Origin: Rhodohalobacter barkolensis
Lineage (GTDB): Bacteria > Bacteroidota > Rhodothermia > Balneolales > Balneolaceae
Reading direction: 5' to 3'
NCBI RefSeq assembly: GCF_002834295.1
Contig: NZ_PISP01000002.1
Coordinates: 372,001 to 436,000 of the forward strand
Length of the DNA: 64,000 nt
Both the position numbers and the translations under genes were made by a program. The notes under the pieces are model-generated. The model saw only the letters and a list, made by a program, of their open reading frames with translations. It did not search any database and was not told the origin of the DNA. Below, piece after piece: positions 1 to 64,000 of this stretch. The first letter of the stretch is position 1. Each line of letters begins with the position of its first letter.

Positions 1-1648
1 GTATTAATCCAGATAGTATAATTTGATGAGTTGAATTTGGAAATATTTTATTACCACCTAAAACGCTCTTGTTAATTTTTTCAACATCAAGATTTCTGTT
101 CTTCATAGCTTGTATATCTTCTTCGTTGACGTCATAACAAACAATTACATCAATTTCATTAAACATTTTCTGTTCATCACTAAAATCTTTGAGGACATTT
201 CTTAGCTTTGATTTGAATTCAATAACAACCTTTTTCTTACCCCATTTTGCATATAAATCATATTTATTTCTATAACCGCTTACAAGTGGAGTAATTTCAG
301 TGATAATTTCTCTACCTATTAACTCATAGAATATTGCAGCAACGCTAGCTTCTTGATGTCTAGGAGTTTTCTGGAAACGTGTATTTTCAGAGTTTAGATC
401 CAACATATCTTCGATATCGGCGAAGGTTTCTTCTTTGTCCCAATCAGTTTCAACAATTATGTCTCCAGAAATGTACTTAGCTAACTTTCTAAATTCAGAA
501 AATATGCTTTTGGAATATTTTCTATAGATTCTTGCTTGTGCACCATGTATAGATTTTCTTCCGATATCAAAAGTTAGTTGTCTGTCTTCAAAAATTATAA
601 ATATTTGAGCCCAAGAACCCTGTGCACCAGTAATTGGATGATCTACAGAAACTCCAGTTGGCATACCTTTGACTGATGTATAAATCCCATTTTGAAAAAC
701 AGAATAGTAAAATTTTTCCATCCACTCATCATCTTCAAAATTTTCTTCTAACGCTAGATGATTGTGAATGGAAAGAAAATTCCAAACACTTCGTTTTGGT
801 ACAAGGCAGGCGTAATAATTAATAACCCTTCCCTTATGATCGAAACGGCCAATGTCGTATATAATCTTGTCTCTTAGTTTTCGCCGTTTATCGTTATCAT
901 CTCTATGAGCTTGATTTGCGTATTCTTTGTATTCTTCAAGTGAAATTTTAGTGTTTTTATCTAAACCATCAGTGGGTGCCCAATATTTGTAAGGTAGCTT
1001 AGTTGAATTTTCAATACCATTGATGTCAACATGTTCCAAGTTAATTGATAGTGATTCACCGTCATTCCAAAGTGTTTTAGTATTTCCTAGTGCAGTTTTT
1101 GTCCTTAAAACATACTGTAATTGGGCAAAGTTTAAATCAAATATGGGAGAACTTTTTACTTGACGTAATATAATTTCAGTTCCAGTAAAGTCTTCATCAA
1201 TTTGATCAAATTCTAGCTTTAGCAACTCTTCATCAGTTCTAGATTTCCAGTTAAATGCATCAATAATGCTTCCAACGGAAGTAACTCCATCATATGTAGT
1301 TTTTATCCTGAAGTTGTTACAGGAAAATATCACAAATGTTAAACCAACTCCTTTTTCACCAATTAATTCTTCATTTAGATCCTTATTTGTTGAAAAAGGA
1401 GCCAATAATTTTGGGAGCTTATCCGAGTCAATACCGATTCCATTATCCCTAATAACAATAGTTTTATTTAAAGCATCAATTCGAATAAAGATTTCTGGAC
1501 TGGATGGGTTTGCTTCTTTAATTGCGTCAATGGAATTTTGACATAGTTCAGCTATTATATCCCATTCGTGGTTATAACTATCGTCAATATCACGAATGCT
1601 TTTTCTAATTTGGTTAACACTTTGCTTTAAAAATTCAATCTTCTTCAT
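1..1648 (-). CDS. GHKL (Hsp90-like) ATPase with C-terminal nuclease-like domain, 3' truncated by window
   Basis: The start ATG is at 1648 and the frame stays open for 549 codons to the window edge. The N-terminal GHKL/Hsp90-type ATP-binding fold is visible: the N-box with E34 and N38 (ELCQNSIDAI), DNGIGID at about 68-74, and the glycine lid GEKGVGL at about 97-103. Near residues 463-477 there is YDLYAKWGKKKVVIEFK, resembling the D...ExK core of PD-(D/E)XK nucleases. GHKL ATPases joined to nuclease domains recur among candidate anti-phage proteins, so a defence role is inferred, not shown. The low GC and position at the end of an integrated element fit accessory cargo. The C-terminal end cannot be seen. 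Confidence 0.7.
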   Translation of the reverse strand, partial: MKKIEFLKQSVNQIRKSIRDIDDSYNHEWDIIAELCQNSIDAIKEANPSSPEIFIRIDALNKTIVIRDNGIGIDSDKLPKLLAPFSTNKDLNEELIGEKGVGLTFVIFSCNNFRIKTTYDGVTSVGSIIDAFNWKSRTDEELLKLEFDQIDEDFTGTEIILRQVKSSPIFDLNFAQLQYVLRTKTALGNTKTLWNDGESLSINLEHVDINGIENSTKLPYKYWAPTDGLDKNTKISLEEYKEYANQAHRDDNDKRRKLRDKIIYDIGRFDHKGRVINYYACLVPKRSVWNFLSIHNHLALEENFEDDEWMEKFYYSVFQNGIYTSVKGMPTGVSVDHPITGAQGSWAQIFIIFEDRQLTFDIGRKSIHGAQARIYRKYSKSIFSEFRKLAKYISGDIIVETDWDKEETFADIEDMLDLNSENTRFQKTPRHQEASVAAIFYELIGREIITEITPLVSGYRNKYDLYAKWGKKKVVIEFKSKLRNVLKDFSDEQKMFNEIDVIVCYDVNEEDIQAMKNRNLDVEKINKSVLGGNKIFPNSTHQIILSGLI

Positions 1649-2027
1649 AGTAAAATTTTTTGGTTTTCTATTAAATATAGTTGTAAAAAAGCTACTAAAG
1701 TATCGATAGGTATAAACTTGGAAGTTTAGAGAATTGAGGAATTAATTAAGTTTTACAAGAATATTCTATTCCTTTCTTTTTAACAAATACCTAGAGATGG
1801 CCTAAATTGAAGGATATATTCAAAGTAAAAATAGATCTAATCGAATCTCATTGGAGAATTATCAAAACAAATCAAGTAACAATTTTCCGAAAATAGGGAA
1901 GCTTATAACATAGATAATTTAATTAATGATTAAGATAGTCGCCGACAATGTGTTAATATTTTCAATTACCCAAAATGGATGCATTACAATGAATTAGTGC
2001 ATATATGTAAGAGTCTCAAAATGTAAA
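1649..2027. other. AT-rich intergenic stretch, nothing recognised
   Basis: No convincing reading frame, RNA gene or repeat is seen between the start of the GHKL gene and the first small-RNA-like unit. The part next to 1648 should hold the GHKL gene promoter, but no clear promoter boxes were recognised. Confidence 0.5.
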
Positions 2028-2107
2028 CAAAAAAGCCGGTTGGTAAGAACCGGCCTTTGGGGGTATGAATCATGTAATCTACCTGTCTTACATGTGAACT
2101 ATAATAT
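2028..2107 (-). ncRNA. Small-RNA-like unit, copy 1 (promoter motif, stem-loop, intrinsic terminator)
   Basis: Read on the minus strand, a promoter-like motif TGTAAGG (2135-2141)-N11-CCTGTTCC (2116-2123) is followed by a stem-loop (ATGTAAG...ATTACAT, about 2071-2092). It ends in a terminator hairpin GCCGGTT/AACCGGC (2035-2054) with a run of T. No reading frame of useful length lies inside. Copies 2 and 3 share the same order of parts. The start is estimated from the motif. It could instead be a repeated regulatory leader; transcription is inferred. Confidence 0.5.
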
Positions 2108-2228
2108 ATTCATAAGGAACAGGGTTTTTAAATTCCTTACAGAAATAAATTGAATTTCTCTTGATTAAGGGGGATTGATAGTTGTTACTCATTTTTTGTT
2201 TGAATGAAATGGAAATGCATATTTAAAA

Positions 2229-2317
2229 CAAAAAAACCGGTCGCTTCCGCAACCGGCTTTATCAAAGGGGAATAGGTTCATGTATTCTGCTCAAAATACA
2301 TGAACCTATTCTGAACT
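2229..2317 (-). ncRNA. Small-RNA-like unit, copy 2
   Basis: This has the same architecture as copy 1. The promoter-like motif is TGTAAGG (2345-2351)-N11-CCTGTTCC (2326-2333). A perfect 16-bp stem follows (2271-2286 pairing with 2295-2310, 8-nt loop), then an ACCGG/CCGGT hairpin (about 2237-2255) with seven T on the minus strand. The internal stem sequence differs from copies 1 and 3 while the stem is preserved, which suggests selection on structure. It lies just upstream of the lipoprotein gene on the other strand. Confidence 0.5.
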
Positions 2318-2443
2318 AATTATATGGAACAGGATTTATAAAACCCTTACAGAAATTTATATTTTGAATAGAATAGATTAGTGAAATGAGCTAATCTACT
2401 TATTTTTAAATGCAGAAATTGAAACCTAAAAGTGTTTATTTAT

Positions 2444-3163
2444 ATGCGTTTTTTTATCACTGCGTTCGCAATTTTTTTAACATTTATATCTTTAATTAGT
2501 TGTAGTGATAATGCTGAGGTGTTGGAGCCTAAAACTTTTTCAAATATTGGGTACGCCGTTGAAGGTTCAGATCAAGAAATTGTTGTTACTTATCGTGATT
2601 TCAACAACAATGTTATTTCAGATACAACAAATGTGCCTTGGAAAAAGACTTTTGGCTCGTTGACGTTGGAACCGGATGAAGAGTTTCATGCACTCTTTTC
2701 TATTGAATCACTTAGTAATGAAGAAGAGGAGCTGGTATCGTTTATTATTAGTGATATACACGATTTTTATAGTGTAGCAGAAATGCAGTTTGGCAAAAAT
2801 TTAAATGTATCATTAAGTAATAGGTTTATGAACCCCACTGATGGCGCGATTACTATTGCTTATGCAAATGGTGCTCCAACTCTATATTCAGTTGATGGAT
2901 CTGATCAAAAGGTTGAGATAACTTATAGAGATATAACAAATGAAATTATTGTTGATACTTTAAATACACCTTGGGAGAAAAGACAATTTATTAACATTGA
3001 TCCTGGGATGACTTTTGAAGCATTTTTGAAAGTACGTTCTTTAAGTGAGGATGTTGAGACTATTTCAGCTTCAATACGAGATATAAATGAAACTCAAACA
3101 GATGGTCTGGTAAATATTGAGTTAAACGCAAGTCTACCAAGTAGATACGAACTAAAAAACTAA
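2444..3163 (+). CDS. Lipoprotein with two tandem MmpS-like repeats
   Basis: The ATG at 2444 is preferred over an upstream GTG at 2432 because it begins directly with the signal peptide (MRFFITAFAIFLTF) and lipobox LISCS. The mature part holds two copies of a beta-rich repeat of about 50 residues, each with a Y-x-V-x-G-S-D-Q start, TYRD and a TPW/VPW motif. They begin near residues 38 and 146. The spacing resembles the extracellular domain of MmpS-type proteins, but the match is by eye. It should be anchored in the envelope. It sits alone between two copies of the small-RNA-like repeat. Function unknown. Confidence 0.7.
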   Translation: MRFFITAFAIFLTFISLISCSDNAEVLEPKTFSNIGYAVEGSDQEIVVTYRDFNNNVISDTTNVPWKKTFGSLTLEPDEEFHALFSIESLSNEEEELVSFIISDIHDFYSVAEMQFGKNLNVSLSNRFMNPTDGAITIAYANGAPTLYSVDGSDQKVEITYRDITNEIIVDTLNTPWEKRQFINIDPGMTFEAFLKVRSLSEDVETISASIRDINETQTDGLVNIELNASLPSRYELKN

Positions 3164-3259
3164 ATATGTCTACTATTTATTGATTCTCTCTTGATTAAGG
3201 CGTGGCGATGGATAGTCGCTATTCCTTTTTATTTAAAGTAGATGAACTGTTACCTAATT

Positions 3260-3353
3260 ATTGAAATAAAATAGGCCGGTTAACAAAGGGGAGAACCGGC
3301 CTTAGGGGGTATGAAACATGTAATCTACCAGTCTTACATGTGAATCATAATGT
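3260..3353 (-). ncRNA. Small-RNA-like unit, copy 3
   Basis: This is nearly the same as copy 1 over its central 50 nt. The promoter-like motif is TGTAAGG (3381-3387)-N11-CCTGTTTC (3362-3369). An ATGTAAG/ATTACAT stem-loop follows (about 3317-3340), then a GGCCGGTT/AACCGGCC terminator hairpin (3274-3302) with a T-rich tail. The motif starts only 16 bases from the stop of the last gene of the phage late operon. A further shared stretch (TCTCTTGATTAAGG) occurs at 2157-2170 and 3186-3199. Confidence 0.5.
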
Positions 3354-3402
3354 ATTTTTAAGAAACAGGATTTGTAAATTCCTTACAGAATTTTTTGAGA
3401 TT

Positions 3403-3633
3403 TTAATCTTTCTGCTGTTTGATAATCTCTTTAAACTCCTTCGCAACTTGCAAATCCCCAGAGATCCAGAATACCAGGACGGTTGCGGCGACCATAATGG
3501 CATAGGTCATTTCACCGGTTCCAAGAAGTGTACCGGAACCGATCCCGATAGCTGTACCAATGGCACGGAGTGCTTTTCCGATTGGAGGTGTGGGCAAACT
3601 GATTCGTTTTGTAAGGCGTTTGATAAATTTCAT
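3403..3633 (-). CDS. Small membrane protein, holin-like
   Basis: This 76-residue protein is last in the late operon, right after the M15 peptidase gene. It has a basic N-terminus (MKFIKRLTKR), a glycine-rich hydrophobic stretch (about 25-42), a second hydrophobic stretch (about 44-58) and a charged C-terminus. Size, two membrane segments and position beside a cell-wall peptidase fit a phage holin. No family was recognised by motif, so the holin role is inferred from context. Confidence 0.55.
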   Translation of the reverse strand: MKFIKRLTKRISLPTPPIGKALRAIGTAIGIGSGTLLGTGEMTYAIMVAATVLVFWISGDLQVAKEFKEIIKQQKD

Positions 3634-3650
3634 GGCTGTTCAGATTTATT

Positions 3651-4157
3651 TTAGGTTTCAGTTTCCCCAACTGTCCGCGGCCGTACGATCAAAATGTGAC
3701 CCAGGCCGGTAAAGCGGCAATCCATGTGTACCCAGGTTGGCGTATACTCCTTAGCTTCCAGCGTGGTCAATCCGGCGGCCATGAACTCTTTTTCGTGATC
3801 AAAAATGAAGGAGCGAACATCGTCTGCCGGAATCCATTTGTTTGAGGCTTTCAGCCTACACTTTACATCGGCGGCACTGCATAGCCCACCTTTATGGAAG
3901 CTCAATTCACTTCCCAGTTTTGTATCCGGGAATCGAAAACCGCTTTCGGTAAAATCGCCTCCCCAGAGCCAATCATTTATGATAATGGAGACCTCCTCAC
4001 CGTAATGGCACGACAGAAATTCTTTTGTGAATTGCAGCAGTTTGAGCATAACCGGATTGATATGCCAAACGGATGCATTTCCACGCTTTTTGTAGAGTTC
4101 AGGTGGTACCAGCTCCCGGATATCAAAGCTTGGTGCACCATACTTTGCTAAATTCAT
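3651..4157 (-). CDS. Peptidase M15-like D-Ala endopeptidase (phage endolysin)
   Basis: This 168-residue protein carries the M15 (VanY/PF08291-like) zinc signature: SFHKGGLCSAADV near residues 87-99 gives the first His and the Asp, and WVHMDCRF near 143-150 gives the later His. Such enzymes cut peptide cross-links of peptidoglycan. No signal peptide is seen, so release by the neighbouring holin-like protein is likely. Its ATG overlaps the upstream stop in an ATGA, showing translational coupling. It is likely the cytosolic endolysin, distinct from the membrane-anchored transglycosylase nearby. Confidence 0.75.
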   Translation of the reverse strand: MNLAKYGAPSFDIRELVPPELYKKRGNASVWHINPVMLKLLQFTKEFLSCHYGEEVSIIINDWLWGGDFTESGFRFPDTKLGSELSFHKGGLCSAADVKCRLKASNKWIPADDVRSFIFDHEKEFMAAGLTTLEAKEYTPTWVHMDCRFTGLGHILIVRPRTVGETET

Positions 4158-4528
4158 GACCGTGAACGTGTATGAGTTTCGATAGATTCACGCAAACACT
4201 CTTCGAGTTCATCTACACCCTTTGTATGAAATTCCGGAGGTTCGATATCCAGCTTTTCACGGGAAATTTGAGCGAGCCAGGAGTAGAGCGCCCAATACCG
4301 GGCACGCCATGCGGATATCTGCTCCTCCAGTTTTGATTGTTTGGTTTCCAGGGAGTCGATCCGTTTGAGTATGCTCTCCTGGAAGGCTGTTCGCTCATCT
4401 GAACCGGTTTCGGTTTTTGTGGCAAAGTAGCTTAAAATACTACCTATAATTCCGCCGATAAGTGTTGCAATGATGGCTGTTACTTCAGTATTCATTGAAC
4501 GGGGGTAATATATGTTCGAGGTTATCAT
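4154..4528 (-). CDS. Membrane-anchored coiled-coil phage protein
   Basis: The start at 4528 is chosen because its ATG overlaps the preceding stop (ATGA), like others in this operon. An internal ATG at 4495 is possible. One transmembrane segment lies near residues 16-35 ([18 protein letters not shown]). A predicted coiled coil follows ([20 protein letters not shown]), then a Trp-rich stretch and an acidic-basic tail. This one-helix, coiled-coil layout recalls spanin-like or holin-accessory proteins, and it lies in the lysis cluster. Function not recognised. Confidence 0.6.
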
Positions 4529-4863
4529 TTTTGTTTCTTTACAGCTATTGCCACTCCAATTAAGGTTACAAGACCGCCCGCAATCCAAAGCATATTTACC
4601 GCAGACGGTATGTTTACAGGTTTCCCGGTGTTATTCTCTTCCGGTACAGTTGCGATCTCTTCTCCTGAATATTCCTGGATTGCCTGCCAGGTTTTTGGCC
4701 CCACAACTCCATCTATTGCCAGCCCCATTTCAGCCTGGAAGTCGCGAACGGCCAGTTCGGTTTTTGGACCAAACAGGCCATCAACATCGACCCCGAGGAT
4801 TCGTTGAACCTGCCGTACATCATCGCCGCTCATCATCGGATATTTGAAATAGAGCGTTCTCAT
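4525..4863 (-). CDS. Peptidoglycan-binding domain protein with C-terminal membrane anchor
   Basis: This 112-residue protein has residues 10-65 matching the PG_binding_1 fold ([21 protein letters not shown] and a second half [18 protein letters not shown]). A linker, one transmembrane segment ([17 protein letters not shown]) and a KKQK tail follow. The domain would bind cell wall while the helix holds it in a membrane. In a virion with an internal membrane it could help bind or cross the wall. Overlaps both neighbours by 4 bases. Confidence 0.7.
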
Positions 4864-5354
4864 CGTCTCAACAGAATTATGGCTAACACTACGCCACTGC
4901 CCACAACATAGTAGGTAGGTGGAATGCTTTTTAAGTATGGGATTAGATCATTATTCATTTTGTCCATCACATTTTGGCCAATGGCTTTTACATTCGTTTG
5001 CCCCCCGGATGAAGATGAATTGGAAGAACCATTGCCGGTAGACTCACTTGTCCCCGAACTTGACCGGGAACCATCGGATGGATCGGGTTCTGGATCGTTG
5101 ACAGTTAAAATTGGGTCATAATCTCTTGAAACAGTGGCGGTACGTGTTGGATCAGATTCGCGGGTTGGTTCCCGGTACCGGATAGGCTCTGAGGTGGTTT
5201 CCGTAGTGCTGCCGGATGAAGTGTCTGTTGATGTATCCCTGATTCGAGTAATCGTTGGTGCCGATTCTTCGATGTCAGAATATTCATACAGTTGAGCATC
5301 CAGTCTTCCTAAAAATTCGTACTGTTTATTTTGTTGTCCAAGTAGTGAACCCAT
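4860..5354 (-). CDS. Ser/Thr-rich protein with C-terminal membrane anchor
   Basis: This 164-residue protein is low in complexity: residues about 40-120 are rich in Ser, Thr, Gly, Asp and Pro. A short helix-like region follows, then one transmembrane segment ([15 protein letters not shown]) ending in RR. The sequence gives no family. The C-terminal helix with a basic end is the pattern repeated across this operon, suggesting the protein is inserted in the same (virion) membrane with an extended linker outside. Confidence 0.55.
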
Positions 5355-5356
5355 AA

Positions 5357-5926
5357 TTAGTTGCTTTTTAGTTGTTGAATGAGAAGTCCCAATCCCCCGC
5401 TAAGCAGCAATAAAGCCGGTATGAATTGAACAAATCCGGCAGATTGAATATTTATCCCAAGCTCTTTCGCAATCATCCGTTCCCGGTTGAAAACATCTTG
5501 TGCATAGTTGCCGCCGGTTGTTACCGAATCCGGATTGATACCTTGCTGAATGGCTCTTTGTACTCCGGATGCACCGGCATTAAAAGCGGCCACGGAATGT
5601 ACTTTTTTGTCAAAACGGTTCATCAGTTCTGCCAAGAATTTTGCAGCAAACTCAATGTTTGTGATATGATCATCTCCGGGAGTGTGCTGCATAATGGAGT
5701 GGTAGCGATCATCTACCTGCATGATCCCTTTTCCATGTCCATCCCGTCCCGTCCAGTTGTTGGCAAGCAGAAACGGATCGGTTCCCATTCCGGATTCTCT
5801 GGAAGCAATGGCAAGCAGCAGCGTAACCGGAACCCGATGCCGGATAGCCGCCTGACGAAAGGTCGGAAGTAATCCCAACCGTTCAACATTACTAAGCTGA
5901 TTAGATATGTGGATTGGAGAGATCAT
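5357..5926 (-). CDS. Lytic transglycosylase-like (SLT/lysozyme fold) with C-terminal membrane anchor
   Basis: Residues 20-160 show the transglycosylase core: ATRES-type catalytic helix LLLAIASRESGMG with the catalytic Glu near 44, GIMQVDDRYH, and AAFNAGASGVQRAI. These enzymes cleave peptidoglycan glycan strands. The C-terminal helix FVQFIPALLLLSGGLGLLI anchors it in a membrane. PRD1 P7 is a precedent for a membrane-associated virion transglycosylase that opens the wall at entry; the same role here is inferred. It overlaps the neighbouring beta-rich gene by one base. Confidence 0.75.
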   Translation of the reverse strand: MISPIHISNQLSNVERLGLLPTFRQAAIRHRVPVTLLLAIASRESGMGTDPFLLANNWTGRDGHGKGIMQVDDRYHSIMQHTPGDDHITNIEFAAKFLAELMNRFDKKVHSVAAFNAGASGVQRAIQQGINPDSVTTGGNYAQDVFNRERMIAKELGINIQSAGFVQFIPALLLLSGGLGLLIQQLKSN

Positions 5927-7395
5927 CAGGCAATCACTTCAACTACATATTCAACCTGAACAAACTCACCCGGATTGATTGTAAACTGATCGGCCGGACC
6001 AAGCGCTGTTCGTGCTAGTAATGCCGGGGAAAGAGCACTAAAATTTGTAGATGTGTTGATATTCCCAAAGAGGCCTATCTCTTTTACGTCTGTGGCAACA
6101 GATCCTTTGTTTTCAAATATTCGCTTTATTGAAAACGTGGCTTTATTACTTTGAAAATCATAATTGACCAAACTGATATCTGTACCATAATGATACAACT
6201 GACCATCTTGATCACCGTGGTCAAATCCATTCCGTGTGATGTCGTTGATGTTTAATTTTTCATCGGTCATGGACGTGAACTGATTATTATCTCCAAGTTT
6301 GATTCCGAATAGACTTGGATTCAGGCCGGAGTTATCGACCATGTGGCCGAGGCCAGGAGATGAAGCGCAGTTCAAGAAATTTGCATAGCCGTAATTATCA
6401 CTGTTTGCAAGCAGACGAATACGGTTCATGAACATTTGCAAAAAACCGCTATTTGTTCCATCTGTATCGGTATCCTGTGTGTCGGGAGATAAACGAACAA
6501 TAAGCTCATAATCAACGGAAAGAGTTTTGCCAACCGGAATAGAAACCGGTGTATCAAGTGTATCTCTGACAATTGCATAACCTTGGCCGTTACTATATCC
6601 ATTATCAGCAAATGAACAAGAGATACCAATCTCATTAACGTCAATGGGAGTTGTACCGGCATTCGTGAAAGGTTGCGATATGGTAAATCTACTTGTGGGT
6701 TTATCTGTTGTTAATGGGCTGACAGAAACAGTTCCATGTGCAAGTAAACCATCTCCAGATCCATGCATTATACGATCCCATAGATATATATCATCAACTT
6801 GAACGGGTTTGTTGCTCCGGCCTACAATTACTTTCCAGTTTTGATAAGCATAAGCCATAAACGGGCCGGGCTCGTTACTGCCGGTATAACGTAGTGATCG
6901 TGTAACAAATCCAATGTTCGGCATACATTTTCCTCCAACTGCAGTTCCGATTGATCCATCTACAGGGGTTCCGTCTAAGTGGTAGAGATCTACATTATAG
7001 CTACCGGTTTTAACTCCGTGATAAATACCATTGAATTCAGGAGCACCACAAATAATGATATAATTAGGGTATTCATCATCCTTATTAACAAAGTTTTCTA
7101 AAAGTGAATTACTGCTTACTCTAATGTTTAGTGGTGTTCCTCCATTACTGCTGGTGATATCGTATGCTGAACTGCCAATTTGATTACTATTTTTAGCTGC
7201 ACTATATCTTGATTTGTGTCCAATTTTAACAGTATTTCCGCCATGCATTAACGATTGCAGCATCCAGGCAAAACTCCCGAGGAAACTCCTGGACCGAAAA
7301 CGTTGAATTTCTTCTCCATCCAATTTTACCGAGCAGTAGAGATCCAGTCCGTGATGCTCCTTGCCAACTGTTAATTTGTTTGATATCCGTTTCAT
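5926..7395 (-). CDS. Beta-rich probable virion spike / receptor-binding protein
   Basis: This 489-residue protein is the largest apart from the polyvalent one. It has an N-terminal region with KRISNKLTVGKEHHG and two related segments in the middle and C-terminal parts. Each runs from a (V/I)DV(N/K)EIG motif (near 252 and 440) to an IPVGK or INPGE turn and a V-x-Y-x-x-x-V end. This repeated strand pattern is common in phage tail and receptor-binding proteins. No transmembrane segment. It follows the genes of three other beta-rich proteins, so a vertex or spike role is inferred. Confidence 0.5.
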   Translation of the reverse strand: MKRISNKLTVGKEHHGLDLYCSVKLDGEEIQRFRSRSFLGSFAWMLQSLMHGGNTVKIGHKSRYSAAKNSNQIGSSAYDITSSNGGTPLNIRVSSNSLLENFVNKDDEYPNYIIICGAPEFNGIYHGVKTGSYNVDLYHLDGTPVDGSIGTAVGGKCMPNIGFVTRSLRYTGSNEPGPFMAYAYQNWKVIVGRSNKPVQVDDIYLWDRIMHGSGDGLLAHGTVSVSPLTTDKPTSRFTISQPFTNAGTTPIDVNEIGISCSFADNGYSNGQGYAIVRDTLDTPVSIPVGKTLSVDYELIVRLSPDTQDTDTDGTNSGFLQMFMNRIRLLANSDNYGYANFLNCASSPGLGHMVDNSGLNPSLFGIKLGDNNQFTSMTDEKLNINDITRNGFDHGDQDGQLYHYGTDISLVNYDFQSNKATFSIKRIFENKGSVATDVKEIGLFGNINTSTNFSALSPALLARTALGPADQFTINPGEFVQVEYVVEVIA

Positions 7396-7396
7396 C

Positions 7397-7999
7397 TTAG
7401 TCGTTAATTGTTAGAGTTACATTGGTTTCAAATGTGGTTTTCTGTTCACTAATGAGCTCCTGATTCACAGCAATTGGTTCACTTGCAGGTTCGATGGTTA
7501 CATCTTTTGTGGATACAAGATCATTGGTTAATTGCCCTTTAGATTCGAGTCCTACACCAATTTTTGCTGCTTCTTCGTGGGTCATGTTAATTGGAATCAA
7601 ATCAACCGATACTTCACCGATTTCAGAAGCAAGGAAGATTTTTGAGCTCACATACACACTATACACCGGGCTCACAAGTGTTTGCCCGTTGCGGTCGGTG
7701 GATCGAACCCGGAAAAAGTGTTCTTGGTCGATAAAGGTTTGAGGGAATGCTATTTCATGGAACACATCGTAGATCCGATTATCCCTTTCCGGATCATACA
7801 GTGGATCATTCGGTGGCAGTGATTTTACCGGCGTACTGTTTTCAACATTGGAGTCAAAACCCCAATCTATTTGAGAAGTAGCAGGTTGGCCGGTTGCCCA
7901 ACTGGTGATCAGTGAACCGTTTTTCACCATTCCGGATACGATGTATAACCCGAATGGCTTACTGGTCCCATCTCCCGGTAGTTTGATGATTCGGCTCAT
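7397..7999 (-). CDS. Beta-rich virion-associated protein (fibronectin-like)
   Basis: This 200-residue protein has an N-terminal half whose strand pattern is like a fibronectin III domain (SWATGQPATSQIDWGFDSN and HFFRVRSTDRNGQTLVSPVYSV). The C-terminal part begins near 130 and ends in FETNVTLTIND, much like the end of a jelly-roll strand. No membrane segment. It overlaps the upstream gene by 4 bases and is directly followed by the spike candidate. It may link capsid and spike; function not established. Confidence 0.5.
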   Translation of the reverse strand: MSRIIKLPGDGTSKPFGLYIVSGMVKNGSLITSWATGQPATSQIDWGFDSNVENSTPVKSLPPNDPLYDPERDNRIYDVFHEIAFPQTFIDQEHFFRVRSTDRNGQTLVSPVYSVYVSSKIFLASEIGEVSVDLIPINMTHEEAAKIGVGLESKGQLTNDLVSTKDVTIEPASEPIAVNQELISEQKTTFETNVTLTIND

Positions 8000-8388
8000 G
8001 CTTCCTCCTTAAACAGTTCTGTTACCATTGCCACACTGGTTGCGGGTGCTCCTTCTGCCCACACGCCCATGATGGCCTCTTTGTACGTTTCTTTGATACT
8101 TTCCTGATCAAGTAAAAGATGCTCCTGGGGTTGAATGGCAAAGGAGTAATAGGATTCATCCACACGGTCGGAAGCCAGAGCTATGTAAAGTATAGCGGCA
8201 CTGTTATTGTGAATGATCATACCCACTCGGCGATCATTACGGGCCGCCAGGCGTTGTGGCGAACCGTCTCCAATACCGGTTGGACTGATCACAGAGTTCA
8301 CGCGGCCATTCTGTGATCGTGCAATCTGTCCAACCAAATCTTCGATCTTCTCAATCAGTACGCAGATGATTTCAAATAGTCGATCCAT
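7996..8388 (-). CDS. Small beta-rich virion protein
   Basis: This 130-residue protein has a short N-terminal helix (FEIICVLIEKIEDLVGQI), then a region with RRVGMIIHNNSAAILYIAL, typical of the phage head-decoration/tail-associated beta folds that present a sequence after an N-N turn. No transmembrane segment or catalytic motif. It lies between the larger capsid candidate and the fibronectin-like gene, suggesting a minor structural protein. Confidence 0.45.
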   Translation of the reverse strand: MDRLFEIICVLIEKIEDLVGQIARSQNGRVNSVISPTGIGDGSPQRLAARNDRRVGMIIHNNSAAILYIALASDRVDESYYSFAIQPQEHLLLDQESIKETYKEAIMGVWAEGAPATSVAMVTELFKEEA

Positions 8389-8390
8389 GA

Positions 8391-9140
8391 TTAAATCTTA
8401 TAGGTTTCTGCCAGGAATGAGAACCGGTGAGCGTTGGCCGAATCAAGGTTTGTTACGATCAGATCAAAAGGAACATTGGCTTGCAGATTTTGGGGCAAGA
8501 TGATGTCCATGTTTTGAAACTCATCGTTGATCTGTGAAACAAACACTTCCGGTTTGATGCGTACCTGGTCTTGGCGAAAACTCATCAGTAGTTGATTGTC
8601 TGCATCACTTGCCACCGAAATTCGGTAGAGACGAAGCGGATATGCGGGTAGAGCGACAGAGATCCGTTGGGCAGTTGCTCCGGCGGCCACTTCTTTGCTT
8701 ACAAATACAAACTCCGGATTAGGGAAGGGGAGGCCGCGATTCTGGTATTCCTCCTGTTTATGCTGCAAATGTGCATCATCATACCCCACAAGCTGAACAT
8801 TCACCGTATGTGCTTGGCTGTCGGTATTGGTGAGTGTGAGATACATCTCCGTGGAATCATCTATCGTAAACGCGCCTCTAAGTGATCGGTTCAGAAAGAG
8901 ATTTCGGATAGCTGCCAATTGAATGTTTTCAAATTTTGTGTCTTTCCCGTTGTTGAACTTGGCAGTTGCTAAAATTTTTGTCATAGAAGTTCCGGCAACG
9001 ATAAAGCGGTTCACTCCATATCGGCGGGAACTTAGTCCGGAAAAAGTAATAGTTCGGCTTTCTCCACCGGGTATTTCCACAGTTCGGGCCGGTGTAAAGT
9101 ATTGGGCTCCGTTTTCAATAAGTTGATCAATTTGATTCAT
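8391..9140 (-). CDS. Candidate major capsid protein, larger of an adjacent pair
   Basis: The start at 9140 (MNQIDQLIENGAQYF) is preferred to the upstream TTG at 9161. The 249 residues are almost entirely predicted beta strands with short turns, with no membrane segment or catalytic motif. One recurring pattern is a strand, a T/S-rich turn, then a strand (TFSGLSSRRYG; LTNTDSQAHTVNVQL; LIVTNLDSANAHRF). Two adjacent, unequal, all-beta proteins recall the two single-jelly-roll major capsid proteins of P23-77/SH1-type viruses. A double jelly roll is less likely at this size. No sequence family recognised. Confidence 0.45.
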   Translation of the reverse strand: MNQIDQLIENGAQYFTPARTVEIPGGESRTITFSGLSSRRYGVNRFIVAGTSMTKILATAKFNNGKDTKFENIQLAAIRNLFLNRSLRGAFTIDDSTEMYLTLTNTDSQAHTVNVQLVGYDDAHLQHKQEEYQNRGLPFPNPEFVFVSKEVAAGATAQRISVALPAYPLRLYRISVASDADNQLLMSFRQDQVRIKPEVFVSQINDEFQNMDIILPQNLQANVPFDLIVTNLDSANAHRFSFLAETYKI

Positions 9141-9225
9141 TTTCGTCGGCGTTAAAATCAAAGGTTAGGTAAAAGCCGGGCCGTGTTAGTCTGGCCCGGC
9201 AGTTACAATTGGTGTGCTGCAAGTT

Positions 9226-9861
9226 TTACCCTGCTGCTTGCTGCAAGCGGCGGTCGTAGGTTTGCAGTTGCTGGCCGTTCATCTGACCGAGATACAACTC
9301 AACTTCAAGGCCAAATCGGCCATATGTCCAGTCAGACTGTGCCGGGAAACTTCCATTATTGAAGAGCACTTCAACGGTAAAGCTCTCATTCGGCTCAAAG
9401 AAGAAGAGGTTGTCGATAGTACGCGGGCCGGTTGCCTGGAGGGTGATCAGCGATTCACTGATAGCACCAACGGGTGTGCCGCCATCGGCGATTGCAGCTA
9501 CCGCGGCTCGGGTTTGAGAGAAGTTCATATAGTCCTTCAATGGGTGAAGGATACGTTCTTCACGTCCACCGTTGGTTTCCACTTTGATCACCGCATCTTT
9601 GAGACGGTTCACAACGGCTACCGGATCGATGTTATCTGCAGACTTGATCAGTTGCAGCGTACAATCAACCGACATGGCAAGAACTACGTGATTTTTCGCG
9701 CCCGGAAGCGGATTGTTCACGTAATTGTTGTCGGGATCATTCGGGGTAGGCGAAGGGGTGAAGAGACTCAATTTTGATGTATTGCCATCAATGGCTCTTC
9801 GGTCGTATCGGCGAAGCACTTCAACGCCTGCTGGTAAGGGTACTTTTGCTTTAAAAGACAT
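9226..9861 (-). CDS. Candidate major capsid protein, smaller of an adjacent pair
   Basis: This 211-residue protein is rich in beta strands, with one central helical stretch (VVNRLKDAVIKVE). The segment GPRTIDNLFFFEPNESFTVE in the C-terminal third resembles capsid jelly-roll strands around a proline turn. No membrane segment. It stands 85 bases upstream of the larger candidate, separate from the tightly overlapped genes, as expected for highly expressed capsid genes. Assignment rests on fold impression and position, so it is tentative. Confidence 0.45.
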   Translation of the reverse strand: MSFKAKVPLPAGVEVLRRYDRRAIDGNTSKLSLFTPSPTPNDPDNNYVNNPLPGAKNHVVLAMSVDCTLQLIKSADNIDPVAVVNRLKDAVIKVETNGGREERILHPLKDYMNFSQTRAAVAAIADGGTPVGAISESLITLQATGPRTIDNLFFFEPNESFTVEVLFNNGSFPAQSDWTYGRFGLEVELYLGQMNGQQLQTYDRRLQQAAG

Positions 9862-9951
9862 GGTTGTTCCTTTTAGTCTTAGGTTTCAGTTTGCCCCAAC
9901 AACCTGAAATCCTTTACCGGGCTGTTCCCCAACAACCTGTCTTTTGATGTA

Positions 9952-10602
9952 TTATGGTGTCCAGACTTCTCCGGATTCGTAGCCGCTGTATCCTTCAAAA
10001 TCACCAAGCATGTTACTCGGAGTCGACATCGTATCGAATCCGGCGGTCAATGCTTTTTGAGTGACTTTGGAACCGGTGGCACCGGGAAGATCTATTTTGG
10101 CAATAGCATTGCCTTTCTGGTCATATAAAAGTCCATCTTCTTTGACAATTAAGTCGGTCGCACCCAGATTGGCATCTGCCATACTTCCATCTTCATTGCC
10201 TCCTATAAACTTATCACTGGCTCTATTTACTGAGGCCAAGACCATACCGCCTGCCACACCCTGGGCAATGGCGTTATTTTTACTTGCAAACATGCTGGTA
10301 AGAATACCGCCCACTGCTGGGCCTGCAATCAGTACAGTTTCTTTCATGGACTGGTTAAGGCCGGTTTTCTTCAAACCAACACTAATCATTTTTACAACAC
10401 CGGTGCTTGCAAGTGCAGCAAGTCCGTATTGCAGAAACAGATTCTTTCCTGTGGAAACAAAATCGCTCGGATTCTTTCGCTTTGAAGTGTACCGGCCTTT
10501 TTTATTTCGCTTTCGCTTTGTTCGTGCCATCTTCTTTTGTGGTTTTTTATGAGGGTTTTGGATTACTAATTCTGCTGGATTTTTCGCGTAAACTGTTGCC
10601 AT
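9952..10602 (-). CDS. Basic, hydrophobic phage structural protein
   Basis: This 216-residue protein starts with a strongly basic stretch (residues 18-43, many Lys/Arg, e.g. KKMARTKRKRNKKGRYTSKR), followed by hydrophobic segments at about 57-72 and 88-130 rich in Gly/Ala. The rest is soluble and acidic. A basic N-terminus with membrane segments would suit a protein tying the genome to an internal membrane. An internal ATG at 10530 is a possible alternative start. No family recognised. Confidence 0.5.
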   Translation of the reverse strand: MATVYAKNPAELVIQNPHKKPQKKMARTKRKRNKKGRYTSKRKNPSDFVSTGKNLFLQYGLAALASTGVVKMISVGLKKTGLNQSMKETVLIAGPAVGGILTSMFASKNNAIAQGVAGGMVLASVNRASDKFIGGNEDGSMADANLGATDLIVKEDGLLYDQKGNAIAKIDLPGATGSKVTQKALTAGFDTMSTPSNMLGDFEGYSGYESGEVWTP

Positions 10603-10665
10603 TTGCGAACTCCTACTATGGTTTCTGTTTAGGCCCGAAGTACGGGCCGGTCGTTCGTACGTTCA

Positions 10666-13600
10666 TTAGTTTAACAGCCCCCTGGCATCCCAATCAATAT
10701 TTCCGATGATGAGCACATCACCTTTCACTATGGCCGGTCGTTTCCCTTCATCAAATTCGTGAACATAGTGATTCACCTTGCCTTTATGATCACCTTCCTG
10801 GATCACTTTATCCGAGGCGTACCAAATTGCTTTTGCCGTTCCAACCGGTACGGATTTTTCCTCAACCGGCAGATCAATTTTGTAATCAATCTCACTGGCG
10901 TTGTAGTTGTGAAACTCTTCAAAATCTTCAACGGCCCGGCGGCTGGTTACTTTGTTCTTCACCTGCTGGACACGATATTCAGGGATAATGAACAGTTTAT
11001 CTTTGCTCAAAAAGGTTGGGAATTTACCCGATAGCTCTTTGGTCGTACGCCCCTGTTCAATCGTGATCTTTTCCGTGATTCCCATATAGGATAACGGGCC
11101 GTTCACTCGCAGATCGGCAAACAGATCCATCGTGGGAGTCTCCTCCCGGTTTGGTAGGAACCGTTTGGCAGTTTTTCGGAAAATCTCCCGTTTTCCGGAA
11201 TCCACGTGCTTGGTGTAAACCTTATCTTTTCGCTTGCTGGTGATGATATACTTTTCATCTTCGTAGTAGTCGCGAATGATATCACCTTTGCCAAACTCTT
11301 CCGGGGTATAGAGTTTTATGATATGCTCCGGCGGATTTTTTCGATCCACAAATGCCGCCTTGAACGCTTCCGGCTGGGAAGTTGCTTCAATCGGATTGAA
11401 CAGATCCTCTCTGCCTTTAATGTGATCCACATATACGCGGAATCCGTCCCGGATCGCTTTTTGTGTTTTTGCAGCTATCAGGAACCGCGCTAAATCTTGC
11501 CCTTGCTGGCTGTGTGTTTTAGCACCGTCAAACATATCCTGGCTGCTCATGACATCTTCCACAGAGTCGAACGCATCGTTGCGCGTGATCTCGGCAGTGA
11601 TACTTACCGCTTCCCGTAATGGAATCCGAATATCTCCATCCTGGTTGATCAGCGGAATAATGCTGCCGAAACTTCGCTCAATTCCGGCCTGAATGGTTCG
11701 CGGATTGTCCAGGAAGTCTCGGAGTGCGGTTTTGTGTTCGTCCGAATCAAAAATGATTCCGGTTAAAACAGATCGCAGAAACTCTTTTCCATCACTGGTA
11801 AGCTCGTTTTTCTCGATCAGTCCGGTACGATCCAAATCTTTCACCTGGTCAAATATTTGAATGCCAATATCATCAATAATGGTTCCAATGGTTTCGCCCT
11901 CGCTGCTGCCAATGATTCGCCCAATGGCTTGAAGCTGGGAGGCTTTTAGTCCGCGGATCATCGCTTTGGCCTGGTCGATCCGGTTCATTTTTGCCTGGCT
12001 GGTGTCCACGATGTTACCCAATCGGATTGCTTCTTCATCGTCCACATCCAACATGCGAACCAAAACCGGTTTGCTCATTGCGGTTACATCCGATTCAGAA
12101 AAACCAAATTCATCGGCGTTATCGGCTAAAAACTGCTTGTACCTGCTGCCGCTTTTCTCAATCTCATCGTAGGCAATTTTAAGTGCGATGGATCGTCCGT
12201 TCCCCTGGATTACCATTCCATCGGCGGTTGTAACCGGTGCGCCGTGGAATGCCAAGTTTCCACGGGTGATACTGTCGGGGTTGAGATTTTTAGCGATAAA
12301 CTTAGGCTGTGCACAAAGATTGTCCAGACTTCGATCTCTCGGCTGGCCGCGGCTGATTCGATGCTTTGAATTTGCGCTGCAATCTTTGTTGTGGGAAGCA
12401 GTGAGGTCTGCTGCTTCAATCAGTTGATAATGGCCGTTGTGCTTCTCTGATCCATCCGCTTTGAAGTCAACCGGTACTTTTTTACCAATTTTTCCAAAAG
12501 TTGATTTTGTTTTGTCCGGTGCCGGTTCTTCGGAAAATTCTTTCTGAATCTGACCGTTATTGGCGGTCTTATCCCAATCTTTGAGCAGCATCATTCGCTC
12601 CTCGTAATTGTGAACAATGGTATTTCCATCTTTCCGGCTGCCAACATGCTCTGCATACTTCACCCATTTGGCACCGGCCACATCAACCACTTCATCTACT
12701 TTGATTCGCTTGCCTTTGAGCATATATTTTTCTCCGGCTTCCGGAGGAATGGTTGAACCGGTAGGCTCTTCAATGCCGCGGATCTCTCCAAGAGTTTTGG
12801 GAGTCCAGTGCATATCCAGATCAACGTCTGCATTGACTAACTCTCGCAGATCCATATAACCAAGCTCGCCGCCGTCATTGTATAGATCGGCCAAACCAAA
12901 GACTCGTTCGGCCTCATTGCCCGGCGTTCCTTTCTCTGTGATATACCAATCGGCTCCACCTTTAAAGTAGTGCAAATAGGCAACGGCCTGATCACCTTTG
13001 CCGTCCTGTTCGTAGAGTTCTGGCATAGATTGGATCGTTTGGTTCAGCTTTTGAACAATATCCTCATAGGCTGAACCCTCTTCTCCTTTCAGGTAATCGC
13101 GAACCGTATTGTATTGAGAGTTGGAAAAGAAAGGTTTTAGCTTTTGAAGCGTATTGGCAGTCGTTTCTACTTTATCTGCTGGTTCACTCTCTATTTCGGT
13201 TGTAGGTTTTTCGGGCTGATCGGTCAGTGATAAATTTTTCAAATAGGCCGGTACTCTTTCTTCATCCCGGTCAAGAATGTAATCGGCGGCTTCCTGGGCC
13301 CGGCTCGATGCACGGAAAAAGAACCGGTTATCCTCTTCGAGTTGTTTTAACAGACGCGCTCTGAATCCTTGAAGGTAGGCGGTACTGTTATCTATGGTGT
13401 GGAAGAGGATACCGGATTCACTGCACAGGAAGGTCGCTCCCAACTCAGCAATAAGTTCTTCAAAATTGTACTTCTCATCTCCAAATCGGCTGCCAAATTC
13501 CCGGTTCAGCCGGGAGGAGTGGCCGGTTGAGTGAACACCTTCATGAAATAGAGTAGAATAATACTCCTGCTCAGAATTAAAGCTTTCCGGAACCGGCATG

Positions 13601-15033
13601 TTGATATGGTCTGTAACCGGCTGATAAAATGCACTCTGTTCCTGGTGGCGAACTTCCGGAGCGTTGGGGAAATGCTCCCAAATGGCCTCTGCAATCTGAA
13701 TCTTTTGAAATTCAGGTCGTTCAATATTCTCATTTTTTGGCAGCTCTCCCCAATCGATTTCATCAATATCGGAAGCGTGAAACACATTGTAGTATTTCAG
13801 GATGGGCACGTACCAATTTTCAGCCTGGCTTAACAGCTCTTCAAGGGTATTCGGGTTTGGAGTAGCGTAGGGGATGTCGTCTCTCCAAACGGTTCTGTTG
13901 TTACCAAGAATACTGTCGGCATTGTCGGTTAACCACTTTTTGAACTTATCTAAAGAGTAGGTGCCATACTCCAGTTTGGGATCACTCTGCTCGTAGGAAA
14001 ACAGCTGTACGAAATAGACAACTTCGTTTCCTTTGCTTCCCTTTTTGACTTTCCCACCTAATCGCTGCACCTGTTTGAAGGTGAGAAAGTAGGGGTTGTC
14101 AAACTTTCGCATCACAAGTTTTTCGCCGTCCCACTCGGTGTTGAGCATAAAGAAGTTAATTCCCCGGTACGGTTTTTTGCTGACAAAATTTGTTGCAACC
14201 ATACCGCTACCCAAACCGGAACCTTTCCAGGGCTTATGCCAGGGAAGTTCACCGGCGTTTTCAATCGTAGCAATCACCCGGTCGGTAATCATCTGGTAGA
14301 TTTCATCAGGGGAAACGGCCTTGTTTTCCCTAATGGGATCTTCTACATCTGCCGGGTTTTCGATCAATTCCAGTCCGTGTAGATCCTCTTTATTCACTCC
14401 GGGATTATTTCGAACAGGCAGATGATTATCGGTTGGATTGGATCTTTCTTCGGCTTCAAAGGTTACGTCAAACTCTTTCGGGGTATCTGCAAAACGATTC
14501 TTTGTGGTTTGAGCAACTCCATCCTGAACTTGCAGCACCGTATCAGGCATGTGAATAAGGTAGCTGTTCCCTTTAAAATCACCGGTCTTTGTCGCATGAA
14601 GGATATACAGAAACGCTACTCCGTTCTGCTTGCAGAAGTCATGAAACGCCTCCATATCGGAAACTTTAATATGGCTCATGCTTGCAGAGTCGAAAATACA
14701 GAATTTAGCTCCGCTGTATTTAATGGCAGACTTTAGATCTTCCATTCCGTCAAAGTCGGTTACATATAGATCCGGGTGTTCCGCTTTCAGACGCTTAATC
14801 TTATTCTGCATGGAAGGCCCGGCACCCTCTTCACTGCTGCAGTAGATCCCTTTGCCCAGGGTATTTGCCAATACCCAGGCAAGATCTACCGCAACGGTAC
14901 TTTTTCCGGAACCGGCAGGGCCCCAAATGGCCATCGAGAAATTTTCGGGCAGCTTACCCAGTACCGTTGCATACGGCTCCGGCAGTGTAATTCCGGTAAA
15001 TTCTTTTTTGGCAAGTTCTTTACTACTAATCAT
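10666..15033 (-). CDS. 1455-residue polyvalent protein: RecA-like ATPase, ArdC-like domain, zincin, DdrB/ParB-like domain
   Basis: Several domains are visible in order. (1) Residues about 15-230: RecA-type ATPase with Walker A GPAGSGKST (38-46) and Walker B-like CIFDSAS. (2) About 245-440: ArdC N-terminal (DUF1738-like) ssDNA-binding domain (LPWHKPWKGSG, YRGINFFML). (3) About 450-610: zincin metallopeptidase with HEGVHSTGH near 497. (4) About 860-1010: DdrB/ParB-like domain (VIQGNGRSIALKIA; DTSQAKMNRIDQAKA). (5) A C-terminal substrate-like tail. This matches the 'polyvalent proteins' described by Iyer, Aravind and colleagues, thought to enter the host with phage DNA and counter defences. The ATPase could alternatively serve packaging. 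Overlaps the next gene upstream by 4 bases. Confidence 0.75.
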   Translation of the reverse strand: MISSKELAKKEFTGITLPEPYATVLGKLPENFSMAIWGPAGSGKSTVAVDLAWVLANTLGKGIYCSSEEGAGPSMQNKIKRLKAEHPDLYVTDFDGMEDLKSAIKYSGAKFCIFDSASMSHIKVSDMEAFHDFCKQNGVAFLYILHATKTGDFKGNSYLIHMPDTVLQVQDGVAQTTKNRFADTPKEFDVTFEAEERSNPTDNHLPVRNNPGVNKEDLHGLELIENPADVEDPIRENKAVSPDEIYQMITDRVIATIENAGELPWHKPWKGSGLGSGMVATNFVSKKPYRGINFFMLNTEWDGEKLVMRKFDNPYFLTFKQVQRLGGKVKKGSKGNEVVYFVQLFSYEQSDPKLEYGTYSLDKFKKWLTDNADSILGNNRTVWRDDIPYATPNPNTLEELLSQAENWYVPILKYYNVFHASDIDEIDWGELPKNENIERPEFQKIQIAEAIWEHFPNAPEVRHQEQSAFYQPVTDHINMPVPESFNSEQEYYSTLFHEGVHSTGHSSRLNREFGSRFGDEKYNFEELIAELGATFLCSESGILFHTIDNSTAYLQGFRARLLKQLEEDNRFFFRASSRAQEAADYILDRDEERVPAYLKNLSLTDQPEKPTTEIESEPADKVETTANTLQKLKPFFSNSQYNTVRDYLKGEEGSAYEDIVQKLNQTIQSMPELYEQDGKGDQAVAYLHYFKGGADWYITEKGTPGNEAERVFGLADLYNDGGELGYMDLRELVNADVDLDMHWTPKTLGEIRGIEEPTGSTIPPEAGEKYMLKGKRIKVDEVVDVAGAKWVKYAEHVGSRKDGNTIVHNYEERMMLLKDWDKTANNGQIQKEFSEEPAPDKTKSTFGKIGKKVPVDFKADGSEKHNGHYQLIEAADLTASHNKDCSANSKHRISRGQPRDRSLDNLCAQPKFIAKNLNPDSITRGNLAFHGAPVTTADGMVIQGNGRSIALKIAYDEIEKSGSRYKQFLADNADEFGFSESDVTAMSKPVLVRMLDVDDEEAIRLGNIVDTSQAKMNRIDQAKAMIRGLKASQLQAIGRIIGSSEGETIGTIIDDIGIQIFDQVKDLDRTGLIEKNELTSDGKEFLRSVLTGIIFDSDEHKTALRDFLDNPRTIQAGIERSFGSIIPLINQDGDIRIPLREAVSITAEITRNDAFDSVEDVMSSQDMFDGAKTHSQQGQDLARFLIAAKTQKAIRDGFRVYVDHIKGREDLFNPIEATSQPEAFKAAFVDRKNPPEHIIKLYTPEEFGKGDIIRDYYEDEKYIITSKRKDKVYTKHVDSGKREIFRKTAKRFLPNREETPTMDLFADLRVNGPLSYMGITEKITIEQGRTTKELSGKFPTFLSKDKLFIIPEYRVQQVKNKVTSRRAVEDFEEFHNYNASEIDYKIDLPVEEKSVPVGTAKAIWYASDKVIQEGDHKGKVNHYVHEFDEGKRPAIVKGDVLIIGNIDWDARGLLN

Positions 15034-15428
15034 TTTTTACGCTTTTGAAGAATGATTGCTGTAATGGCCGCACCGGTCAATCCGCCAATCATAAAGCCGG
15101 GCAGATTGTTTTTCGTGCGTTCGGAAAAGGTGTATTGAATTCGTTCGATCTGTTCAGAAGCAATGGTTTTCATCACTTTTTGAACATCTACCTGGTCGAA
15201 ATAAGAGTCGATCTGTGATTTATTGGCCCGGTACTCATTTCGTAGTGCTTCATTGTCCTGGGCTAAATCGGAAAGAATGATTGTTTCGGTTATCCAGGAA
15301 CCGCGATTGCGGCTGGTAAGCTTATCCACCTGACGGGCGATAAAATCAATAAAACCACTTCCGGAATCTCCAAGAGTTTCGGAAATGATCTGTGCATCTT
15401 CGATCTCTATACTCTTTGATCCTATCAT
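15030..15428 (-). CDS. Phage membrane protein, C-terminal anchor
   Basis: This 132-residue protein has a soluble helical N-terminal part (coiled-coil-like, residues 60-105) and one C-terminal transmembrane segment FMIGGLTGAAITAIILQ ending in KRKK. It overlaps both neighbours by 4 bases, so it is translated with them. Function not recognised; it belongs to the set of single-anchor membrane proteins of this operon. Confidence 0.55.
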   Translation of the reverse strand: MIGSKSIEIEDAQIISETLGDSGSGFIDFIARQVDKLTSRNRGSWITETIILSDLAQDNEALRNEYRANKSQIDSYFDQVDVQKVMKTIASEQIERIQYTFSERTKNNLPGFMIGGLTGAAITAIILQKRKK

Positions 15429-16108
15429 CTGTTAGCTGCTTTTTTTACCACTTGACGAACCGCTCCGCTATTCAACACAAGGAAATAACCCGTTACCCCA
15501 ACGGCGGCCAGGGCCGTAACTGTAAGCAGGGTTTTTCGCACATCGGCAAAGGCCGGTTGAATCATCGTGAACAGATTCGATTGATCTTCATGCTGTATGA
15601 TTCCGGCGTTCTCCAGGGTTTTTTGATCATCCGAAAACCTCATGTGCTGCGATATGGCAATCGGTTCAAGTTTTCCGTCTTTCACATCTTGGAGTGTCGT
15701 TTGATCAGAAAACCATTCGGTTGATCCCCCTGGATATAACTCAAATTGAACATAATCATCGGTTCCTGGACGGAATACCGGATCGAACTGTATCATAGCG
15801 CTGCCTCGACAGTTCGAGAATGCATCCGTACGAATGAACCCGCCGCCTAAAATCTGATTGTTATACTTACCATGTCCGCGGACAGCTACAAAGGCATCCA
15901 AGCAGGCAAATGGTGTGCGAAACAGGGCAGGGCCGCCGGTCTTGTAGGTTTGAACTTGAACACGAACCGAAAACGGTACTCCAGATGGAGGCATACCTCG
16001 GGCCGGAATACGCTCAATAATGCGAACATCGGCGTAGTCGCTGCTAATGGCATCTGATAGTCCTGAATCCGATAAAAACGGTTGCGATATGTTTGGAAGG
16101 CTGCCCAT
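15425..16108 (-). CDS. Beta-rich protein with C-terminal membrane anchor
   Basis: This 227-residue protein has residues 30-150 rich in beta strands (VPFSVRVQVQTYKTGGPALF; DDYVQFELYPGG) and may form a compact ectodomain. The C-terminus has a transmembrane segment (LLTVTALAAVGVTGYFLVL) and a basic tail (KKAANR). No family recognised. A beta ectodomain on an anchor suits a minor capsid-to-membrane linker. Confidence 0.5.
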   Translation of the reverse strand: MGSLPNISQPFLSDSGLSDAISSDYADVRIIERIPARGMPPSGVPFSVRVQVQTYKTGGPALFRTPFACLDAFVAVRGHGKYNNQILGGGFIRTDAFSNCRGSAMIQFDPVFRPGTDDYVQFELYPGGSTEWFSDQTTLQDVKDGKLEPIAISQHMRFSDDQKTLENAGIIQHEDQSNLFTMIQPAFADVRKTLLTVTALAAVGVTGYFLVLNSGAVRQVVKKAANR

Positions 16109-16371
16109 TAAAACAAAATTCGTTTGGTTAACATGGCACCGGCCACCGCTAATATTACGGCACCGGTTAGGTTGGAATAGTCTTTCACTCTATCCGGTAA
16201 AAGGTTTTGCTTTGGCTGTGGATCGGTTTGCGATTCGTTAGATGTTGGCTGCTCCCCGCGAATCTTCTGGATTTCGTTGTAGATCTCCTCTCCCGCTTCC
16301 AGGAAGCGTTCCAATCTGCTGCCGGTCGGCTGATCAATCGGCTCAGTATGTAACACCGGTAGTTGAGACAT
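16108..16371 (-). CDS. Small phage membrane protein
   Basis: This 87-residue protein has a polar N-terminal half with helix-forming sequence (RLERFLEAGEEIYNEIQKI) and a C-terminal transmembrane segment (GAVILAVAGAMLT) ending KRILF. Its start overlaps the stop of the following 58-codon gene by one base, and its own stop overlaps the next gene. Function unknown. Confidence 0.5.
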   Translation of the reverse strand: MSQLPVLHTEPIDQPTGSRLERFLEAGEEIYNEIQKIRGEQPTSNESQTDPQPKQNLLPDRVKDYSNLTGAVILAVAGAMLTKRILF

Positions 16372-16547
16372 TAGTCCTTCTTTCGTCTTTTTGTGATCAT
16401 CATTAATGTTGCTACACCGGCAATGATCCAGGGCAGATGATCTTTGTTGATCCGGATGAAGTTTCGATCTTCCGGGCTGTCTGTTTCACGATTTAGAATT
16501 CGCTCACAAGCTGACTCGCCGAGTGGTTGAATCTTAACAGTCTGCAT
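16371..16547 (-). CDS. Very small membrane protein of 58 residues
   Basis: ATG at 16547 and TAA at 16371-16373. The start overlaps the upstream gene's TGA and the stop overlaps the downstream ATG, each by one base, so the operon is unbroken and the frame is very likely real. Residues 38-51 (LPWIIAGVATLMMIT) form one transmembrane segment, followed by KRRKKD. It fits the operon-wide pattern of C-terminal helix plus basic tail. Confidence 0.65.
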   Translation of the reverse strand: MQTVKIQPLGESACERILNRETDSPEDRNFIRINKDHLPWIIAGVATLMMITKRRKKD

Positions 16548-17119
16548 CACTTCTTCTTTTTATTGGTTAGCAGATATGCGATTGTCCCGCCTCCAACAAC
16601 CAGGGAGCCAATCAGAAATGGATTTTTGATAAATCCACCGTAACCCGCCTGAACAGTTTGTTGGCCGTTATCGGATGATTGCTGTTGTTCTGCGGCCTTG
16701 GACTCCTGCTCACGCTGGGCAATCAACTGTGGGAGCCTGTCCAGGAATTGTTGATCTCCCGGCGAAACATTCTTGTGTTTACAATCCCTGCCACCTAAGT
16801 AAAAGTGAGCCATATTGGTTGGCGTTGGCTGAACATTCGATTCCATTCCACGCACTAAATCTCTCATATCGGTTGGAGTGAGGTACGTTGAAATGGCCTC
16901 TGCGATCTGCTGCTTTTGCTGTTTTTGAGCGGAACTGCAACTGGAACCACCAAAGAGGCCACTCACAGAGTTAAAAACACTTGCCGCGGTGGTAATGATT
17001 GTTCCCGGATCTGCTCCAAGTCCATCACTCATGCCGCAATCCGGGCAGCCAAGTTCACTGTTTTGAAAACCCGATTTTCGCAGTTCTAACGTTTCGTTTT
17101 GTCCGAGGAAAGCACCCAT
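16547..17119 (-). CDS. Phage protein with Gly/Ala region and C-terminal anchor
   Basis: This 190-residue protein has an N-terminal CPDCGM and a hydrophobic stretch near residues 33-52 (GTIITTAASVFNSVSGLFGG). A Gln-rich helical middle follows, with FYLGGRDCKHK near 106-116. The C-terminal transmembrane segment (FLIGSLVVGGGTIAYLL) ends in TNKKKK. No family recognised. Confidence 0.5.
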   Translation of the reverse strand: MGAFLGQNETLELRKSGFQNSELGCPDCGMSDGLGADPGTIITTAASVFNSVSGLFGGSSCSSAQKQQKQQIAEAISTYLTPTDMRDLVRGMESNVQPTPTNMAHFYLGGRDCKHKNVSPGDQQFLDRLPQLIAQREQESKAAEQQQSSDNGQQTVQAGYGGFIKNPFLIGSLVVGGGTIAYLLTNKKKK

Positions 17120-17120
17120 A

Positions 17121-17837
17121 TCAATTGGTTTTGTTGGTTAATGTATACTGGCGATAGGCCAAATATGTGATCCCAACAACCACGCTAAGCCCGATAATGG
17201 GCTTGATGTTTTGAACTCCAGGCAATCCATCAGATAGATCAACTTTTTGCGATCCAAAAATTTGATGATCCGCAAGCTCATCCCCGGCTTTGGTATGCAA
17301 AGTTGGATCAAATCCTTTCCAGGAGTTCTTATCGTGATACTGCAAATAGACGTGTGAGTACGCCTCTTTTTTCTTCGGATTGGCTTTTACCACACGAAAC
17401 CGCACCGGAACGCCGATTGATGAAAGCAGGGCACCGGCCAGCACACTTTGATCATCACAGTCGCCGAATCCAAGCTCCAGAGTTTTTGAAGCTGTTTGCA
17501 GCCATTCGATACCGTCCGGATCATTCACATAGGCGATATTCTTTTTCATCCAAGAGTAAACCGCATCGGCAATTTTGCCATAGTTGCGGCGATTCGGCAG
17601 GCCCGTTCGCGGATCGGCCGGAATATTTTGGGTGATCTCAATCGCTTTGGACCGAACGGCCGGATCTCCTTTACCTTCATCCACCAGGCGTTTTATTTCG
17701 GAAAGCACTCCGTCCAGTCCGGGATAGGCGACACGGGTAAAAAAGGCAGAACCATCCCTGTGATGGGAGGCTCTGCCGTTGTTGCCTGGGATCGGGCTGT
17801 TGGGGACTCTTTCGGTATGGATCGTCGGTAGATTCAA
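17121..17837 (-). CDS. Transglutaminase-like (papain-fold) protease with C-terminal membrane anchor
   Basis: This 238-residue protein has a transglutaminase-like core at about 75-190. The catalytic Cys is in GFGDCDDQSVLAGALL (Cys near 129), His in YSHVYLQY (near 162), and Asp in FDPT (near 177). The C-terminal helix (IIGLSVVVGITYLAY) anchors it. Proteins of this family cut or cross-link peptides; in phages they may process capsid proteins or act on cell wall. Here it precedes the other anchored proteins, so a virion-maturation protease is a reasonable guess. Confidence 0.7.
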   Translation of the reverse strand: MNLPTIHTERVPNSPIPGNNGRASHHRDGSAFFTRVAYPGLDGVLSEIKRLVDEGKGDPAVRSKAIEITQNIPADPRTGLPNRRNYGKIADAVYSWMKKNIAYVNDPDGIEWLQTASKTLELGFGDCDDQSVLAGALLSSIGVPVRFRVVKANPKKKEAYSHVYLQYHDKNSWKGFDPTLHTKAGDELADHQIFGSQKVDLSDGLPGVQNIKPIIGLSVVVGITYLAYRQYTLTNKTN

Positions 17838-17844
17838 AGGAGAA

Positions 17845-19185
17845 TTAAGCTGCTTTTAAACGGTTTTTAAACTCTTTCAGAAGCTCAATGAAGTAGGCTT
17901 TGTGCTGTTCATTAAGCTGAACACCGTACTTGCCGATTACAAACTCCGCGGCTGCTTTTGCCGGTATATACTTCAACTGATCGGCAGCACCGTTAAACTG
18001 TTCAAGTACCGGAGCGATCACATCGGCAGCTTTTTGGGCCGGAATATCATGGTTGGTTGCTACTTCCATCAGAGTTTTTGATACCTGAATCCAGAATCCG
18101 GGTTCTGCGTTAATGTTGTGGGTTTCAAACGTGCGTAACCCTTCGTTCAAAATCCTTCGGATCGTTTCCGGACCGGGCTGGCCTTGCACCAGGGCAGATG
18201 TTACCGTTTGCACAAGCTGGCTAAAAAATTGATTGACGATATACTGCATGTTGTTTTCGGGATTGTTCTGTTCAGGCGCCGGATTGCTTTTGTTTTCCGG
18301 TTGTGTAGATTCTTTGGGACTGTTTTCAGAAGGTTTAGGCTGATTGAGTCCGGCCAACGGTTGAGGTTGCGGCTGGGCCGGTTGAAATTTTTGGATCAGC
18401 GGCGAAATAAGGTTAAACAGTTCCGGATTTTTCAGAGCATCATTCAGGATCTCTTTCAGGTCAAATCCGGTGTCCACATCGGCATACTTCAACTCTTGCT
18501 GGAGCTCAAAATTTTCAAACTTCAACTCCTGGATCTCCTCTTTGAGCTGTTCAATCTTTTCCTGAAAGGCAGATGTTTCATTGCGAACCAGGGAATTCGA
18601 TTGCCGTTCAGATTCGGTCAATTCAATGGTTAACCGGCGAACCTTATTCACCATATCATCAAGTTCACCGTCTTTGGATTTTAGCCGCTTTTCGAGCGTA
18701 TCAATGATCTGTTCAAAATCCCGGCGTGTCTCTTCCCGGATATCACGGCGGATGGATTCAATAAACTGTTGATCCAAGGATTGAGGATTGTGCTGCTCTT
18801 GTACCGAATGTATCTCAGGGCCGGAATCGTGAATGTGGAAATGAAGCTGATCTTCGGTTCCATTCTCTTTTTTTAACCGCACTTGATACTTACCGGGGCC
18901 GTACACCTGTTCAATCTGTTCAATGGTTTGAGGGTTTTGCCGTGTGATTACCTCTTTACGGCGATAGTGTCCGTGCTCCTGTTTGAGCAGCGTACCAAAG
19001 AAAGGGTAGTTCTCCAGGATTTTATCCGATGTTACAGCGATTTCCTCTATCTCTTCCGGTTCCAGGTAGGCATCCAGGGTTGGACGGCCACGACCGGGTA
19101 TATGCCGAACGTTCATTTCAGGTGAAGAACCGTTCAGGGTAGGAGACTCAATATTGTCGAATAAGTGAGTAGCTGTTTCGGCCAT
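17845..19185 (-). CDS. First gene of late operon, coiled-coil protein
   Basis: This 446-residue protein starts at 19185 with no upstream gene on this strand for over 6 kb. The N-terminal part (1-130) is globular. A long coiled coil covers about 150-245 (EEIQELKFENFELQQEL), then a Pro/Gln/Asn-rich linker (about 275-320) and a helical C-terminal domain (320-446). No membrane segment. It may be a scaffold or packaging accessory; nothing in the sequence settles this. Confidence 0.55.
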   Translation of the reverse strand: MAETATHLFDNIESPTLNGSSPEMNVRHIPGRGRPTLDAYLEPEEIEEIAVTSDKILENYPFFGTLLKQEHGHYRRKEVITRQNPQTIEQIEQVYGPGKYQVRLKKENGTEDQLHFHIHDSGPEIHSVQEQHNPQSLDQQFIESIRRDIREETRRDFEQIIDTLEKRLKSKDGELDDMVNKVRRLTIELTESERQSNSLVRNETSAFQEKIEQLKEEIQELKFENFELQQELKYADVDTGFDLKEILNDALKNPELFNLISPLIQKFQPAQPQPQPLAGLNQPKPSENSPKESTQPENKSNPAPEQNNPENNMQYIVNQFFSQLVQTVTSALVQGQPGPETIRRILNEGLRTFETHNINAEPGFWIQVSKTLMEVATNHDIPAQKAADVIAPVLEQFNGAADQLKYIPAKAAAEFVIGKYGVQLNEQHKAYFIELLKEFKNRLKAA

Positions 19186-19289
19186 TGAATTGAAAGTGAA
19201 AAAGGTTCACTCATAAATTGGCAAGGAAAAGAGGTTCAAACAACAGATAAGTGCGGTTTTGACTGTTTCGAAAGGATTAAAACTACTTT

Positions 19290-19396
19290 GGAATAAATAG
19301 GAAATTTGCGGAATAAAATGGAACAAATAGACTAAATCGGAACAGTACGGAACTATATGACTAATGCGGAACGGTTTGAATCATTTGACTAAAAAA
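19290..19396. repeat. Array of 11 units phased at about 10 bp, upstream of the late operon
   Basis: Units begin at 19290, 19300, 19310, 19320, 19330, 19339, 19349, 19359, 19368, 19378 and 19387. Most start GGAA (seven of eleven) or GACT (three), followed by an A/T-rich 5-6 nt, for example GGAATAAATA and GACTAAATC. The spacing is one helical turn, so a protein could bind along one DNA face. It lies about 105 bases upstream of the late operon start (19185, minus strand). It could be an operator array, activator site or replication origin. Confidence 0.6.
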
Positions 19397-19728
19397 AGAA
19401 AGGGGTATCTATTAATCGGTGGTAGATTTGGATTCTATTTTATGAATTTCTGTTGCTTAATGAGTGGTTTGCAAATAAGTGTTTGAGCAACTAGTAATGG
19501 GATTGATCCCCTTTCGTATAAGAAACGAAGTCATCGAGCCTTTATAAATATGACTTATGTTTTATGTACTAATTTGGACATAAACCAATTCAACAATGTT
19601 GTATAAGTTCCCTACTGAAATGCTTTGATTGCATAAAACAATAAAATCAGATATTCTACGAGAGCCGTGTTACTTGAGCCTGTTTGTTTAATTAAGTATC
19701 AGTTGGCTTAAAACCTTTCATTTACTAC
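19397..19728. other. Intergenic stretch before the first cassette-region gene
   Basis: No reading frame, RNA gene or strong hairpin is seen. A sequence GTTACTTGAGCC at 19670-19681 resembles an R' core (GTTRRRY-like) and may mark the left edge of the cassette array, but this is tentative. Confidence 0.4.
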
Positions 19729-20007
19729 ATGCATATATCTGAGCTTAACAAAATAAAAAGCGAAGCGGACCCACTACTTGGAAGTTGTACTAAAGTTGTA
19801 ATAACTAAGCTGAATGGGAAAAAGGAAATTATTCCGTGCACTTATCCAGATTATAAAGTTGTTGTTGACGTCAAGGCTTACAAATTGGAGAACCTACTTC
19901 GAGAAAAGATTTGGTTTTTTCTTAAAGCAGAATTAACAATCAAATCTACTTTTGAAATTATTGATACGCATTCTCTCAAGTTAGTTTTAGATACTAATAT
20001 GAAATGA
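19729..20007 (+). CDS. Small hypothetical cassette-region protein
   Basis: This 92-residue protein starts at MHISELNKIKSEADP. It is mostly alpha/beta, has two Cys (residues 20 and 37), and has no signal peptide or membrane segment. It lies on the plus strand, opposite to the phage genes, 79 bases ahead of the TPR gene. Low GC like the other cassette genes. No family recognised. Confidence 0.5.
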   Translation: MHISELNKIKSEADPLLGSCTKVVITKLNGKKEIIPCTYPDYKVVVDVKAYKLENLLREKIWFFLKAELTIKSTFEIIDTHSLKLVLDTNMK

Positions 20008-20086
20008 GTAGCGATTAGTAATGTTTTTTTGAGAAAAAAAAGAAGCTATAAAACAGGATTGATTAATCTTTTATTAACTATAAAAA

Positions 20087-21109
20087 ATGAGCTTATTTAA
20101 ACCAATGAATACAGATAAAATATATGAATCATCAAGAGAAGAAATTGCTTTAGAAATTAAAGGAACGGTACAGCTTGAGGCAGGAAATAATGAAAAGGCT
20201 ATTTCAATTTTCAACTCTGCTACTTCAGTATATCCCAAAAACCCTTATTTCTACTATCTTAGTGGGTACACTAAGCAAAATTTAAAGATGTATATAGATG
20301 CTATAAAAGATTTCGAATATTATTTGGAAATACATCAAAACCATTATAATGCACTTTTTCGTATCGGTCTATGCCTTCAACATTTGAATAACTTTCAAAG
20401 AGCTTTAGAATACTATAACAAATCAGTTGAATACTTTAAAGAATTCAAAACTACAATTGAGAATCTTTCTGAAGATTTACACAAAAATGAAAATATAAAT
20501 GGTAATTATTTTAACATTCCGAAGGAAAAAATTTATGGGAATAGGGCAAATGTTAAAATGAGTTTAAATGATTGGGGTGGCGCTTTAGATGATTGTGAAA
20601 ACGCAATAACTATAAATGCAGATTATCCCCAACCTTATTTTTTGCGAGGAGTCTATTTTTATAACAGTGAAGAACATGAAAAAGCAAAAAAAGACTTGAA
20701 AAAAGCTGCCAGTCTTGGATTCGAACAGGCAAATACTACATTAAAGCAACTTTATGGTAACGAAACTTCTAACGATACTTTTTTTACAGAAGTAAAACAG
20801 TTTGCTGACAGTCCAGAAGCAAAACAAAGAACAGGGGGGATTTTGATGCGAACAGGTTTTAAACCAGAGATAAATTCTGTTCTTTCTGAATTTGACAGTT
20901 TAAATATTTCAATAATGCAACAAGTTGCAGAAAGTTATTTGAAGAATATGTGGCAACAATATAAAAAGGTGGCGGGTGAAATAAATGATTTCTATAAAGC
21001 TGTCATTGCTTATGAAGTAAGTAAAGCCATAGAAGAATTGTATCCCCAAATAGACCAAGACAATTTTTGGAAAACAATATTTAATAATGCCCATAAGAGC
21101 TTTAAATAA
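20087..21109 (+). CDS. TPR-repeat protein (cassette cargo)
   Basis: This 340-residue protein has several TPR units: about 28-60 (GNNEKAISIFNSATSVYPKN), 61-94, 95-125, and 172-220 (WGGALDDCENAITINADYPQP). The C-terminal part (230-340) is helical and unlike TPR. TPRs bind other proteins, so it is likely a scaffold or regulator. It is followed by an attC-like site at 21125. It has no signal peptide and low GC. Target unknown. Confidence 0.65.
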   Translation: MSLFKPMNTDKIYESSREEIALEIKGTVQLEAGNNEKAISIFNSATSVYPKNPYFYYLSGYTKQNLKMYIDAIKDFEYYLEIHQNHYNALFRIGLCLQHLNNFQRALEYYNKSVEYFKEFKTTIENLSEDLHKNENINGNYFNIPKEKIYGNRANVKMSLNDWGGALDDCENAITINADYPQPYFLRGVYFYNSEEHEKAKKDLKKAASLGFEQANTTLKQLYGNETSNDTFFTEVKQFADSPEAKQRTGGILMRTGFKPEINSVLSEFDSLNISIMQQVAESYLKNMWQQYKKVAGEINDFYKAVIAYEVSKAIEELYPQIDQDNFWKTIFNNAHKSFK

Positions 21110-21124
21110 ACTAATGAACCTGCC

Positions 21125-21305
21125 TGCTAACAAGCACTGTAACTAAGACGCGGATAGGTCATTGGGTGTCATTGGTGTTAATCTGCGCACTATACGGATG
21201 TGATATATCATCGGGTGCAGATATCGATATTGTCGTTTCAATAATACATTTTAAACAAGTTCAGCGCTTTTTTGCATACTCGTATGAATAATGTCTAAAG
21301 CGGTC
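21125..21305 (+). other. Degenerate attC-like site 0
   Basis: The left part, GCTAACAAGC at 21126-21135, equals the R'' region of the next site (22487-22496). The stem AAGCACTGtAAC (21132-21143) pairs with GTTCAGCGCTT (21259-21269), one mismatch and one bulge. The right core is unclear. AGCGGTC at 21299-21305 is complementary to the GACCGCT of the next site's R'' (22483-22489), as expected if a cassette starts there. Longer than usual and decayed. Confidence 0.4.
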
Positions 21306-21346
21306 AATAAATTAATTCACAAATTTTTCTAAGTTTATATAAAAAC

Positions 21347-22453
21347 ATGGGACTATCTGATCACTTAAAAAAAGTGCAAAATGGGCTCCGACAAGGATCA
21401 TTTACCTCAGAGGCATCAGTTTCTCAAGGGATTCTTTTACCAGCTTTAAATGAACTTGGCTGGCCAGTCTTTGATACGTCAATAGTAGTTCCTGAATTTT
21501 CGGTAGAAAATCGTAGGGTTGATTATGCATTGTGTCATCCAAAAAATAAGCCGGCTGTATTTCTTGAAGTAAAGAATGTTGGGTTATCAGATGGTGCTGA
21601 CCGCCAATTATTTGAATATGCATTTCATCTTGGAGTTCCGATGGCAATTTTAACTGATGGTCAAGAATGGAGTTTTTACTTACCTGGTGAACAAGGGCGT
21701 TATGATGAAAGAAGAGTTTATAAAATAGATTTGCTTGAAAGAAGTCTTGATGAAATTGAAAAGCGACTTGTTCGATACTTAAAATACCAGAATGTTACAT
21801 CGGGAGAAGCATTAAAGTCAGCCCGATCTGATTACCAAAATGTCTCAAAGTTTAGAGTTATAGCAAATAATCTACCTAAAGCATGGGAATCTATACTTCA
21901 AGAACAAGATTCAATACTATTAGAGTTATTAGCTGAAAAAGTAGAAGATTTATGTGGTTATAAGCCCGATTTGGATGTTTGCAGTAGGTTTCTTGATGAA
22001 CAAATAAATTCTCATGGAACACCAAGAGTTGAAAAGAAAACTGTTCGTAACATATCAGAACGATCTACAAAAAGTAGTAAACCATCATCCAAAAAATCTC
22101 GAACTCGAAAAGTTGAAGACTACAGTTTAACATTTAAGGATCAAGATTTTTCAGCAGGTTCTGCTCGTGAAGTAATGACCACCCTATTTGAATTATTAGC
22201 AAAAGAAGATGATACTTTTCTTGAAAGATTTGCTTCGAGAAAACATGGAAGGAAAAGAAGGTATTTGGCAAAAGATAAATATGAACTTTATCCGGGACGT
22301 CCTGATTTAGCTGAAGATAATTCAGTTGAAGTAGTCTCAGGTTGGTGGCTTGGTACTAATTACAGTCGTAAAAATATTCAAGATATTATTGACTTGGCTC
22401 TTGAAGTTTCTGAACCACAGCTGAGAAGCAGAATTAAAGCAAGAGTTCATTAA
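21347..22453 (+). CDS. HSDR_N/COG4748-like predicted nuclease (cassette cargo)
   Basis: This 368-residue protein has an N-terminal domain (about 20-150) resembling the type I restriction R-subunit N-terminal nuclease fold, with RRVDYALC and AVFLEVKNVG giving the D...ExK pattern near residues 59-77. A basic, Ser-rich linker follows (230-265). The C-terminal part (270-368) ends in SGWWLGTNYSRKNIQDII. It is a whole cassette: degenerate site upstream and an attC at 22483. A defence or modification role is inferred. A remnant of a related gene lies at 30944-31408. Confidence 0.65.
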   Translation: MGLSDHLKKVQNGLRQGSFTSEASVSQGILLPALNELGWPVFDTSIVVPEFSVENRRVDYALCHPKNKPAVFLEVKNVGLSDGADRQLFEYAFHLGVPMAILTDGQEWSFYLPGEQGRYDERRVYKIDLLERSLDEIEKRLVRYLKYQNVTSGEALKSARSDYQNVSKFRVIANNLPKAWESILQEQDSILLELLAEKVEDLCGYKPDLDVCSRFLDEQINSHGTPRVEKKTVRNISERSTKSSKPSSKKSRTRKVEDYSLTFKDQDFSAGSAREVMTTLFELLAKEDDTFLERFASRKHGRKRRYLAKDKYELYPGRPDLAEDNSVEVVSGWWLGTNYSRKNIQDIIDLALEVSEPQLRSRIKARVH

Positions 22454-22482
22454 TCTTTTATCCGTAATAAAAACAATTATTT

Positions 22483-22575
22483 GACCGCTAACAAGCGTTT
22501 TCTGTGGATGTCTAAACGATTGTTGCTAATAGCTTTATTGATTGCCACGCCGCACAAACGCCAAACCGTTATAGG
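22483..22575 (+). other. attC-like site 1
   Basis: R'' is GACCGCTAAC (22483-22492). The arm GCGTTT (22495-22500) pairs with AAACGC (22556-22561), and the right core is GTTATAG (22568-22574) with the predicted crossover after G22568. The next cassette would therefore begin TTATAGGGC at 22569. The site spans about 93 bases, in the usual range for attC. Confidence 0.7.
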
Positions 22576-22607
22576 GCGAAACAAAAATTAAATATGTGAA
22601 CAGTATC

Positions 22608-23051
22608 ATGGATATAAGTTTGACGCACGTAAATTTCAAAGTTCAATGGCGGACTATTTTCATCATTGTAGGACTATTTATAGCACTCACTGCCTGTGAA
22701 TCGTCAGTCAATAGCAATGAAGATACCGAAGAAGAGATTAGTGAAGAATCACAAATTCCCTATTTGAAGGTTGTGAATCAAAATACTGATAGTTATCCAA
22801 TTACCGGTGTCCGCCTCGTTAATTATGAGTTTAATAATCTTGAAATCGATGTTGGTGACTCACAAAAATTCACTCTTGATGATGGCATGCCAGGTGGATA
22901 TAGCGACATAAACATAATAGTTAACTATAGACGAGCAGGTCGTTCATTTTCTTTGAATATAGAAAAAAATTTTAATGATGGAGATACCACAACTGTAAGA
23001 ATGAAAGGTTGCATTTCCGCTGAAGGGTGTGCTGGTGTATATTTGGAATGA
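22608..23051 (+). CDS. Cassette-encoded lipoprotein
   Basis: The ATG at 22608 is preferred (GTG at 22596 possible). The signal segment is WRTIFIIVGLFIALTAC, with a lipobox ending in Cys at about residue 30, then an acidic linker (NSNEDTEEEISEE). The mature part is a beta-rich domain of about 100 residues with two Cys near the end (MKGCISAEGCAG). Lipoproteins of unknown function are common cassette cargo. It is bounded by attC-like sites on both sides. Confidence 0.65.
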   Translation: MDISLTHVNFKVQWRTIFIIVGLFIALTACESSVNSNEDTEEEISEESQIPYLKVVNQNTDSYPITGVRLVNYEFNNLEIDVGDSQKFTLDDGMPGGYSDINIIVNYRRAGRSFSLNIEKNFNDGDTTTVRMKGCISAEGCAGVYLE

Positions 23052-23084
23052 ACTTTTGAATCAGTTCTAAACTATTCATAAATC

Positions 23085-23177
23085 GCCCTATAATAAGGCG
23101 TTTTAAGCGGACTCGTTTAGGGTTCGGGACCTAAATTTAGCAACTCGGCTCTCCGCTTTAACGCTGGGTCGCTATGT
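23085..23177 (+). other. attC-like site 2
   Basis: R'' GCCCTATAAT (23085-23094) is the exact complement of the start of its own cassette (TTATAGGGC, 22569-22577), as required because both meet in the circular cassette. The arm GCGTTTTAAGCGGA (23098-23111) pairs with TCCGCTTTAACGC (23152-23164). The right core is CGCTATG (23170-23176), with C in place of the usual second core base. This is the clearest site of the array. Confidence 0.8.
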
Positions 23178-23205
23178 ACCTAACAGATACTAACAAATTT
23201 GGATA

Positions 23206-23928
23206 ATGTATCAGATATCAAAAAGTACAACTCGGAGTTGGCGAAAGAATAATAAATTTGGGAAGTATCCCGTCTCAATCAATACTATTTGCCCAGAATG
23301 TGGTGAAAGAGGTACTTTCAGCATTGCACCTATTGCGAACTTGACTGATCAGAAGGAATCGCACCTTCAAGGTGTTTCCATGCGTGGTAAATGCCCAACA
23401 TGCGACTTTAAGGCTCGATTTATTCAAGTGGGTGAAGAAGATAAGCCAAATTATAAATTATTCATCCACCCGACTCCTAAACTTGTTCGCCAACCAATAC
23501 ATGGCGTAATTGAAAATTCCGAAATTTTTTCAGGAAGAGTGAAAAAAGCATACTTGGAAGCTATTGATGCCTATAATGCTAAGCAGTGGATTCCTGCTGC
23601 AATAATGTGTGGACGTGCGCTCGAAGGTATTACACTTTCTTTACTCCCGGAAGACAAACGAAAAGGAAAATTTGCAAAACAATTAAGTGAACTTCCAAAC
23701 CATATTGATATCAATAAAACTCTATCAGATTTAACTAATGGGATACGAAAAGGGCGCAATATTGCAGCACATTTTGATGAGTCATTAGATATTGATGAAA
23801 CTGTATCTGCAATGTTACTTGATCTACTGGATTCAATTATAGAATACCTATTTGTACTTCCTGAAAACATTGAGTCATTAGACAAGAAGCTTCAATCTGA
23901 AGATATCAAGTCAACGGATGAAAAATAA
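23206..23928 (+). CDS. Zinc-ribbon plus DUF4145 protein (cassette cargo)
   Basis: This 240-residue protein has an N-terminal zinc ribbon: CPECG near residue 29 and CPTC near 64. The C-terminal DUF4145-like domain covers about 115-215: AYLEAIDAYNAKQWIPAAIM, GRALEGITLSLL and RKGRNIAAHFDE. DUF4145 is often next to or fused with restriction and other defence proteins; the activity is unknown. It is flanked by attC-like sites 2 and 3. Confidence 0.7.
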   Translation: MYQISKSTTRSWRKNNKFGKYPVSINTICPECGERGTFSIAPIANLTDQKESHLQGVSMRGKCPTCDFKARFIQVGEEDKPNYKLFIHPTPKLVRQPIHGVIENSEIFSGRVKKAYLEAIDAYNAKQWIPAAIMCGRALEGITLSLLPEDKRKGKFAKQLSELPNHIDINKTLSDLTNGIRKGRNIAAHFDESLDIDETVSAMLLDLLDSIIEYLFVLPENIESLDKKLQSEDIKSTDEK

Positions 23929-23953
23929 AAGATGGTAAACTTGATTCACTATC

Positions 23954-24080
23954 GGTAAATGACGGGCGCTTCAAATCGGACGCAGACGGAGTTCGATGGA
24001 AACTTGATTGCTAGGAATTAATTTCACTACTTCAAAGAAATCATAATCCCTGCACCGTTTAAACGCTGGGCCGTTATAGG
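23954..24080 (+). other. attC-like site 3
   Basis: R''-like GGTAAATGAC (23954-23963) resembles the complement of its cassette start (CTATGTACC, 23172-23180). The arm GCGCTTCAAATCGGACGCAG (23966-23985) pairs with CTGCACCGTTTAAACGC (24050-24066) with bulges. The right core is GTTATAG (24073-24079). The following cassette starts TTATAGGGC, the same as the lipoprotein cassette. Length about 126 bases. Confidence 0.7.
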
Positions 24081-24149
24081 GCTGTCTCAATATCAATAGT
24101 GGATTATCCTACTTTCAGCAATTAAACCTCGCTAGCTATATCATTGATT

Positions 24150-25034
24150 ATGTTAACATATAAGGAACTTATTGAATTAAGGAAGAAGTTGGCTAATGGA
24201 GGGATTTCATTGGAACATGCTGAAGAATTATTCTGGAAGGACTTTAAAGAAGATAAACGATCGTGGCGTACAAAAGATTGGAAAGAAAGAAGAGCTAAAG
24301 TAATCAAAGACAAATGCGAAATATGCAGCAGCAAAGAAACATTGACGATACAACATCTTTCTCATCCAATAAAATACAACGAACATAAAAAAGTTGTAAC
24401 CAAAGAATATACTAGATCTTTTATTGAGTCTAATCCCACTGTTGATAAAGATGAATTTAGCTTACACATTAAAAAGAACTATGACTATATACCAGTCCCT
24501 TTATGTCCAAACTGTGAGAGCAGATATCCTAACGAAAGATCGAGAAAAACTCCTCGATATCTTTGCACAGTATGCCTAGACGAATTTGATGAAACAATAT
24601 ATAAACCGGTAGATAACCTTCTTGCAACTTTTTTTGAAAATGAAGAAGCAACTGAAGTTCGCGACAAGTGTTTTATATCAAAAGATCAATGGAGAAATAA
24701 GCATCATCTACCGACTACAAAGTATTGGTTCCAGAGAGAAAAGGCTAAAACCAGATATAACGAAGAAATTAGGAAAGAAACATTATTGCTTAGCTTAGAT
24801 GACAACATAAAATATCTTTCTCTTGAAGATACAATTACTGCATGTAAAAGGTGTGCTTACAGCTATGATATGCACAGCATGGAATTATGTCCCCAATGTA
24901 AAGAATACTACAAAGGTATACAGTACCCAAGTTGTATTCAATGCTTGCCTGAAGAGAAACGAAAAGCAGCATTTGAAAAAATTGATTTCAATAAAGAAAT
25001 GGATGAAATGCATAAGAGACTTGGAATAGACTAA
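24150..25034 (+). CDS. Multi-zinc-ribbon, HNH-like protein (cassette cargo)
   Basis: ATG at 24150 (MLTYKELIELRKKLANG). A second in-frame ATG lies two codons upstream. The N-terminal part has CEICSSKETLTIQHLSHP near 57-74 and VPLCPNCESRYP near 117, giving the paired Cys and His of an HNH/zinc-finger nuclease fold. Three more CxxC pairs follow: CTVC near 138, CKRC near 234, CPQC near 249 with CIQC near 262. It is likely a DNA- or RNA-binding or cleaving protein. About 295 residues; no signal peptide; low GC. Confidence 0.6.
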   Translation: MLTYKELIELRKKLANGGISLEHAEELFWKDFKEDKRSWRTKDWKERRAKVIKDKCEICSSKETLTIQHLSHPIKYNEHKKVVTKEYTRSFIESNPTVDKDEFSLHIKKNYDYIPVPLCPNCESRYPNERSRKTPRYLCTVCLDEFDETIYKPVDNLLATFFENEEATEVRDKCFISKDQWRNKHHLPTTKYWFQREKAKTRYNEEIRKETLLLSLDDNIKYLSLEDTITACKRCAYSYDMHSMELCPQCKEYYKGIQYPSCIQCLPEEKRKAAFEKIDFNKEMDEMHKRLGID

Positions 25035-25203
25035 ATAGATATATAAAAGAAAATCGTTAGAATCCTGCTGCTATCAAATGATAAAACCAGTGCCTGGTCT
25101 AAAGATTTATCCATTAAAAGAACTACTTTATGTAAAGCTAACAAAAACAACTAGCGTAGGCATAGGATCATACCATTAGAACGTTAAATTTATCTCTAAT
25201 CTT

Positions 25204-25307
25204 TCCATAAACTACACTTTAAAAGCGTTTCAAGCGGACTCGAATGGGATTCTGAATCCTAAATTTTAATGCCCAGAATCGCCGATTAAACGCCAGAACG
25301 TTACTCC
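25204..25307 (+). other. attC-like site 4, whose core is the stop codon of a phage gene
   Basis: The arm GCGTTTCAAGCGGA (25225-25238) pairs with CCGATTAAACGC (25282-25293). The right core is GTTACTC (25300-25306) with crossover after G25300. The bases TTA at 25301-25303 are the reverse complement of the stop codon of the HTH gene 25301-25552. The array's last cassette therefore joins phage DNA exactly there. The R'' (TCCATAAAC, 25204-25212) is degenerate. Confidence 0.7.
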
Positions 25308-25552
25308 AAAACCTTACTCTTCATCTGTGCAATAATCCAATCCACATCTGATTTTTTGACTACCAAATGGCCGGGCCGCTGGGTTCTGAAATTCCGGGCA
25401 ATGGGCTTGGGTTTTAGCAGCGGACGTACACAGTCGTAAAACATGCTCTTCTTCATTCCGGTCAGCTCCTCTACATATACCTGGGCTTCTTTCATCGTAA
25501 ACACTTCCAGTTGCACGAGTTCATCAATGGTGAGTCTGTTTCTACTTTTCAT
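25301..25552 (-). CDS. Helix-turn-helix (HTH_17/MerR-like) early phage protein
   Basis: This 83-residue protein begins MKSRNRLTIDELVQLEVFTM and continues with a helix-turn-helix region (FTMKEAQVYVEELTGMKKSM) and a C-terminal VKKSDVDWIIAQMK, the usual plan of excisionase-like HTH_17 proteins. It is preceded by the phased TCTAACC array, which it or the upstream proteins may bind. Its stop codon is the right core of attC site 4, so the last codons may have been altered by cassette insertion. Confidence 0.6.
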   Translation of the reverse strand: MKSRNRLTIDELVQLEVFTMKEAQVYVEELTGMKKSMFYDCVRPLLKPKPIARNFRTQRPGHLVVKKSDVDWIIAQMKSKVLE

Positions 25553-25677
25553 GGTCTGTGGATGGTTTTTTGTAGGTAATGATATTTAAGAAAAATTCTC
25601 AGTTGAACTAATTTTTTAAAATGACACTTTTTTGTCACGCTAAAAATGCGTGTGTTTTTTATCCTCGGTCAGTAAAA

Positions 25678-25890
25678 TCTAACCCTTCTAACCTTTTTAG
25701 TAAGTAATTGATTTTACTATTCAAATTAGGGTTAGATTTTGGGTTAGAAACTCAAAAAAAATCTAACCCTAAAAAAGGCAATCTAACCTTGATCTAACCT
25801 TGTTCTAACCCTTTTCTAACCATGTATCTAACCTTAAATAAGGCATTGATATATAGTTATTTACGGCTATAAAAAAGGGTCAGGGTTAGA
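25678..25890. repeat. Iteron-like array of TCTAACC, partly phased at 11 bp
   Basis: Eight direct copies of TCTAACC start at 25678, 25687, 25762, 25782, 25793, 25804, 25815 and 25827. Three inverted copies (GGTTAGA) lie at 25730-25736, 25742-25748 and 25884-25890. From 25782 to 25827 the spacing is 11, 11, 11 and 12 bases. A separate palindrome TGACA/TGTCA lies at 25622-25636. Position between the primase-helicase stop and the HTH gene suggests a replication origin or an operator. Confidence 0.7.
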
Positions 25891-25953
25891 AAATTTTGGG
25901 CTTTTTAGAAATTCGTTTGCACATTCAAAAATCATGGGTAAAAAAATTTAGGT

Positions 25954-28737
25954 TCAGAATGGAGCGATTTCATCCTTTATGATTGGGTTTACAGAAGTTT
26001 CTGTTTTTTCATTAGCATCGATAAATTGTTGCAAGGATGCAGTGTGATCCTGTCCGGGAGGGAAAAGGTTTATCAATTCATTGTCCGACTTACCGATTTG
26101 CCGGTATGTAAGAATGTAGCTGTGAACGGCCTTTTTAACGTCAACCGGAGCAGCATTATCGCGGGGGTAGTATCGTCCGTACCATTTCCGAGTTCCAACT
26201 TCAAAACCACCGCACTGCTTGAAATAATCTTTTAGAATCTCTTTAAACTGGTTGCTGTTGATCGCATTTTCACGCTTGTACTCTGCATACGCTTCGTACA
26301 GTTGGTTGATGTTTACATACATTTCTTCTCGACTATTGTTGTAGTTGTACTGCCAGCTCTCTTTAATCCGTCCGGATGATGCCAGGTAGATCAGTTGATT
26401 AATGAGCGCGTTTTCTTTTTCATTGGCTTTTGCAGCAGCAAAACGTTCCAGTAATTCCTCGTATATAAACGCCCGTAAATTCTCATCGGTACCAAAAATC
26501 AGCTCATAACAGCCCAACAATCGTGTATAGTTATCTGTTAAACGGTGCTCGGCTATGTAGCTTTTGGGCTCTTTTGCTACAGTCTTATCAAGGGCGGTTT
26601 TATAAGCTTGGTACAATTGTCGCACATTACTTCGGACTGTCTTTCGAAGCTCATCCGTTTGATTCAATAGAATGTGAGTCGTGATCCGGCTTAAATTGTC
26701 CAGGTTATCTTCAAACCATTCAAACAGATCTGAGTTATTGGATCGATACTCCTTTTTGTACTCGAAATAGACAACACGGCTTTCGGTCGCATCAGCCTGA
26801 TCAACATCCAGGTTGATGCGAAAGTTGGATGTAAGAGAGAGAGTACTCCGGATCGGTGTGAATTTGTTTCTCCCGGCCCGGTCAACATCTGAGACAGTGC
26901 GGCTTGTTTTGTGGTAGTAACCGTTGATGTTTTGGTAGTCAATTTTTGAAAATTCTGGATTGTACTCATCATAGCAGACCGGCAGTTGGCTAAAGTGGCC
27001 CATTTGGTTTTCAATGGCTGCAATAGTTACGGAATTCCCCTTCATCTCTTTGGTTTTATGCAACCCAAAAAAGGCTCTCAAAAAGGTATTGAAGTAGGTA
27101 GTTTTACCGGTTCCTTTAGGACCATAGACATAAAGCATGATCGTATGCCCGTTCATGTCATTGGCATAGTAGAGATCCTTTTCATAGAGGTGGTAGACTA
27201 CATAAGCTAGAATCAACTTCGCATAATTTTTGGCTCGACCGGTATTATCTCCACCTCCGATCAGATCAATCAATTTAGCCTTTACTTCTCCCATGAACTG
27301 TTCAGCTTCCATAGTGTTGGTGTTTATGATTGGTGCAAGCTGCTCCTTCTCTTTCATAGATTGATAGAGAGGCAGAGTAAAACCAACTCGGTTATTGACG
27401 ATGAACTCATCGGATTCATTTGGCTCAATAATTTTGGCCGGTTGATCTTTATAGGGAGGGCAGATCAGCGCGTTACCAAACAGCCAGTAAGGACGGTTGT
27501 CATTGTCAGTAGGCTGGATGAATCCAACGTGATCCGGACGGCGGACAATTGGTTTGTCAAATCCAGAAAGCAACCATTTAAAAATGGAAAGAGGCTTCAC
27601 TTTATCGTTACGTGCCTGGATAATCTCCCCCATGGTATAAGGCCGGATCGCTTTATAAAAACTGCGTACATCATCCAGGCTTTCCGGAAGAACTTCAATG
27701 GTGTCTGTTTTGATCAACTTTCCACGATTCAACTCCCGAATATTGATATAGAAGATCCGTCCTTCCCGATCATCCTTTACAATTGAGTTTATATCAATGG
27801 CGAAATCAGCAACCAATCTTTGATCTTCACCGGTTGAATAGATGCTGTGGTTCTCCTCAAAAAAATGATTGTTGAGTTGCCTTACAGAAGGGCCTTCATC
27901 ATTGTTATTCTCGACACCAACAATGGCCACTGCTTCATTCCTTGTGCTAACTACATCCGTATTGAATGCAAGCTCCAGGAGTTCATCTTTGGTCCCACCT
28001 TCCATGAGCCAGTCTGATACATCCTCTTTCTCTTTAAGTCCCGGTAGTTGAAGTATCCGTATGGACTTGGCAATTCCACCAATTTTCTCTGTAATCAATA
28101 CCGCATGTTCACGGCCCGGATCATCATTGTCTGGAAGAATGATTACATCTGCATTTTTAAAAAATTCGTTATAGGAGTCTTGCCACTTACCGGCTCCCAT
28201 GGGGGTAGTCGTAGCAACAAGTCCGCGTTTTTCGAGTGCATCCGCATCTTTTTCCCCTTCAACCAGGAAAACAGGCCGGTTTTCTTCAATAGCTCTGATT
28301 ACATCCGGAAGATTGTAGATGACTCTTCTGACACCTTTCAGGCTCCACGTATATTCACCGTTTGGCTGCTTAACTCTTTGGCGAAAACTTTTTGGATGGA
28401 ATCTAACGGCTTCAAATAGTAGCTCTCCGTTTTCATCGGTATATGGATAGGTGGCGACAATTCTTTTTTTCTGCGGTTTCGTCTGTCTATTTCGGTATTC
28501 CGGATAGAGAATTTCAAAGTTGAAGCCCAGGGATTTTAAAATCTCACTGCCTTCACAACCGGCATGGCAAGTAACCGAAATTTTTCCATCCGGTTGCTTT
28601 TTCCAGGTAACAGAAGGTGTTCTATCGTCATGAAAAGGGCAGGGGCATTGCGTCTGAATGTAGTCTCCACGGTGTTCAACTTTTAAACCTCTAGACTCAA
28701 TTTCATCGAGTATTTGTTGGAGTCTTGTAGAAATCAT
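25954..28737 (-). CDS. Phage primase-helicase (zinc finger, TOPRIM, SF3-type ATPase)
   Basis: This 927-residue protein starts with a CHC2-type zinc finger (CPCPFHDDRTPSVTW, then CHAGCEG, residues 30-62). A TOPRIM core covers about 150-225: PVFLVEGEKDADAL holds the Glu and VIILPDNDDPGREHA the Asp pair. The C-terminal helicase has P-loop GPKGTGKTT near 540-547 and LPVCYDEYNPEF as Walker B-like. It should prime and unwind element DNA, like D5/P4-type replication proteins. The fusion and length are typical. It follows four small early genes, and its product may act at the iteron array immediately downstream. Confidence 0.85.
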   Translation of the reverse strand: MISTRLQQILDEIESRGLKVEHRGDYIQTQCPCPFHDDRTPSVTWKKQPDGKISVTCHAGCEGSEILKSLGFNFEILYPEYRNRQTKPQKKRIVATYPYTDENGELLFEAVRFHPKSFRQRVKQPNGEYTWSLKGVRRVIYNLPDVIRAIEENRPVFLVEGEKDADALEKRGLVATTTPMGAGKWQDSYNEFFKNADVIILPDNDDPGREHAVLITEKIGGIAKSIRILQLPGLKEKEDVSDWLMEGGTKDELLELAFNTDVVSTRNEAVAIVGVENNNDEGPSVRQLNNHFFEENHSIYSTGEDQRLVADFAIDINSIVKDDREGRIFYINIRELNRGKLIKTDTIEVLPESLDDVRSFYKAIRPYTMGEIIQARNDKVKPLSIFKWLLSGFDKPIVRRPDHVGFIQPTDNDNRPYWLFGNALICPPYKDQPAKIIEPNESDEFIVNNRVGFTLPLYQSMKEKEQLAPIINTNTMEAEQFMGEVKAKLIDLIGGGDNTGRAKNYAKLILAYVVYHLYEKDLYYANDMNGHTIMLYVYGPKGTGKTTYFNTFLRAFFGLHKTKEMKGNSVTIAAIENQMGHFSQLPVCYDEYNPEFSKIDYQNINGYYHKTSRTVSDVDRAGRNKFTPIRSTLSLTSNFRINLDVDQADATESRVVYFEYKKEYRSNNSDLFEWFEDNLDNLSRITTHILLNQTDELRKTVRSNVRQLYQAYKTALDKTVAKEPKSYIAEHRLTDNYTRLLGCYELIFGTDENLRAFIYEELLERFAAAKANEKENALINQLIYLASSGRIKESWQYNYNNSREEMYVNINQLYEAYAEYKRENAINSNQFKEILKDYFKQCGGFEVGTRKWYGRYYPRDNAAPVDVKKAVHSYILTYRQIGKSDNELINLFPPGQDHTASLQQFIDANEKTETSVNPIIKDEIAPF

Positions 28738-28780
28738 GATTTATGGTCGTCCCAGGCTGAATGTTTAGTGCGATTATTGG

Positions 28781-29089
28781 TTAGGAGGGCCTAAAGATGT
28801 TATCGTATGGCCTGATAAACTTCTCTTCCATTTCAGCGACTTTTTCAGCGTACTCATTAAAACTGGAAAAGGCTTCCTTCTGATCGGTGCAGATCATTTG
28901 CTGGAAATTGAGCTTATAGTTGTTGATCTGCCTTAGAGATGGGTAGATGCTTCCTTCACAAGCAGCCAACAACTTGCCAATCATTTTATACTCTCGATGA
29001 GTGAAGGATTCTTTGGTAAGTATTTTATTTCGCAGCTCATGCCATGCCATCATCTTGCGAATGGCAATGTTTGAATCGGTCATATTCAT
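28781..29089 (-). CDS. Hypothetical early phage protein
   Basis: This 102-residue helical protein has an N-terminal MNMTDSNIAIRKMMAWHELR and a central AACEGSIYPSLRQINNYKLN, a pattern seen in some replication accessory proteins. No membrane segment or catalytic motif. It lies between a small helical gene and the primase-helicase gene on the same strand. Function unknown. Confidence 0.55.
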   Translation of the reverse strand: MNMTDSNIAIRKMMAWHELRNKILTKESFTHREYKMIGKLLAACEGSIYPSLRQINNYKLNFQQMICTDQKEAFSSFNEYAEKVAEMEEKFIRPYDNIFRPS

Positions 29090-29111
29090 GGTAAAAATCG
29101 ATTGTGTTACT

Positions 29112-29417
29112 TTAGGTTGTTTCAGTTCGGTTATCCGTGACTCTTGTAGGTTTTAACTTTTCCGATAATACGGAGTGTTTTCGGCTCTGCTCGGCAAACG
29201 TCATCACTTCCTTAACAGTTAGCTGAGTCGATTCAGGAATTGAGAAGTCAACGGGTAGAAGCCGCGCGATGTCCCAGGCAATTAACTCCGCTAAGTCTTG
29301 ATTGATGTGGATTGACCCGGAGTACTTTCTCATACTTTGAACAATATGGGTAAGCAGAGTGAGATAGTTACTGCCGGTATTGTCTGCTTGTCGTTGATAT
29401 CGATTTACTTTGTCCAT
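29112..29417 (-). CDS. Hypothetical early phage protein
   Basis: This 101-residue protein begins MDKVNRYQRQADNTGSNYLT and is mostly helical. Its start overlaps the end of the preceding HTH gene by 13 bases, indicating a shared transcript. No family recognised. Confidence 0.55.
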   Translation of the reverse strand: MDKVNRYQRQADNTGSNYLTLLTHIVQSMRKYSGSIHINQDLAELIAWDIARLLPVDFSIPESTQLTVKEVMTFAEQSRKHSVLSEKLKPTRVTDNRTETT

Positions 29418-29659
29418 TTGTCTAACTCCATGATGTGAATGAGGTGTCTGCCTTGTTCGTTTTTCTTAACAAACTTGATTTTATTTCGTCCAATGTAGTT
29501 GCAGATGGTTTTCCGCTTAAGTCCGGTCAATTCAGCAAACTCTTGAGTAGTGAGCCATTCGTGTTTGGGGAGTGTTTCATTAGCAAGCTTTCCAAGTTCC
29601 TTGACCTGAGATTCTAAGTTTTCTATGACTTCAATAAGCTGTGTGAATTGTGTGTTCAT
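29405..29659 (-). CDS. HTH_17-type DNA-binding protein
   Basis: The ATG at 29659 is chosen because it lies four bases after the stop of the preceding gene (TAG at 29664-29666); an earlier start would overlap that gene widely. The 84 residues contain a helix-turn-helix (EWLTTQEFAELTGLKRKTIC, then NYIGRNKIKFVKK) and end in HIMELDKWTK, as in excisionase or MerR-like proteins. It may act as an excisionase or as an early regulator. Confidence 0.65.
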   Translation of the reverse strand: MNTQFTQLIEVIENLESQVKELGKLANETLPKHEWLTTQEFAELTGLKRKTICNYIGRNKIKFVKKNEQGRHLIHIMELDKWTK

Positions 29660-29663
29660 GAGC

Positions 29664-29921
29664 CTATATCGCTTTAAGTATGTGTTTACGTTTCTGGTAA
29701 TATTCTGGGAAATGTATTCGGGCTTTAGCAATTAACTTGTCGATCTCTTTATCGATCCACTCGTTATGTTCTTGATATTTGCTAACCTGAATAACGGCTG
29801 CATGGCTGACGCCAATTTTTCCTGAATTGGGATTCACCAACTGGCTTGAAAAATCCTTAATGGTGAGCCTGAAAAGGGAAAGTGCCGTTTTAAATTCTTC
29901 GTGCCGAGTTTTATTTAACAT
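29664..29921 (-). CDS. Cro-like early regulator candidate
   Basis: This 85-residue protein is the first gene of the early operon and diverges from the repressor gene. It has a short helix-turn-helix-like region (LTIKDFSSQLVNPNSG followed by VSHAAVIQVSKYQEH) and a basic C-terminus. Position and size fit a Cro-like protein or a replication regulator. The operators at 29944-29994 lie in its promoter region. Confidence 0.6.
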   Translation of the reverse strand: MLNKTRHEEFKTALSLFRLTIKDFSSQLVNPNSGKIGVSHAAVIQVSKYQEHNEWIDKEIDKLIAKARIHFPEYYQKRKHILKAI

Positions 29922-29943
29922 TTTTTTTTAGTAATTACAGATT

Positions 29944-29994
29944 ACTTACAGTTTGTAAGTGAGCTAATTGGATGATAATTAGTAATTACTAATT
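29944..29994. promoter_or_regulatory. Palindromic operators between early operon and repressor
   Basis: Two perfect palindromes lie between the divergent genes. One is ACTTACA-gtt-TGTAAGT (29944-29960). The other is AATTAGTAA/TTACTAATT (29977-29994). Such sites are typical of repressor/Cro control of lysogeny. A further near-identical ACTTACA-N3-TGTAAG is found at 30508-30523. Confidence 0.65.
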
Positions 29995-30012
29995 AAATCA
30001 ACATAAATTTTG

Positions 30013-30408
30013 GTGAATACTAATATATCTGGCAGGATAATTGAACTAAGTTCAATGTTCTCAACTGATAAAGAATTTTTAGAGAAATGCGGTGTCCGCA
30101 ACTATTCGTTGATCACAGAACTGAAGAAGGGAAGAATTAAAAGTCCAAGCGCGGATATTGTTGCTCAGATTGTGAAGGGGACAGGTTGTTCGGGAACGTG
30201 GTTATTAACCGGAGAAGGGGAACCGTTTAAAACCGGGGAGAACCCAAAGAAGGGTTCATCCCAGTCGATAAACATTGACTATGCATTCAAACTTTTAGAA
30301 CGGATAGAATCGAAAGCAAGCGAGATAAAAGAAAGTGAGCTGCCTGAGGATGTTGAGGTTCAGTTAACTCGATTATTGTTAAAAGTTCTTGAACGTCGTG
30401 AACAATAG
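30013..30408 (+). CDS. CI-like phage repressor (HTH)
   Basis: A GTG start at 30013 (TTG at 30010 is also open). About 131 residues: an N-terminal helix-turn-helix (FLEKCGVRNYSLITELKKG; SADIVAQIVKGTGCSG) leads to WLLTGEGEPF, a sequence characteristic of phage CI-like repressors. A short C-terminal helical domain follows, with no S24 protease. It is divergent from the early operon, with palindromic operators between. It likely holds the element in its integrated state. Confidence 0.75.
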   Translation: MNTNISGRIIELSSMFSTDKEFLEKCGVRNYSLITELKKGRIKSPSADIVAQIVKGTGCSGTWLLTGEGEPFKTGENPKKGSSQSINIDYAFKLLERIESKASEIKESELPEDVEVQLTRLLLKVLERREQ

Positions 30409-30507
30409 CCTCCATATCTGTATAGTTTTCTTCAATTAACATACCCCTGAATGTTTATTTGAATGATTGATCTCGTGGAATATAAGTAAATCATATTAAT
30501 TGTTTTT

Positions 30508-30524
30508 ACTTACAAAATGTAAGG
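30508..30524. promoter_or_regulatory. Third operator-like palindrome
   Basis: ACTTACA-aaa-TGTAAG at 30508-30523 has the same half-sites and 3-base centre as the operator at 29944-29960. It lies downstream of the repressor gene and may bind the same protein, for autoregulation or for control of something near the attachment site. Confidence 0.5.
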
Positions 30525-30599
30525 GAACAAAAAGGAAAAGATTTTAGGACTAATTTGAACCGGTACATGTGTAACCATTCAATACATATCATATTCGCG

Positions 30600-30631
30600 G
30601 AAAACCGCCTGATTTGTGATCAGGGGTTTTC
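30600..30631. repeat. Strong hairpin next to the attachment site
   Basis: GAAAACC (30600-30606), CCTGAT (30608-30613), ATCAGG (30619-30624) and GGTTTTC (30625-30631) form a 13-bp stem with one bulged base and a five-base loop. The part AACCGCCTGATT (30603-30614) is also the reverse complement of AATCAGGCGGTT at 30735-30746 in the tRNA remnant. No T-run follows, so it is more likely an integrase or accessory site than a terminator. Confidence 0.5.
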
Positions 30632-30727
30632 TAGGAAAAGTTTATGGGGGCCAGTGTGGGGGCCACCAATCAACCAAATACCCCCAAAATCAACGTTAAT
30701 AGGGTACAAACCTGCATATATAGTAAC

Positions 30728-30771
30728 GACTACGAATCAGGCGGTTAGAGGTTCGAATCCTCTCGGGTGTA
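30728..30771 (+). pseudogene. 3' half of tRNA-Arg(ACG), att site remnant
   Basis: The order of parts matches a tRNA: end of the anticodon stem GA, anticodon loop CTACGAA (ACG), stem TCAGG, variable CGGTT, T-arm AGAGG-TTCGAAT-CCTCT, acceptor CGGGTGT and discriminator A. The 5' half (D-arm and acceptor partner ACACCCG) is missing; upstream bases are unrelated. This is what remains at one end after a tRNA-targeting element integrates. The intact tRNA should be at the other end, beyond position 1. Confidence 0.8.
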
Positions 30772-30780
30772 CAATAACGT

Positions 30781-30829
30781 AAAGCCCTGAAGGTCAATTA
30801 TTTATAGACTTTCAGGGCTTTATTTTTTA
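30781..30829 (+). terminator. Intrinsic terminator of the former tRNA-Arg gene
   Basis: AAAGCCCTGAAgGTC (30781-30795) pairs with GACTTTCAGGGCTTT (30807-30821), followed by a T-rich run to 30828. It lies 10 bases after the tRNA remnant, so it is probably the native terminator of the tRNA gene. Confidence 0.7.
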
Positions 30830-30943
30830 GCCGTTTTTTTATGCACTTTTTTATTGGTTACAAGGTAGTTACAAGGGAAATTGATTTACCCTTGTTAAAT
30901 TTTTCTCCAAGAGAGAATAAAACATGTGCGAGATGTTAAACAC

Positions 30944-31408
30944 TTAGTAGCTCTTGGTTGCCTTCTTTAAATGTTTAGAGTACTTGTATAAATCATTGAG
31001 AGACTCAATATCTACTCGCTGACCGTTTTTGTTTTCATCAAATAGGGTGACGTACTTACTTGTTTCACTATTGAAATGAAGTCTGCAAATAGGTTGTCGA
31101 TTATTATCATCAAACAGCATTCCCATGTAGCTTTTTGTACCTCTGTGGTGAACCCTTGATGGATCAACTACTTCTGATTCGATAGCTTTGACGATGTGGT
31201 AACCTTAGATGCTACCACAATGATAGTGTGGATCTCTTCAGAGGCTCAGTACTTCTCCTCTAACTCTGCAATTTGTTTCTGATGTGAAAGATACTCTTCA
31301 TTGGCTTTGTTTCCGTTATTATCGTAGTTATTTCCGTTTCTGTATTCGAATTGCCCAAAAGGAGTAAGGGGTCGACTGAGTGATTTGGCTTCCAAATCCT
31401 TAACCCGT
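30944..31408 (-). pseudogene. Decayed HSDR_N/COG4748-like nuclease gene, 3' part
   Basis: The open end 30944-31126 encodes a typical C-terminus (GMLFDDNNRQPICRLHFN, then SKYVTLFDENKNG, then IESLNDLYKYSKHL). Reading upstream in the same frame adds HIVKAIESEVVDPSRVHHRG before a stop near 31200. A second frame just upstream (31210-31400) holds SRPLTPFGQFEYRN and QKQIAELEEKY and stops. This fits a gene broken by a frameshift and stop, with the N-terminal nuclease part lost. No function is expected. Confidence 0.6.
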
Positions 31409-31445
31409 TATTTGACCTTGGAAAAAGGCAAAGTTTTGCACATGA

Positions 31446-31476
31446 TACGTATAATATTTACGTTTAATACGTAAAC
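31446..31476. promoter_or_regulatory. Operator-like palindromes before toxin-antitoxin genes
   Basis: TTTACG (31457-31462) and CGTAAA (31470-31475) form an inverted repeat, with a further ACGTAT at 31447-31452. This lies 23 bases upstream of the antitoxin ATG, where TA operators bind the antitoxin complex. Confidence 0.5.
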
Positions 31477-31498
31477 ATAACCGATCAGATGAATTGCC

Positions 31499-31762
31499 AT
31501 GAAAGAAAAGTTGACTCTTTCTATAGATAAGGAGACTAAAAAGAGAGCTAAACGCCACGCTAAAGCCATGGGCAAAAGTATATCTGAAATCGTCGAAGAG
31601 TATTTTAATGAAATTTCCTCTAGTGAAGAATGGAGTCCGCCGGAAGGATCTGTAGTAGAGAAGTTAGCCGGCAGTTTACCCATTGATGACAATCGTTCTT
31701 ACAAAGAGATCTTAGCAGAAGAATTGCAAAAAAAATACACTGTTGATGAAGATTCTGATTGA
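31499..31762 (+). CDS. DUF6364-like antitoxin
   Basis: This 87-residue protein starts MKEKLTLSIDKETKKRAKRH, then AKAMGKSISEIVEEYFNEI: the ribbon-helix-helix pattern of DUF6364/VapB-type antitoxins. The C-terminal part (SGSLPIDDNRSYKEI-like) would wrap the toxin. Overlaps the toxin gene by 17 bases. It probably represses its own promoter through the palindromes at 31446-31476. Confidence 0.75.
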   Translation: MKEKLTLSIDKETKKRAKRHAKAMGKSISEIVEEYFNEISSSEEWSPPEGSVVEKLAGSLPIDDNRSYKEILAEELQKKYTVDEDSD

Positions 31763-32153
31763 CAGCGATGTCTGTATCGATTTTCTGACAGGCAGAGCAC
31801 CACATTTTATGTATTCTCAGAAATTATTCTGGAAGGCTGAAAATAATCAATTGGATGCAGTTGTGAGCCCGGAGTCATTTTCAAACATATTTTATGTGCT
31901 TCGCAAATTCTATACTTCAGAACACATAATTACAAAACTAAATGGAATGCGCTCACTAGTTGAGGTGGCTAACTTAAATGGTTCTGTAATTGACCAGGCA
32001 TTGAATGCAGGATGGAGTGATTTTGAAGATGCCATCCAACATTTTTACGCAATTGATTCATCATGCGAGGCGATTATAACGAGAAATCTGAGAGACTATA
32101 AAAAAGCTAAGCTTCAGGTGTTTACTCCTTTCGAATTGATAGAGCAACTTTGA
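31746..32153 (+). CDS. PIN-domain toxin (VapC-like)
   Basis: ATG at 31746 (TTG at 31743 possible). The 135 residues start MKILIDSDVCIDFL with the first acidic PIN residue Asp at about 6. They continue with SPESFSNIFYVL and the acidic WSDFEDAIQHF, and end in IITRNLRDYKKAKL. PIN toxins are ribonucleases that cut tRNA or mRNA; the antitoxin just before neutralises it. The pair is just outside the element's right end. Confidence 0.8.
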   Translation: MKILIDSDVCIDFLTGRAPHFMYSQKLFWKAENNQLDAVVSPESFSNIFYVLRKFYTSEHIITKLNGMRSLVEVANLNGSVIDQALNAGWSDFEDAIQHFYAIDSSCEAIITRNLRDYKKAKLQVFTPFELIEQL

Positions 32154-32225
32154 AACTACCTGTATCATCTAACTGCACTTTATGTAAGTATTTTTTCAAT
32201 AATCATTCAGCTTATTAAAGACAAC

Positions 32226-32272
32226 AAAAAAAGGAATTCACAAAGAGCATTGTATGCTTTCATGAATTCCTT
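32226..32272 (-). terminator. Terminator of the RhlE-type helicase gene
   Basis: A 10-bp stem AAGGAATTCA (32231-32240) and TGAATTCCTT (32263-32272) is followed on the minus strand by seven T. It lies between the convergent toxin and helicase genes. Confidence 0.7.
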
Positions 32273-32315
32273 GAGATAAGATCTTAATTTTGATAGCAGA
32301 TGTAGAAATCAGTGC

Positions 32316-33584
32316 TTAATGATGACGCCTGACTCTCTTTCTGCTGTTGCTGCTTTTCTTTCGTTTGCTGTTTCCATTGGCATTGCTTTTGCCACGATTT
32401 TTATGGGATTGGCGTGACTGCTGTTTTGCCGGCTGTGGAGGATTGTTATCCTGCAGCGGGAAATCGTGCTCGTCAATGACAGGAATCTTTTTGCCAATCA
32501 GCTTTTCAATGTCTCGCAGATACTCTTTCTCTACGGCATCACAAAAAGAGAGTGCAGTTCCGTCTGATCCTGCGCGACCGGTACGGCCGATACGGTGAAC
32601 ATAGGTTTCAGGAATGTTTGGTATCTCATAGTTAATCACGTAATGAAGTTCATCCACGTCAATACCGCGTGCGGCAATATCGGTGGCGACCAGAACCCGG
32701 GTCCGCTGATCCTTGAAATTTCCCAATGCTTTCTGCCGTGCAGACTGCGACTTATTGCCGTGAATAGCTTCAGCCTGGATATTCCTGCCATTCAGAAGCT
32801 TTACAACTTTATTAGCTCCATGCTTGGTACGTGTAAACACCAGGGCTGATTTGATCTCATCATCCTGAAGCACATCAATCAACAGATTTTTCTTGTTGCC
32901 TTTATCCACAAAATAGAGTCCCTGCTGAATAGCATCCACGGTGGGAGATTCGGGAGTGACCTCAATTTTTGTTGGGTTGTGAAGGATTGAGTTCGACAGT
33001 TTGATAATTTCATTTGGCATGGTTGCCGAAAAGAAAAGGTTCTGTCGTTTTTTGGGAAGAACGGCCAGCATTTTTTTGATATCGTGAATAAACCCCATGT
33101 CGAGCATGCGGTCGGCCTCATCCAGTACAAAAATTTCAATATTGGACAGAGAGATAAATCCCTGGTTCATCAGGTCCAGCAGTCGTCCGGGTGTGGCGGT
33201 TAAAATATCAACGCCCTGTTTAAGTTTCTTTACCTGGCTTTTTTGATTTACACCGCCAAAAATAACGGCAGTATTCAGGCCGGTATATCGGCCATAGTTT
33301 TGAAAACTTTCATCAATCTGGATGGCCAGTTCACGTGTTGGCGTAACAATCAGGCTTCTGATTTTTCTGTTACGATCCCTGCTTTGGTTCTTGCTTAGGA
33401 TTTCCAGGATTGGAACAGCAAAAGCGGCTGTTTTGCCGGTTCCCGTTTGTGCGCATGCTAATAGGTCGGTTCCTTTGAGTGCGACGGGAATGGCTTGTGA
33501 TTGAATGGGAGTGGGGTTCGTGTATCCTTCTTCTTTTAAAGATCTGAGGACTGGATCTGTTAGATTCAGTGAATTAAATGTCAT
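32316..33584 (-). CDS. rhlE: DEAD-box RNA helicase, RhlE-type
   Basis: Start at 33584 ([16 protein letters not shown]); an earlier ATG at 33617 would give an N-terminus unusual for the family. DEAD-box motifs in order: Q motif (PTPIQSQAI), [27 protein letters not shown], the helicase C part with [10 protein letters not shown], and [12 protein letters not shown]-terminal basic, Arg/Lys/Asn/Ser-rich tail follows. These helicases remodel RNA in ribosome assembly or mRNA decay. About 422 residues. Single gene with its own terminator. Confidence 0.9.
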
Positions 33585-33600
33585 ATAGGGTATAAAATGA

Positions 33601-33636
33601 AAAAAGCCCGCTTTCAAATTAAAAGCCGGGCTTAAA
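33601..33636 (-). terminator. Terminator between RAYT 1 and helicase
   Basis: The hairpin AAGCCCGcTTT / AAAgCCGGGCTT (33603-33632) has T6 on the minus strand after it. It would end transcripts coming from the RAYT 1 unit just ahead of the helicase start. Confidence 0.6.
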
Positions 33637-33707
33637 AAATGTGAACTGCAAGGTACGGAATTAATAGGGGATTTCCTTGTTTTGGCCGATGAACGCGGAG
33701 GAGGCGG

Positions 33708-33835
33708 GGCAGCGGAGCTGCCGGGTGGTCGTTACACAGCGGAGCTGTGAACGAGGGAGTGTGGTGAGCTGTGAACGAGAGAGTGATCCTCGTCGGGAGC
33801 TCTGCTCCCCGACGAAAGCGGACAGCTCTGCTGTC
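33708..33835. repeat. REP-like palindrome cluster A (3' side of RAYT 1)
   Basis: Palindromes in a row: GGCAGCGGAGCTGCC (33708-33722), CACAGCGGAGCTGTG (33735-33749), a CGTCGGG...CCCGACG stem (33791-33814) and GACAGCTCTGCTGTC (33821-33835), the last overlapping the RAYT stop. Related palindromes in the same order lie on the other side of the gene (cluster B). Confidence 0.75.
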
Positions 33836-34370
33836 AAAGTTCAAATAGAGTAACCGGTATTAATGACTCCAATCCCAGATAGTTACGCATTGATGAATAC
33901 CTCCAATCTTCAGGATTATCTACAAATCCCCGTTTTACGGGGTTATTATGGATATACTCAATTTTCTGAATCATCATTTCATCACTGAATATTTGCTTGG
34001 GACAAAAACCCTTCTGCCATAACTGATGTACTGAATCGGTATGAGAAGGATTTTTGGATTTTCTAAGTTTGTAGAGTTGAAAGGTATGTCTGTTTACTGA
34101 AAAGAGATCAACAATGGCTCTTGCCGTCCAGGATTTAAAAGCCTGTATTTGCTGTGGGAGTTTATCATTCTGAACAATCATATGTATATGATTCTCCATA
34201 ATTACATATGCATAAACGGTTGTGCTTCTTTTGTTTTGAATAAATTCGAGAGCATCCAGAATAACCTGTGCTGCCAGGGGATTTGAGAAAATTGGATACC
34301 CTTCCACTAAACTGCTCGTGATGAAATATGGATAGTTTGTATTGTATACACGGTATCTTGATGGCGGCAT
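33834..34370 (-). CDS. REP-associated tyrosine transposase (RAYT), copy 1
   Basis: This 178-residue Y1-type transposase has the HUH motif MENHIHMIVQ (His pair near 60-62) and the catalytic Tyr in YIHNNPVKRG near 145. It begins MPPSRYRVYNTNYPYF, as in RAYT proteins. RAYTs move or maintain REP palindromes and are flanked by them; clusters A and B sit at its two sides. A promoter-like motif lies 40 bases upstream. It is nearly identical to copy 2 (3.8 kb away), so a recent duplication is likely. Confidence 0.85.
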   Translation of the reverse strand: MPPSRYRVYNTNYPYFITSSLVEGYPIFSNPLAAQVILDALEFIQNKRSTTVYAYVIMENHIHMIVQNDKLPQQIQAFKSWTARAIVDLFSVNRHTFQLYKLRKSKNPSHTDSVHQLWQKGFCPKQIFSDEMMIQKIEYIHNNPVKRGFVDNPEDWRYSSMRNYLGLESLIPVTLFEL

Positions 34371-34409
34371 GGTTTAAAATAATTCAAAAACTTGAAGGTA
34401 TATGAGTAT

Positions 34410-34435
34410 GAAACAGGAATTGGTGGTTCCTTACA
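34410..34435 (-). promoter_or_regulatory. Promoter-like motif of RAYT 1
   Basis: On the minus strand TGTAAGG (34429-34435), 11 bases, then CCTGTTTC (34410-34417), ending 40 bases upstream of the RAYT start. The same motif and spacing is found at the three small-RNA-like units and at RAYT 2. The two-block shape recalls ECF sigma-factor promoters; the sigma factor is unknown. Confidence 0.5.
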
Positions 34436-34462
34436 TAATTTTTTGAACTGGGCTCTGTGTGT

Positions 34463-34566
34463 GGCAGCAGAGCTGCCGGAAGGGTCGTTACATAGCGGAG
34501 CTATGAACGAGGATAAACACTCGTCGGGAGCTCTGTTCCCCGACGAAAGCGGACAGCACTGCTGTT
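34463..34566. repeat. REP-like palindrome cluster B (5' side of RAYT 1)
   Basis: GGCAGCAGAGCTGCC (34463-34477), CATAGCGGAGCTATG (34491-34505), a CGTCGGGAGC.../CCCGACG stem (34522-34545) and GACAGCACTGCTGTT (34552-34566). Same order and types as cluster A. The CATAGC...GCTATG stem keeps pairing with changed bases, as in CACAGC...GCTGTG of A. It lies just beyond the kinase stop. Confidence 0.75.
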
Positions 34567-34579
34567 ATGTTGATACCGG

Positions 34580-37435
34580 TTACATGTTGCAATTCTCCGT
34601 AGAACCAGACGGAGTTGTAAAGCCTGAGCCAATACCGGTGACCCTTTCCCAATAAGATTTAGAACTGTTTAGGTGATCTCTTGCTGATGCATTATCACCG
34701 GATCTGCAGTTAATCTCCCCAAGTAATTGGTTAGCTTGCGCTATGTATGGACTCTCTTCATGTCCAATATCACGTAGCAGCCTTATTGCTTCTTGACTGT
34801 TCACTTTTGCCTGATCTAATTCTTCCCTTTGTAGTGAGATGGTTGATTTTATCAAAAGGCTTTGAGCCGGGCGAACATCACTTTTTGATGTGGAGATCTC
34901 CGCCGATTCATACTCTGAAACATACTGTTCGGCAGCTTCAGAATTACCGTTTTGAATGGCCTGTTCGGCAGCAACCAGAGCAGCTGTAGCCGTATGAGCA
35001 GATTTCTTCTCCTTAAAGGAGTCATAAAGCCGGAATACTTCTTCCCTCAACGACTGCGAATCTGAATTCTGAAGTATATTGAGCCTCAGATTTTCCAATT
35101 GAAATCCGTCAACGTAGTGAGTGGTCATCTGATTCGGCAGAGTGTGGAAAAATTGGTCGTAAATTTTTTGTGCATATTCCGGTTGCTGCAGATCTATAGC
35201 CATTCTAAAAGCTCTGTAGAGCCAATAGGAGTTCATCGGATTTCCCATCTGATTTACAGCCTGAATCTCCAGAACTTGTTCTGCAACCAGAAGTGCATCA
35301 ACTGTACGTCCGGAAAATTCATAGGCTGTGGAGAGATCATAAAGAGCTCTAGCATATCGATAACTTTGGTCGCCATGCTGGTTTTTTGCAAGCTCCGCAT
35401 TTTGCTCAAGCAGAGGGATTGCTTCATTTGCCTGTGCATTGTAGGAAAGTGCATTGCCATACGTTCCAACAACGGCAAGCTTCATCTGATTTGATAAAGA
35501 CGACTCATACTCACGGGCAAGATCATAGGCTCTTTCAGCAGCCTCAAGTCCCGCTTCGTAGTTGCCACCCCATTCCTCTAAGTTTTTTAGGGCTGTTAGG
35601 TAGTCAATACACTGCAGTGTATACTGTTCCGGGCGGTTACAGGTCAGCTCTGCCGATTGCCTGACTGTTTCAATGGCCTTTGGGGTGTTACCCTTTAGAC
35701 TGAAAGCATTAGCTAGCATATAGAGAAGTTCACTCTCCATAAGCGTGATGTCTCTGCCTTCCAAATTTTGGATCGACTCGAGTGCCCTATTTGAAACAGA
35801 TTCGGCTTCGTCCGGTCGTCCGGCTCGCAGCATGGACCCGGAGTACTTTGCTTTAATATCCGCTTCCACCAATGGGTCGAGATCTACTCCCTGGTTGATC
35901 AATTCCATTGCTTTGGTCAAGTACTCTTCTGCAAGGGCATCTTCCCGCATTCCCTGGTAACTGGCTCCAATCACCCCAAAAAGTTCAGCGGCAAGATCCG
36001 GTTTGTCGTTAAGCTCATTCTCGGCAGCAAAAGCTCCCTGATCGATCAAATCTCGTGCAGTTAAAGGTTGTTCAGGGTTTGCCCAGGGGTTCCCGGCAGT
36101 AATCATACTGATTAAAAAATCTTTTACAGCAACCACACGCTCCGAGGCTGCAAGTGCCCTTTCGGCTTCTATTCGGGTTTGATTCGCCTGCCATAAGGTT
36201 GCGGTAAAACTGAAAATTAACAGGATGGAAGCCGCCGTGCCTAGCACTACCAGATTACGGTTTCTCTGAACAAACTTTTTGAAACGATATGATTTGGATG
36301 GCTTCTTTGCAGAGACCGGTCGGTTCGACAGGTAGTTCTGGATGTCGCGACTGAACTCCTCAATGGAGCTGTAGCGAAGCTCCGGTTCATAGTGCAAACC
36401 CTTCAGAACGATGTCATCAATTTCATCCCTGAGTTGCTGAATGGGTACTTCCGGTTTCTCACTTTTTCGAACAACCGAACGAGGGCTTTTGATGGCCGTA
36501 TTTTCAAGCTCGGTTCTGATTTCGTGAGGTTCAATTCCTGAAGCAGCGTATGGATGGTCACCGGTCAATAGTTGAAAGAGTACGATCGAAAGAGTGTAGA
36601 TATCAGAAGCAGTTCCAATTCGTTTTCCGGCAATCTGTTCAGGGCTTGCATAGGTGATGGTGAAAATGGGTTCATGCTTTTTTGTGATATCGGGTGATTT
36701 CTCACCCATAAAATCATCAGACAAGATTTTGGCAATTCCAAAATCGAGAAGCTTTACTATCCCATTCTTTGTGACGAGAATATTGGCAGGTTTGAGATCC
36801 CTGTGGATCACCAATTTTTGGTGAGCGAACGTTAATGCATTACATATTTGTAAAAAAAGCTCCATTCGCTCATTTGTGGAGAGGTTATGGTCTTTACAGT
36901 ATTGTGTAATTGGGCTGCCTTCAACATACTCCATTACATAGTAAGGGCGTCCGTTTTCGGTGACGCCGGCATCCAGGATGTGGGTAATGTTTGGGTGATT
37001 GAGCTGTGCAAGAATCTGCTGCTCAATTCGGAACCGACTCAACATATCTTCGCTGTCGAGACCCCGGCGAAGTATTTTTATAGCGACCCTGTTCTTGTAT
37101 GAATCATCATGCCGTTCAGCGAGATAGACGGTTCCCATACCACCCCGCCCGATGATATCGATAAGCTTGTACTTATCTACAACTGATCCGACAGCCGATT
37201 CATCCAGGAAATCATTTTTTTCATTTTTAATATCTGTAAGGAATTGTTCCTTTAAAAGGTCAGGTTCATCCATCCACCCTTCAGAATGTTGAATGGATTC
37301 CAGCATACTCCTTACCTCGTTTAGAAGCTCAGCGGATGTTTCACATTCCTTTTTGATGAATGCTTCTCGTTCTTCTATTGGCAGACTGATTGCCCGATCA
37401 ACAATGGATTCAACTTTTTCCCAATCTAAACTCAT
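34580..37435 (-). CDS. PknB-type Ser/Thr kinase with TPR-containing C-terminus
   Basis: Start at 37435 (MSLDWEKVESIVDRAI); an upstream ATG at 37489 is open but gives an unlikely N-terminus. Kinase domain about 89-365: P-loop GRGGMGTVYLAE (near 95), VAIKIL, HRDLKPANIL (near 205), DFGIAK and SPEQI. One transmembrane helix (LVVLGTAASILLIFSFTA, about 395-415) separates it from a C-terminal region of about 530 residues with TPR-like helices (KAIETVRQSAEL; EQVLEIQAV). The tail likely lies outside the membrane. No partner gene nearby. It is flanked by the two RAYT units. Confidence 0.9.
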   Translation of the reverse strand: MSLDWEKVESIVDRAISLPIEEREAFIKKECETSAELLNEVRSMLESIQHSEGWMDEPDLLKEQFLTDIKNEKNDFLDESAVGSVVDKYKLIDIIGRGGMGTVYLAERHDDSYKNRVAIKILRRGLDSEDMLSRFRIEQQILAQLNHPNITHILDAGVTENGRPYYVMEYVEGSPITQYCKDHNLSTNERMELFLQICNALTFAHQKLVIHRDLKPANILVTKNGIVKLLDFGIAKILSDDFMGEKSPDITKKHEPIFTITYASPEQIAGKRIGTASDIYTLSIVLFQLLTGDHPYAASGIEPHEIRTELENTAIKSPRSVVRKSEKPEVPIQQLRDEIDDIVLKGLHYEPELRYSSIEEFSRDIQNYLSNRPVSAKKPSKSYRFKKFVQRNRNLVVLGTAASILLIFSFTATLWQANQTRIEAERALAASERVVAVKDFLISMITAGNPWANPEQPLTARDLIDQGAFAAENELNDKPDLAAELFGVIGASYQGMREDALAEEYLTKAMELINQGVDLDPLVEADIKAKYSGSMLRAGRPDEAESVSNRALESIQNLEGRDITLMESELLYMLANAFSLKGNTPKAIETVRQSAELTCNRPEQYTLQCIDYLTALKNLEEWGGNYEAGLEAAERAYDLAREYESSLSNQMKLAVVGTYGNALSYNAQANEAIPLLEQNAELAKNQHGDQSYRYARALYDLSTAYEFSGRTVDALLVAEQVLEIQAVNQMGNPMNSYWLYRAFRMAIDLQQPEYAQKIYDQFFHTLPNQMTTHYVDGFQLENLRLNILQNSDSQSLREEVFRLYDSFKEKKSAHTATAALVAAEQAIQNGNSEAAEQYVSEYESAEISTSKSDVRPAQSLLIKSTISLQREELDQAKVNSQEAIRLLRDIGHEESPYIAQANQLLGEINCRSGDNASARDHLNSSKSYWERVTGIGSGFTTPSGSTENCNM

Positions 37436-37616
37436 GCAAAAATGGATTTTTTGTACGCCAGAAATTTTGGCATAAAGTTGTGAAACCAACTTGCGATTTC
37501 ACAAATGCGCTGTTTGATGATGCCGTAAATTTAAGTGAATAATATATAATCCGGCACGAGATTTTTCACATTTACTTAGGTGGTTCCTGTTTAAAGTGCA
37601 GTGAGTGATTGAAAGA

Positions 37617-38201
37617 TCATCGTCGGAAGCTCCGCTCCCAGACGAAAAGCGGACAGCTCTGCTGGCAAAGTTCAAATAGCGTAACCGGTATTAATGACTC
37701 CATTCCCAGATAATTACGCATTGAGGAATATCTCCAATCTTCCTGGTGATCTACAAATCCCCGTTTAACGGGATTATTATGGATATACTCAATTTTCTGA
37801 ATCATCATCTCATCATTGAATATTTGCTTGGGATAATATCCCTCCTGCCATAGCTGATGTACTGAATCGTTATGAGATGGATTTTTGGATTTTCTCATTT
37901 TGTATAACTGGAAGGTGTGCCCGTTTTCAGAAAAGAGATCAACTATGGCTCTCGCCGTCCAGGATTTAAAAGCCTGTATTAGCTGTGGAAGTTTATCATT
38001 CTGAACAATCATATGTATATGATTTTCCATGATGACGTAAGCATAAAGAGTTGTGCTTCTCTTGTTTTGAATAAATTCGAGAGCATCCAGAATAACCTGT
38101 GCAGCAAGTGGATTTGAGAAAATCGGATATCCTTCCACTAAACTGCTCGTGATAAAATAAGGGTAGGAAGAATCGTAAACCCGGTATCTTGATCGTCCCA
38201 T
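37617..38201 (-). CDS. REP-associated tyrosine transposase (RAYT), copy 2
   Basis: This 194-residue protein has the same HIH (MENHIHMIVQ) and YIHNNPVKRG motifs as copy 1 and differs at few positions. It is longer because the stop codon TGA of copy 1 (33834-33836) is TGC here, so the frame runs on through the adjacent palindrome and adds about 16 residues (CQQSCPLFVWERSFRR). Clusters C and D lie at its sides. A promoter-like motif lies 40 bases upstream. Confidence 0.85.
   Translation of the reverse strand: MGRSRYRVYDSSYPYFITSSLVEGYPIFSNPLAAQVILDALEFIQNKRSTTLYAYVIMENHIHMIVQNDKLPQLIQAFKSWTARAIVDLFSENGHTFQLYKMRKSKNPSHNDSVHQLWQEGYYPKQIFNDEMMIQKIEYIHNNPVKRGFVDHQEDWRYSSMRNYLGMESLIPVTLFELCQQSCPLFVWERSFRR
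37621..37670. repeat. REP-like palindrome cluster C (3' side of RAYT 2)
   Basis: The CGTCGGAAGC.../CCAGACG imperfect stem (37621-37644) and CAGCTCTGCTG (37653-37663) correspond to the last two palindromes of cluster A. They lie inside the 3' end of the RAYT 2 frame. The first two palindromes of the set are missing here. Confidence 0.7.
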
Positions 38202-38240
38202 AATTCAAATATTACTGAATAGTTGATGGTATATGGGTAT

Positions 38241-38266
38241 GAACCTGGAATCTAGAGTTCCTTACA
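38241..38266 (-). promoter_or_regulatory. Promoter-like motif of RAYT 2
   Basis: TGTAAGG (38260-38266), 11 bases, CCAGGTTC (38241-38248) on the minus strand, 40 bases upstream of the RAYT 2 start. Same spacing as at RAYT 1 and the small-RNA-like units, with two changes in the second block. Confidence 0.45.
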
Positions 38267-38291
38267 AATTTTTTTGATCCGGGATCTGTGT

Positions 38292-38388
38292 GGCAGCAGA
38301 GCTGCCGAGATGTCGTCTCACAGCGGAGCTGTGGACGAGGAGCCTCGTCGGGAGCTCCGCTCCCAGACGACAGAGGCTAGCTCTGCTG
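38292..38388. repeat. REP-like palindrome cluster D (5' side of RAYT 2)
   Basis: GGCAGCAGAGCTGCC (38292-38306), CACAGCGGAGCTGTG (38319-38333) and the CGTCGGGAGC.../CCAGACG stem (38346-38369), then AGCTCTGCT (38379-38387). Same order as cluster B. The next gene, an outer-membrane protein, stops at 38396 just beyond. Confidence 0.7.
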
Positions 38389-38395
38389 GCAAGTT

Positions 38396-39556
38396 TTAGA
38401 AATTCCACTTGATGGATCCGGCTACAACACTCCCGGCAGATGAAAAGGCGGAGTCATCACTTCCTATGAAAATTTGGGCAAGCAGGTTCACATCGAGGTC
38501 CTGCATGGCAGACCAGGTTACAGTTGGTGAAATAAACAGTGCTTCCTCATCAGGGTAGGTAATGGCTGCAAGGGAACCGTTTAAAATAGGAGAGAAAGGG
38601 TAAGAGCCCTGTGCGGAAAATTGAAAACGTGAAAAAGATGGATTGTCTGCGGAGAGAGGTTCACCCAAAAGCAGGAAATTTTCACCTCCGCCATTTTTAT
38701 TGTAGAGGGCTTCAACTATCAAAAAGAGGCTGTTTTCAAACATGTGGTCAGCCGATATTGCGGCAATAAAATTCAATGGTTTTTGTCCGGGTTGGTCTTC
38801 AAGGTCTGTAAAGAACATCATTTCCCCCTTGAAACCGGTCTGACGAATGCTACCGGCCCATCCACCGCCAACCGCCCATCGATTCTGATAATATCCGGTG
38901 ATTAACTGAATATCATAGCCACTTGTGTTGAAACCGTAAAGCATGGCAGCTACTGAATTTTTCACATCGCGGGCGGGCCGATAGGCTAATTCAACCCGGG
39001 AAGCCCAATCCAGAAAATACTGAATACGGACGGCATCAGACCCCGGCCGTTCGGGATAGTCAAAGTCGTAAAAGGAGTAGATGTTAAAGAGATCGTTTGG
39101 GTTAGAGATCGTATTAATTCCCCAATTGACTCGCTGCCGCCCGGCTGTAATCCTCCAGTTTCCGCTGTACCAGTCGAGGTTGAGACGGTCGGGGATGTAG
39201 TGAAGGAGCCATTTTTCCTGATCCGCAATGAGCCAGGATAGATTCACAAGTCCGTCATCCTGATCAATTGCCTCGGCATAAAACGGAATGTCCTGTACGA
39301 GATCACCGGCAAATAACCGTGTACGCATCTCCCAGTTAAAGGTAAGATCTGATGAGAGGTACCATTGAAGATTGAGACGATTTTGAAGCCGGTATTCCCA
39401 GAATGAATCTTTTTCAAAAGGAGGTGGCAGGTCTGCATTAATCCACACCGGCATTCCCTGAATGTATCCGGAGATTTCAAAATCATCCGATTGAAATTGC
39501 GCAACAGCATTTTCTGAACAAAGGAAAAAAGTCGATATGAGGATCAGGTATTTCAA
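38396..39556 (-). CDS. Outer-membrane beta-barrel protein
   Basis: This 386-residue protein has a signal peptide (MKYLILISTFFLCSENAVAQ) and alternating polar/aromatic strands throughout (NLQWYLSSDLTFNWEMRTRL; GRQRVNWGINTISNPND). It ends with aromatic Phe (SIKWNF) as porin-type barrels do. It is last in the ABC-transporter locus 38396-44944, so it may be the outer-membrane part or a substrate of that export system. Substrate not evident. Confidence 0.7.
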   Translation of the reverse strand: MKYLILISTFFLCSENAVAQFQSDDFEISGYIQGMPVWINADLPPPFEKDSFWEYRLQNRLNLQWYLSSDLTFNWEMRTRLFAGDLVQDIPFYAEAIDQDDGLVNLSWLIADQEKWLLHYIPDRLNLDWYSGNWRITAGRQRVNWGINTISNPNDLFNIYSFYDFDYPERPGSDAVRIQYFLDWASRVELAYRPARDVKNSVAAMLYGFNTSGYDIQLITGYYQNRWAVGGGWAGSIRQTGFKGEMMFFTDLEDQPGQKPLNFIAAISADHMFENSLFLIVEALYNKNGGGENFLLLGEPLSADNPSFSRFQFSAQGSYPFSPILNGSLAAITYPDEEALFISPTVTWSAMQDLDVNLLAQIFIGSDDSAFSSAGSVVAGSIKWNF

Positions 39557-39637
39557 TTTATAGTTATAATTTTGTTAGTAAAATCTCTCCTTGTGGGGAG
39601 GGGTGTTCAGTAAGCGTTATTCTATTTTCAATAATGA

Positions 39638-39668
39638 GTTCCCCCTTTGAAGGGGGACAGGGGGATGA
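39638..39668. repeat. GC palindromic repeat, copy 1
   Basis: The 31-bp sequence centred on CCCCCTTTGAAGGGGG is identical to that at 43056-43086. It lies between the outer-membrane protein gene and the ABC ATPase gene. Confidence 0.7.
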
Positions 39669-39709
39669 AAAGTTCTCGATTATTTCAAAAAAAGGAGACT
39701 TTCTTACTA

Positions 39710-40453
39710 TTAGCTTTCATCTGAATCATCCCCCTTCTCGCTCCGCTCGCTTTCCCCCTTCGAAGGGGGATTTTTTTTCTCATCCTTATCTATCGCTCCA
39801 TCAACCATGGTGATCACTCTTCTGGCTCGATCTATCACACGCTGATCATGAGTTGAGAAGATAAATGTGACATTCTCCTCCCGATTCATCCTCTCCATGA
39901 TATCCAGCAAGTTCATGGCGGAGGCCGTGTCTAAATTTGCGGTGGGTTCATCAGCGAGGATGAATTTTGGCCGGGATGCCAATGCGCGTGCAACGGCAAC
40001 CCGTTGCTGTTCGCCACCCGAGAGTTCCTTAGGGCGAGAATCGGTTTTATTTTCCAGGCCCATTGCAGAGAGCAATTCCCGGGCTCGCTCATTCATCTCT
40101 TTTTTGCTTCGTTTTTGAAGCAGCATGATGAAGGTCACATTTTCGTAGGCTGTAAAAACCGGAATCAGGTTGTACGCCTGGAAAACAAACCCGATGTTTT
40201 TCAACCTGAACTCGATCAGTTTGCTCTCCTTCATTCCGGTAATTCGCGTATTCTCAATTTGAACATGTCCTTCAGTCGGTTTGTCGAGTCCGCCAATCAT
40301 ATTGAGCAGAGTGGTTTTGCCAGACCCCGAGGGACCACGAACGGTTGTGAACTCTCCTTCTTCAAACTCTAGGTTTACATCCCGGAGCGCATGCACCGGT
40401 ACCGTATCCGGATTATAGACTTTAGAGAGATTATGTGTGGTAATTATTGGCAT
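39710..40453 (-). CDS. ABC transporter ATP-binding protein, LolD/MacB type
   Basis: This 247-residue protein has Walker A GPSGSGKTTLLN (near 39-46), Q-loop FVFQAYNLI, signature LSGGEQQRVAVARA (near 144) and Walker B ILADEPTANLD, with the H-loop STHDQRV. It energises the two FtsX-type permeases upstream. The C-terminal tail (NPPSKGESERSEKGDDSDES) is encoded by a copy of the palindromic repeat at 39727-39771, so the repeat replaced or extended the natural end. Confidence 0.9.
   Translation of the reverse strand: MPIITTHNLSKVYNPDTVPVHALRDVNLEFEEGEFTTVRGPSGSGKTTLLNMIGGLDKPTEGHVQIENTRITGMKESKLIEFRLKNIGFVFQAYNLIPVFTAYENVTFIMLLQKRSKKEMNERARELLSAMGLENKTDSRPKELSGGEQQRVAVARALASRPKFILADEPTANLDTASAMNLLDIMERMNREENVTFIFSTHDQRVIDRARRVITMVDGAIDKDEKKNPPSKGESERSEKGDDSDES
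39727..39771. repeat. GC palindromic repeat, copy 2, inside the ABC ATPase gene
   Basis: TCATCCCCC then a stem with CCCCCTTCGAAGGGGG (39754-39769) within the 3' coding region. It encodes most of the last 20 residues of the ATPase without breaking the frame. Confidence 0.7.
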
Positions 40454-40532
40454 AGTTTTCAGTATTACAGTGTCAACAGTTCTACAGCGTGTAAATTTTT
40501 TTCTTTAAAACTAATTTGACACATTATTTAGT

Positions 40533-41753
40533 TTAGTCCCTTACAACTTCTCCCGGAACCAGTTTGAGTGCTTTCAGTGCGGGATAGACGGCGGCCAGCA
40601 AGGCTGTTGCAATAACCAGCAGCGTTACATAGAAATACTCCTGCGGTGTAACGTAGGGATAGACCAACGCACCGTATCCCCAGATTTCAAACGAATCACC
40701 GCCTACAGCGGTAAGATCCAAGCCGTTTCTGTTAAAGTAGTTTACAGTCAGATATCCCAGAAACATCCCAAGTGCAGCCCCACTGAGTGTTAACATGACC
40801 GACTCCAGCATAATCATGGTGAAAATTCTCACCTTATTCATTCCAATGGCCATCAGCATTCCCAGTTCCCGCATCCTCTCAAAAATAGCCATCGTCATCG
40901 TGTTCAAAATTCCGAAGGCGAGAGCAAACAGAATTACAATCATGATATAAAACATGTAACTGCCGCTTGCTTCAGTCATATATCGCATTTCCGGTGACAA
41001 GTCCACCCACGTTTCTGCCGTGACCGAACTGAACTTATCGTTGATTTCTGAAACCAATTGTTCACCGTCATCGCCATCTTCCAGCATAATGGCTATTTCG
41101 TGAAATATCGATTGATCGGCGATTAACTCCGTTAAGTCACCCTGATTTACATACACAGTCTGTTCATCATAAAGGGTTTGACCGGTTCTGAAAACTCCAC
41201 TCACAACAAATGCCCCGGATGTGATCTCGTTCTCCAAATTCTGAAAGGTCAGAACAATCCGGTCACCCATTTGAGCATTTAATTTGTTAATTAATTTCTC
41301 TCCCAGAATGACCGGATATCGAAGGTCAGAGCTCAGATAATCGCCCTCTGTTAAATTATGGTGAAATGTTGTGGTTTCCCTCTCATTCTCTTTATCCACT
41401 CCAATGATGCGAACTCCGGAGGTTGTGGCAGACGACTGAATCATCCCGTCCAGAAGTATGCGAGAGGTGAAGGATCTTATTTCTGAGTGATTTTCTAAAA
41501 ATGATACGATCTCATCATGCTCTTCAATATGCATTCCGGGTTCCCGTTCAGCCAAAAATTCGGGATGATGAATCTGCACATGCGTCAGCTCTTCATTGAT
41601 CACATTATTGACTCTCTGCTCAATCAATCCGTTCGCCCAGGAGGAGACCATAATACCGGCCCACATTCCGGCTACGATGGATCCAATCAATACACCGCTT
41701 CTTCCGGGATGTCTCCAGATGTTACGCCATGCTATGGATAAGAGCATTTTCAT
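40533..41753 (-). CDS. FtsX/LolC-type ABC permease
   Basis: This 406-residue protein has one N-terminal transmembrane helix (SGVLIGSIVAGMWAGIMVSS), a large periplasmic region (about 45-265) and three C-terminal helices (MFYIMIVILFALAFGI, then LTLSGAALGMFLGYL, then FYVTLLVIATALLAAVY). This is the FtsX/MacB/LolC-E plan. Works with the ATPase 39710 and the second permease. Confidence 0.85.
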   Translation of the reverse strand: MKMLLSIAWRNIWRHPGRSGVLIGSIVAGMWAGIMVSSWANGLIEQRVNNVINEELTHVQIHHPEFLAEREPGMHIEEHDEIVSFLENHSEIRSFTSRILLDGMIQSSATTSGVRIIGVDKENERETTTFHHNLTEGDYLSSDLRYPVILGEKLINKLNAQMGDRIVLTFQNLENEITSGAFVVSGVFRTGQTLYDEQTVYVNQGDLTELIADQSIFHEIAIMLEDGDDGEQLVSEINDKFSSVTAETWVDLSPEMRYMTEASGSYMFYIMIVILFALAFGILNTMTMAIFERMRELGMLMAIGMNKVRIFTMIMLESVMLTLSGAALGMFLGYLTVNYFNRNGLDLTAVGGDSFEIWGYGALVYPYVTPQEYFYVTLLVIATALLAAVYPALKALKLVPGEVVRD

Positions 41754-41781
41754 TGTGATCGATGGTTGATTGTATGATTAT

Positions 41782-42999
41782 TCATTTTTTGGATTCAAGT
41801 ATATTCATTCTAGCGATTTTCAGTGTGGGGTAGAGGCAGATAAATGTTGTGATGATAAAAATGGCTGCACCCTGAAGCAGGAATACTTTAGGTGAAAGTG
41901 AGAATACCATAATCGGTTCGAAGCCGAAGTCGATCATTAGTTCGGCCATGTCTCCGGTAAATTCAATGGGATTAAAATAGAAGTAGAGCAGCACAATTGA
42001 CCCGAAAACAAAACCGGAAAGAACTCCCAGGATGCTGATAAAAAATGTTTCAATAAAAACGACAAGAGCCAGTTTTGTTCGGTACATCCCAACTGAGAGA
42101 AGGATGCCAAACTCCCGTTTTCGCTCCAGCGTCATCGTTAGTACAGTGCCAAAAATTCCAAATCCAATGACAACGTAGAGAATCCAGAGCATCAGCCGGC
42201 CGGAGAGCTCATCAAATTTCAGTGCTTCAATCAGTTCCGGCATCATCTCTTTCCAGGTGAGTACTTTCAGATCATCACCAGAAACAGTTTGAGAAAGTGA
42301 CTGTGCAAGCTTATCTACCTGGCCGGTATGCTCCGGAGCTACGACCAGATTTGTGATATGATCCTCTGCAGAGAGCATCCACTGCATGTCTTCGAGGGGT
42401 AGATAAACGATTTGATTGTCCAGCTCCCGTAGCGGGTATTGGATCAAACCGCTAACTTCAAACAGCCCCGACGCAGTCATACCGAAACGCCCTTGCCCCA
42501 GCAACACCAGGGTGTCACCAACGGCAATATTCAGACGATCCCCCAACCCCCGGCCTATAACAGCCTGATTACTCCCGGCTTTGCCAAATTCACCAATCTC
42601 CAGTCGTTCGCGAAGTTGATTGAACCGATCCTCTTTATCGATATTAACGCCCATCACTATGGCGCCTCGGGTAATCTCCTCACCGGCAGACAGCATAAAG
42701 GTTTCGATTCGGGGAATCAGAAAGTCTATGTCGTCATCTGAAGAGAGGATTTTTTGTTCCAGCTCTTCATTGTAAAGGAAAGCATTGTCGGGCGAGGGTT
42801 CATCCTCGTAACGGTAATCCTGAATTTGGATATATCCGGTTTGAAAACTGGTCATGTTATCCAGCAACTGGCTGCGTGTTCCCGCTCCAATCGACTCCAT
42901 TAGCAGAGCAGCAACAACGGCAAACATGATCGAACTGACGGTGATCAGCGTCCGCCGTCGATTCCTCCATAAATTCCGCCACGCAAGTTTTAGGTACAT
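41782..42999 (-). CDS. FtsX/LolE-type ABC permease
   Basis: This 405-residue protein has the same four-helix plan: an N-terminal helix (LITVSSIMFAVVAALLM), a periplasmic domain, then three helices (LYVVIGFGIFGTVLTMT; FISILGVLSGFVFGSIVLL; LQGAAIFIITTFICLYP). It lies 28 bases upstream of the other permease. The pair suggests a heterodimeric Lol-like transporter. Confidence 0.85.
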   Translation of the reverse strand: MYLKLAWRNLWRNRRRTLITVSSIMFAVVAALLMESIGAGTRSQLLDNMTSFQTGYIQIQDYRYEDEPSPDNAFLYNEELEQKILSSDDDIDFLIPRIETFMLSAGEEITRGAIVMGVNIDKEDRFNQLRERLEIGEFGKAGSNQAVIGRGLGDRLNIAVGDTLVLLGQGRFGMTASGLFEVSGLIQYPLRELDNQIVYLPLEDMQWMLSAEDHITNLVVAPEHTGQVDKLAQSLSQTVSGDDLKVLTWKEMMPELIEALKFDELSGRLMLWILYVVIGFGIFGTVLTMTLERKREFGILLSVGMYRTKLALVVFIETFFISILGVLSGFVFGSIVLLYFYFNPIEFTGDMAELMIDFGFEPIMVFSLSPKVFLLQGAAIFIITTFICLYPTLKIARMNILESKK

Positions 43000-43037
43000 T
43001 ATTTTTCAGTGTGTCAGTTATACAGTGCCAACAGTTT

Positions 43038-43451
43038 TCAGGATTTGTGGTTGACGTTCCCCCTTTGAAGGGGGACAGGGGGATGATCCAATATCCAACC
43101 CTCAATTACACGTTCTACATTTTGAATATCTTTTAAAACTTCTTCATCTGTAAATCTTAAAATTGTAAATCCTAGCCCTTCAAGTTTTTGCTGGCGTTCT
43201 TGATCTAGTATCCACTTCTCTTCAAATTCATGAGAGTATCCGTCAACTTCAATGATCAGCATCAACTTTTTGCACATAAAATCTGCGATAAAAGAATCTA
43301 CGGGACGTTGCCTTAAAAAAGTAAACCCGTGCATTTGTTTACTTCGCAGAACTTCATTCCAAAGTTTAATTTCTGCTTTTGTTGATTGCTTTCTAAGCTT
43401 TCGGGCAAATTCTTTGAGGTTTTTGTTGTAGTAATAGTTTGAACTGTTCAT
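43038..43451 (-). CDS. DUF559 nuclease (Vsr/very-short-patch-like fold), inside ABC locus
   Basis: This 137-residue protein has the DUF559 pattern: FARKLRKQSTKAEIKLWNEVL, FTFLRQRPVDSFIADFMCKK, LMLIIEVDGYSHEFEEKW and RFTDEEVL. The D..E.D arrangement is of the Vsr/PD-(D/E)XK superfamily. It is flanked by palindromic repeats: one in its 3' end (43056-43086) and one 20 bases upstream of its start (43472-43503). It sits between the permease gene and the LolA-like gene, unlike the surrounding functions, as if inserted. Confidence 0.8.
   Translation of the reverse strand: MNSSNYYYNKNLKEFARKLRKQSTKAEIKLWNEVLRSKQMHGFTFLRQRPVDSFIADFMCKKLMLIIEVDGYSHEFEEKWILDQERQQKLEGLGFTILRFTDEEVLKDIQNVERVIEGWILDHPPVPLQRGNVNHKS
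43056..43086. repeat. GC palindromic repeat, copy 3, in the DUF559 3' end
   Basis: Identical to the 31-bp copy at 39638-39668. It encodes part of the C-terminal PPVPLQRGN of the DUF559 protein. Confidence 0.7.
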
Positions 43452-43471
43452 TTATTCTCCCCATGTATTAG

Positions 43472-43503
43472 ATCATCCCCCCGGCCCCCTTCGAAGGGGG
43501 AGG
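43472..43503. repeat. GC palindromic repeat, copy 4, upstream of DUF559
   Basis: ATCATCCCCC with a CCCCCTTCGAAGGGGG stem (43486-43501), inverted relative to copy 3 around the DUF559 gene. It may hold the promoter side of the unit. Confidence 0.65.
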
Positions 43504-43559
43504 CTTCTAAATCAGGCTAAGATTTTAAAACCTGTTGCCACTGACACACTGAACACTGA

Positions 43560-44312
43560 TCATCTCACTCTCCTCATATTCTGTTGTGTAAAAAATGATC
43601 GATCGACATCAATATCGAACTCCAGGTGGTTATATTTCATAATCGTTCTTTGATTGGGTTTATTGGCGGGGGTCAACGTCATTCTGGTTGGAAATACACG
43701 CCCATCCATCTCTTCGATTTCTGTAAAATCAAGCGTGTTAGCCAGCTCATCCCGCTGATTGTAATTCTCCTCTTTCAGCATGATGTAGTGCTCCTGATCT
43801 ACCCATATTAGGACCTTTCCCCATACAATGGCCGATTCCGGTTTGGGGATCAGTTCCAGCACCCAGGTTTCTCTGTCATCCAATGTCTCTTCCCGCAGGA
43901 TGGAGTGATCATAATCATCAATGGTTGAGCTTTCACGCACCAGGTCATCGTTAGTAAAATCAGAACCCATCCAGGATTGAGACATCATGGACGGCGGCAT
44001 TTTGATGGTACGATCGATATTTGGTACGTAATTCCAGATTTCATTTTCACGCTTTAGAAAAGCAGTTCCACGGTCGCGGGCCGGATCGGTGATCAGAATC
44101 AGAGAGAAATCTTCACCCAGTGCCCATGCCTTCATGCTCATTTCCCGCTCATATCGGGGGCGTTCAATCGTCATCGTCATCTCAGCGTAGCTCGATTCTC
44201 CACGCATTACATCTTCCATACGGTTGATGATCTCATCGGCCGTTTGAGCGTGGGAAACGGATACAGCGAAGGGCAGCAGAAGAATTGGAAGCGCTTTTTT
44301 AAAAAGATCCAT
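43560..44312 (-). CDS. LolA-like outer-membrane lipoprotein-sorting protein
   Basis: This 250-residue protein has a signal peptide (LLPFAVSVSHAQ) and the COG2834 pattern: ADEIINRMEDVMRGESSYAE, KAWALGEDFSLILI, FLKRENEIWNYVPNIDRTIK, and QSWMGSDFTNDDLV. In this family such proteins ferry lipoproteins or lipid across the periplasm. It is upstream of the two FtsX permeases and the ATPase, so it probably works with that transporter. Confidence 0.8.
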   Translation of the reverse strand: MDLFKKALPILLLPFAVSVSHAQTADEIINRMEDVMRGESSYAEMTMTIERPRYEREMSMKAWALGEDFSLILITDPARDRGTAFLKRENEIWNYVPNIDRTIKMPPSMMSQSWMGSDFTNDDLVRESSTIDDYDHSILREETLDDRETWVLELIPKPESAIVWGKVLIWVDQEHYIMLKEENYNQRDELANTLDFTEIEEMDGRVFPTRMTLTPANKPNQRTIMKYNHLEFDIDVDRSFFTQQNMRRVR

Positions 44313-44343
44313 AAAATCTCTCCGGCTAAATGAATTGGGAGTC

Positions 44344-44475
44344 TTAGTTTGATTTGGCGTATTCGATCTGTTCTACCAGATGCTGAACCCAAAGTTCAAT
44401 TTTCAGGTCAATCTGTTTAAACAGCGATACATTCTTTTCGGTTTTGCTATGTTGAATGCTCTTTTCTGTTTTCAT
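44344..44475 (-). CDS. Possible small protein between regulator and LolA-like gene
   Basis: A 43-residue frame starts at 44475 (MKTEKSIQHSKTEKNVSLFK) and overlaps the end of the regulator gene by 29 bases. It is helical and amphipathic (LKIELWVQHLVEQIEYA). Coupling with the regulator would be possible. No ribosome-binding site was recognised; low confidence. Confidence 0.35.
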   Translation of the reverse strand: MKTEKSIQHSKTEKNVSLFKQIDLKIELWVQHLVEQIEYAKSN

Positions 44476-44944
44476 TGTACTGATGGATAATTTTCTGCTT
44501 ATCGTTTTCCCACTGTTTGATGATCCCATCAAGCTGATCACCGATCCAGTAATGAAATATTGAAGCTTCAGTCAGCCAGTCTGAGGTGTCATCATCTCTT
44601 TCTTTCAGATCATCTCCTTTCTGTAAAATTTCAGCCAGTTCTGTAAACTGACCTATTCGCTGACGAATCAAATCCCCAATTTTTACTTTGCTGATCCGGT
44701 AATAGGTTTTTCGATCACCGGGTAAGCTGAGAGCTTCAGCCATTCCTGTTTGAACCAACTGTTTCATGGTTCCGCTAATACTGCCCTTACTCGCTTTCAG
44801 GGCTTCCCTGATCTGGTCGAATGAGACATGGTCTTCATCACAAACCACCAGATAACCGAAAGCACGACCGGCCATTCGAGTCAGTCCAAGCTTGTCGAAT
44901 AGAAGTCCGCACTCTTCGATATACATCAGTTTTTCGTTATCCAT
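44447..44944 (-). CDS. GbsR/MarR-family transcriptional regulator
   Basis: This 165-residue protein has the GbsR pattern: LFDKLGLTRMAGRAFGYL, HVSFDQIREALKASKGSIS as winged helix-turn-helix, and LSLPGDRKTYYRIS for the wing. It heads the locus 38396-44944 and may repress it in response to membrane or salt stress; the signal is not evident. Confidence 0.85.
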   Translation of the reverse strand: MDNEKLMYIEECGLLFDKLGLTRMAGRAFGYLVVCDEDHVSFDQIREALKASKGSISGTMKQLVQTGMAEALSLPGDRKTYYRISKVKIGDLIRQRIGQFTELAEILQKGDDLKERDDDTSDWLTEASIFHYWIGDQLDGIIKQWENDKQKIIHQYNENRKEHST

Positions 44945-45445
44945 ACTAAAAAGTTACAGAGAAGTTTATTTAGTTCAAAAATTAATGAACCAAATAAGTG
45001 TATGCATTTGCTCGGGACGTACTTTGACTGCTTTAAAACACAAGACTTCCAAAATGAACACCAACGGTGAAATGGATGAATGTCTCCCTATTCCGTAGGA
45101 ATAACCTGATTATAGGTAAACTAAGCCCGATTAATGCCCGCTCCATCGGAGCGTCCTGTATAATTATTCTGGAGATTGTCCATGATTAAGGAAGCACCTA
45201 AAGGAGCTTTGATGTTATCATTCCATTTGAATGCTAAAAACAGAAAACTCCTCCGGAGTTTTTGAAGCTATGAGATAATCAAATAATCAATCGTGAGCGT
45301 TGTCATCTGAAAAACATCAATCATATTTGGGATTCTATTGAATTACGAATTAAACAGAGCACCGGATTAGATGGATTTTTGGATTGAAACTATCATTCAT
45401 TGCAAGGCTCTAAGTCGTGTCATATGTTTTTTGAACATAGCAAAT
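44945..45445. other. Intergenic region with small hairpins, no gene seen
   Basis: Between the GbsR gene and the S9 peptidase terminator there is no convincing gene. Small hairpins such as AAAACTCC-tcc-GGAGTTTT (45247-45265) and GCTCC-atc-GGAGC (45140-45152) may be old REP-like remnants. Confidence 0.35.
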
Positions 45446-45485
45446 AAAAAAAAATCCGCAAAGCCTTTCGACCTTGCGGATTTTG
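45446..45485 (-). terminator. Terminator of the S9 peptidase gene
   Basis: AATCCGCAA (45454-45462) and TTGCGGATT (45474-45482) form the stem, followed on the minus strand by eight T. It is 31 bases after the stop. Confidence 0.75.
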
Positions 45486-45513
45486 AAAATCAAGTGATCT
45501 GCGTAAGATTGAT

Positions 45514-47604
45514 TTACTTCAAATGCTTCTCGAAGAATTCAAAAATGCGGAGGTATTCATCATGCCAGGAGTTCGGGCTGGTGAATCCGTGACGTTCGGA
45601 TGGATAAATCATCATCTCGAAATTGGTATTGCCGTTTTGAATCAGCTCATCGGCATATTGGAATGCATCCTGAGCACCTACGTTATCGTCAATCAAACCG
45701 TGAAGTAAAATAACAGGTCGTTCCAGGTCCGGCGCGTAGGTGAGCGGTGAACTACGATCGTAATGTTCAGGAACTTCCTCGGGGTCACCAAGTCTTGGCA
45801 GGGTATACCAGGGATTCGCGTAATAGTAATTTCTCCAATTGGAAACTTTCCGAAGTGCTGCTGCAGCGTGGAAACGGTCGGGAGCATCAGAAACGGCATA
45901 GAGTGCCATGAAACCGCCATAACTTCCACCGTAGATTCCAACGTTATCAAGATCGAGAGCTCCGTTGGTTTTCTCCTGAACCCAATCGAGTCCGTCTACA
46001 ATATCTTCTACTTCGTATTTACCCATCCAGTCGGTTACATCCTCACGGAATTTACGTCCGTAGCCGGTACTGTGGCGGAAATCAACCTCCACAACCACAT
46101 AGCCTTGATTAAGCAAATATTGATGAAACATGTATTCGCGCCAGTAATTATTAGACCATCCTTTGTAGACATTTTGGAGGGATCCTGCTCCGTGTGCAAA
46201 GACAACCATAGGATATTGACGGTTTGTATCAAAGTTTTTCGGGTATAAGACAGACATGGAAAGTTCGGTTTCACCATCCCTTCCGGTAAATCGTACATAC
46301 TCTTCCTGCTGCCAGTTGTAATCATAAAATGAGTCCGGAACGGATTGGGTAAGCTGTATTTCCTCTCCCGGATTTTCCAGGTCGATCATATAAAGATCAT
46401 AAGGTTCATTAAAGTAGGTTTTTGCATAAACCAGCTTGGTATTGTCATCAGACAGCCTGAACTGATATCGGTATGCTTCATCGGAAGTCAGCTGTTCAAC
46501 AGAGCCATCACGAAGATTATGAATGAATATGTGTCGTTCTCCATAATCTGCTTCGTTATTTGCATAAATGATGGTCTGATCGTCCAGCCAGTTTGCCCAT
46601 GTGATTTCAAAATCTCCCTCAGTCAACTGTTCAACTGCACCGGTGGCTAGATTTGCGATGTAGATATGATTCCATCCTGACTGTTCAGAACGGATCATCA
46701 ACCGATCTGTTCGGGGAGCAAATGATATGGAAGTACCCGAAAGCCATCCGTCTGTTTCCTCTTCAAAAATGACAGAGCGACTCTCATTTCGATGATCATA
46801 TACAATGACTTTTCTATGCTTTAAAGCTGCATCACTGGAATCTTTCACAGAGAAATTTCCTGAAAAACTACCGGCCGCGGAACTTCTTTGTACTCCGGAG
46901 GAGAGGGTATCGATATCCATTGTAGAGAGATCAGCTGAATAAAAAGCTACGGATGGAATTCCTCGCTGTGAACCGCCAGGTTCTACGAATTCATCAACGT
47001 ATTCAGGGAAATAGATGGTTCTGGCATCCGAATTGTCAGTTTGTCTCAGAATCAATCTGTTATTACCGGACCAATCCTGAATAAAAATACCCGGAGCGTC
47101 CGAAGCCCGCTTGGTTACCTGGATGAGTTCAGGTCGGGTCACATCTGTTACCCAGACATCACCACTTCTTACAAAAGCGAGTTTGCGGCTGTTGGGCGAC
47201 CAAACCGGCGTAATATCATTCTCCTGACTGGCTATAATCCGGCGTTCGTTACTCCAGTCACTGTTAGCAACGTAGATATTTCCATCTTTTGTGTATGAGA
47301 TGAGGCGACCGTTGGGTGATCTTGTGAAGCTCGTATAATCGTCGTCATCAACCGGTTCCGGGTCACTGCCGCTAAGAGCCATTTTGTACAAGTCTGTGTC
47401 GAAATATGATGAATCATTCCACGAGAAGTAGAGAGAGTCCTGTGTGGCATTGAAAGATCTGAATGAAGGACGAATTCCCGGTAACACAGGCTCATGAAAA
47501 ATCTGCTCAAAAGTGAGGTTCTCCGGTACATCCTGTGATTGAACCGGTGTAAACAGTAGACCTGACATTAAAGCAGAGACAAAAAGGTAGCTTAGTAGTC
47601 GCAT
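45514..47604 (-). CDS. S9-family prolyl oligopeptidase (DPP-like)
   Basis: This 696-residue protein has a signal peptide (LLSYLFVSALMSGLLFTPVQS). The N-terminal beta-propeller (about 40-420) has repeats such as SPNGRLISYTKDGNIYV and SPNSRKLAFVRSGDVWV. The catalytic domain has GIYGGSYGGFMAL (Ser nucleophile), Asp in LIDDNV and His in SERHGF. It cleaves peptides after Pro or a similar residue and is likely periplasmic. Single gene. Confidence 0.9.
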   Translation of the reverse strand: MRLLSYLFVSALMSGLLFTPVQSQDVPENLTFEQIFHEPVLPGIRPSFRSFNATQDSLYFSWNDSSYFDTDLYKMALSGSDPEPVDDDDYTSFTRSPNGRLISYTKDGNIYVANSDWSNERRIIASQENDITPVWSPNSRKLAFVRSGDVWVTDVTRPELIQVTKRASDAPGIFIQDWSGNNRLILRQTDNSDARTIYFPEYVDEFVEPGGSQRGIPSVAFYSADLSTMDIDTLSSGVQRSSAAGSFSGNFSVKDSSDAALKHRKVIVYDHRNESRSVIFEEETDGWLSGTSISFAPRTDRLMIRSEQSGWNHIYIANLATGAVEQLTEGDFEITWANWLDDQTIIYANNEADYGERHIFIHNLRDGSVEQLTSDEAYRYQFRLSDDNTKLVYAKTYFNEPYDLYMIDLENPGEEIQLTQSVPDSFYDYNWQQEEYVRFTGRDGETELSMSVLYPKNFDTNRQYPMVVFAHGAGSLQNVYKGWSNNYWREYMFHQYLLNQGYVVVEVDFRHSTGYGRKFREDVTDWMGKYEVEDIVDGLDWVQEKTNGALDLDNVGIYGGSYGGFMALYAVSDAPDRFHAAAALRKVSNWRNYYYANPWYTLPRLGDPEEVPEHYDRSSPLTYAPDLERPVILLHGLIDDNVGAQDAFQYADELIQNGNTNFEMMIYPSERHGFTSPNSWHDEYLRIFEFFEKHLK

Positions 47605-47705
47605 ATGAGATGGTTTAGATTTTAAAGTGATGTAAAAATAGAAAAATGAATGGTATCAGAAAGTGGATTTGCATTTAAATAGTTCTGCATCGAAAATTTT
47701 TACAT

Positions 47706-47738
47706 AAAAAAGGCACAATACACAGAATGCATTGCGCC
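47706..47738 (-). terminator. Terminator of the alpha-oxoamine synthase gene
   Basis: GGCGCAAT and ATTGTGCC (minus strand, 47712-47738 with G-U pairs) are followed by six T, 21 bases after the stop. Confidence 0.6.
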
Positions 47739-47758
47739 CTTAAATTTTTAAAAATTGA

Positions 47759-48991
47759 TTATTCAGCAGTTACAGCTTCATCAACCTCTTTAAATACAAT
47801 AGGTTTAATCGCTTCAAATGCATTCAGGGTTTTCTGAATATGTTCATCGGTATGGCCTGCCATTGGAATCAACCGAAGGAGAACAACACCTTTTGGAACA
47901 ACGGGGTAGGCTACACCGCTAACAAATATTCCGTGCTCTTCACGCATTTCCCGCATGATCGTTTGAGCCAGTTCTGTACTGCCCTCCGTTAAAACAGGCG
48001 TAACCGGGCTCTCTGACGGCAGCACATTATATCCCAAGTCTATCAGCCCAGTTCGAAGTTTTCGTGTGTTTTCCCACAATTGATCGCGCCACTGTGGATT
48101 CTGACGAATCAGTTTAATTCGTTCACGAGCAGAAACCACAATCGGCATAGGAAGTGATTTTGCAAAAATCTGACTTCTTGTATTGGCTTTGAGAAACTCG
48201 ATTACTCTGGGTTCAGCAGCAACGAACGCACCAATCAGTGCCACAGCTTTTGCAAATGTGCCAAAATAGATATCAATTCCCTCGTGGCAACCGAGTTGTG
48301 TTCCTGCACCCGATCCATCTTCTCCCAATGTTCCAAAACCGTGAGCATCATCAACAAGGAGTCTGAATGGGTATTTCTCTTTGAGAGCGATGATCTCCTT
48401 CAGTTTTCCGAGATCTCCGGTCATACCAAATACGCCCTCCGTCACAACGAGAATAGAAGAGTTAGGCTTCATTTTACCGGATGCGCGCTTCAGCTGCTTT
48501 TCAAGACTTTCCAGGTTGTTATGCTTAAAAACGGATTTCTCAGCCATGGCCAGCTGCTTTCCATCAACAATACAGGCGTGGCTCAGTTCATCATAAATCA
48601 AAAAATCATTTCGGTCAACCAGCGCGTGAATTACACTCATGATACCCTGATAGCCATAGTTCAGCAACAGAGCTTCTGGTTTGTGAACAAAATCGGCCAG
48701 TTCACGTTCAAGGGCTTCATGTTCATCAGAATTCCCGGTCATCAATCGGGCACCCATTGGGGCACTCAGGCCATATTTCTCTGCGGCATTTTTGTCCACC
48801 TCCCGGATATGCGGATGATTCCCAACACTCAGGTAGTCATTTACGCTCCAAACCACTACGTCATTACCGTTAAATTTCATTTCCGGACCAATGGGACCTT
48901 CAAGTTTTGGAAATGTGTAATAACCGTAACCGTCTGATGTAAATTCTCCAAGGGGTCCCGGGCGACTTTCTAATTTGTCAAATAGATCCAT
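47759..48991 (-). CDS. Alpha-oxoamine synthase (serine palmitoyltransferase-like)
   Basis: This 410-residue PLP enzyme carries DDAHGFGTLG and the PLP Lys in FGTFAKAVALIGAF (near 248), with YGYQGIMSVIHAL before it. It belongs to the family of glycine C-acetyltransferase, 8-amino-7-oxononanoate synthase and serine palmitoyltransferase, which join an amino acid and an acyl-CoA. In Bacteroidota-like bacteria such genes often start sphingolipid synthesis; this substrate is inferred. Confidence 0.8.
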   Translation of the reverse strand: MDLFDKLESRPGPLGEFTSDGYGYYTFPKLEGPIGPEMKFNGNDVVVWSVNDYLSVGNHPHIREVDKNAAEKYGLSAPMGARLMTGNSDEHEALERELADFVHKPEALLLNYGYQGIMSVIHALVDRNDFLIYDELSHACIVDGKQLAMAEKSVFKHNNLESLEKQLKRASGKMKPNSSILVVTEGVFGMTGDLGKLKEIIALKEKYPFRLLVDDAHGFGTLGEDGSGAGTQLGCHEGIDIYFGTFAKAVALIGAFVAAEPRVIEFLKANTRSQIFAKSLPMPIVVSARERIKLIRQNPQWRDQLWENTRKLRTGLIDLGYNVLPSESPVTPVLTEGSTELAQTIMREMREEHGIFVSGVAYPVVPKGVVLLRLIPMAGHTDEHIQKTLNAFEAIKPIVFKEVDEAVTAE

Positions 48992-49156
48992 AACACTGAG
49001 TTTTCATCGGGGAGTTTGTAGCCCCGTAATCAATTAATTGTAGATAATATTATTGCTGAGCGATTGATAACCTTTGGAATCTAATGAAAATTGCGTGTTG
49101 AAAACAAACGTTTCAAAAAGTTAATGTAACGTTCAATTTTCGATTTCATCCAAATT

Positions 49157-50065
49157 TCAGGCAACATCATGCCCTCTGGAGGCTTTCAGCAGTTTGAACC
49201 AGTCTTGTCTGTCCAGATTTATTTCTGTTGCTGAAACCGCAGATTTTAACCTGTCAACATTTCCGGTTCCTAATACCGGTAATGGGTTTGATGGGTGTGT
49301 CATCAACCACGCCAAGGCGATCTGATCAATATCGGCTTGATATTTTTGGTGCATTTCCTCCAAATGGTGTCTTACCCGTCCGGCAACTCCCGACTCTTCA
49401 TGAAATATTCGGCCGCCTGCAAAAGGAGACCAGATCATAGGAGAAAAGTTCAGTTTTTGAGCTTGATCGAAAGTACCGTCATATATTGGGTTGAGGTGTA
49501 GCAGTGAAAATTCAATCTGGTTGGTCACCAGCGGAACATCCAGCTTAGACTGCAATAATTCGTATTGAGCAGTAGTAAAATTAGAGACGCCAATATGGAG
49601 AATTTTTCCATCGGAGATTAAATTCATCAAACAGTCTGCTAATTCAGCTGCATCCATGAGTGGATCGGGCCGATGGATCAACAGAAGATCCAAATAATCG
49701 GTTTGAAGATTTTGAAGGGACTTTTCAACGCTGGAGTTTATATGATCCGGAGTAGTATCATAATGTTTAATTTTGTGAGCGGCCCTGTTTTCTGTAGTGA
49801 GACAAATTCCACATTTCGATATCATTTCAATTTGATCTCTTAAATCCGGCCTCTCTTTCAGTGCCTCGCCAAATAACTTTTCATTAGTATAAGCGCCGTA
49901 AATATCAGCATGATCAAAAGTGGTGATTCCCAAATCAATGCACTTTTCAATAAAGTCAATTCTTTGCGTGATAGTTAAATTCCAGTCATTAAGTCTCATC
50001 ATTCCGGCTATCAGATGAGACATTTCGGGCCCATTCGGGTGAATTTTCTTTTTGATTAAGCTCAT
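49157..50065 (-). CDS. Aldo/keto reductase (YdhF-like)
   Basis: This 302-residue TIM-barrel enzyme shows Asp and Tyr in TFDHADIYGAYTNEKLFG, Lys in MISKCGIC, His in LLLIHRPDP and the NADPH site near GVSNFTTAQYELL and VLGTGNVDRLKSAV. It reduces carbonyl compounds with NADPH. Single gene on the minus strand; no clear operon. Confidence 0.85.
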   Translation of the reverse strand: MSLIKKKIHPNGPEMSHLIAGMMRLNDWNLTITQRIDFIEKCIDLGITTFDHADIYGAYTNEKLFGEALKERPDLRDQIEMISKCGICLTTENRAAHKIKHYDTTPDHINSSVEKSLQNLQTDYLDLLLIHRPDPLMDAAELADCLMNLISDGKILHIGVSNFTTAQYELLQSKLDVPLVTNQIEFSLLHLNPIYDGTFDQAQKLNFSPMIWSPFAGGRIFHEESGVAGRVRHHLEEMHQKYQADIDQIALAWLMTHPSNPLPVLGTGNVDRLKSAVSATEINLDRQDWFKLLKASRGHDVA

Positions 50066-50211
50066 TGTGTAAAGGTTATCAAGTATTTAAGTAACTGGTT
50101 ATTTTGAACTAATTTGCCGGTTTCCTTGTTGAATAATTGGAATTAAGTGGTGTTTGACTTATTTACATTTTCTTCCATTTTAAAAGAACACTTGAATAAA
50201 TACATTTAGTT

Positions 50212-50406
50212 ATGGCAGAAGTTGATAAGTACGAAGAGATGATTGAAAATCCAACAAAGCACCAGCTTAAGGCGATTCACCACGCACGTGAACGTGCCTG
50301 CATTGATGCAATGAAATCATCTTCATCAAAAAACCCTCACAATAAAGGTTCAGATTTGGCCGGACTTTGGAATTATGTATATGAAGAATATCTACAAATT
50401 CAGTAA
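50212..50406 (+). CDS. Small conserved-looking hypothetical protein
   Basis: This 64-residue soluble protein (MAEVDKYEEMIENPTKHQLK) is helical and rich in His, Lys and Glu. It ends by overlapping the convergent kinase gene by 7 bases. The compact frame and the spacing suggest a real gene. Function unknown. Confidence 0.5.
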   Translation: MAEVDKYEEMIENPTKHQLKAIHHARERACIDAMKSSSSKNPHNKGSDLAGLWNYVYEEYLQIQ

Positions 50407-51299
50407 CCGGTAATGACTCTCAATTTACCGGGTTCGATTTTTATCATCAGGTTTTTAATATTCGACCCAACATGTTCTCCATCTGCATGAACTGATAGTT
50501 CACAACTGCTTTTTATTTCGATATGCCGGGAGAGTTCGGTATTAAGCTCTTTCATCCATTTTCGTGGTCCCCATCTGAAAAAAGGGAGATAGAACAGGAT
50601 CTTCAGGAAAGGTATTTTTTTTATGGTTACAAAATTTGCGAAACCATCCGTGAGGATGGCTTCCGGCGCCAGATAAAACTTTCCGCCTTCCCATTTCCCG
50701 TTACAGACGGTAAGCATTAAAAACTTCTCAGTGGTTTCTTTATCGTCTGTTTTTAAACGGATGTCACATCCTCTGAAAACCCAGGCGGCTTTAATGGCTC
50801 CCAACATATACACGATAGGGCCGGTGAGCCATTTGTATGATCTGGAATAAAAATTGGCAAGACCGTCCAGGCCTATTCCTAACGTATTGGCGCTCCAGCC
50901 TTCACGGTCACCGGAATAGTGGATCAAATCTACAGCCTCAACTTTTCCCTTTTCTAAAATTTCAAAACTTTTAGTTAGTGAGCGTTTAACGTGAATGGCC
51001 TTTGCAAAATCATTACCGGTTCCGATAGGTAGAACGCCCATTGTAGCCTCCGTTTCAGCTAATCCGTTTACCACACTATTAACCGTTCCGTCTCCACCGC
51101 AGGCTACAACGATATCAAATTTTTCAGCTTTAAGTTTAGCAAGTTCTGCTACAGATTGCGATGGTTGAATGATAATCACTTCAGAAGAATCCCACCGTGC
51201 TTCCGCTTCTTGTTGAATCAACCCGGTAAGAATTTCAGGGTCTTTTCGTCCAGCAGCAGGATTGATTAGAAAACAGATGGATGAGCGGCTTTTTTTCAT
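50400..51299 (-). CDS. Diacylglycerol kinase-family lipid kinase (YegS-like)
   Basis: This 299-residue protein has ICFLINPAAGRKDPE at the start, GGDGTVNSVVNGL (catalytic loop, near 79) and VLPIGTGNDFAKA. It should phosphorylate lipid (diacylglycerol or sphingoid base). Near the alpha-oxoamine synthase gene a sphingolipid role is attractive but unproven. Confidence 0.85.
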   Translation of the reverse strand: MKKSRSSICFLINPAAGRKDPEILTGLIQQEAEARWDSSEVIIIQPSQSVAELAKLKAEKFDIVVACGGDGTVNSVVNGLAETEATMGVLPIGTGNDFAKAIHVKRSLTKSFEILEKGKVEAVDLIHYSGDREGWSANTLGIGLDGLANFYSRSYKWLTGPIVYMLGAIKAAWVFRGCDIRLKTDDKETTEKFLMLTVCNGKWEGGKFYLAPEAILTDGFANFVTIKKIPFLKILFYLPFFRWGPRKWMKELNTELSRHIEIKSSCELSVHADGEHVGSNIKNLMIKIEPGKLRVITGY

Positions 51300-51354
51300 A
51301 GAGAGATACTAAGCCAATTCGTGAAAAAATAGAAATGGAATTTTAATGGGCTAT

Positions 51355-52008
51355 TTATCCATTCATTCTCTCAATGTTGCGGATCAAATGATGAAGATGA
51401 GATTCAAGAGTATCATACGGCCGGTATCCTTTCGACATCAAACCGGTTTCGTTGCCAATTTCGAGCAGCAGTGCCGGAAACGCCGAGGCATTGTTTTGTT
51501 GAACCCACTTGAATTGATCTCGCGTGAATTTCTCAATTTCATCACTCGTATATACAGCTTCAAATTCAGCTGGATCAACGGGGAAATCTTTCAGGATTGA
51601 TAAAAAAGTCTCCAACTTATTGAGATTTTTTCCTTCCCTGAAAAAAGCATTCTGCAACGCTTCTGCAAACGCCAGTGATTGCCCAGGAGCAAGTCGATTT
51701 ACGGTATTTTGTGCTTTACAACCGGGTGTAGAGTCGTAGATGTAGCTTCCTTCATCCACGAGCTGAACAAAGGGTTCGCCAAACGTTGCACCGGTTTTAT
51801 TTTTAATCATATCCAGCGAACTCCGGAGATTTTTATATCCCTCAGAAATGGGTTGTGCGTTTTCATCGATGGCAAGGCCACCGGGTACAACCCGAATGGT
51901 GAGCTGATCTTTGAATCGTTCAGCCAATTTATGCATGACCGGCTGGAAACTGTAACACCAACCGCAAAGCGGATCGTAAACGTAAACCAGGGTGATTTTA
52001 CTGTTCAT
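51355..52008 (-). CDS. DsbA-family thioredoxin-fold protein (FrnE-like)
   Basis: This 217-residue protein has CGWC in YVYDPLCGWCYSFQPV (near 15-18) and a helical insertion. The cis-Pro region FPALLLEIG fits DsbA/FrnE oxidoreductases or DSBA-like isomerases. No signal peptide, so cytosolic. Its start overlaps the stop of the upstream antiporter gene by 11 bases. Confidence 0.8.
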   Translation of the reverse strand: MNSKITLVYVYDPLCGWCYSFQPVMHKLAERFKDQLTIRVVPGGLAIDENAQPISEGYKNLRSSLDMIKNKTGATFGEPFVQLVDEGSYIYDSTPGCKAQNTVNRLAPGQSLAFAEALQNAFFREGKNLNKLETFLSILKDFPVDPAEFEAVYTSDEIEKFTRDQFKWVQQNNASAFPALLLEIGNETGLMSKGYRPYDTLESHLHHLIRNIERMNG

Positions 52009-53581
52009 CGTCTTTTGGGTCTTTCACCTTTAGATCTATTTGAGTTGGAACTTCACTGCTCTCTGCGCTTAGCTCTGCCAGGCGTTCTCCTGCCTCTTTA
52101 ATCGGGATAGATACGGCACTAGCACCTGCTCTTTGCATAATTTCTGCTTCCTCTTCACGCATGGTAAGTACATAAATTAGTCCACTAAATCCGGCTTTTC
52201 GCAATGTTCTTGTAGCATTCTCCTTTACGGTCTGGTTGCCCATAGCAATCATTACGGATCTGATGTCACTCAGATCGATATTGGTCCATAGATCTGTATC
52301 CTGAATATCACCGTATACTACCCGCCGGCCGGCTTCCAGGTTTCGTTCAATTCGATCCGGGTCAATATCCATTCCAACTACAGGCTTGCCCTGCTCTTTC
52401 AGTTTGTCGTAGGCGGCTCGTCCGGCATTCCCCATTCCGATAATCAAAAATTCTGCAGACCCGAGGGAAACCGTTTGATGTTCCGGGTGTCGTCCTTCTC
52501 TCTCAAACTTGAGAAGGAAGTCCTGCCACCTCTTCCAAATTTTCTCCTCATTGATTGTAATCGGCGCGTTAATAGCGTATGAAATGGCGACAATCAAACC
52601 CAATATAACCATGACGGATTCCGGTATATAACCGTTTTGGCTCGCCACAACGCCGGCAATAAGAGTGAACTCACTGTAGGCTGTTAGTGAAATGGATGCC
52701 AGAAAGCCGGTTCGTGCCCGGAATTTAAACTGCATGAATAAGAAGTAGAACAAAATGGCCTTAACCGGGAGAATCAGCAGTATTACGATGATGAAGTAGT
52801 AATCGGAGAATGAGGGAAATCCGGTGAGTCCCACATCCATGAAAAAGCCGACCAGGAATGCCTCTTTTACGCCCCACATCTTTTTCCCAATTTGATCGGC
52901 CCGCTCATCAGATGCCAGCAGCATACCGGCGGCCAGGGCTCCAAGTTCGCCGGAAAGGTTAAAGAATTCAAAAAGTGAAGCTCCTCCAAGTGCCAGTGCC
53001 AACCCAAAGAGCATCCAGACTTCATCGTCGCGAATAACGCCCAGCAGATTAATTAATAGAGGACGAAACAGAGGAAGTGCTAGAGCTGAGAGACCCCAGA
53101 TGGATGGCACTCCTCCACCCGTGTACGCAATAATACCAATGGCAATCAGGTCCTGTATAATCAGAATACCGATAGCAGCTCTACCGTAGAGAGCTCCAAG
53201 CTCATTACGGCGTTCCAGGTTTTTCGCGGTTAATACGGTACTGGAAAATCCCAGTGCAATAGAGATGATAATGGCTGCTTCCAGTCCATATCCAAAAAAG
53301 AGAGTGATGGGAGTGAAAATAGCCGTTGATATAATCAAGTGGGTTAACCCAATACCCAGGATGTCATATCGGAGAATATTCTTCAATCGGATGTGAAGTC
53401 CCACAGTAAATAACAGAAAAAGAACTCCCAGGTGAGAGATCTCTTTAAGCATATCCCCGCTTTCATATCCGAATGCTGCAAGTGTTAAACCGGCCGCCAG
53501 ATATCCTACAAGCGGTGGAAGATGTATTCTTGATGCAGCAAATCCGAGAAGAAATGCGACTCCAATCCAGATTATATCCAT
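51998..53581 (-). CDS. Cation:proton antiporter (KefB/CPA2-like) with TrkA-N domain
   Basis: This 527-residue protein has 11-13 hydrophobic segments in residues 1-370 (AASRIHLPPLVGYLAAGL near the start). The TrkA-N NAD-binding fold at 380-500 has IGMGNAGRAAYDKL (GxGxxG) and Asp in VGMDIDPDR. It should exchange K+ or Na+ for protons, consistent with a salt-adapted host. It shares an overlap with the DsbA-like gene. Confidence 0.85.
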   Translation of the reverse strand: MDIIWIGVAFLLGFAASRIHLPPLVGYLAAGLTLAAFGYESGDMLKEISHLGVLFLLFTVGLHIRLKNILRYDILGIGLTHLIISTAIFTPITLFFGYGLEAAIIISIALGFSSTVLTAKNLERRNELGALYGRAAIGILIIQDLIAIGIIAYTGGGVPSIWGLSALALPLFRPLLINLLGVIRDDEVWMLFGLALALGGASLFEFFNLSGELGALAAGMLLASDERADQIGKKMWGVKEAFLVGFFMDVGLTGFPSFSDYYFIIVILLILPVKAILFYFLFMQFKFRARTGFLASISLTAYSEFTLIAGVVASQNGYIPESVMVILGLIVAISYAINAPITINEEKIWKRWQDFLLKFEREGRHPEHQTVSLGSAEFLIIGMGNAGRAAYDKLKEQGKPVVGMDIDPDRIERNLEAGRRVVYGDIQDTDLWTNIDLSDIRSVMIAMGNQTVKENATRTLRKAGFSGLIYVLTMREEEAEIMQRAGASAVSIPIKEAGERLAELSAESSEVPTQIDLKVKDPKDDEQ

Positions 53582-53632
53582 TTATAAATATTTGGTATGC
53601 AATTATTTTTTAAAAACAGAATATAAGAATTG

Positions 53633-54307
53633 TTAACTGTTTTTGACGGCATCAATTATTTTTTGTGCCTCTTCAATTTCATCCCGAATGATGGTGTGCC
53701 CCATGGCGGGATAGATTTTTTTGTTGACGGTTGCACCCATTTTTTTCATTACTTCCACACTCTCTTCAACGCGTTCCACCGGAATGTGTACGTCATTGTC
53801 TGAACAACCGACAAAATAGGGGGTGCCTTCAAGGGATCCGTTGTAGTTGTCCGGATTAACAGTGTCACCGTTACCAATCATACCGCCACTGAAAGCGATG
53901 AGTCCACCATATCTGGCCGGATGACGAGCCACAAACTCTGTGGTCAGGCAGGCGCCCTGAGAGAATCCCAGGATAACAATTTTCTCTTTTGAAATTCCCT
54001 TCTCCTCTAATTCAGATACAATGTTGAAAATTGTCTGTAGACCTGATGAGATTCCCGGTTCGTTTTGATTGGATGGAGCCATGAAAGAGTAGGGATACCA
54101 CGTATTGCCTGATGCCTGTGGTGCAATTAAATGAAAGTTATCCGCATCAAGCTCATATGCGAACGGGATGATACTCTCTGCAGTAGCACCTCTGCCATGA
54201 ATCATTACGATGGCTCCATCTGCTTGTTCAGGTTTCACCCCGGCCGTTACTGTTTTACTCTTTTGATGCGGTCCTTCAAATGGATTTTGTGAACTTGCTT
54301 TAAACAT
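53633..54307 (-). CDS. Phospholipase/carboxylesterase (alpha/beta hydrolase, MhqD-like)
   Basis: This 224-residue hydrolase has VMIHGRGATAESI, the nucleophile Ser in LGFSQGACLTTE (near 114), Asp in FVGCSDNDVHIPV and His in AMGHTIIRDE. It is upstream-adjacent to a hydroquinone-type dioxygenase gene; in Bacillus, mhqD encodes a related hydrolase in a quinone-response operon. The same pairing suggests a quinone-detoxification role. Confidence 0.8.
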   Translation of the reverse strand: MFKASSQNPFEGPHQKSKTVTAGVKPEQADGAIVMIHGRGATAESIIPFAYELDADNFHLIAPQASGNTWYPYSFMAPSNQNEPGISSGLQTIFNIVSELEEKGISKEKIVILGFSQGACLTTEFVARHPARYGGLIAFSGGMIGNGDTVNPDNYNGSLEGTPYFVGCSDNDVHIPVERVEESVEVMKKMGATVNKKIYPAMGHTIIRDEIEEAQKIIDAVKNS

Positions 54308-54410
54308 GTGTGCTGTGAGATGTTGTTTTACAATTTTATTTTATTGCCACGGAGGCACGGAATGCAATGTTATATATTCCGTGTATTTCCGTGCTTCCGT
54401 GGTTATTATT

Positions 54411-55349
54411 TTAATCTGTTTTCAACTCCGGCAGCCGTGCTTCAATCTCTTCGCGATGTTTTTCATGCCAGGCCGGGATTTTAAGATTTCCCCCAAGCTG
54501 ATCGAACGGTTCATCCGTGTCAAAGCCCGGAATGTCGGTGGCAATTTCAAACAGTACACCGCCCGGTTCCCGGAAGTAGATCGATCGAAAATAGTCGCGG
54601 TTTTTGACCGGTGTGATTTGAAATCCCATTTTCCGGATCTTTTCTCTCCATTCAGCCTGTGCTTTATCATCAGGTACTCTGAATGCAATGTGATGAATCG
54701 ATCCTTTTCCAAATCGGCCGTTTAAACCCGGTTCAGCTTTCAGATCAACATAACGTCCCAGATTGTTTTCGGGTTCAGATGAATATCGAGTCAGTTCATT
54801 TTCTTCACCATTACTCTTCCAGCCCATCTCAGCTAGCAGTTCCCCGGTTCGGCCAATATCGGGCAGACTTAGGGTTGTGCCGAAGAAACCGCGAATAGCG
54901 TGTTTGTCTTCTACACCGCCGTAACCTTTGGTTTCATTGTTATTGACTTTAGGATCTGCGACCAGCTCGATCTTCATCCCGTCACTATCTGCAAGCGGAA
55001 GGTGGTCGAAACCAAAATGGGTGAAAATATCCCCGGTCTCGATGTTCAGTTTTTTGAATCTTTCCAACCAGTAACTCAGAGATTTTCCCGGTACGGCATA
55101 CTGCACCGCTGTAGCTTCACCTTTATTAGGCTGACCATCCACCACATGTTCCCATGGGAAAAAAGTAATGGCACTTCCAGGTTCGGCATTGTGGTTGCCG
55201 TAATAGAGGTGGTAGGTAAATGGATCATCAAAATTAATGGTTTTTTTGATGAATCGAAGTCCTAACTTATTTCTATAGAAGTTGAAATTTTCTTGAGGCG
55301 GACCTGAAACCGCAGTGATATGATGGAGACCTTTGATTGATTCTGCCAT
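54411..55349 (-). CDS. VOC-family ring-cleaving dioxygenase (MhqO-like)
   Basis: The start at 55349 (MAESIKGLHHITAVSGPPQE) gives the usual length of 312. Two VOC units: GLHHITAVSG and FYRNKLGLRFIKKTINFDDP; then SIHHIAFRVPDD and SIYFREPGGVLFEIATD. Metal ligands are His (GLHH), His (SIHH) and Glu (LFEIA). It likely opens hydroquinone or similar rings with Fe. Confidence 0.85.
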   Translation of the reverse strand: MAESIKGLHHITAVSGPPQENFNFYRNKLGLRFIKKTINFDDPFTYHLYYGNHNAEPGSAITFFPWEHVVDGQPNKGEATAVQYAVPGKSLSYWLERFKKLNIETGDIFTHFGFDHLPLADSDGMKIELVADPKVNNNETKGYGGVEDKHAIRGFFGTTLSLPDIGRTGELLAEMGWKSNGEENELTRYSSEPENNLGRYVDLKAEPGLNGRFGKGSIHHIAFRVPDDKAQAEWREKIRKMGFQITPVKNRDYFRSIYFREPGGVLFEIATDIPGFDTDEPFDQLGGNLKIPAWHEKHREEIEARLPELKTD

Positions 55350-55434
55350 AGTGAGTTCTGATTTTCTTTTTGTTTTATAATCTGAACATAAGATAACCAA
55401 AAATAGTTTAACATTGAACTAAATAATTTGAGAT

Positions 55435-56193
55435 ATGAAAAGCTCAAAATTTGACAAGCTTGGAATAGCACTGGGTGGAGGCGCTGCACTCGGTGCAGCT
55501 CATGTGGGTATACTAAGAGCTCTTTTTGAGAAGGGGATCAGGCCGGAATTCATATCAGGGACGAGTATTGGTGCTTTTGTAGCAGCCCATATTGCATTTG
55601 GCACGTCTGTAAAAAAACTGGAAGAGATTGCTCTCGATCTGGACTGGCTCGATATAACCGGCTTTAAACTTTCAAAGTTCGGGATATTGAGTAATAAAAA
55701 ACTAGGTAAGAGTATACTCGATCAGATTGGGAAAGTGCATATAGAAGATGCCGATATCCCTCTGAGCATGATCTCTACTGATATTACGACCGGGAAGAAA
55801 GTTGTTTTAAACAAGGGACCACTCTATAAAGGAGTGATGGCCAGTACATGCCTGCCGGGTGTGTTTGTGCCTGTAGAGTGGGATAATATGCTGCTGGTGG
55901 ATGGTGTGCTGTGCGAAAATATTCCAGTCAGTCCGCTGCGTGAAATGGGAGCCAAAGACATTATTGCCGTGGATTTGACAACCAATAGAGAGTACAAGCG
56001 TCCTGACGATATCGTGGATGTATTGGTCAATACGTTTGATATAGGCTTGAACAACATGATCAAACAGCAGATTCAGGATGATGAGATCTTTATGATCCAG
56101 CCCAAATTATCCGCATATAATAAAAGCGATACCAGTCAGACAGGGAAATTGATTGAAGAAGGGTATGAAGCTGCAATGAATTTATTGGAGTAA
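55435..56193 (+). CDS. Patatin-like phospholipase (RssA-like)
   Basis: This 252-residue protein has the glycine-rich oxyanion motif GIALGGGAALGAAHVGIL, the Ser in SGTSIGAFVAAHI (near 43), and the catalytic Asp in LLVDGVLCENIP. It cleaves acyl chains from phospholipids. Diverges from the dioxygenase gene. Confidence 0.85.
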   Translation: MKSSKFDKLGIALGGGAALGAAHVGILRALFEKGIRPEFISGTSIGAFVAAHIAFGTSVKKLEEIALDLDWLDITGFKLSKFGILSNKKLGKSILDQIGKVHIEDADIPLSMISTDITTGKKVVLNKGPLYKGVMASTCLPGVFVPVEWDNMLLVDGVLCENIPVSPLREMGAKDIIAVDLTTNREYKRPDDIVDVLVNTFDIGLNNMIKQQIQDDEIFMIQPKLSAYNKSDTSQTGKLIEEGYEAAMNLLE

Positions 56194-56312
56194 AGTAAAT
56201 TACAAGAATTCGATTTCCAGAAAATGTAGCGGGAGGAGAGTAAAGTGACGGATATGAAAATTTTGCTGTGTAATTTCAACATCCGCCACAACTTCAATCA
56301 AATAAAAAATTT

Positions 56313-56750
56313 TTAGAAAGCAATTCCCACCCTGAGAGATGTATATTCGGTATCAGCTAAATCATCTTTTCCATAGCCTACACTAAAGTTAAGAGGATAC
56401 AGATAAATCCCGACTGCAGCCTCATATAAAAGACCGTTTTCATCAAGGTCAGAACCGTCAGAGTAAGTTAAATATCGCCATCCAAGTCTTGGTGTAACGT
56501 ATAAATCAATACTGTCATTTCCCACAAGTCCAATCATGTAACCGCCTCTTAGACCAAGTCCGCCGGCTTCATCATTGTTGGCAAATAGAACATCAAACTC
56601 GAAACCGGGAACATAGTACTCAGATAACCCAATAGTGACAACTTCTGTTTCCGAAATATATCCTGCATTAAACGATACAATTTGTGCATTTGAGGGCTTG
56701 GCACAAGCAAAAAAAATAAGTAATAGAGTGATTCCGTATAGATTTTTCAT
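56313..56750 (-). CDS. Small secreted beta-barrel-like protein
   Basis: This 145-residue protein has a signal peptide (LYGITLLLIFFACAKPSNAQ), then alternating strands (VVTIGLSEYYVPGFEFDVLF; GLRGGYMIGLVG; VTPRLGWRYLTYSD; FSVGYGKDDLADTEYTSLRV) ending in aromatic Phe. It looks like a small outer-membrane barrel. Function unknown. Confidence 0.65.
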   Translation of the reverse strand: MKNLYGITLLLIFFACAKPSNAQIVSFNAGYISETEVVTIGLSEYYVPGFEFDVLFANNDEAGGLGLRGGYMIGLVGNDSIDLYVTPRLGWRYLTYSDGSDLDENGLLYEAAVGIYLYPLNFSVGYGKDDLADTEYTSLRVGIAF

Positions 56751-56905
56751 AATCGATAGGGTATAGTTGTTAGTTAGCTTTTTTGAGTAAGAACACGTAT
56801 TCAGATAGCCGTATCTGATAACTTAATTGTAAGAGAATATATAAATTGGGCGAAATTTTGAATTAAAAGATCCCAATCCATTAAAGGGGTGTATTTGCCG
56901 TCTTT

Positions 56906-57901
56906 TTATTCAGTCGTTACAAAACGGGCAATAACCGGAAGGTGGTCACTGATTTTACGCATGGCTTCAGGATCAAAAGGCATTGCAATTTCTGCTGATC
57001 TCGGCACGAGATCTTCCATCATCTTTTCGTTGGGAAGCAAATGATCAAGTTGGCGAACGGGATTATCAGATGTGTGAGTGAAAGAGTCGACATCTGAAAG
57101 CGGATCAATAAATATAGGGGAGTCATCATCTCCTAAAAGATGAAGGAATTCGCGGTCACCTGGTAAAATATTCAGGTCTCCGGCTATTAAAAATCGCATG
57201 TCGGGATGAACGGTTGTCAGGTACTCAAAATGATCTCTAAGCAGATCAATCTGACCAATTCGCCAGTTTTCATTTCGTTCGCCACGTCCTGCCTTCAAAT
57301 GTAAGCCAGTAAGCAGAAAGCTGTAGTCCGGATTAACCAGTACATCTACAGAAAGCATACGGTTATTTGTAAAGTTCTGTCGCTGAACTTGTCCGTCATC
57401 GTCCATGATATCGACAATATATGAGTCCGGATTGGCGTAGCTGTAAAGCATGCCGAGTGGAATTCGGCTCATCACCACAACATTCATATACCAGTCGTTG
57501 CTTTCACGCCCCGTAAAATAGCGGTAGTTGAGGTCCGGGAAGTGTTGTTCAGCAAAAACCTGCATATATGCCGCGCTTTCCACTTCTTGTAAAACAACGA
57601 TATCGGCATCCATTTTTTTGATGGCCTCTGCAAACAGCTCCCGGCGTTCATCCATATCTTCCGGCGGATTATTCTCCCGGTCGTTGTCGATATATGGACT
57701 GTCAAATTTATCCACAAAATGTTCAATATTCCATGTTACGACTGAAATGGTGTCGTGAGCTTTATCATCATACCATGTGGGTGTGGCAACAGATTCCCAT
57801 TTTATAATTTCCGGAGCTGTTTGTGAGAGATGTTCAGATGTGGAACAGGCACCCAAAGTCAGGGCTAGAATTGTCAGAATTGTAAAACGAAAGCGTATCA
57901 T
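56906..57901 (-). CDS. Endonuclease/exonuclease/phosphatase-family lipoprotein
   Basis: This 331-residue protein has a lipobox (ILTILALTLGACS). EEP motifs in order: VVTWNIEHFVD (Asn), DIVVLQEVES (Glu), LLTGLHLKAGRG, FLIAGDLNILPGD (Asp, Asn) and SDHLPVIARF (Asp, His). It should hydrolyse phosphodiesters in nucleic acids or lipids outside the cytosol. Confidence 0.85.
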   Translation of the reverse strand: MIRFRFTILTILALTLGACSTSEHLSQTAPEIIKWESVATPTWYDDKAHDTISVVTWNIEHFVDKFDSPYIDNDRENNPPEDMDERRELFAEAIKKMDADIVVLQEVESAAYMQVFAEQHFPDLNYRYFTGRESNDWYMNVVVMSRIPLGMLYSYANPDSYIVDIMDDDGQVQRQNFTNNRMLSVDVLVNPDYSFLLTGLHLKAGRGERNENWRIGQIDLLRDHFEYLTTVHPDMRFLIAGDLNILPGDREFLHLLGDDDSPIFIDPLSDVDSFTHTSDNPVRQLDHLLPNEKMMEDLVPRSAEIAMPFDPEAMRKISDHLPVIARFVTTE

Positions 57902-58117
57902 AAAATGGAGTATGAGAGTTATAAAGAGAGTTAGCAGAGTTTGGACGACTAAAATTGCATCCTAAAATAACTATAAACAAACCGGCAGACACTCTATTTA
58001 GATAATCCTTTTGTAAACATTTTGAAAGTTGCGGTTACCGTGTCATTTAGGATTCATGAAGTGTAATGAATAAAACGTATCTTTTTCACTGATTAACCCG
58101 AAGCATTAATATCCTCT

Positions 58118-59350
58118 ATGAACATTTTTACCATAATTATCCTGGCGGCCATTCTGATTGATTACATGCTGGGAATTACTTCCAATCTGCTCAACCTAAA
58201 AGCTCTTGATAAATCACTGCCTGATGAGTTTGAGGATGTCTACGATGAAGAGACCTATGCGAAATCCCAGGAGTATACTAAAGTGAGAACAAAGTTCGGT
58301 TTCCTGACCGGAACCGTTGATGTTTTGATCTTACTTGCTTTCTGGTTTGCCGGCGGATTTAACTGGCTTGATCAATGGGCAAGAGGATTTGAGTTTGGTG
58401 TGATCGGAACAGGGTTGATTTTTATCGGGGCTTTGGTTCTGGGAAAAATAATAATATCGATGCCGTTTGGAATCTACTCTACATTTGTAATAGAAGAACG
58501 CTTCGGCTTCAACAAAACCACACCGGGTACTTTTGTGATGGACCGGATAAAGGGCTTGTTACTATCCCTGGTGATCGGGGCGCCGCTTCTGGCCGGAATC
58601 ATTGCATTCTTTGAGTATGGCGGGCCATGGGCGTGGGTTTACGCGTGGCTTGCTGTTACAGCGTTTTCTCTCGTAATGCAGTACGTGGCCCCAACATGGA
58701 TCATGCCGCTATTTAATAAGTTTGAACCGCTGGAGGATGGGGAGCTTCGTCAAGCCATTGAAGAGTATGCCGAAAGTGTGGACTTTCCGTTGCAGGGAGT
58801 ATATGTGATGGACGGGTCGAAGAGATCTTCAAAATCGAACGCCTTTTTTACCGGTTTTGGCAAAAACAAACGAATCGCATTGTTTGATACGCTTATCGAA
58901 AAGCACACAACTGAAGAGTTGGTGGCGGTGCTGGCTCATGAGATTGGTCACTACAAGAAGAAACATATCATCAAAAATATGGGGATTTCCATCCTCCAAA
59001 CCGGAATCATGTTTGCCCTGCTATCGATATTTCTACAGGTACCGGCGCTGTTTGATGCATTCTACATGGATGAAATGAGCGTCTATGCCGGACTTCTTTT
59101 CTTTGGTCTGCTCTACTCACCTGTAGAAACAATTCTCGGAATTGGAATGCAGGTATTAAGTCGAAAATATGAGTATGAGGCGGATCATTACGCGGCTACA
59201 ACCATCGAAAAAAGGGAGGCTATGATCGATGCTTTGAAAAAATTGTCTAAAGACAATCTGAGTAATCTCACACCGCATCCATTCTATGTATTCCTAAACT
59301 ATTCGCATCCACCGGTTCTGAAGAGAGTAGAAACGATGCGCAAGATATGA
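58118..59350 (+). CDS. Ste24-type M48 metalloprotease
   Basis: This 410-residue protein has several membrane segments (TIIILAAILIDYML; FGVIGTGLIFIGALVL; LSLVIGAPLLAGIIAFF) and zinc motif VLAHEIGHYKKKH near 276-284, with the third ligand Glu in YEYEADHYA. It resembles CAAX-type M48A proteases that cleave prenylated or membrane proteins. Single gene on the plus strand. Confidence 0.85.
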   Translation: MNIFTIIILAAILIDYMLGITSNLLNLKALDKSLPDEFEDVYDEETYAKSQEYTKVRTKFGFLTGTVDVLILLAFWFAGGFNWLDQWARGFEFGVIGTGLIFIGALVLGKIIISMPFGIYSTFVIEERFGFNKTTPGTFVMDRIKGLLLSLVIGAPLLAGIIAFFEYGGPWAWVYAWLAVTAFSLVMQYVAPTWIMPLFNKFEPLEDGELRQAIEEYAESVDFPLQGVYVMDGSKRSSKSNAFFTGFGKNKRIALFDTLIEKHTTEELVAVLAHEIGHYKKKHIIKNMGISILQTGIMFALLSIFLQVPALFDAFYMDEMSVYAGLLFFGLLYSPVETILGIGMQVLSRKYEYEADHYAATTIEKREAMIDALKKLSKDNLSNLTPHPFYVFLNYSHPPVLKRVETMRKI

Positions 59351-59461
59351 CAGGCTACAGAGGAGTATTCGAAAACACTGGATTTAACGGATATTTCAAT
59401 TCAGATGATATCGATATGAAGCCTCTTATAATTCGGGAAGTAATTAAAAAAAAGCTCTCCG

Positions 59462-60742
59462 CTAGTTAACGCTTAAAGAAAACTGAATTGTAAACTCTGT
59501 TCCTTTATTGTCTTGTCGTGGCTTGTAAGTATAGGTTCCGTTAATCTGCTTGGTAAGTGTTTGAATCAGTTCGATGCCGATAGACTCATTTTCTTTTTTG
59601 AAGTCTGCTTCAGATATACCAATTCCATTATCTGAAATGGCCATGAATATTTCGGAGTCCTTTTTTTGTAAATCAATATCGATCATACCGGACTCCCGGT
59701 TGGGAAACCCGTGTTTAAGGCAATTCGTGATCACTTCATTAACTATCAGAGAACAGGGAACAGCTTGACTAATTGTTAACTGAACCGGATCGAGATGATA
59801 GTTCAAGTTGATCTCTTTTGAATGATTCATCGTATCAAGGATGGTTTCAACCAGTTTTTTCAATCCTTGGTCAAATTCCATTTTTGAAAAACTTTTCGAC
59901 TGATAAAGCTGCTCATGAATATTTGCCATTGACTTAACTCTAAGAGTGCTGTTTAGTAGCTTTTCCTGAATCTCTTTGTCAGACTCCTTGAATGACTGTA
60001 TATGTAGCATTCCTGAAATAACGGCCAGATTGTTTTTTACCCTATGATGAATTTCAGCTAGTAGTGTTTCTTTCTCTTCCAGGGACTCTTCGAGTTCATG
60101 CTGATGCTGAACAAGATTATGTTTTAGATTTTGTTGAGATTCAATTGTCTCCTGTAAGCCCCTAAAGAGCATGGGAAGAAAGATGACAGATACAATACTA
60201 AGTAAAATCGAATTCGCTGAAATGGCCAGCCAGGATGCAACCTGGTAGCTCTCACGAAGGGGATAATCAACCATTTGATAATGGATCAAACCTGCATGGA
60301 TCAAACAAACTGCTACATTAATGTAAATTGTCAGAACCCCCGCTTTTGTCGGCAGGATAAGGAGCGCAAAAATGGTGGCGCCAAATAGATAGGTCAATCC
60401 GGCGCCGTGTTCGCCCATGAAAAAAATCAAAACTGTCGCTACGGTATAGACGAGTGTAAGAAAGAGATATTTTCTATGATTGAGTTCAAAACCACCATAT
60501 AGAGAAATCAGGCTTATGGCTACACCAAACAGGAAATATGCTGTAGTAAGAGCAGGCAGACTTAACGAATAGACAACAAATGCTGAGGGAATCAGAATGA
60601 GAATTCCAAGAGGAAACAGGTATACGACAATGCTGGCAAAAAGCCTGTTTCGCCAGAACTGGAGACCATCCATTCGAGTGTGATTGGCCAAGCAGTTTTG
60701 GCGAACCCTCAATACATATTTTTCCCATAGTTTTGCCATCAT
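59462..60742 (-). CDS. Sensor histidine kinase (HisKA_2/HWE type)
   Basis: This 426-residue protein has six hydrophobic segments in residues 30-200. The phospho-acceptor His lies in LLAEIHHRVKNNLAVISGML (near 231-237). The ATPase has NEVITNCLKHGF (N-box), AISDNGIGIS and GIELIQTLT. A HisKA_2 kinase typically serves a general stress pathway. No response regulator gene is seen nearby. Confidence 0.85.
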   Translation of the reverse strand: MMAKLWEKYVLRVRQNCLANHTRMDGLQFWRNRLFASIVVYLFPLGILILIPSAFVVYSLSLPALTTAYFLFGVAISLISLYGGFELNHRKYLFLTLVYTVATVLIFFMGEHGAGLTYLFGATIFALLILPTKAGVLTIYINVAVCLIHAGLIHYQMVDYPLRESYQVASWLAISANSILLSIVSVIFLPMLFRGLQETIESQQNLKHNLVQHQHELEESLEEKETLLAEIHHRVKNNLAVISGMLHIQSFKESDKEIQEKLLNSTLRVKSMANIHEQLYQSKSFSKMEFDQGLKKLVETILDTMNHSKEINLNYHLDPVQLTISQAVPCSLIVNEVITNCLKHGFPNRESGMIDIDLQKKDSEIFMAISDNGIGISEADFKKENESIGIELIQTLTKQINGTYTYKPRQDNKGTEFTIQFSLSVN

Positions 60743-60891
60743 ATCACCACGTAAATGTGGGTTGAAGATTTCACTGTGGATTGCAGACTCACAACAAAAA
60801 GATGATTCATGACGTGAATCTAATCACCATGGTTGCAAATGGCAAAAAAGATAGAGGTATCTGATTTAATGATGAAAGCGAATCAGTCTAA

Positions 60892-62586
60892 TCAATTTTG
60901 AGCCGCATAATAACCCGGACCCTTTACAAATCGGCCGGGCATTTCACCGGTGTGTTCACTACTCTTCAGTACCTGAACACCATTCACAAAGACGTGCTCA
61001 ACACCGGTAGCATATTGATGTGGATTTTCGAATGTTGCATGATCCTCGATTTGATCCGGGTCAAAAATGACAATGTCGGCGTAGTAACCTTCTTTCAAAA
61101 AGCCCCGCTGGTTTAACTTGAGGTTTGTGGCGGGTAGCCCGGTTAGCTTATAAATAGCTTCTTCAAGTGAAATTAATTTCTCATCACGCACATATTTACC
61201 CAATAATCGGGCAAAATTACCCCAGGCTCTGGGATGCATCTGCCGGTTTAAGATGTCACCTTCGGCCGCAAATGTACCTCCATCCGAACCGAAACTCATC
61301 CAGGGCAGCTTAATCTGACGTTTTACGTTCTCTTCGCTCATTAAATAGTAGATGGCACCAATTCGGTTGTTGTCTTCCACGGTTAAATCAACAGCTGTTC
61401 GCACTTCGTCATCATCGCCTCGCTCTGCAGTAATTTCACTGAGAGTCATGCCCACATATTTCTGAAGTTCTTCACTTCGGAGACCCACAACGATAATTCC
61501 TTCTCCACCACCTGCCATCAGATAAAAATTTTCCCATTCATCCGATGGAGTTTTAATCTCTTCAATAATCTTTTCCCGAGTTTCAGGATCTTTTAACCGT
61601 TCAATCCAGGCCGAGTGACCTCCATCCTGCGTCCAGGGTGGGAAAATGGCGGCAAGACTTGTTGCGGCGGCATCGTATGTATACATGTTAGCCGTTACGG
61701 GTTGACCTTCTGAACGCACCTCTTCAACTCTGTCGATCACTTCATCAAGCTTGTGCCAGTTCTGCTGACCGGCAGCTTTTAAGTGGTGGATTTCTGCATG
61801 TACTCCGGCTTCCTGTCCAATAGTAATTAATTCTTCAACAGACTCTACAAAACGGTTTCCTTCACTGCGAAGGTGGGAGATGTACATTCCGTCATACTCC
61901 CCGACAACTTTCGCCATTTCTATGAGTTCATCGGTTTCTGCATAAAATGCAGGCGCGTAAATTAGTGAAGTACCGAGCCCCATTGCCCCTTCGCGCATCG
62001 CTTCATCTGTCAGCGACCGCATATTTTCGAGCTCGTCTTCTGTGGGCTCCCGATCCGTTCTCCCAACCTGATGAATCCGAAGAGTTGTTGCTCCAACAAA
62101 AGATCCCACATTTGTAGATATGCCTCCGCTTTCCATAAAGTCGAGAGCTTCGCCGAGAGTTTTCCATTGATAATTACTTGGATCATCTCCCCATCGCTCT
62201 TTTTGCATCTGATCGCTTAACGGACCTAATGAACTGCCTTCTCCAAAAAGTTCGAGAGTTACTCCCTGCTTGATGCCACTCATGGATCGGCCATCATTCA
62301 TTAAGGAACCAGCTCCCCAGCTAAGCATATTGATAAATCCGGGAGATACTGCTTTGCCTCCGGCATTAATCACTTCACTTGCACCGGAGCGGTTCTGTAT
62401 TGTACCAATCTTTACGATCTTGTCTCCCCGTATACCGATATCAGCCTCAGTGGGAAATGATCCGGTACCGTCGTAAACGATGCCGTTGGTAATAATCACA
62501 TCGTATTGTTCAGCTTTACAGGAGGCAAAAATTAACGTTACGAAAACCAGGAATAGTAATTGTTTGAGCATATTAGATGGGCTCAT
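60892..62586 (-). CDS. D-aminoacylase-like amidohydrolase, lipoprotein, lacking the usual HxH
   Basis: This 564-residue protein has a lipobox (FLVFVTLIFASC). The amidohydrolase pattern: VIITNGIVYDGTGSFPTEAD, AVSPGFINMLSWGAG, MYISHLRSEGNR, AEIHHLKAAG and WMSFGSDGG. In many family members the first motif is PGFIDxHxH; here it is PGFINMLSW, with no His. That reading matches a subset of D-aminoacylase-like proteins. Activity on N-acyl-D-amino acids is inferred. Confidence 0.75.
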   Translation of the reverse strand: MSPSNMLKQLLFLVFVTLIFASCKAEQYDVIITNGIVYDGTGSFPTEADIGIRGDKIVKIGTIQNRSGASEVINAGGKAVSPGFINMLSWGAGSLMNDGRSMSGIKQGVTLELFGEGSSLGPLSDQMQKERWGDDPSNYQWKTLGEALDFMESGGISTNVGSFVGATTLRIHQVGRTDREPTEDELENMRSLTDEAMREGAMGLGTSLIYAPAFYAETDELIEMAKVVGEYDGMYISHLRSEGNRFVESVEELITIGQEAGVHAEIHHLKAAGQQNWHKLDEVIDRVEEVRSEGQPVTANMYTYDAAATSLAAIFPPWTQDGGHSAWIERLKDPETREKIIEEIKTPSDEWENFYLMAGGGEGIIVVGLRSEELQKYVGMTLSEITAERGDDDEVRTAVDLTVEDNNRIGAIYYLMSEENVKRQIKLPWMSFGSDGGTFAAEGDILNRQMHPRAWGNFARLLGKYVRDEKLISLEEAIYKLTGLPATNLKLNQRGFLKEGYYADIVIFDPDQIEDHATFENPHQYATGVEHVFVNGVQVLKSSEHTGEMPGRFVKGPGYYAAQN

Positions 62587-62765
62587 TAAATTTTAAATTC
62601 TAAGACTAAAGTACTAAGGAAGAATTATTAAAAGTGTAAAAAGATTTTTCCGGGGGCGCAGGGCTTTTTAAACGTATTTATTTTAATTAACAAGAGATGA
62701 ATGACCTGATATTGTTAAGCCGGCCAATTGGTTAACGGAGATATTGGGATCCTTTTACTGTAGAA

Positions 62766-63503
62766 TTATCTTCGTTTATCTTTTACATAAATTGCTTTAG
62801 ACTGACCCTGTCCCACAGGTCTTTCTTCAACTTCGAAAAGCTTCATCGCCTTGATTAATTCACCAAGTTTTGAGTACCCATAATTTCTTGGATCAAACTC
62901 CGGAGATTGTTTTGCAATATGACTGCCAACCGGGGCCAGATGTGCCCACCCGCTATCATCGGATGAGGCTTTGATGGCATGACGGAAAAGGCTGACCAAT
63001 TTAGTATCCTGTTTGAGCTCAAGAGTGGACATGCGTTTTCCGGAGGGGATATCCTCCTCATCGTCTCGGAGTACTTCCGTGAAGATGAATTTATCACAGG
63101 CGGCTACAAACGGTTCAGGAGTTTTCTTTTCACCAAAACCATAAACAGAAAGGCCGGATTCGCGAATACGTGCGGCAAGCTTTGTAAAATCACTGTCACT
63201 GGAAACCAGGCAAAAACCGTCAAACTCTTCACTGTACAGTAAATCCATGGCATCGATGATGAGGGCACTGTCTGTTGCGTTTTTTCCTTTTGTGTAACCA
63301 AACTGCTGAATCGGTTGAATGGAGAAATTTAACAACACCTCTTTCCATCCTTTTAACTGCGGTAATGTCCAGTCGCCATAAATACGTTTCACATTTGCGG
63401 TGCCGTATTTTGCGATTTCGGCCAGTAGGTTTTCAATCACAGAAGGTTGTGCATTATCAGCGTCAATGAGAACAGCTAATTTTCGAGTGTTTTCCTGATC
63501 CAT
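62766..63503 (-). CDS. NYN-domain nuclease with OST-HTH/LOTUS domain
   Basis: The start at 63503 (MDQENTRKLAVLIDADNAQ) is chosen over an ATG 10 codons earlier. NYN domain about 8-155: LIDADNAQPSVIENLLAEI, ATDSALIIDAMDLLY (Asp) and CLVSSDSDFTKLAARI (Asp). OST-HTH about 170-245: SGWAHLAPVGSHIAKQSPEF and YGYSKLGELIKAM. LabA/DUF88-like; such proteins are predicted ribonucleases that bind structured RNA. Confidence 0.85.
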   Translation of the reverse strand: MDQENTRKLAVLIDADNAQPSVIENLLAEIAKYGTANVKRIYGDWTLPQLKGWKEVLLNFSIQPIQQFGYTKGKNATDSALIIDAMDLLYSEEFDGFCLVSSDSDFTKLAARIRESGLSVYGFGEKKTPEPFVAACDKFIFTEVLRDDEEDIPSGKRMSTLELKQDTKLVSLFRHAIKASSDDSGWAHLAPVGSHIAKQSPEFDPRNYGYSKLGELIKAMKLFEVEERPVGQGQSKAIYVKDKRR

Positions 63504-63710
63504 AGGTAGTTTGATTTTAAGTTGCTTACACAAATAATGTACATGAGAATAGAGTTGAATAAAAACGAAACATGAGTAAGGTGGCTGATCATTGTATGAT
63601 GAATATTTGTGACTGCTAAACAGTTACGGTATACTATGGAAATGCCTTTTTGAAATATTGAGGGCTGTAATGCGTTATTTTAATGTAAAATTAGAACCAA
63701 ACAGACAGAT

Positions 63711-63881
63711 ATGCCAAAGTGTGAAATTTACGAAGATTTGAAAGGAGAATGGAGATGGAGACAGGTAAAAAAGAATGGCGACATTGTTGAGTTCTCCAAA
63801 AAAGGATTTGAAACTCGTGAAGAGTGCGAAAAAAATGGCAAGGAAGATGGTCCTTGTACATCTTATAAGTTAGCACTATAA
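63711..63881 (+). CDS. Small YegP/DUF1508-like protein, 56 residues
   Basis: ATG 63711, TAA 63879-63881. The sequence MPKCEIYEDLKGEWRWRQVK continues to NGDIVEFSKKGFETREECEK. The FYxDxxGxWRWR-like start and the later SKKGFETREEC match the half-unit of DUF1508 (YegP), beta-rich. Short, but the pattern supports a real gene. Confidence 0.65.
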   Translation: MPKCEIYEDLKGEWRWRQVKKNGDIVEFSKKGFETREECEKNGKEDGPCTSYKLAL

Positions 63882-63887
63882 AGCATT

Positions 63888-64000
63888 TTATGAATCAGGG
63901 TTGAGGTATGCGCGGCATATTGCGGTAAATTGTTGAGGTTGATCTAAAAAAGCATAATGCCCCGCATTTTCAATCTCTACCAGTACACCATTCTTTAATC
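63888..64000 (-). CDS. Alpha/beta hydrolase, C-terminal end only
   Basis: The frame enters from the right edge and stops at 63888. It reads LKNGVLVEIENAGHYAFLDQ then PQQFTAICRAYLNPDS. NAGHYAFLDQP is the typical final helix and catalytic-His region of alpha/beta hydrolases (GHxxxLDxP). The rest is outside the window. Confidence 0.6.
   Translation of the reverse strand, partial: LKNGVLVEIENAGHYAFLDQPQQFTAICRAYLNPDS

Follow-up and report, generated by a model that had tools for sequence, protein, structure and literature searches.

A CALIN-type cassette array in an SSIP-1-like prophage of a Balneolaceae genome and its possible loading by a host integron integrase

The window, by which we mean the entire 64-kb stretch of Rhodohalobacter barkolensis DNA analyzed here, begins inside a prophage. 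The prophage was recognized by a phage-type integrase gene and a 47-bp direct repeat, one copy of which lies at L013:15392 within a tRNA-Arg gene (15362-15436) and the other at window position 30728. Its main features are as follows.

Window 1-30774 plus a part outside the window, left end at C2:367392 (about window position -4608), no strand assigned: SSIP-1-like prophage, 35.4 kb in total
L013:15693-16868: phage-type integrase gene, the basis for the prophage call along with the repeats
5357-5926, minus strand: lytic transglycosylase, homologue of SSIP-1 ORF54 (Pfam SLT, E 9.7e-10; ORF54, E 1.3e-19)
8391-9161, minus strand: putative major capsid protein, predicted double jelly-roll, homologue of SSIP-1 gp47 (gp47 tblastn, E 1e-11)
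9226-9861, minus strand: homologue of SSIP-1 structural gp45/gp46 (phmmer, E 4.9e-16 and 4.4e-8)
10666-15033, minus strand: 1455-aa protein with ATPase, ArdC, metallopeptidase, and ddrB-ParB regions (PHROG, Pfam; phmmer to SSIP-1 gp40 and gp43)
17121-17837, minus strand: transglutaminase-like protein (Pfam), homologue of SSIP-1 structural gp34 (phmmer, E 7e-26)
17845-19185, minus strand: SSIP-1 ORF33 homologue (phmmer, E 1.1e-10); of the late genes, the first to the left of the array
25301-25552, minus strand: 83-aa prophage gene with relatives in genomes G044 (76%), G025 (55%), and G013 (39%)
25954-28737, minus strand: DNA primase-like protein (PHROG primase, E 1e-34), 61-76% identical in G018 and G044
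30728-30774, plus strand: right attachment repeat, 3' part of tRNA-Arg, 47 bp identical to the left end

Eight late proteins of the window have homologues in SSIP-1, with the gene order kept; seven of the matched SSIP-1 proteins (gp34, gp40, gp43, gp45, gp46, gp47, and gp48) are noted as structural, and the primase-like protein has its match in SSIP-1 ORF38, which is not part of this common order. By synteny, the element is a prophage of SSIP-1 type, and it is integrated at the tRNA-Arg gene of a Balneolaceae-type genome. The structure model of the gp47 homologue (pLDDT 85.3) resembles the capsid proteins STIV MCP (Z 10.6), PM2 P2 (Z 9.2), and PRD1 P3 (Z 8.2), and equally the enzyme peptidylglycine monooxygenase (PHM, Z 11.5); the unnamed viral protein I1ZBI0 matches with TM 0.86. 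The predicted fold is thus double jelly-roll-like and the capsid role putative. For the gp45/gp46 homologue, the fold search gave no match at E <= 0.001. The PHROGs search of 20 prophage and neighboring proteins named no capsid, portal, or terminase, and Rfam and tRNA scans of the window returned nothing. Of the 96 phage records matched by the 1455-aa protein, the ten listed were reached through ArdC of Caulobacter phages, which does not place the prophage.

Between the ORF33 homologue and the 83-aa gene lies a run of plus-strand genes, for which the initial annotation had proposed a cassette array with five attC-type sites, the first of them decayed. R1 and R2 below are attC covariance models.

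19729-20007, plus strand: 92-aa ORF, in or left of the first cassette, without a family match
20087-21109, plus strand: cassette 1 ORF, TPR protein, 340 aa
21125-21299, plus strand: site A, putative decayed attC, unscored by R1; homology with a G043 cassette begins at 21299
21347-22453, plus strand: cassette 2 ORF, 368 aa, HsdR-N nuclease-like (PF04313, E 6.8e-8)
22484-22574, plus strand: attC site B (R1 41.8 bits, E 3.2e-9; R2 60.5 bits), core triplets AAC and GTT both intact
22596-23051, plus strand: cassette 3 ORF, 151 aa, without a family match above the cut-off; lipoprotein-like as judged by eye
23087-23177, plus strand: attC site C (R1 60.8 bits, E 1.2e-14), R' core GCTATGT
23206-23928, plus strand: cassette 4 ORF, 240 aa, DUF4145, zinc-ribbon-like start
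23955-24079, plus strand: attC site D (R1 31.5 bits, E 2.9e-6)
24144-25034, plus strand: cassette 5 ORF, 296 aa, TTG start, zinc-ribbon-like (under the Pfam cut-off)
25214-25306, plus strand: attC site E, last in the array (R1 59.2 bits, E 3.5e-14), R'' degenerate
25300-25303, plus strand: right junction G|TTA, its TTA being complementary to the stop codon TAA of convergent gene 25301-25552 (offset 0)

Model R1 was trained on 32 attC sites from other genomes and none from the window. Applied to both strands of the entire 64 kb at E up to 10, it returned four matches, all on the plus strand and all at sites proposed initially (22483, 23085, 23954, and 25204); positions 1-3400, also singled out for this check, gave none. 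Both R1 and R2 match sites B, C, D, and E across all 92 positions, with the R''-L''-loop-L'-R' layout, an extra base in L'', and the GTT crossover, the exception being site C with GCT instead of GTT. Site B alone retains AAC as well as GTT, and the R'' cores are altered in C, D, and E. Because of such core changes, simple pattern scanners overlooked some of the window sites or all of them, and covariance models were used instead. Short attC sites of class 1 type, which we take to be those of aadA, score 27.3 bits with R1, below each of the four window sites. Among 80 intI loci, 11 contained R1 matches (E up to 0.01), 23 in number and including two members of the training set; every one of the 23 has the orientation seen in integrons, on the opposite strand to intI. 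The outer arm shows covariation across the training sites; the inner arm had been fixed beforehand by the search pattern. The DNA of site D is 86% identical to the stretch under a G043 attC. The models thus identify four of the five proposed sites as attC; they are spaced by 512, 777, and 1134 bp with no intI nearby, as in a CALIN. The genes between them are of unrelated kinds, which agrees with the initial description of a CALIN-type array in a prophage.

The folding test is the one observation that would fit ordinary terminators or chance palindromes among plain prophage cargo. Bottom-strand z-scores against shuffles were 0.60 (A), 0.08 (B), -2.47 (C), -1.36 (D), and -1.04 (E), compared with -4.87 for the class 1 control (the L016 control was entered as cassette-sense strand), so that A, B, D, and E do not fold clearly better than shuffles and the energies are unremarkable in three of the four model-matched sites. 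The R1 matches, four in 64 kb and with E from 1e-14 to 3e-6 under a model independent of the window, refute this explanation for those four sites. It is also opposed by the family attC pattern, which read backwards has zero matches in 92 genomes, and by the cassette ends and cassette-sized homology blocks described below; we consider it extremely improbable. A defense island without cassettes was considered and dropped.

For site A, R1 with filters off found no scoring match at 21125, the nearest match reaching 6.1 bits (E 6.7). An R''-like GCTAACAAGC is retained at 21126, and DNA homology between the window and a G043 cassette begins at 21299, where G043 reads CCG|TTAGCGGTCA; this TTAGCGGTCA is complementary to R'' of site B (TGACCGCTAAC) in 11/11 positions. 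Together, these observations fit a decayed attC spanning approximately 21125-21299. Comparison with genome G043 supports the proposed decay of the first site.

The starts of the cassettes can be compared with R'' in the same way. For cassette 3, the start (GTTATAGGGCG at 22568) is complementary to R'' of site C in 10/11 positions, the best place in 6 kb. The start of cassette 2 in the window (expected place 21296) retains 8/11, tied with another place, vs. 11/11 in the G043 copy. Cassettes 4 and 5 show approximately 7/10 and 6/10 by eye, and the best-matching place for sites D and E lies elsewhere. For cassette 1, the search for a start matching site A found none, and the left array end (19674) is accordingly tentative.

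Two of the window cassettes were found again in other genomes at 91-92% DNA identity. The cassette 2 protein has a 93% identical counterpart in G043:C7 (dN 0.032, dS 0.226), and the cassette 4 protein a 97% identical one in G029:C22, from another genus (dN 0.019, dS 0.306). In both genomes homology begins and ends at cassette boundaries, and the G043 copy lies in a prophage, at a different spot. Two or three units are thus shown by sequence comparison to behave as cassettes, in an array that is now partly decayed.

Insertion of cassettes at attG sites requires G|TT. The right junctions of the arrays in the window, G044, and G043 fit a single G|TT junction in non-integron DNA; the array-free relative used in this comparison was G025. 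Of eight junctions inspected, three have their crossover precisely at the stop codon of a convergent prophage gene. The G044 junction is the same as that of the window, so the two use one insertion point, which may reflect one old event; at the left of the G044 array, a cassette start reading GTTATTT was noted by eye alone. The G043 array lies at another prophage spot, and it too terminates precisely at a stop codon, with G|TTA as the junction. Hence, at least two insertion points are in use among the prophages.

The initial statement that the array has no integron integrase holds for the prophage and fails for the genome. The prophage integrase region scores at most 14.5 bits with the intI model TIGR02249 (cut-off 265), with no intI near the array, and treatment of the window array as a complete integron was dropped because intI is absent. 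A genome-wide search found one intI above the cut-off (C6:270659-271600, 406 bits), in a complete integron (C6:270659-283094) on a different contig from the prophage array. The array could instead be the remnant of a complete phage-borne integron whose own intI was lost, since CALINs have been proposed to be degraded integrons in the part of the IntegronFinder 2.0 article used here (PMC9024848). We regard such a loss as improbable: prophage coding sequence adjoins the array on its right, insertion has occurred at two or more points, the SSIP-1 record names no intI, and in G000, G013, G018, G020, and G043 the intI genes above the cut-off lie on contigs other than those with attC-bearing prophages. 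(The G044 assembly is too fragmented to place intI relative to the prophage.)

Related prophages were traced with the gp34 homologue as a marker, which is present in 20 of 128 genomes of the order. Six of the 25 related prophage loci contain attC sites, mostly with cassettes other than those of the window; the remaining 19 have none at E up to 1e-3 in the stretches scanned, one being marginal (E 0.022), and the R2 search of 11 further stretches found none. The layout of repeats and integrase recurs in G013:C4, G018:C5, and G043:C7, with the ends of the G043 prophage mapped at tRNA-Met; for G013:C2, no end repeat was found in the stretches examined. Adjoining the G013:C2 attC sites are a TIR-TPR gene and a PD-DExK-like nuclease gene and, farther on, a type IIG enzyme gene. 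Short palindromes in G013:C4 (L164, approximately 12487-12560 and 13060-13116) look attC-like by eye; they are unscored by every model and were not counted. Among viral contigs, the gp34-like query found five weak relatives, in which the best R1 match had E 0.78, and the primase query found no relative. The location, initially described as unusual for the lineage, is no one-off, since attC sites occur at at least five other loci of the same prophage family; in addition, attC matches were found in 73 of 92 family genomes. Such prophages occur in 19 family genomes, each of which has intI, vs. 50 of 92 overall with intI above the cut-off, a co-occurrence that is confounded by kinship (p = 0.10 by genus).

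Another scenario is that a piece of a chromosomal integron was picked up by the prophage via homologous or illegitimate recombination, without the integrase, and then gave rise to the later copies. The consulted part of Qi et al. (PMC9892861) raises routes of this kind for CALINs in phages, and descent would account for the insertion point common to the window and G044 and for the cassette common to the window and G043. The shared cassette, by contrast, sits at the other prophage spot in G043, where the array again ends on a stop codon at G|TTA, and the shared homology ends at cassette ends, as expected from site-specific exchange. Moreover, the six cassette-region proteins of the window have no tblastn match (E 1e-4) in the prophage stretches of G044, G018, G013, and G020. 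We judge this scenario unlikely, though clearly less so than the loss of a resident intI.

The explanation we favor, with a probability of roughly 0.7, is that the array is a CALIN with four attC sites, one decayed site, and about five cassettes, carried by a 35-kb SSIP-1-like prophage and started by host-IntI insertion at a stop-codon GTTA, followed by phage carriage. The integron integrase made by a host, present or earlier, would insert the first cassette at a prophage GTTA by recombination of attC x attG type. This target contains the complement of the TAA stop codon of a gene, so that no gene would be broken. The same integrase would then add further cassettes, and the phage would carry them to new hosts, where the cargo, partly of defense type in relatives, may serve the prophage or its host. 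Loading by host IntI would act in trans, as we infer. A broader proposition, which we advance tentatively and hold to be somewhat short of an even chance, is that the SSIP-1-type temperate phage lineage regularly loads cassettes via its hosts' integron integrase at its own stop-codon GTTA targets, and so shuttles cassettes, including some defense genes, from one bacterium to another, each with a chromosomal integron of its own. The data suggest that a virus of tailless-phage type is able to carry integron cassettes between bacteria.

The movement of chromosomal integron cassettes between species is an open question, and a temperate phage family with attC arrays in intI-bearing hosts offers a concrete, testable route for it. 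Junctions at stop codons point to a way in which a compact phage genome could take up cassettes while its genes stay intact. In addition, SSIP-1, a poorly known type of phage, is linked here to relatives integrated in many genomes within a single bacterial family.

Cassettes are reportedly inserted into genomes outside integrons at attG sites, in work said to be that of Loot et al. in Nat Microbiol, 2024. The junctions observed here differ in that they coincide with the stop codon of a convergent phage gene, at two different spots. SSIP-1 itself (Salisaeta icosahedral phage 1, JN880423) is a 43.8-kb circular phage with tailless, membrane-containing virions, and R2 found no attC match in its genome, whereas the window element is tRNA-integrated and bears the array. 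With CALINs, as outlined in the consulted part of the IntegronFinder 2.0 article (PMC9024848), the array shares a succession of at least two attC sites, the intervening genes, and the lack of intI in the element; it differs from what is outlined there in lying in a prophage and in recurring in prophage relatives, mostly with other cassettes. CALINs in phages have already been published: the part of Qi et al. (2023) drawn on here reports 17 in 10,705 phage genomes, virulent and temperate, with attC arrays and no intI, and recombination of five of six tested phage attC sites with attI1 via IntI1 (PMC9892861). Hosts of the phages named in that part are Vibrio, E. coli (phage P1), Shewanella, Tetrasphaera, Polaribacter, and Pseudoalteromonas, with one further phage of unknown host; the label SSIP-1-like is applied to none of them there, and neither a recurrent spot nor a stop-codon junction is mentioned. 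What appears to be new is the phage lineage, together with the recurrence and the junction on a stop codon. Finally, variable cargo between conserved phage genes is also a feature of the antiviral hotspots of P2-like phages and P4-like satellites, going by the portion of that study used (PMC9122126), from which the present array differs in that part of its cargo is bounded by attC sites.

The cassette array inside the prophage, proposed at 19674-25307 in the initial annotation, is real and well supported, and the phenomenon is wider than was first seen. The search pattern was derived from sites near the integron integrase gene (intI) in Balneolaceae-type contigs, and the model attC sites were taken from other genomes to avoid circularity. 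The pattern matched in 32 of the 92 genomes of the family, the reversed pattern in none of these 92. Covariance model R1 was trained on an alignment of 30 pattern sites and two sites beside intI (stretches L016 and L023), with no contribution from the window's genome. The outer arm of its hairpin carries both-sided changes in 36 cells; the inner arm shows no variation, having been fixed by the search pattern. A search of both strands of the 64-kb window gave only four matches with E up to 10.

Matches of attC model R1 in the window
22484-22574, 41.8 bits (site B)
23087-23177, 60.8 bits (site C)
23955-24079, 31.5 bits (site D)
25214-25306, 59.2 bits (site E)

Four of the five proposed attC-type sites were scored, while the first (site A, 21125) was unscored even with the filters off. 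Class 1-type short attC sites reach 27.3 bits with R1. Among 80 intI loci, 11 yielded 23 matches (two being training sites), all 23 opposite to the intI strand. The window array is partly decayed, with AAC and GTT both intact at site B only. Positions 1-3400, also suggested for an attC model, gave no R1 match. This region contains a set of three related repeats (2026-2160, 2229-2360, and 3269-3400), about 130 bp long, around a gene without a family match, each with a GC-rich hairpin (CCGGT..ACCGG type) at its start and a CCTTACAGAA-like motif at its end; given the lack of an R1 match, we rejected them as attC sites.

The first bases of a cassette pair with the R'' arm at the end of that same cassette. 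In cassette 3, this start is found at 22568, where 10 of 11 positions agree, the top place within six kilobases; for the other cassettes this test is weaker or fails. Two cassettes recur elsewhere: cassette 2 has 91% DNA identity to contig C7 of genome G043 across window 21299-22577, and cassette 4 has 92% identity to contig C22 of G029, a genome of another genus, across 23170-23963. Both homology blocks have both ends at predicted crossover or core positions. The start of cassette 2 is intact in G043 (CCG|TTAGCGGTCA) versus AATG|TCTAAAGCGGTCA in the window, which explains the decayed site A. The cassette 2 gene and its G043 copy differ with dN 0.032 and dS 0.226, the cassette 4 gene and its G029 copy with dN 0.019 and dS 0.306; by these figures, purifying selection seems to act on both genes.

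The carrier had been called a probable prophage, rightly so, and judged by its sequence it is of the Salisaeta icosahedral phage 1 (SSIP-1) type. Two 47-bp copies of the tRNA-Arg 3' part, at C2:367392 and at window 30728, enclose an element of 35.4 kb with a phage-type integrase within its left end. The same repeat-bounded layout is seen in contigs G013:C4 and G018:C5 (tRNA-Pro repeats of 47 and 45 bp), and in the G043:C7 prophage copies of a 68-bp tRNA-Met repeat lie about 46 kb apart. Nine window proteins give eleven links to SSIP-1 proteins, seven of which are annotated as structural in the SSIP-1 record. The eight linked late proteins follow the SSIP-1 gene order, and a primase-like protein links to ORF38 outside it. 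The protein encoded at 8391-9161 has, among 50,697 phage records, SSIP-1 gp47 (two records of one phage) as its sole match at E up to 0.01. A model of 250 of its residues (pLDDT 85.3) predicts a double jelly-roll, with structural matches including the STIV, PM2, and PRD1 capsid proteins, but also the enzyme PHM; I1ZBI0, a protein listed there without a name, is the top match in the viral structure library (TM 0.86). According to two reviews, SSIP-1 is a phage of about 44 kb that contains a membrane (PMC6356626, PMC6260650), the former giving two capsid protein types. In contrast to the predicted double jelly-roll of the window gp47 relative, the latter lists SSIP-1 as "single jelly roll?".

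A TCTAACC-type repeat run, which looks like replication-origin iterons, lies at 25680-25840 between the 83-aa gene (25301-25552, minus strand) and the primase gene. By eye, comparable runs occupy the equivalent place in G044 (stretch L166, about 1430-1600) and G018 (ACGTTAG type, L162, about 16180-16400). Right of the prophage, a large serine/threonine kinase gene that includes TPR repeats (34580-37489) lies between two genes matching PHROG 18266 (33834-34370 and 37617-38201).

The gp34-like protein, a marker for related prophages, has relatives at 25 loci, which belong to 20 of the 128 genomes of the order; stretches around all 25 were read, some prophages partially (4.3 kb only in G017). The second attC model, R2, has matches with E up to 1e-3 at six of these loci (the window, G044, G018:C5, G013:C2, G020:C3, and G043:C7), and G018:C1 is a marginal seventh (E 0.022); the remaining 18 have no R2 match within the stretches read. 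Five loci carry their array at the window's spot, and in these the attC strand is opposite to the late genes. The G043 array, reached only via a cassette gene, lies at the integrase end, an end covered by the stretches of a minority of the other loci; its attC strand is the late-gene strand, converging with the integrase gene. The window and G043 have one cassette in common, and tblastn with the window cassette-region proteins gave no match in the stretches of G044, G018, G013, and G020. In a rough, post hoc density estimate with an assumed prophage length of 37 kb and thresholds that are not identical, 3.1 attC sites are expected in 24 prophages versus 14 seen with at least 27 bits (15 at E up to 1e-3), and the chance of at least six arrays is about 0.005, given a mean of two sites per array. 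G018:C5 also has a second pair of attC matches beyond the primase gene (L162:5945-6080 and 6846-7082; R2 24.3 and 25.5 bits, E 0.0013 and 5.6e-4). Two short attC-like palindromes, found by eye and unscored by the models, flank the 83-aa gene relative in G013:C4 (L164:12487-12560 and 13060-13116).

In the window, G044, and G043, the G|TT crossover at the right end of the array coincides exactly with the complement of a TAA stop codon, which belongs to a convergent prophage gene. This is the 83-aa gene in the window and G044 and the integrase gene in G043; since the first two share the junction gene, these are two independent places. Such junctions make up three of eight examined in prophages, some of the eight not being the last site of their array, versus none of seven chromosomal ones of the window's own genome. 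In G025, the 83-aa gene (55% identical) is 111 bp from the next same-strand gene, with no array present.

The window cassette region encodes a TPR protein, an HsdR-N-like nuclease, a small protein, a DUF4145 protein, and a zinc-ribbon-like protein, none clearly meeting a PADLOC family (top score 13.9 bits). In relatives, the products of genes adjoining attC sites include a TIR-TPR protein and a PD-DExK-like nuclease in G013:C2, and a NERD nuclease and the candidate defence protein PDC-S31 in G043; no match was obtained for the G044 cassette gene. These genes of relatives, rather than those of the window, make a defence role likely for part of the cargo.

The array had been described as lacking an integron integrase. 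This holds for its surroundings, but in genome G000, where the window spans C2:372001-436000, the search found intI at C6:270659-271600 (406 bits, cut-off 265) in a complete integron (G000:C6:270659-283094), whose attC sites lie on the opposite strand between C6:272042 and 283094. The best named match of this IntI is a Balneolaceae contig (84%), which suggests a Balneolaceae-like genome. With 150 of 769 candidates scored, the genome has at least 16 R1 sites with E < 1e-3, four of them in the window; small additional clusters are seen on C1, C2, C3, and C7. Of the 92 family genomes, 50 have intI above the cut-off and 73 have R2 attC matches. Stretch L016 (JADEXJ010000215.1), labelled a Pleurocapsales cyanobacterium, has an IntI 67% identical to that of the window's genome and Balneolaceae-type attC sites; the label possibly reflects contamination.

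Cassettes reportedly integrate outside integrons, as in the attG literature. The best supported mechanism, we infer, is that a host integron integrase would insert cassettes into the prophage at G|TT targets, and that the phage would then spread them. All 19 family genomes with such a prophage have intI, versus 31 of the 73 without one (Fisher p 2e-6; p 6e-4 when only genomes with completeness of 90% or more and contamination of 5% or less are counted), an association that is weak by genus (p 0.10) and suggestive only.

In the open literature, we found no paper joining Balneolaceae and integrons; titles and abstract starts of the matches listed include none on integrons or CALINs of Balneolota, Rhodothermota, or Gracilimonas, and none on an SSIP-1 provirus or prophage of such kind. 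A complete integron has been reported in Salinibacter ruber (PMC9024848). A CALIN in a phage is as such already known: Qi et al. (2023; PMC9892861) give 17 CALINs among 10,705 phage genomes, with five of six phage attC sites tested being functional with IntI1. The aspects that appear new here are the SSIP-1-type carrier, the recurrence, and the stop-codon junction.
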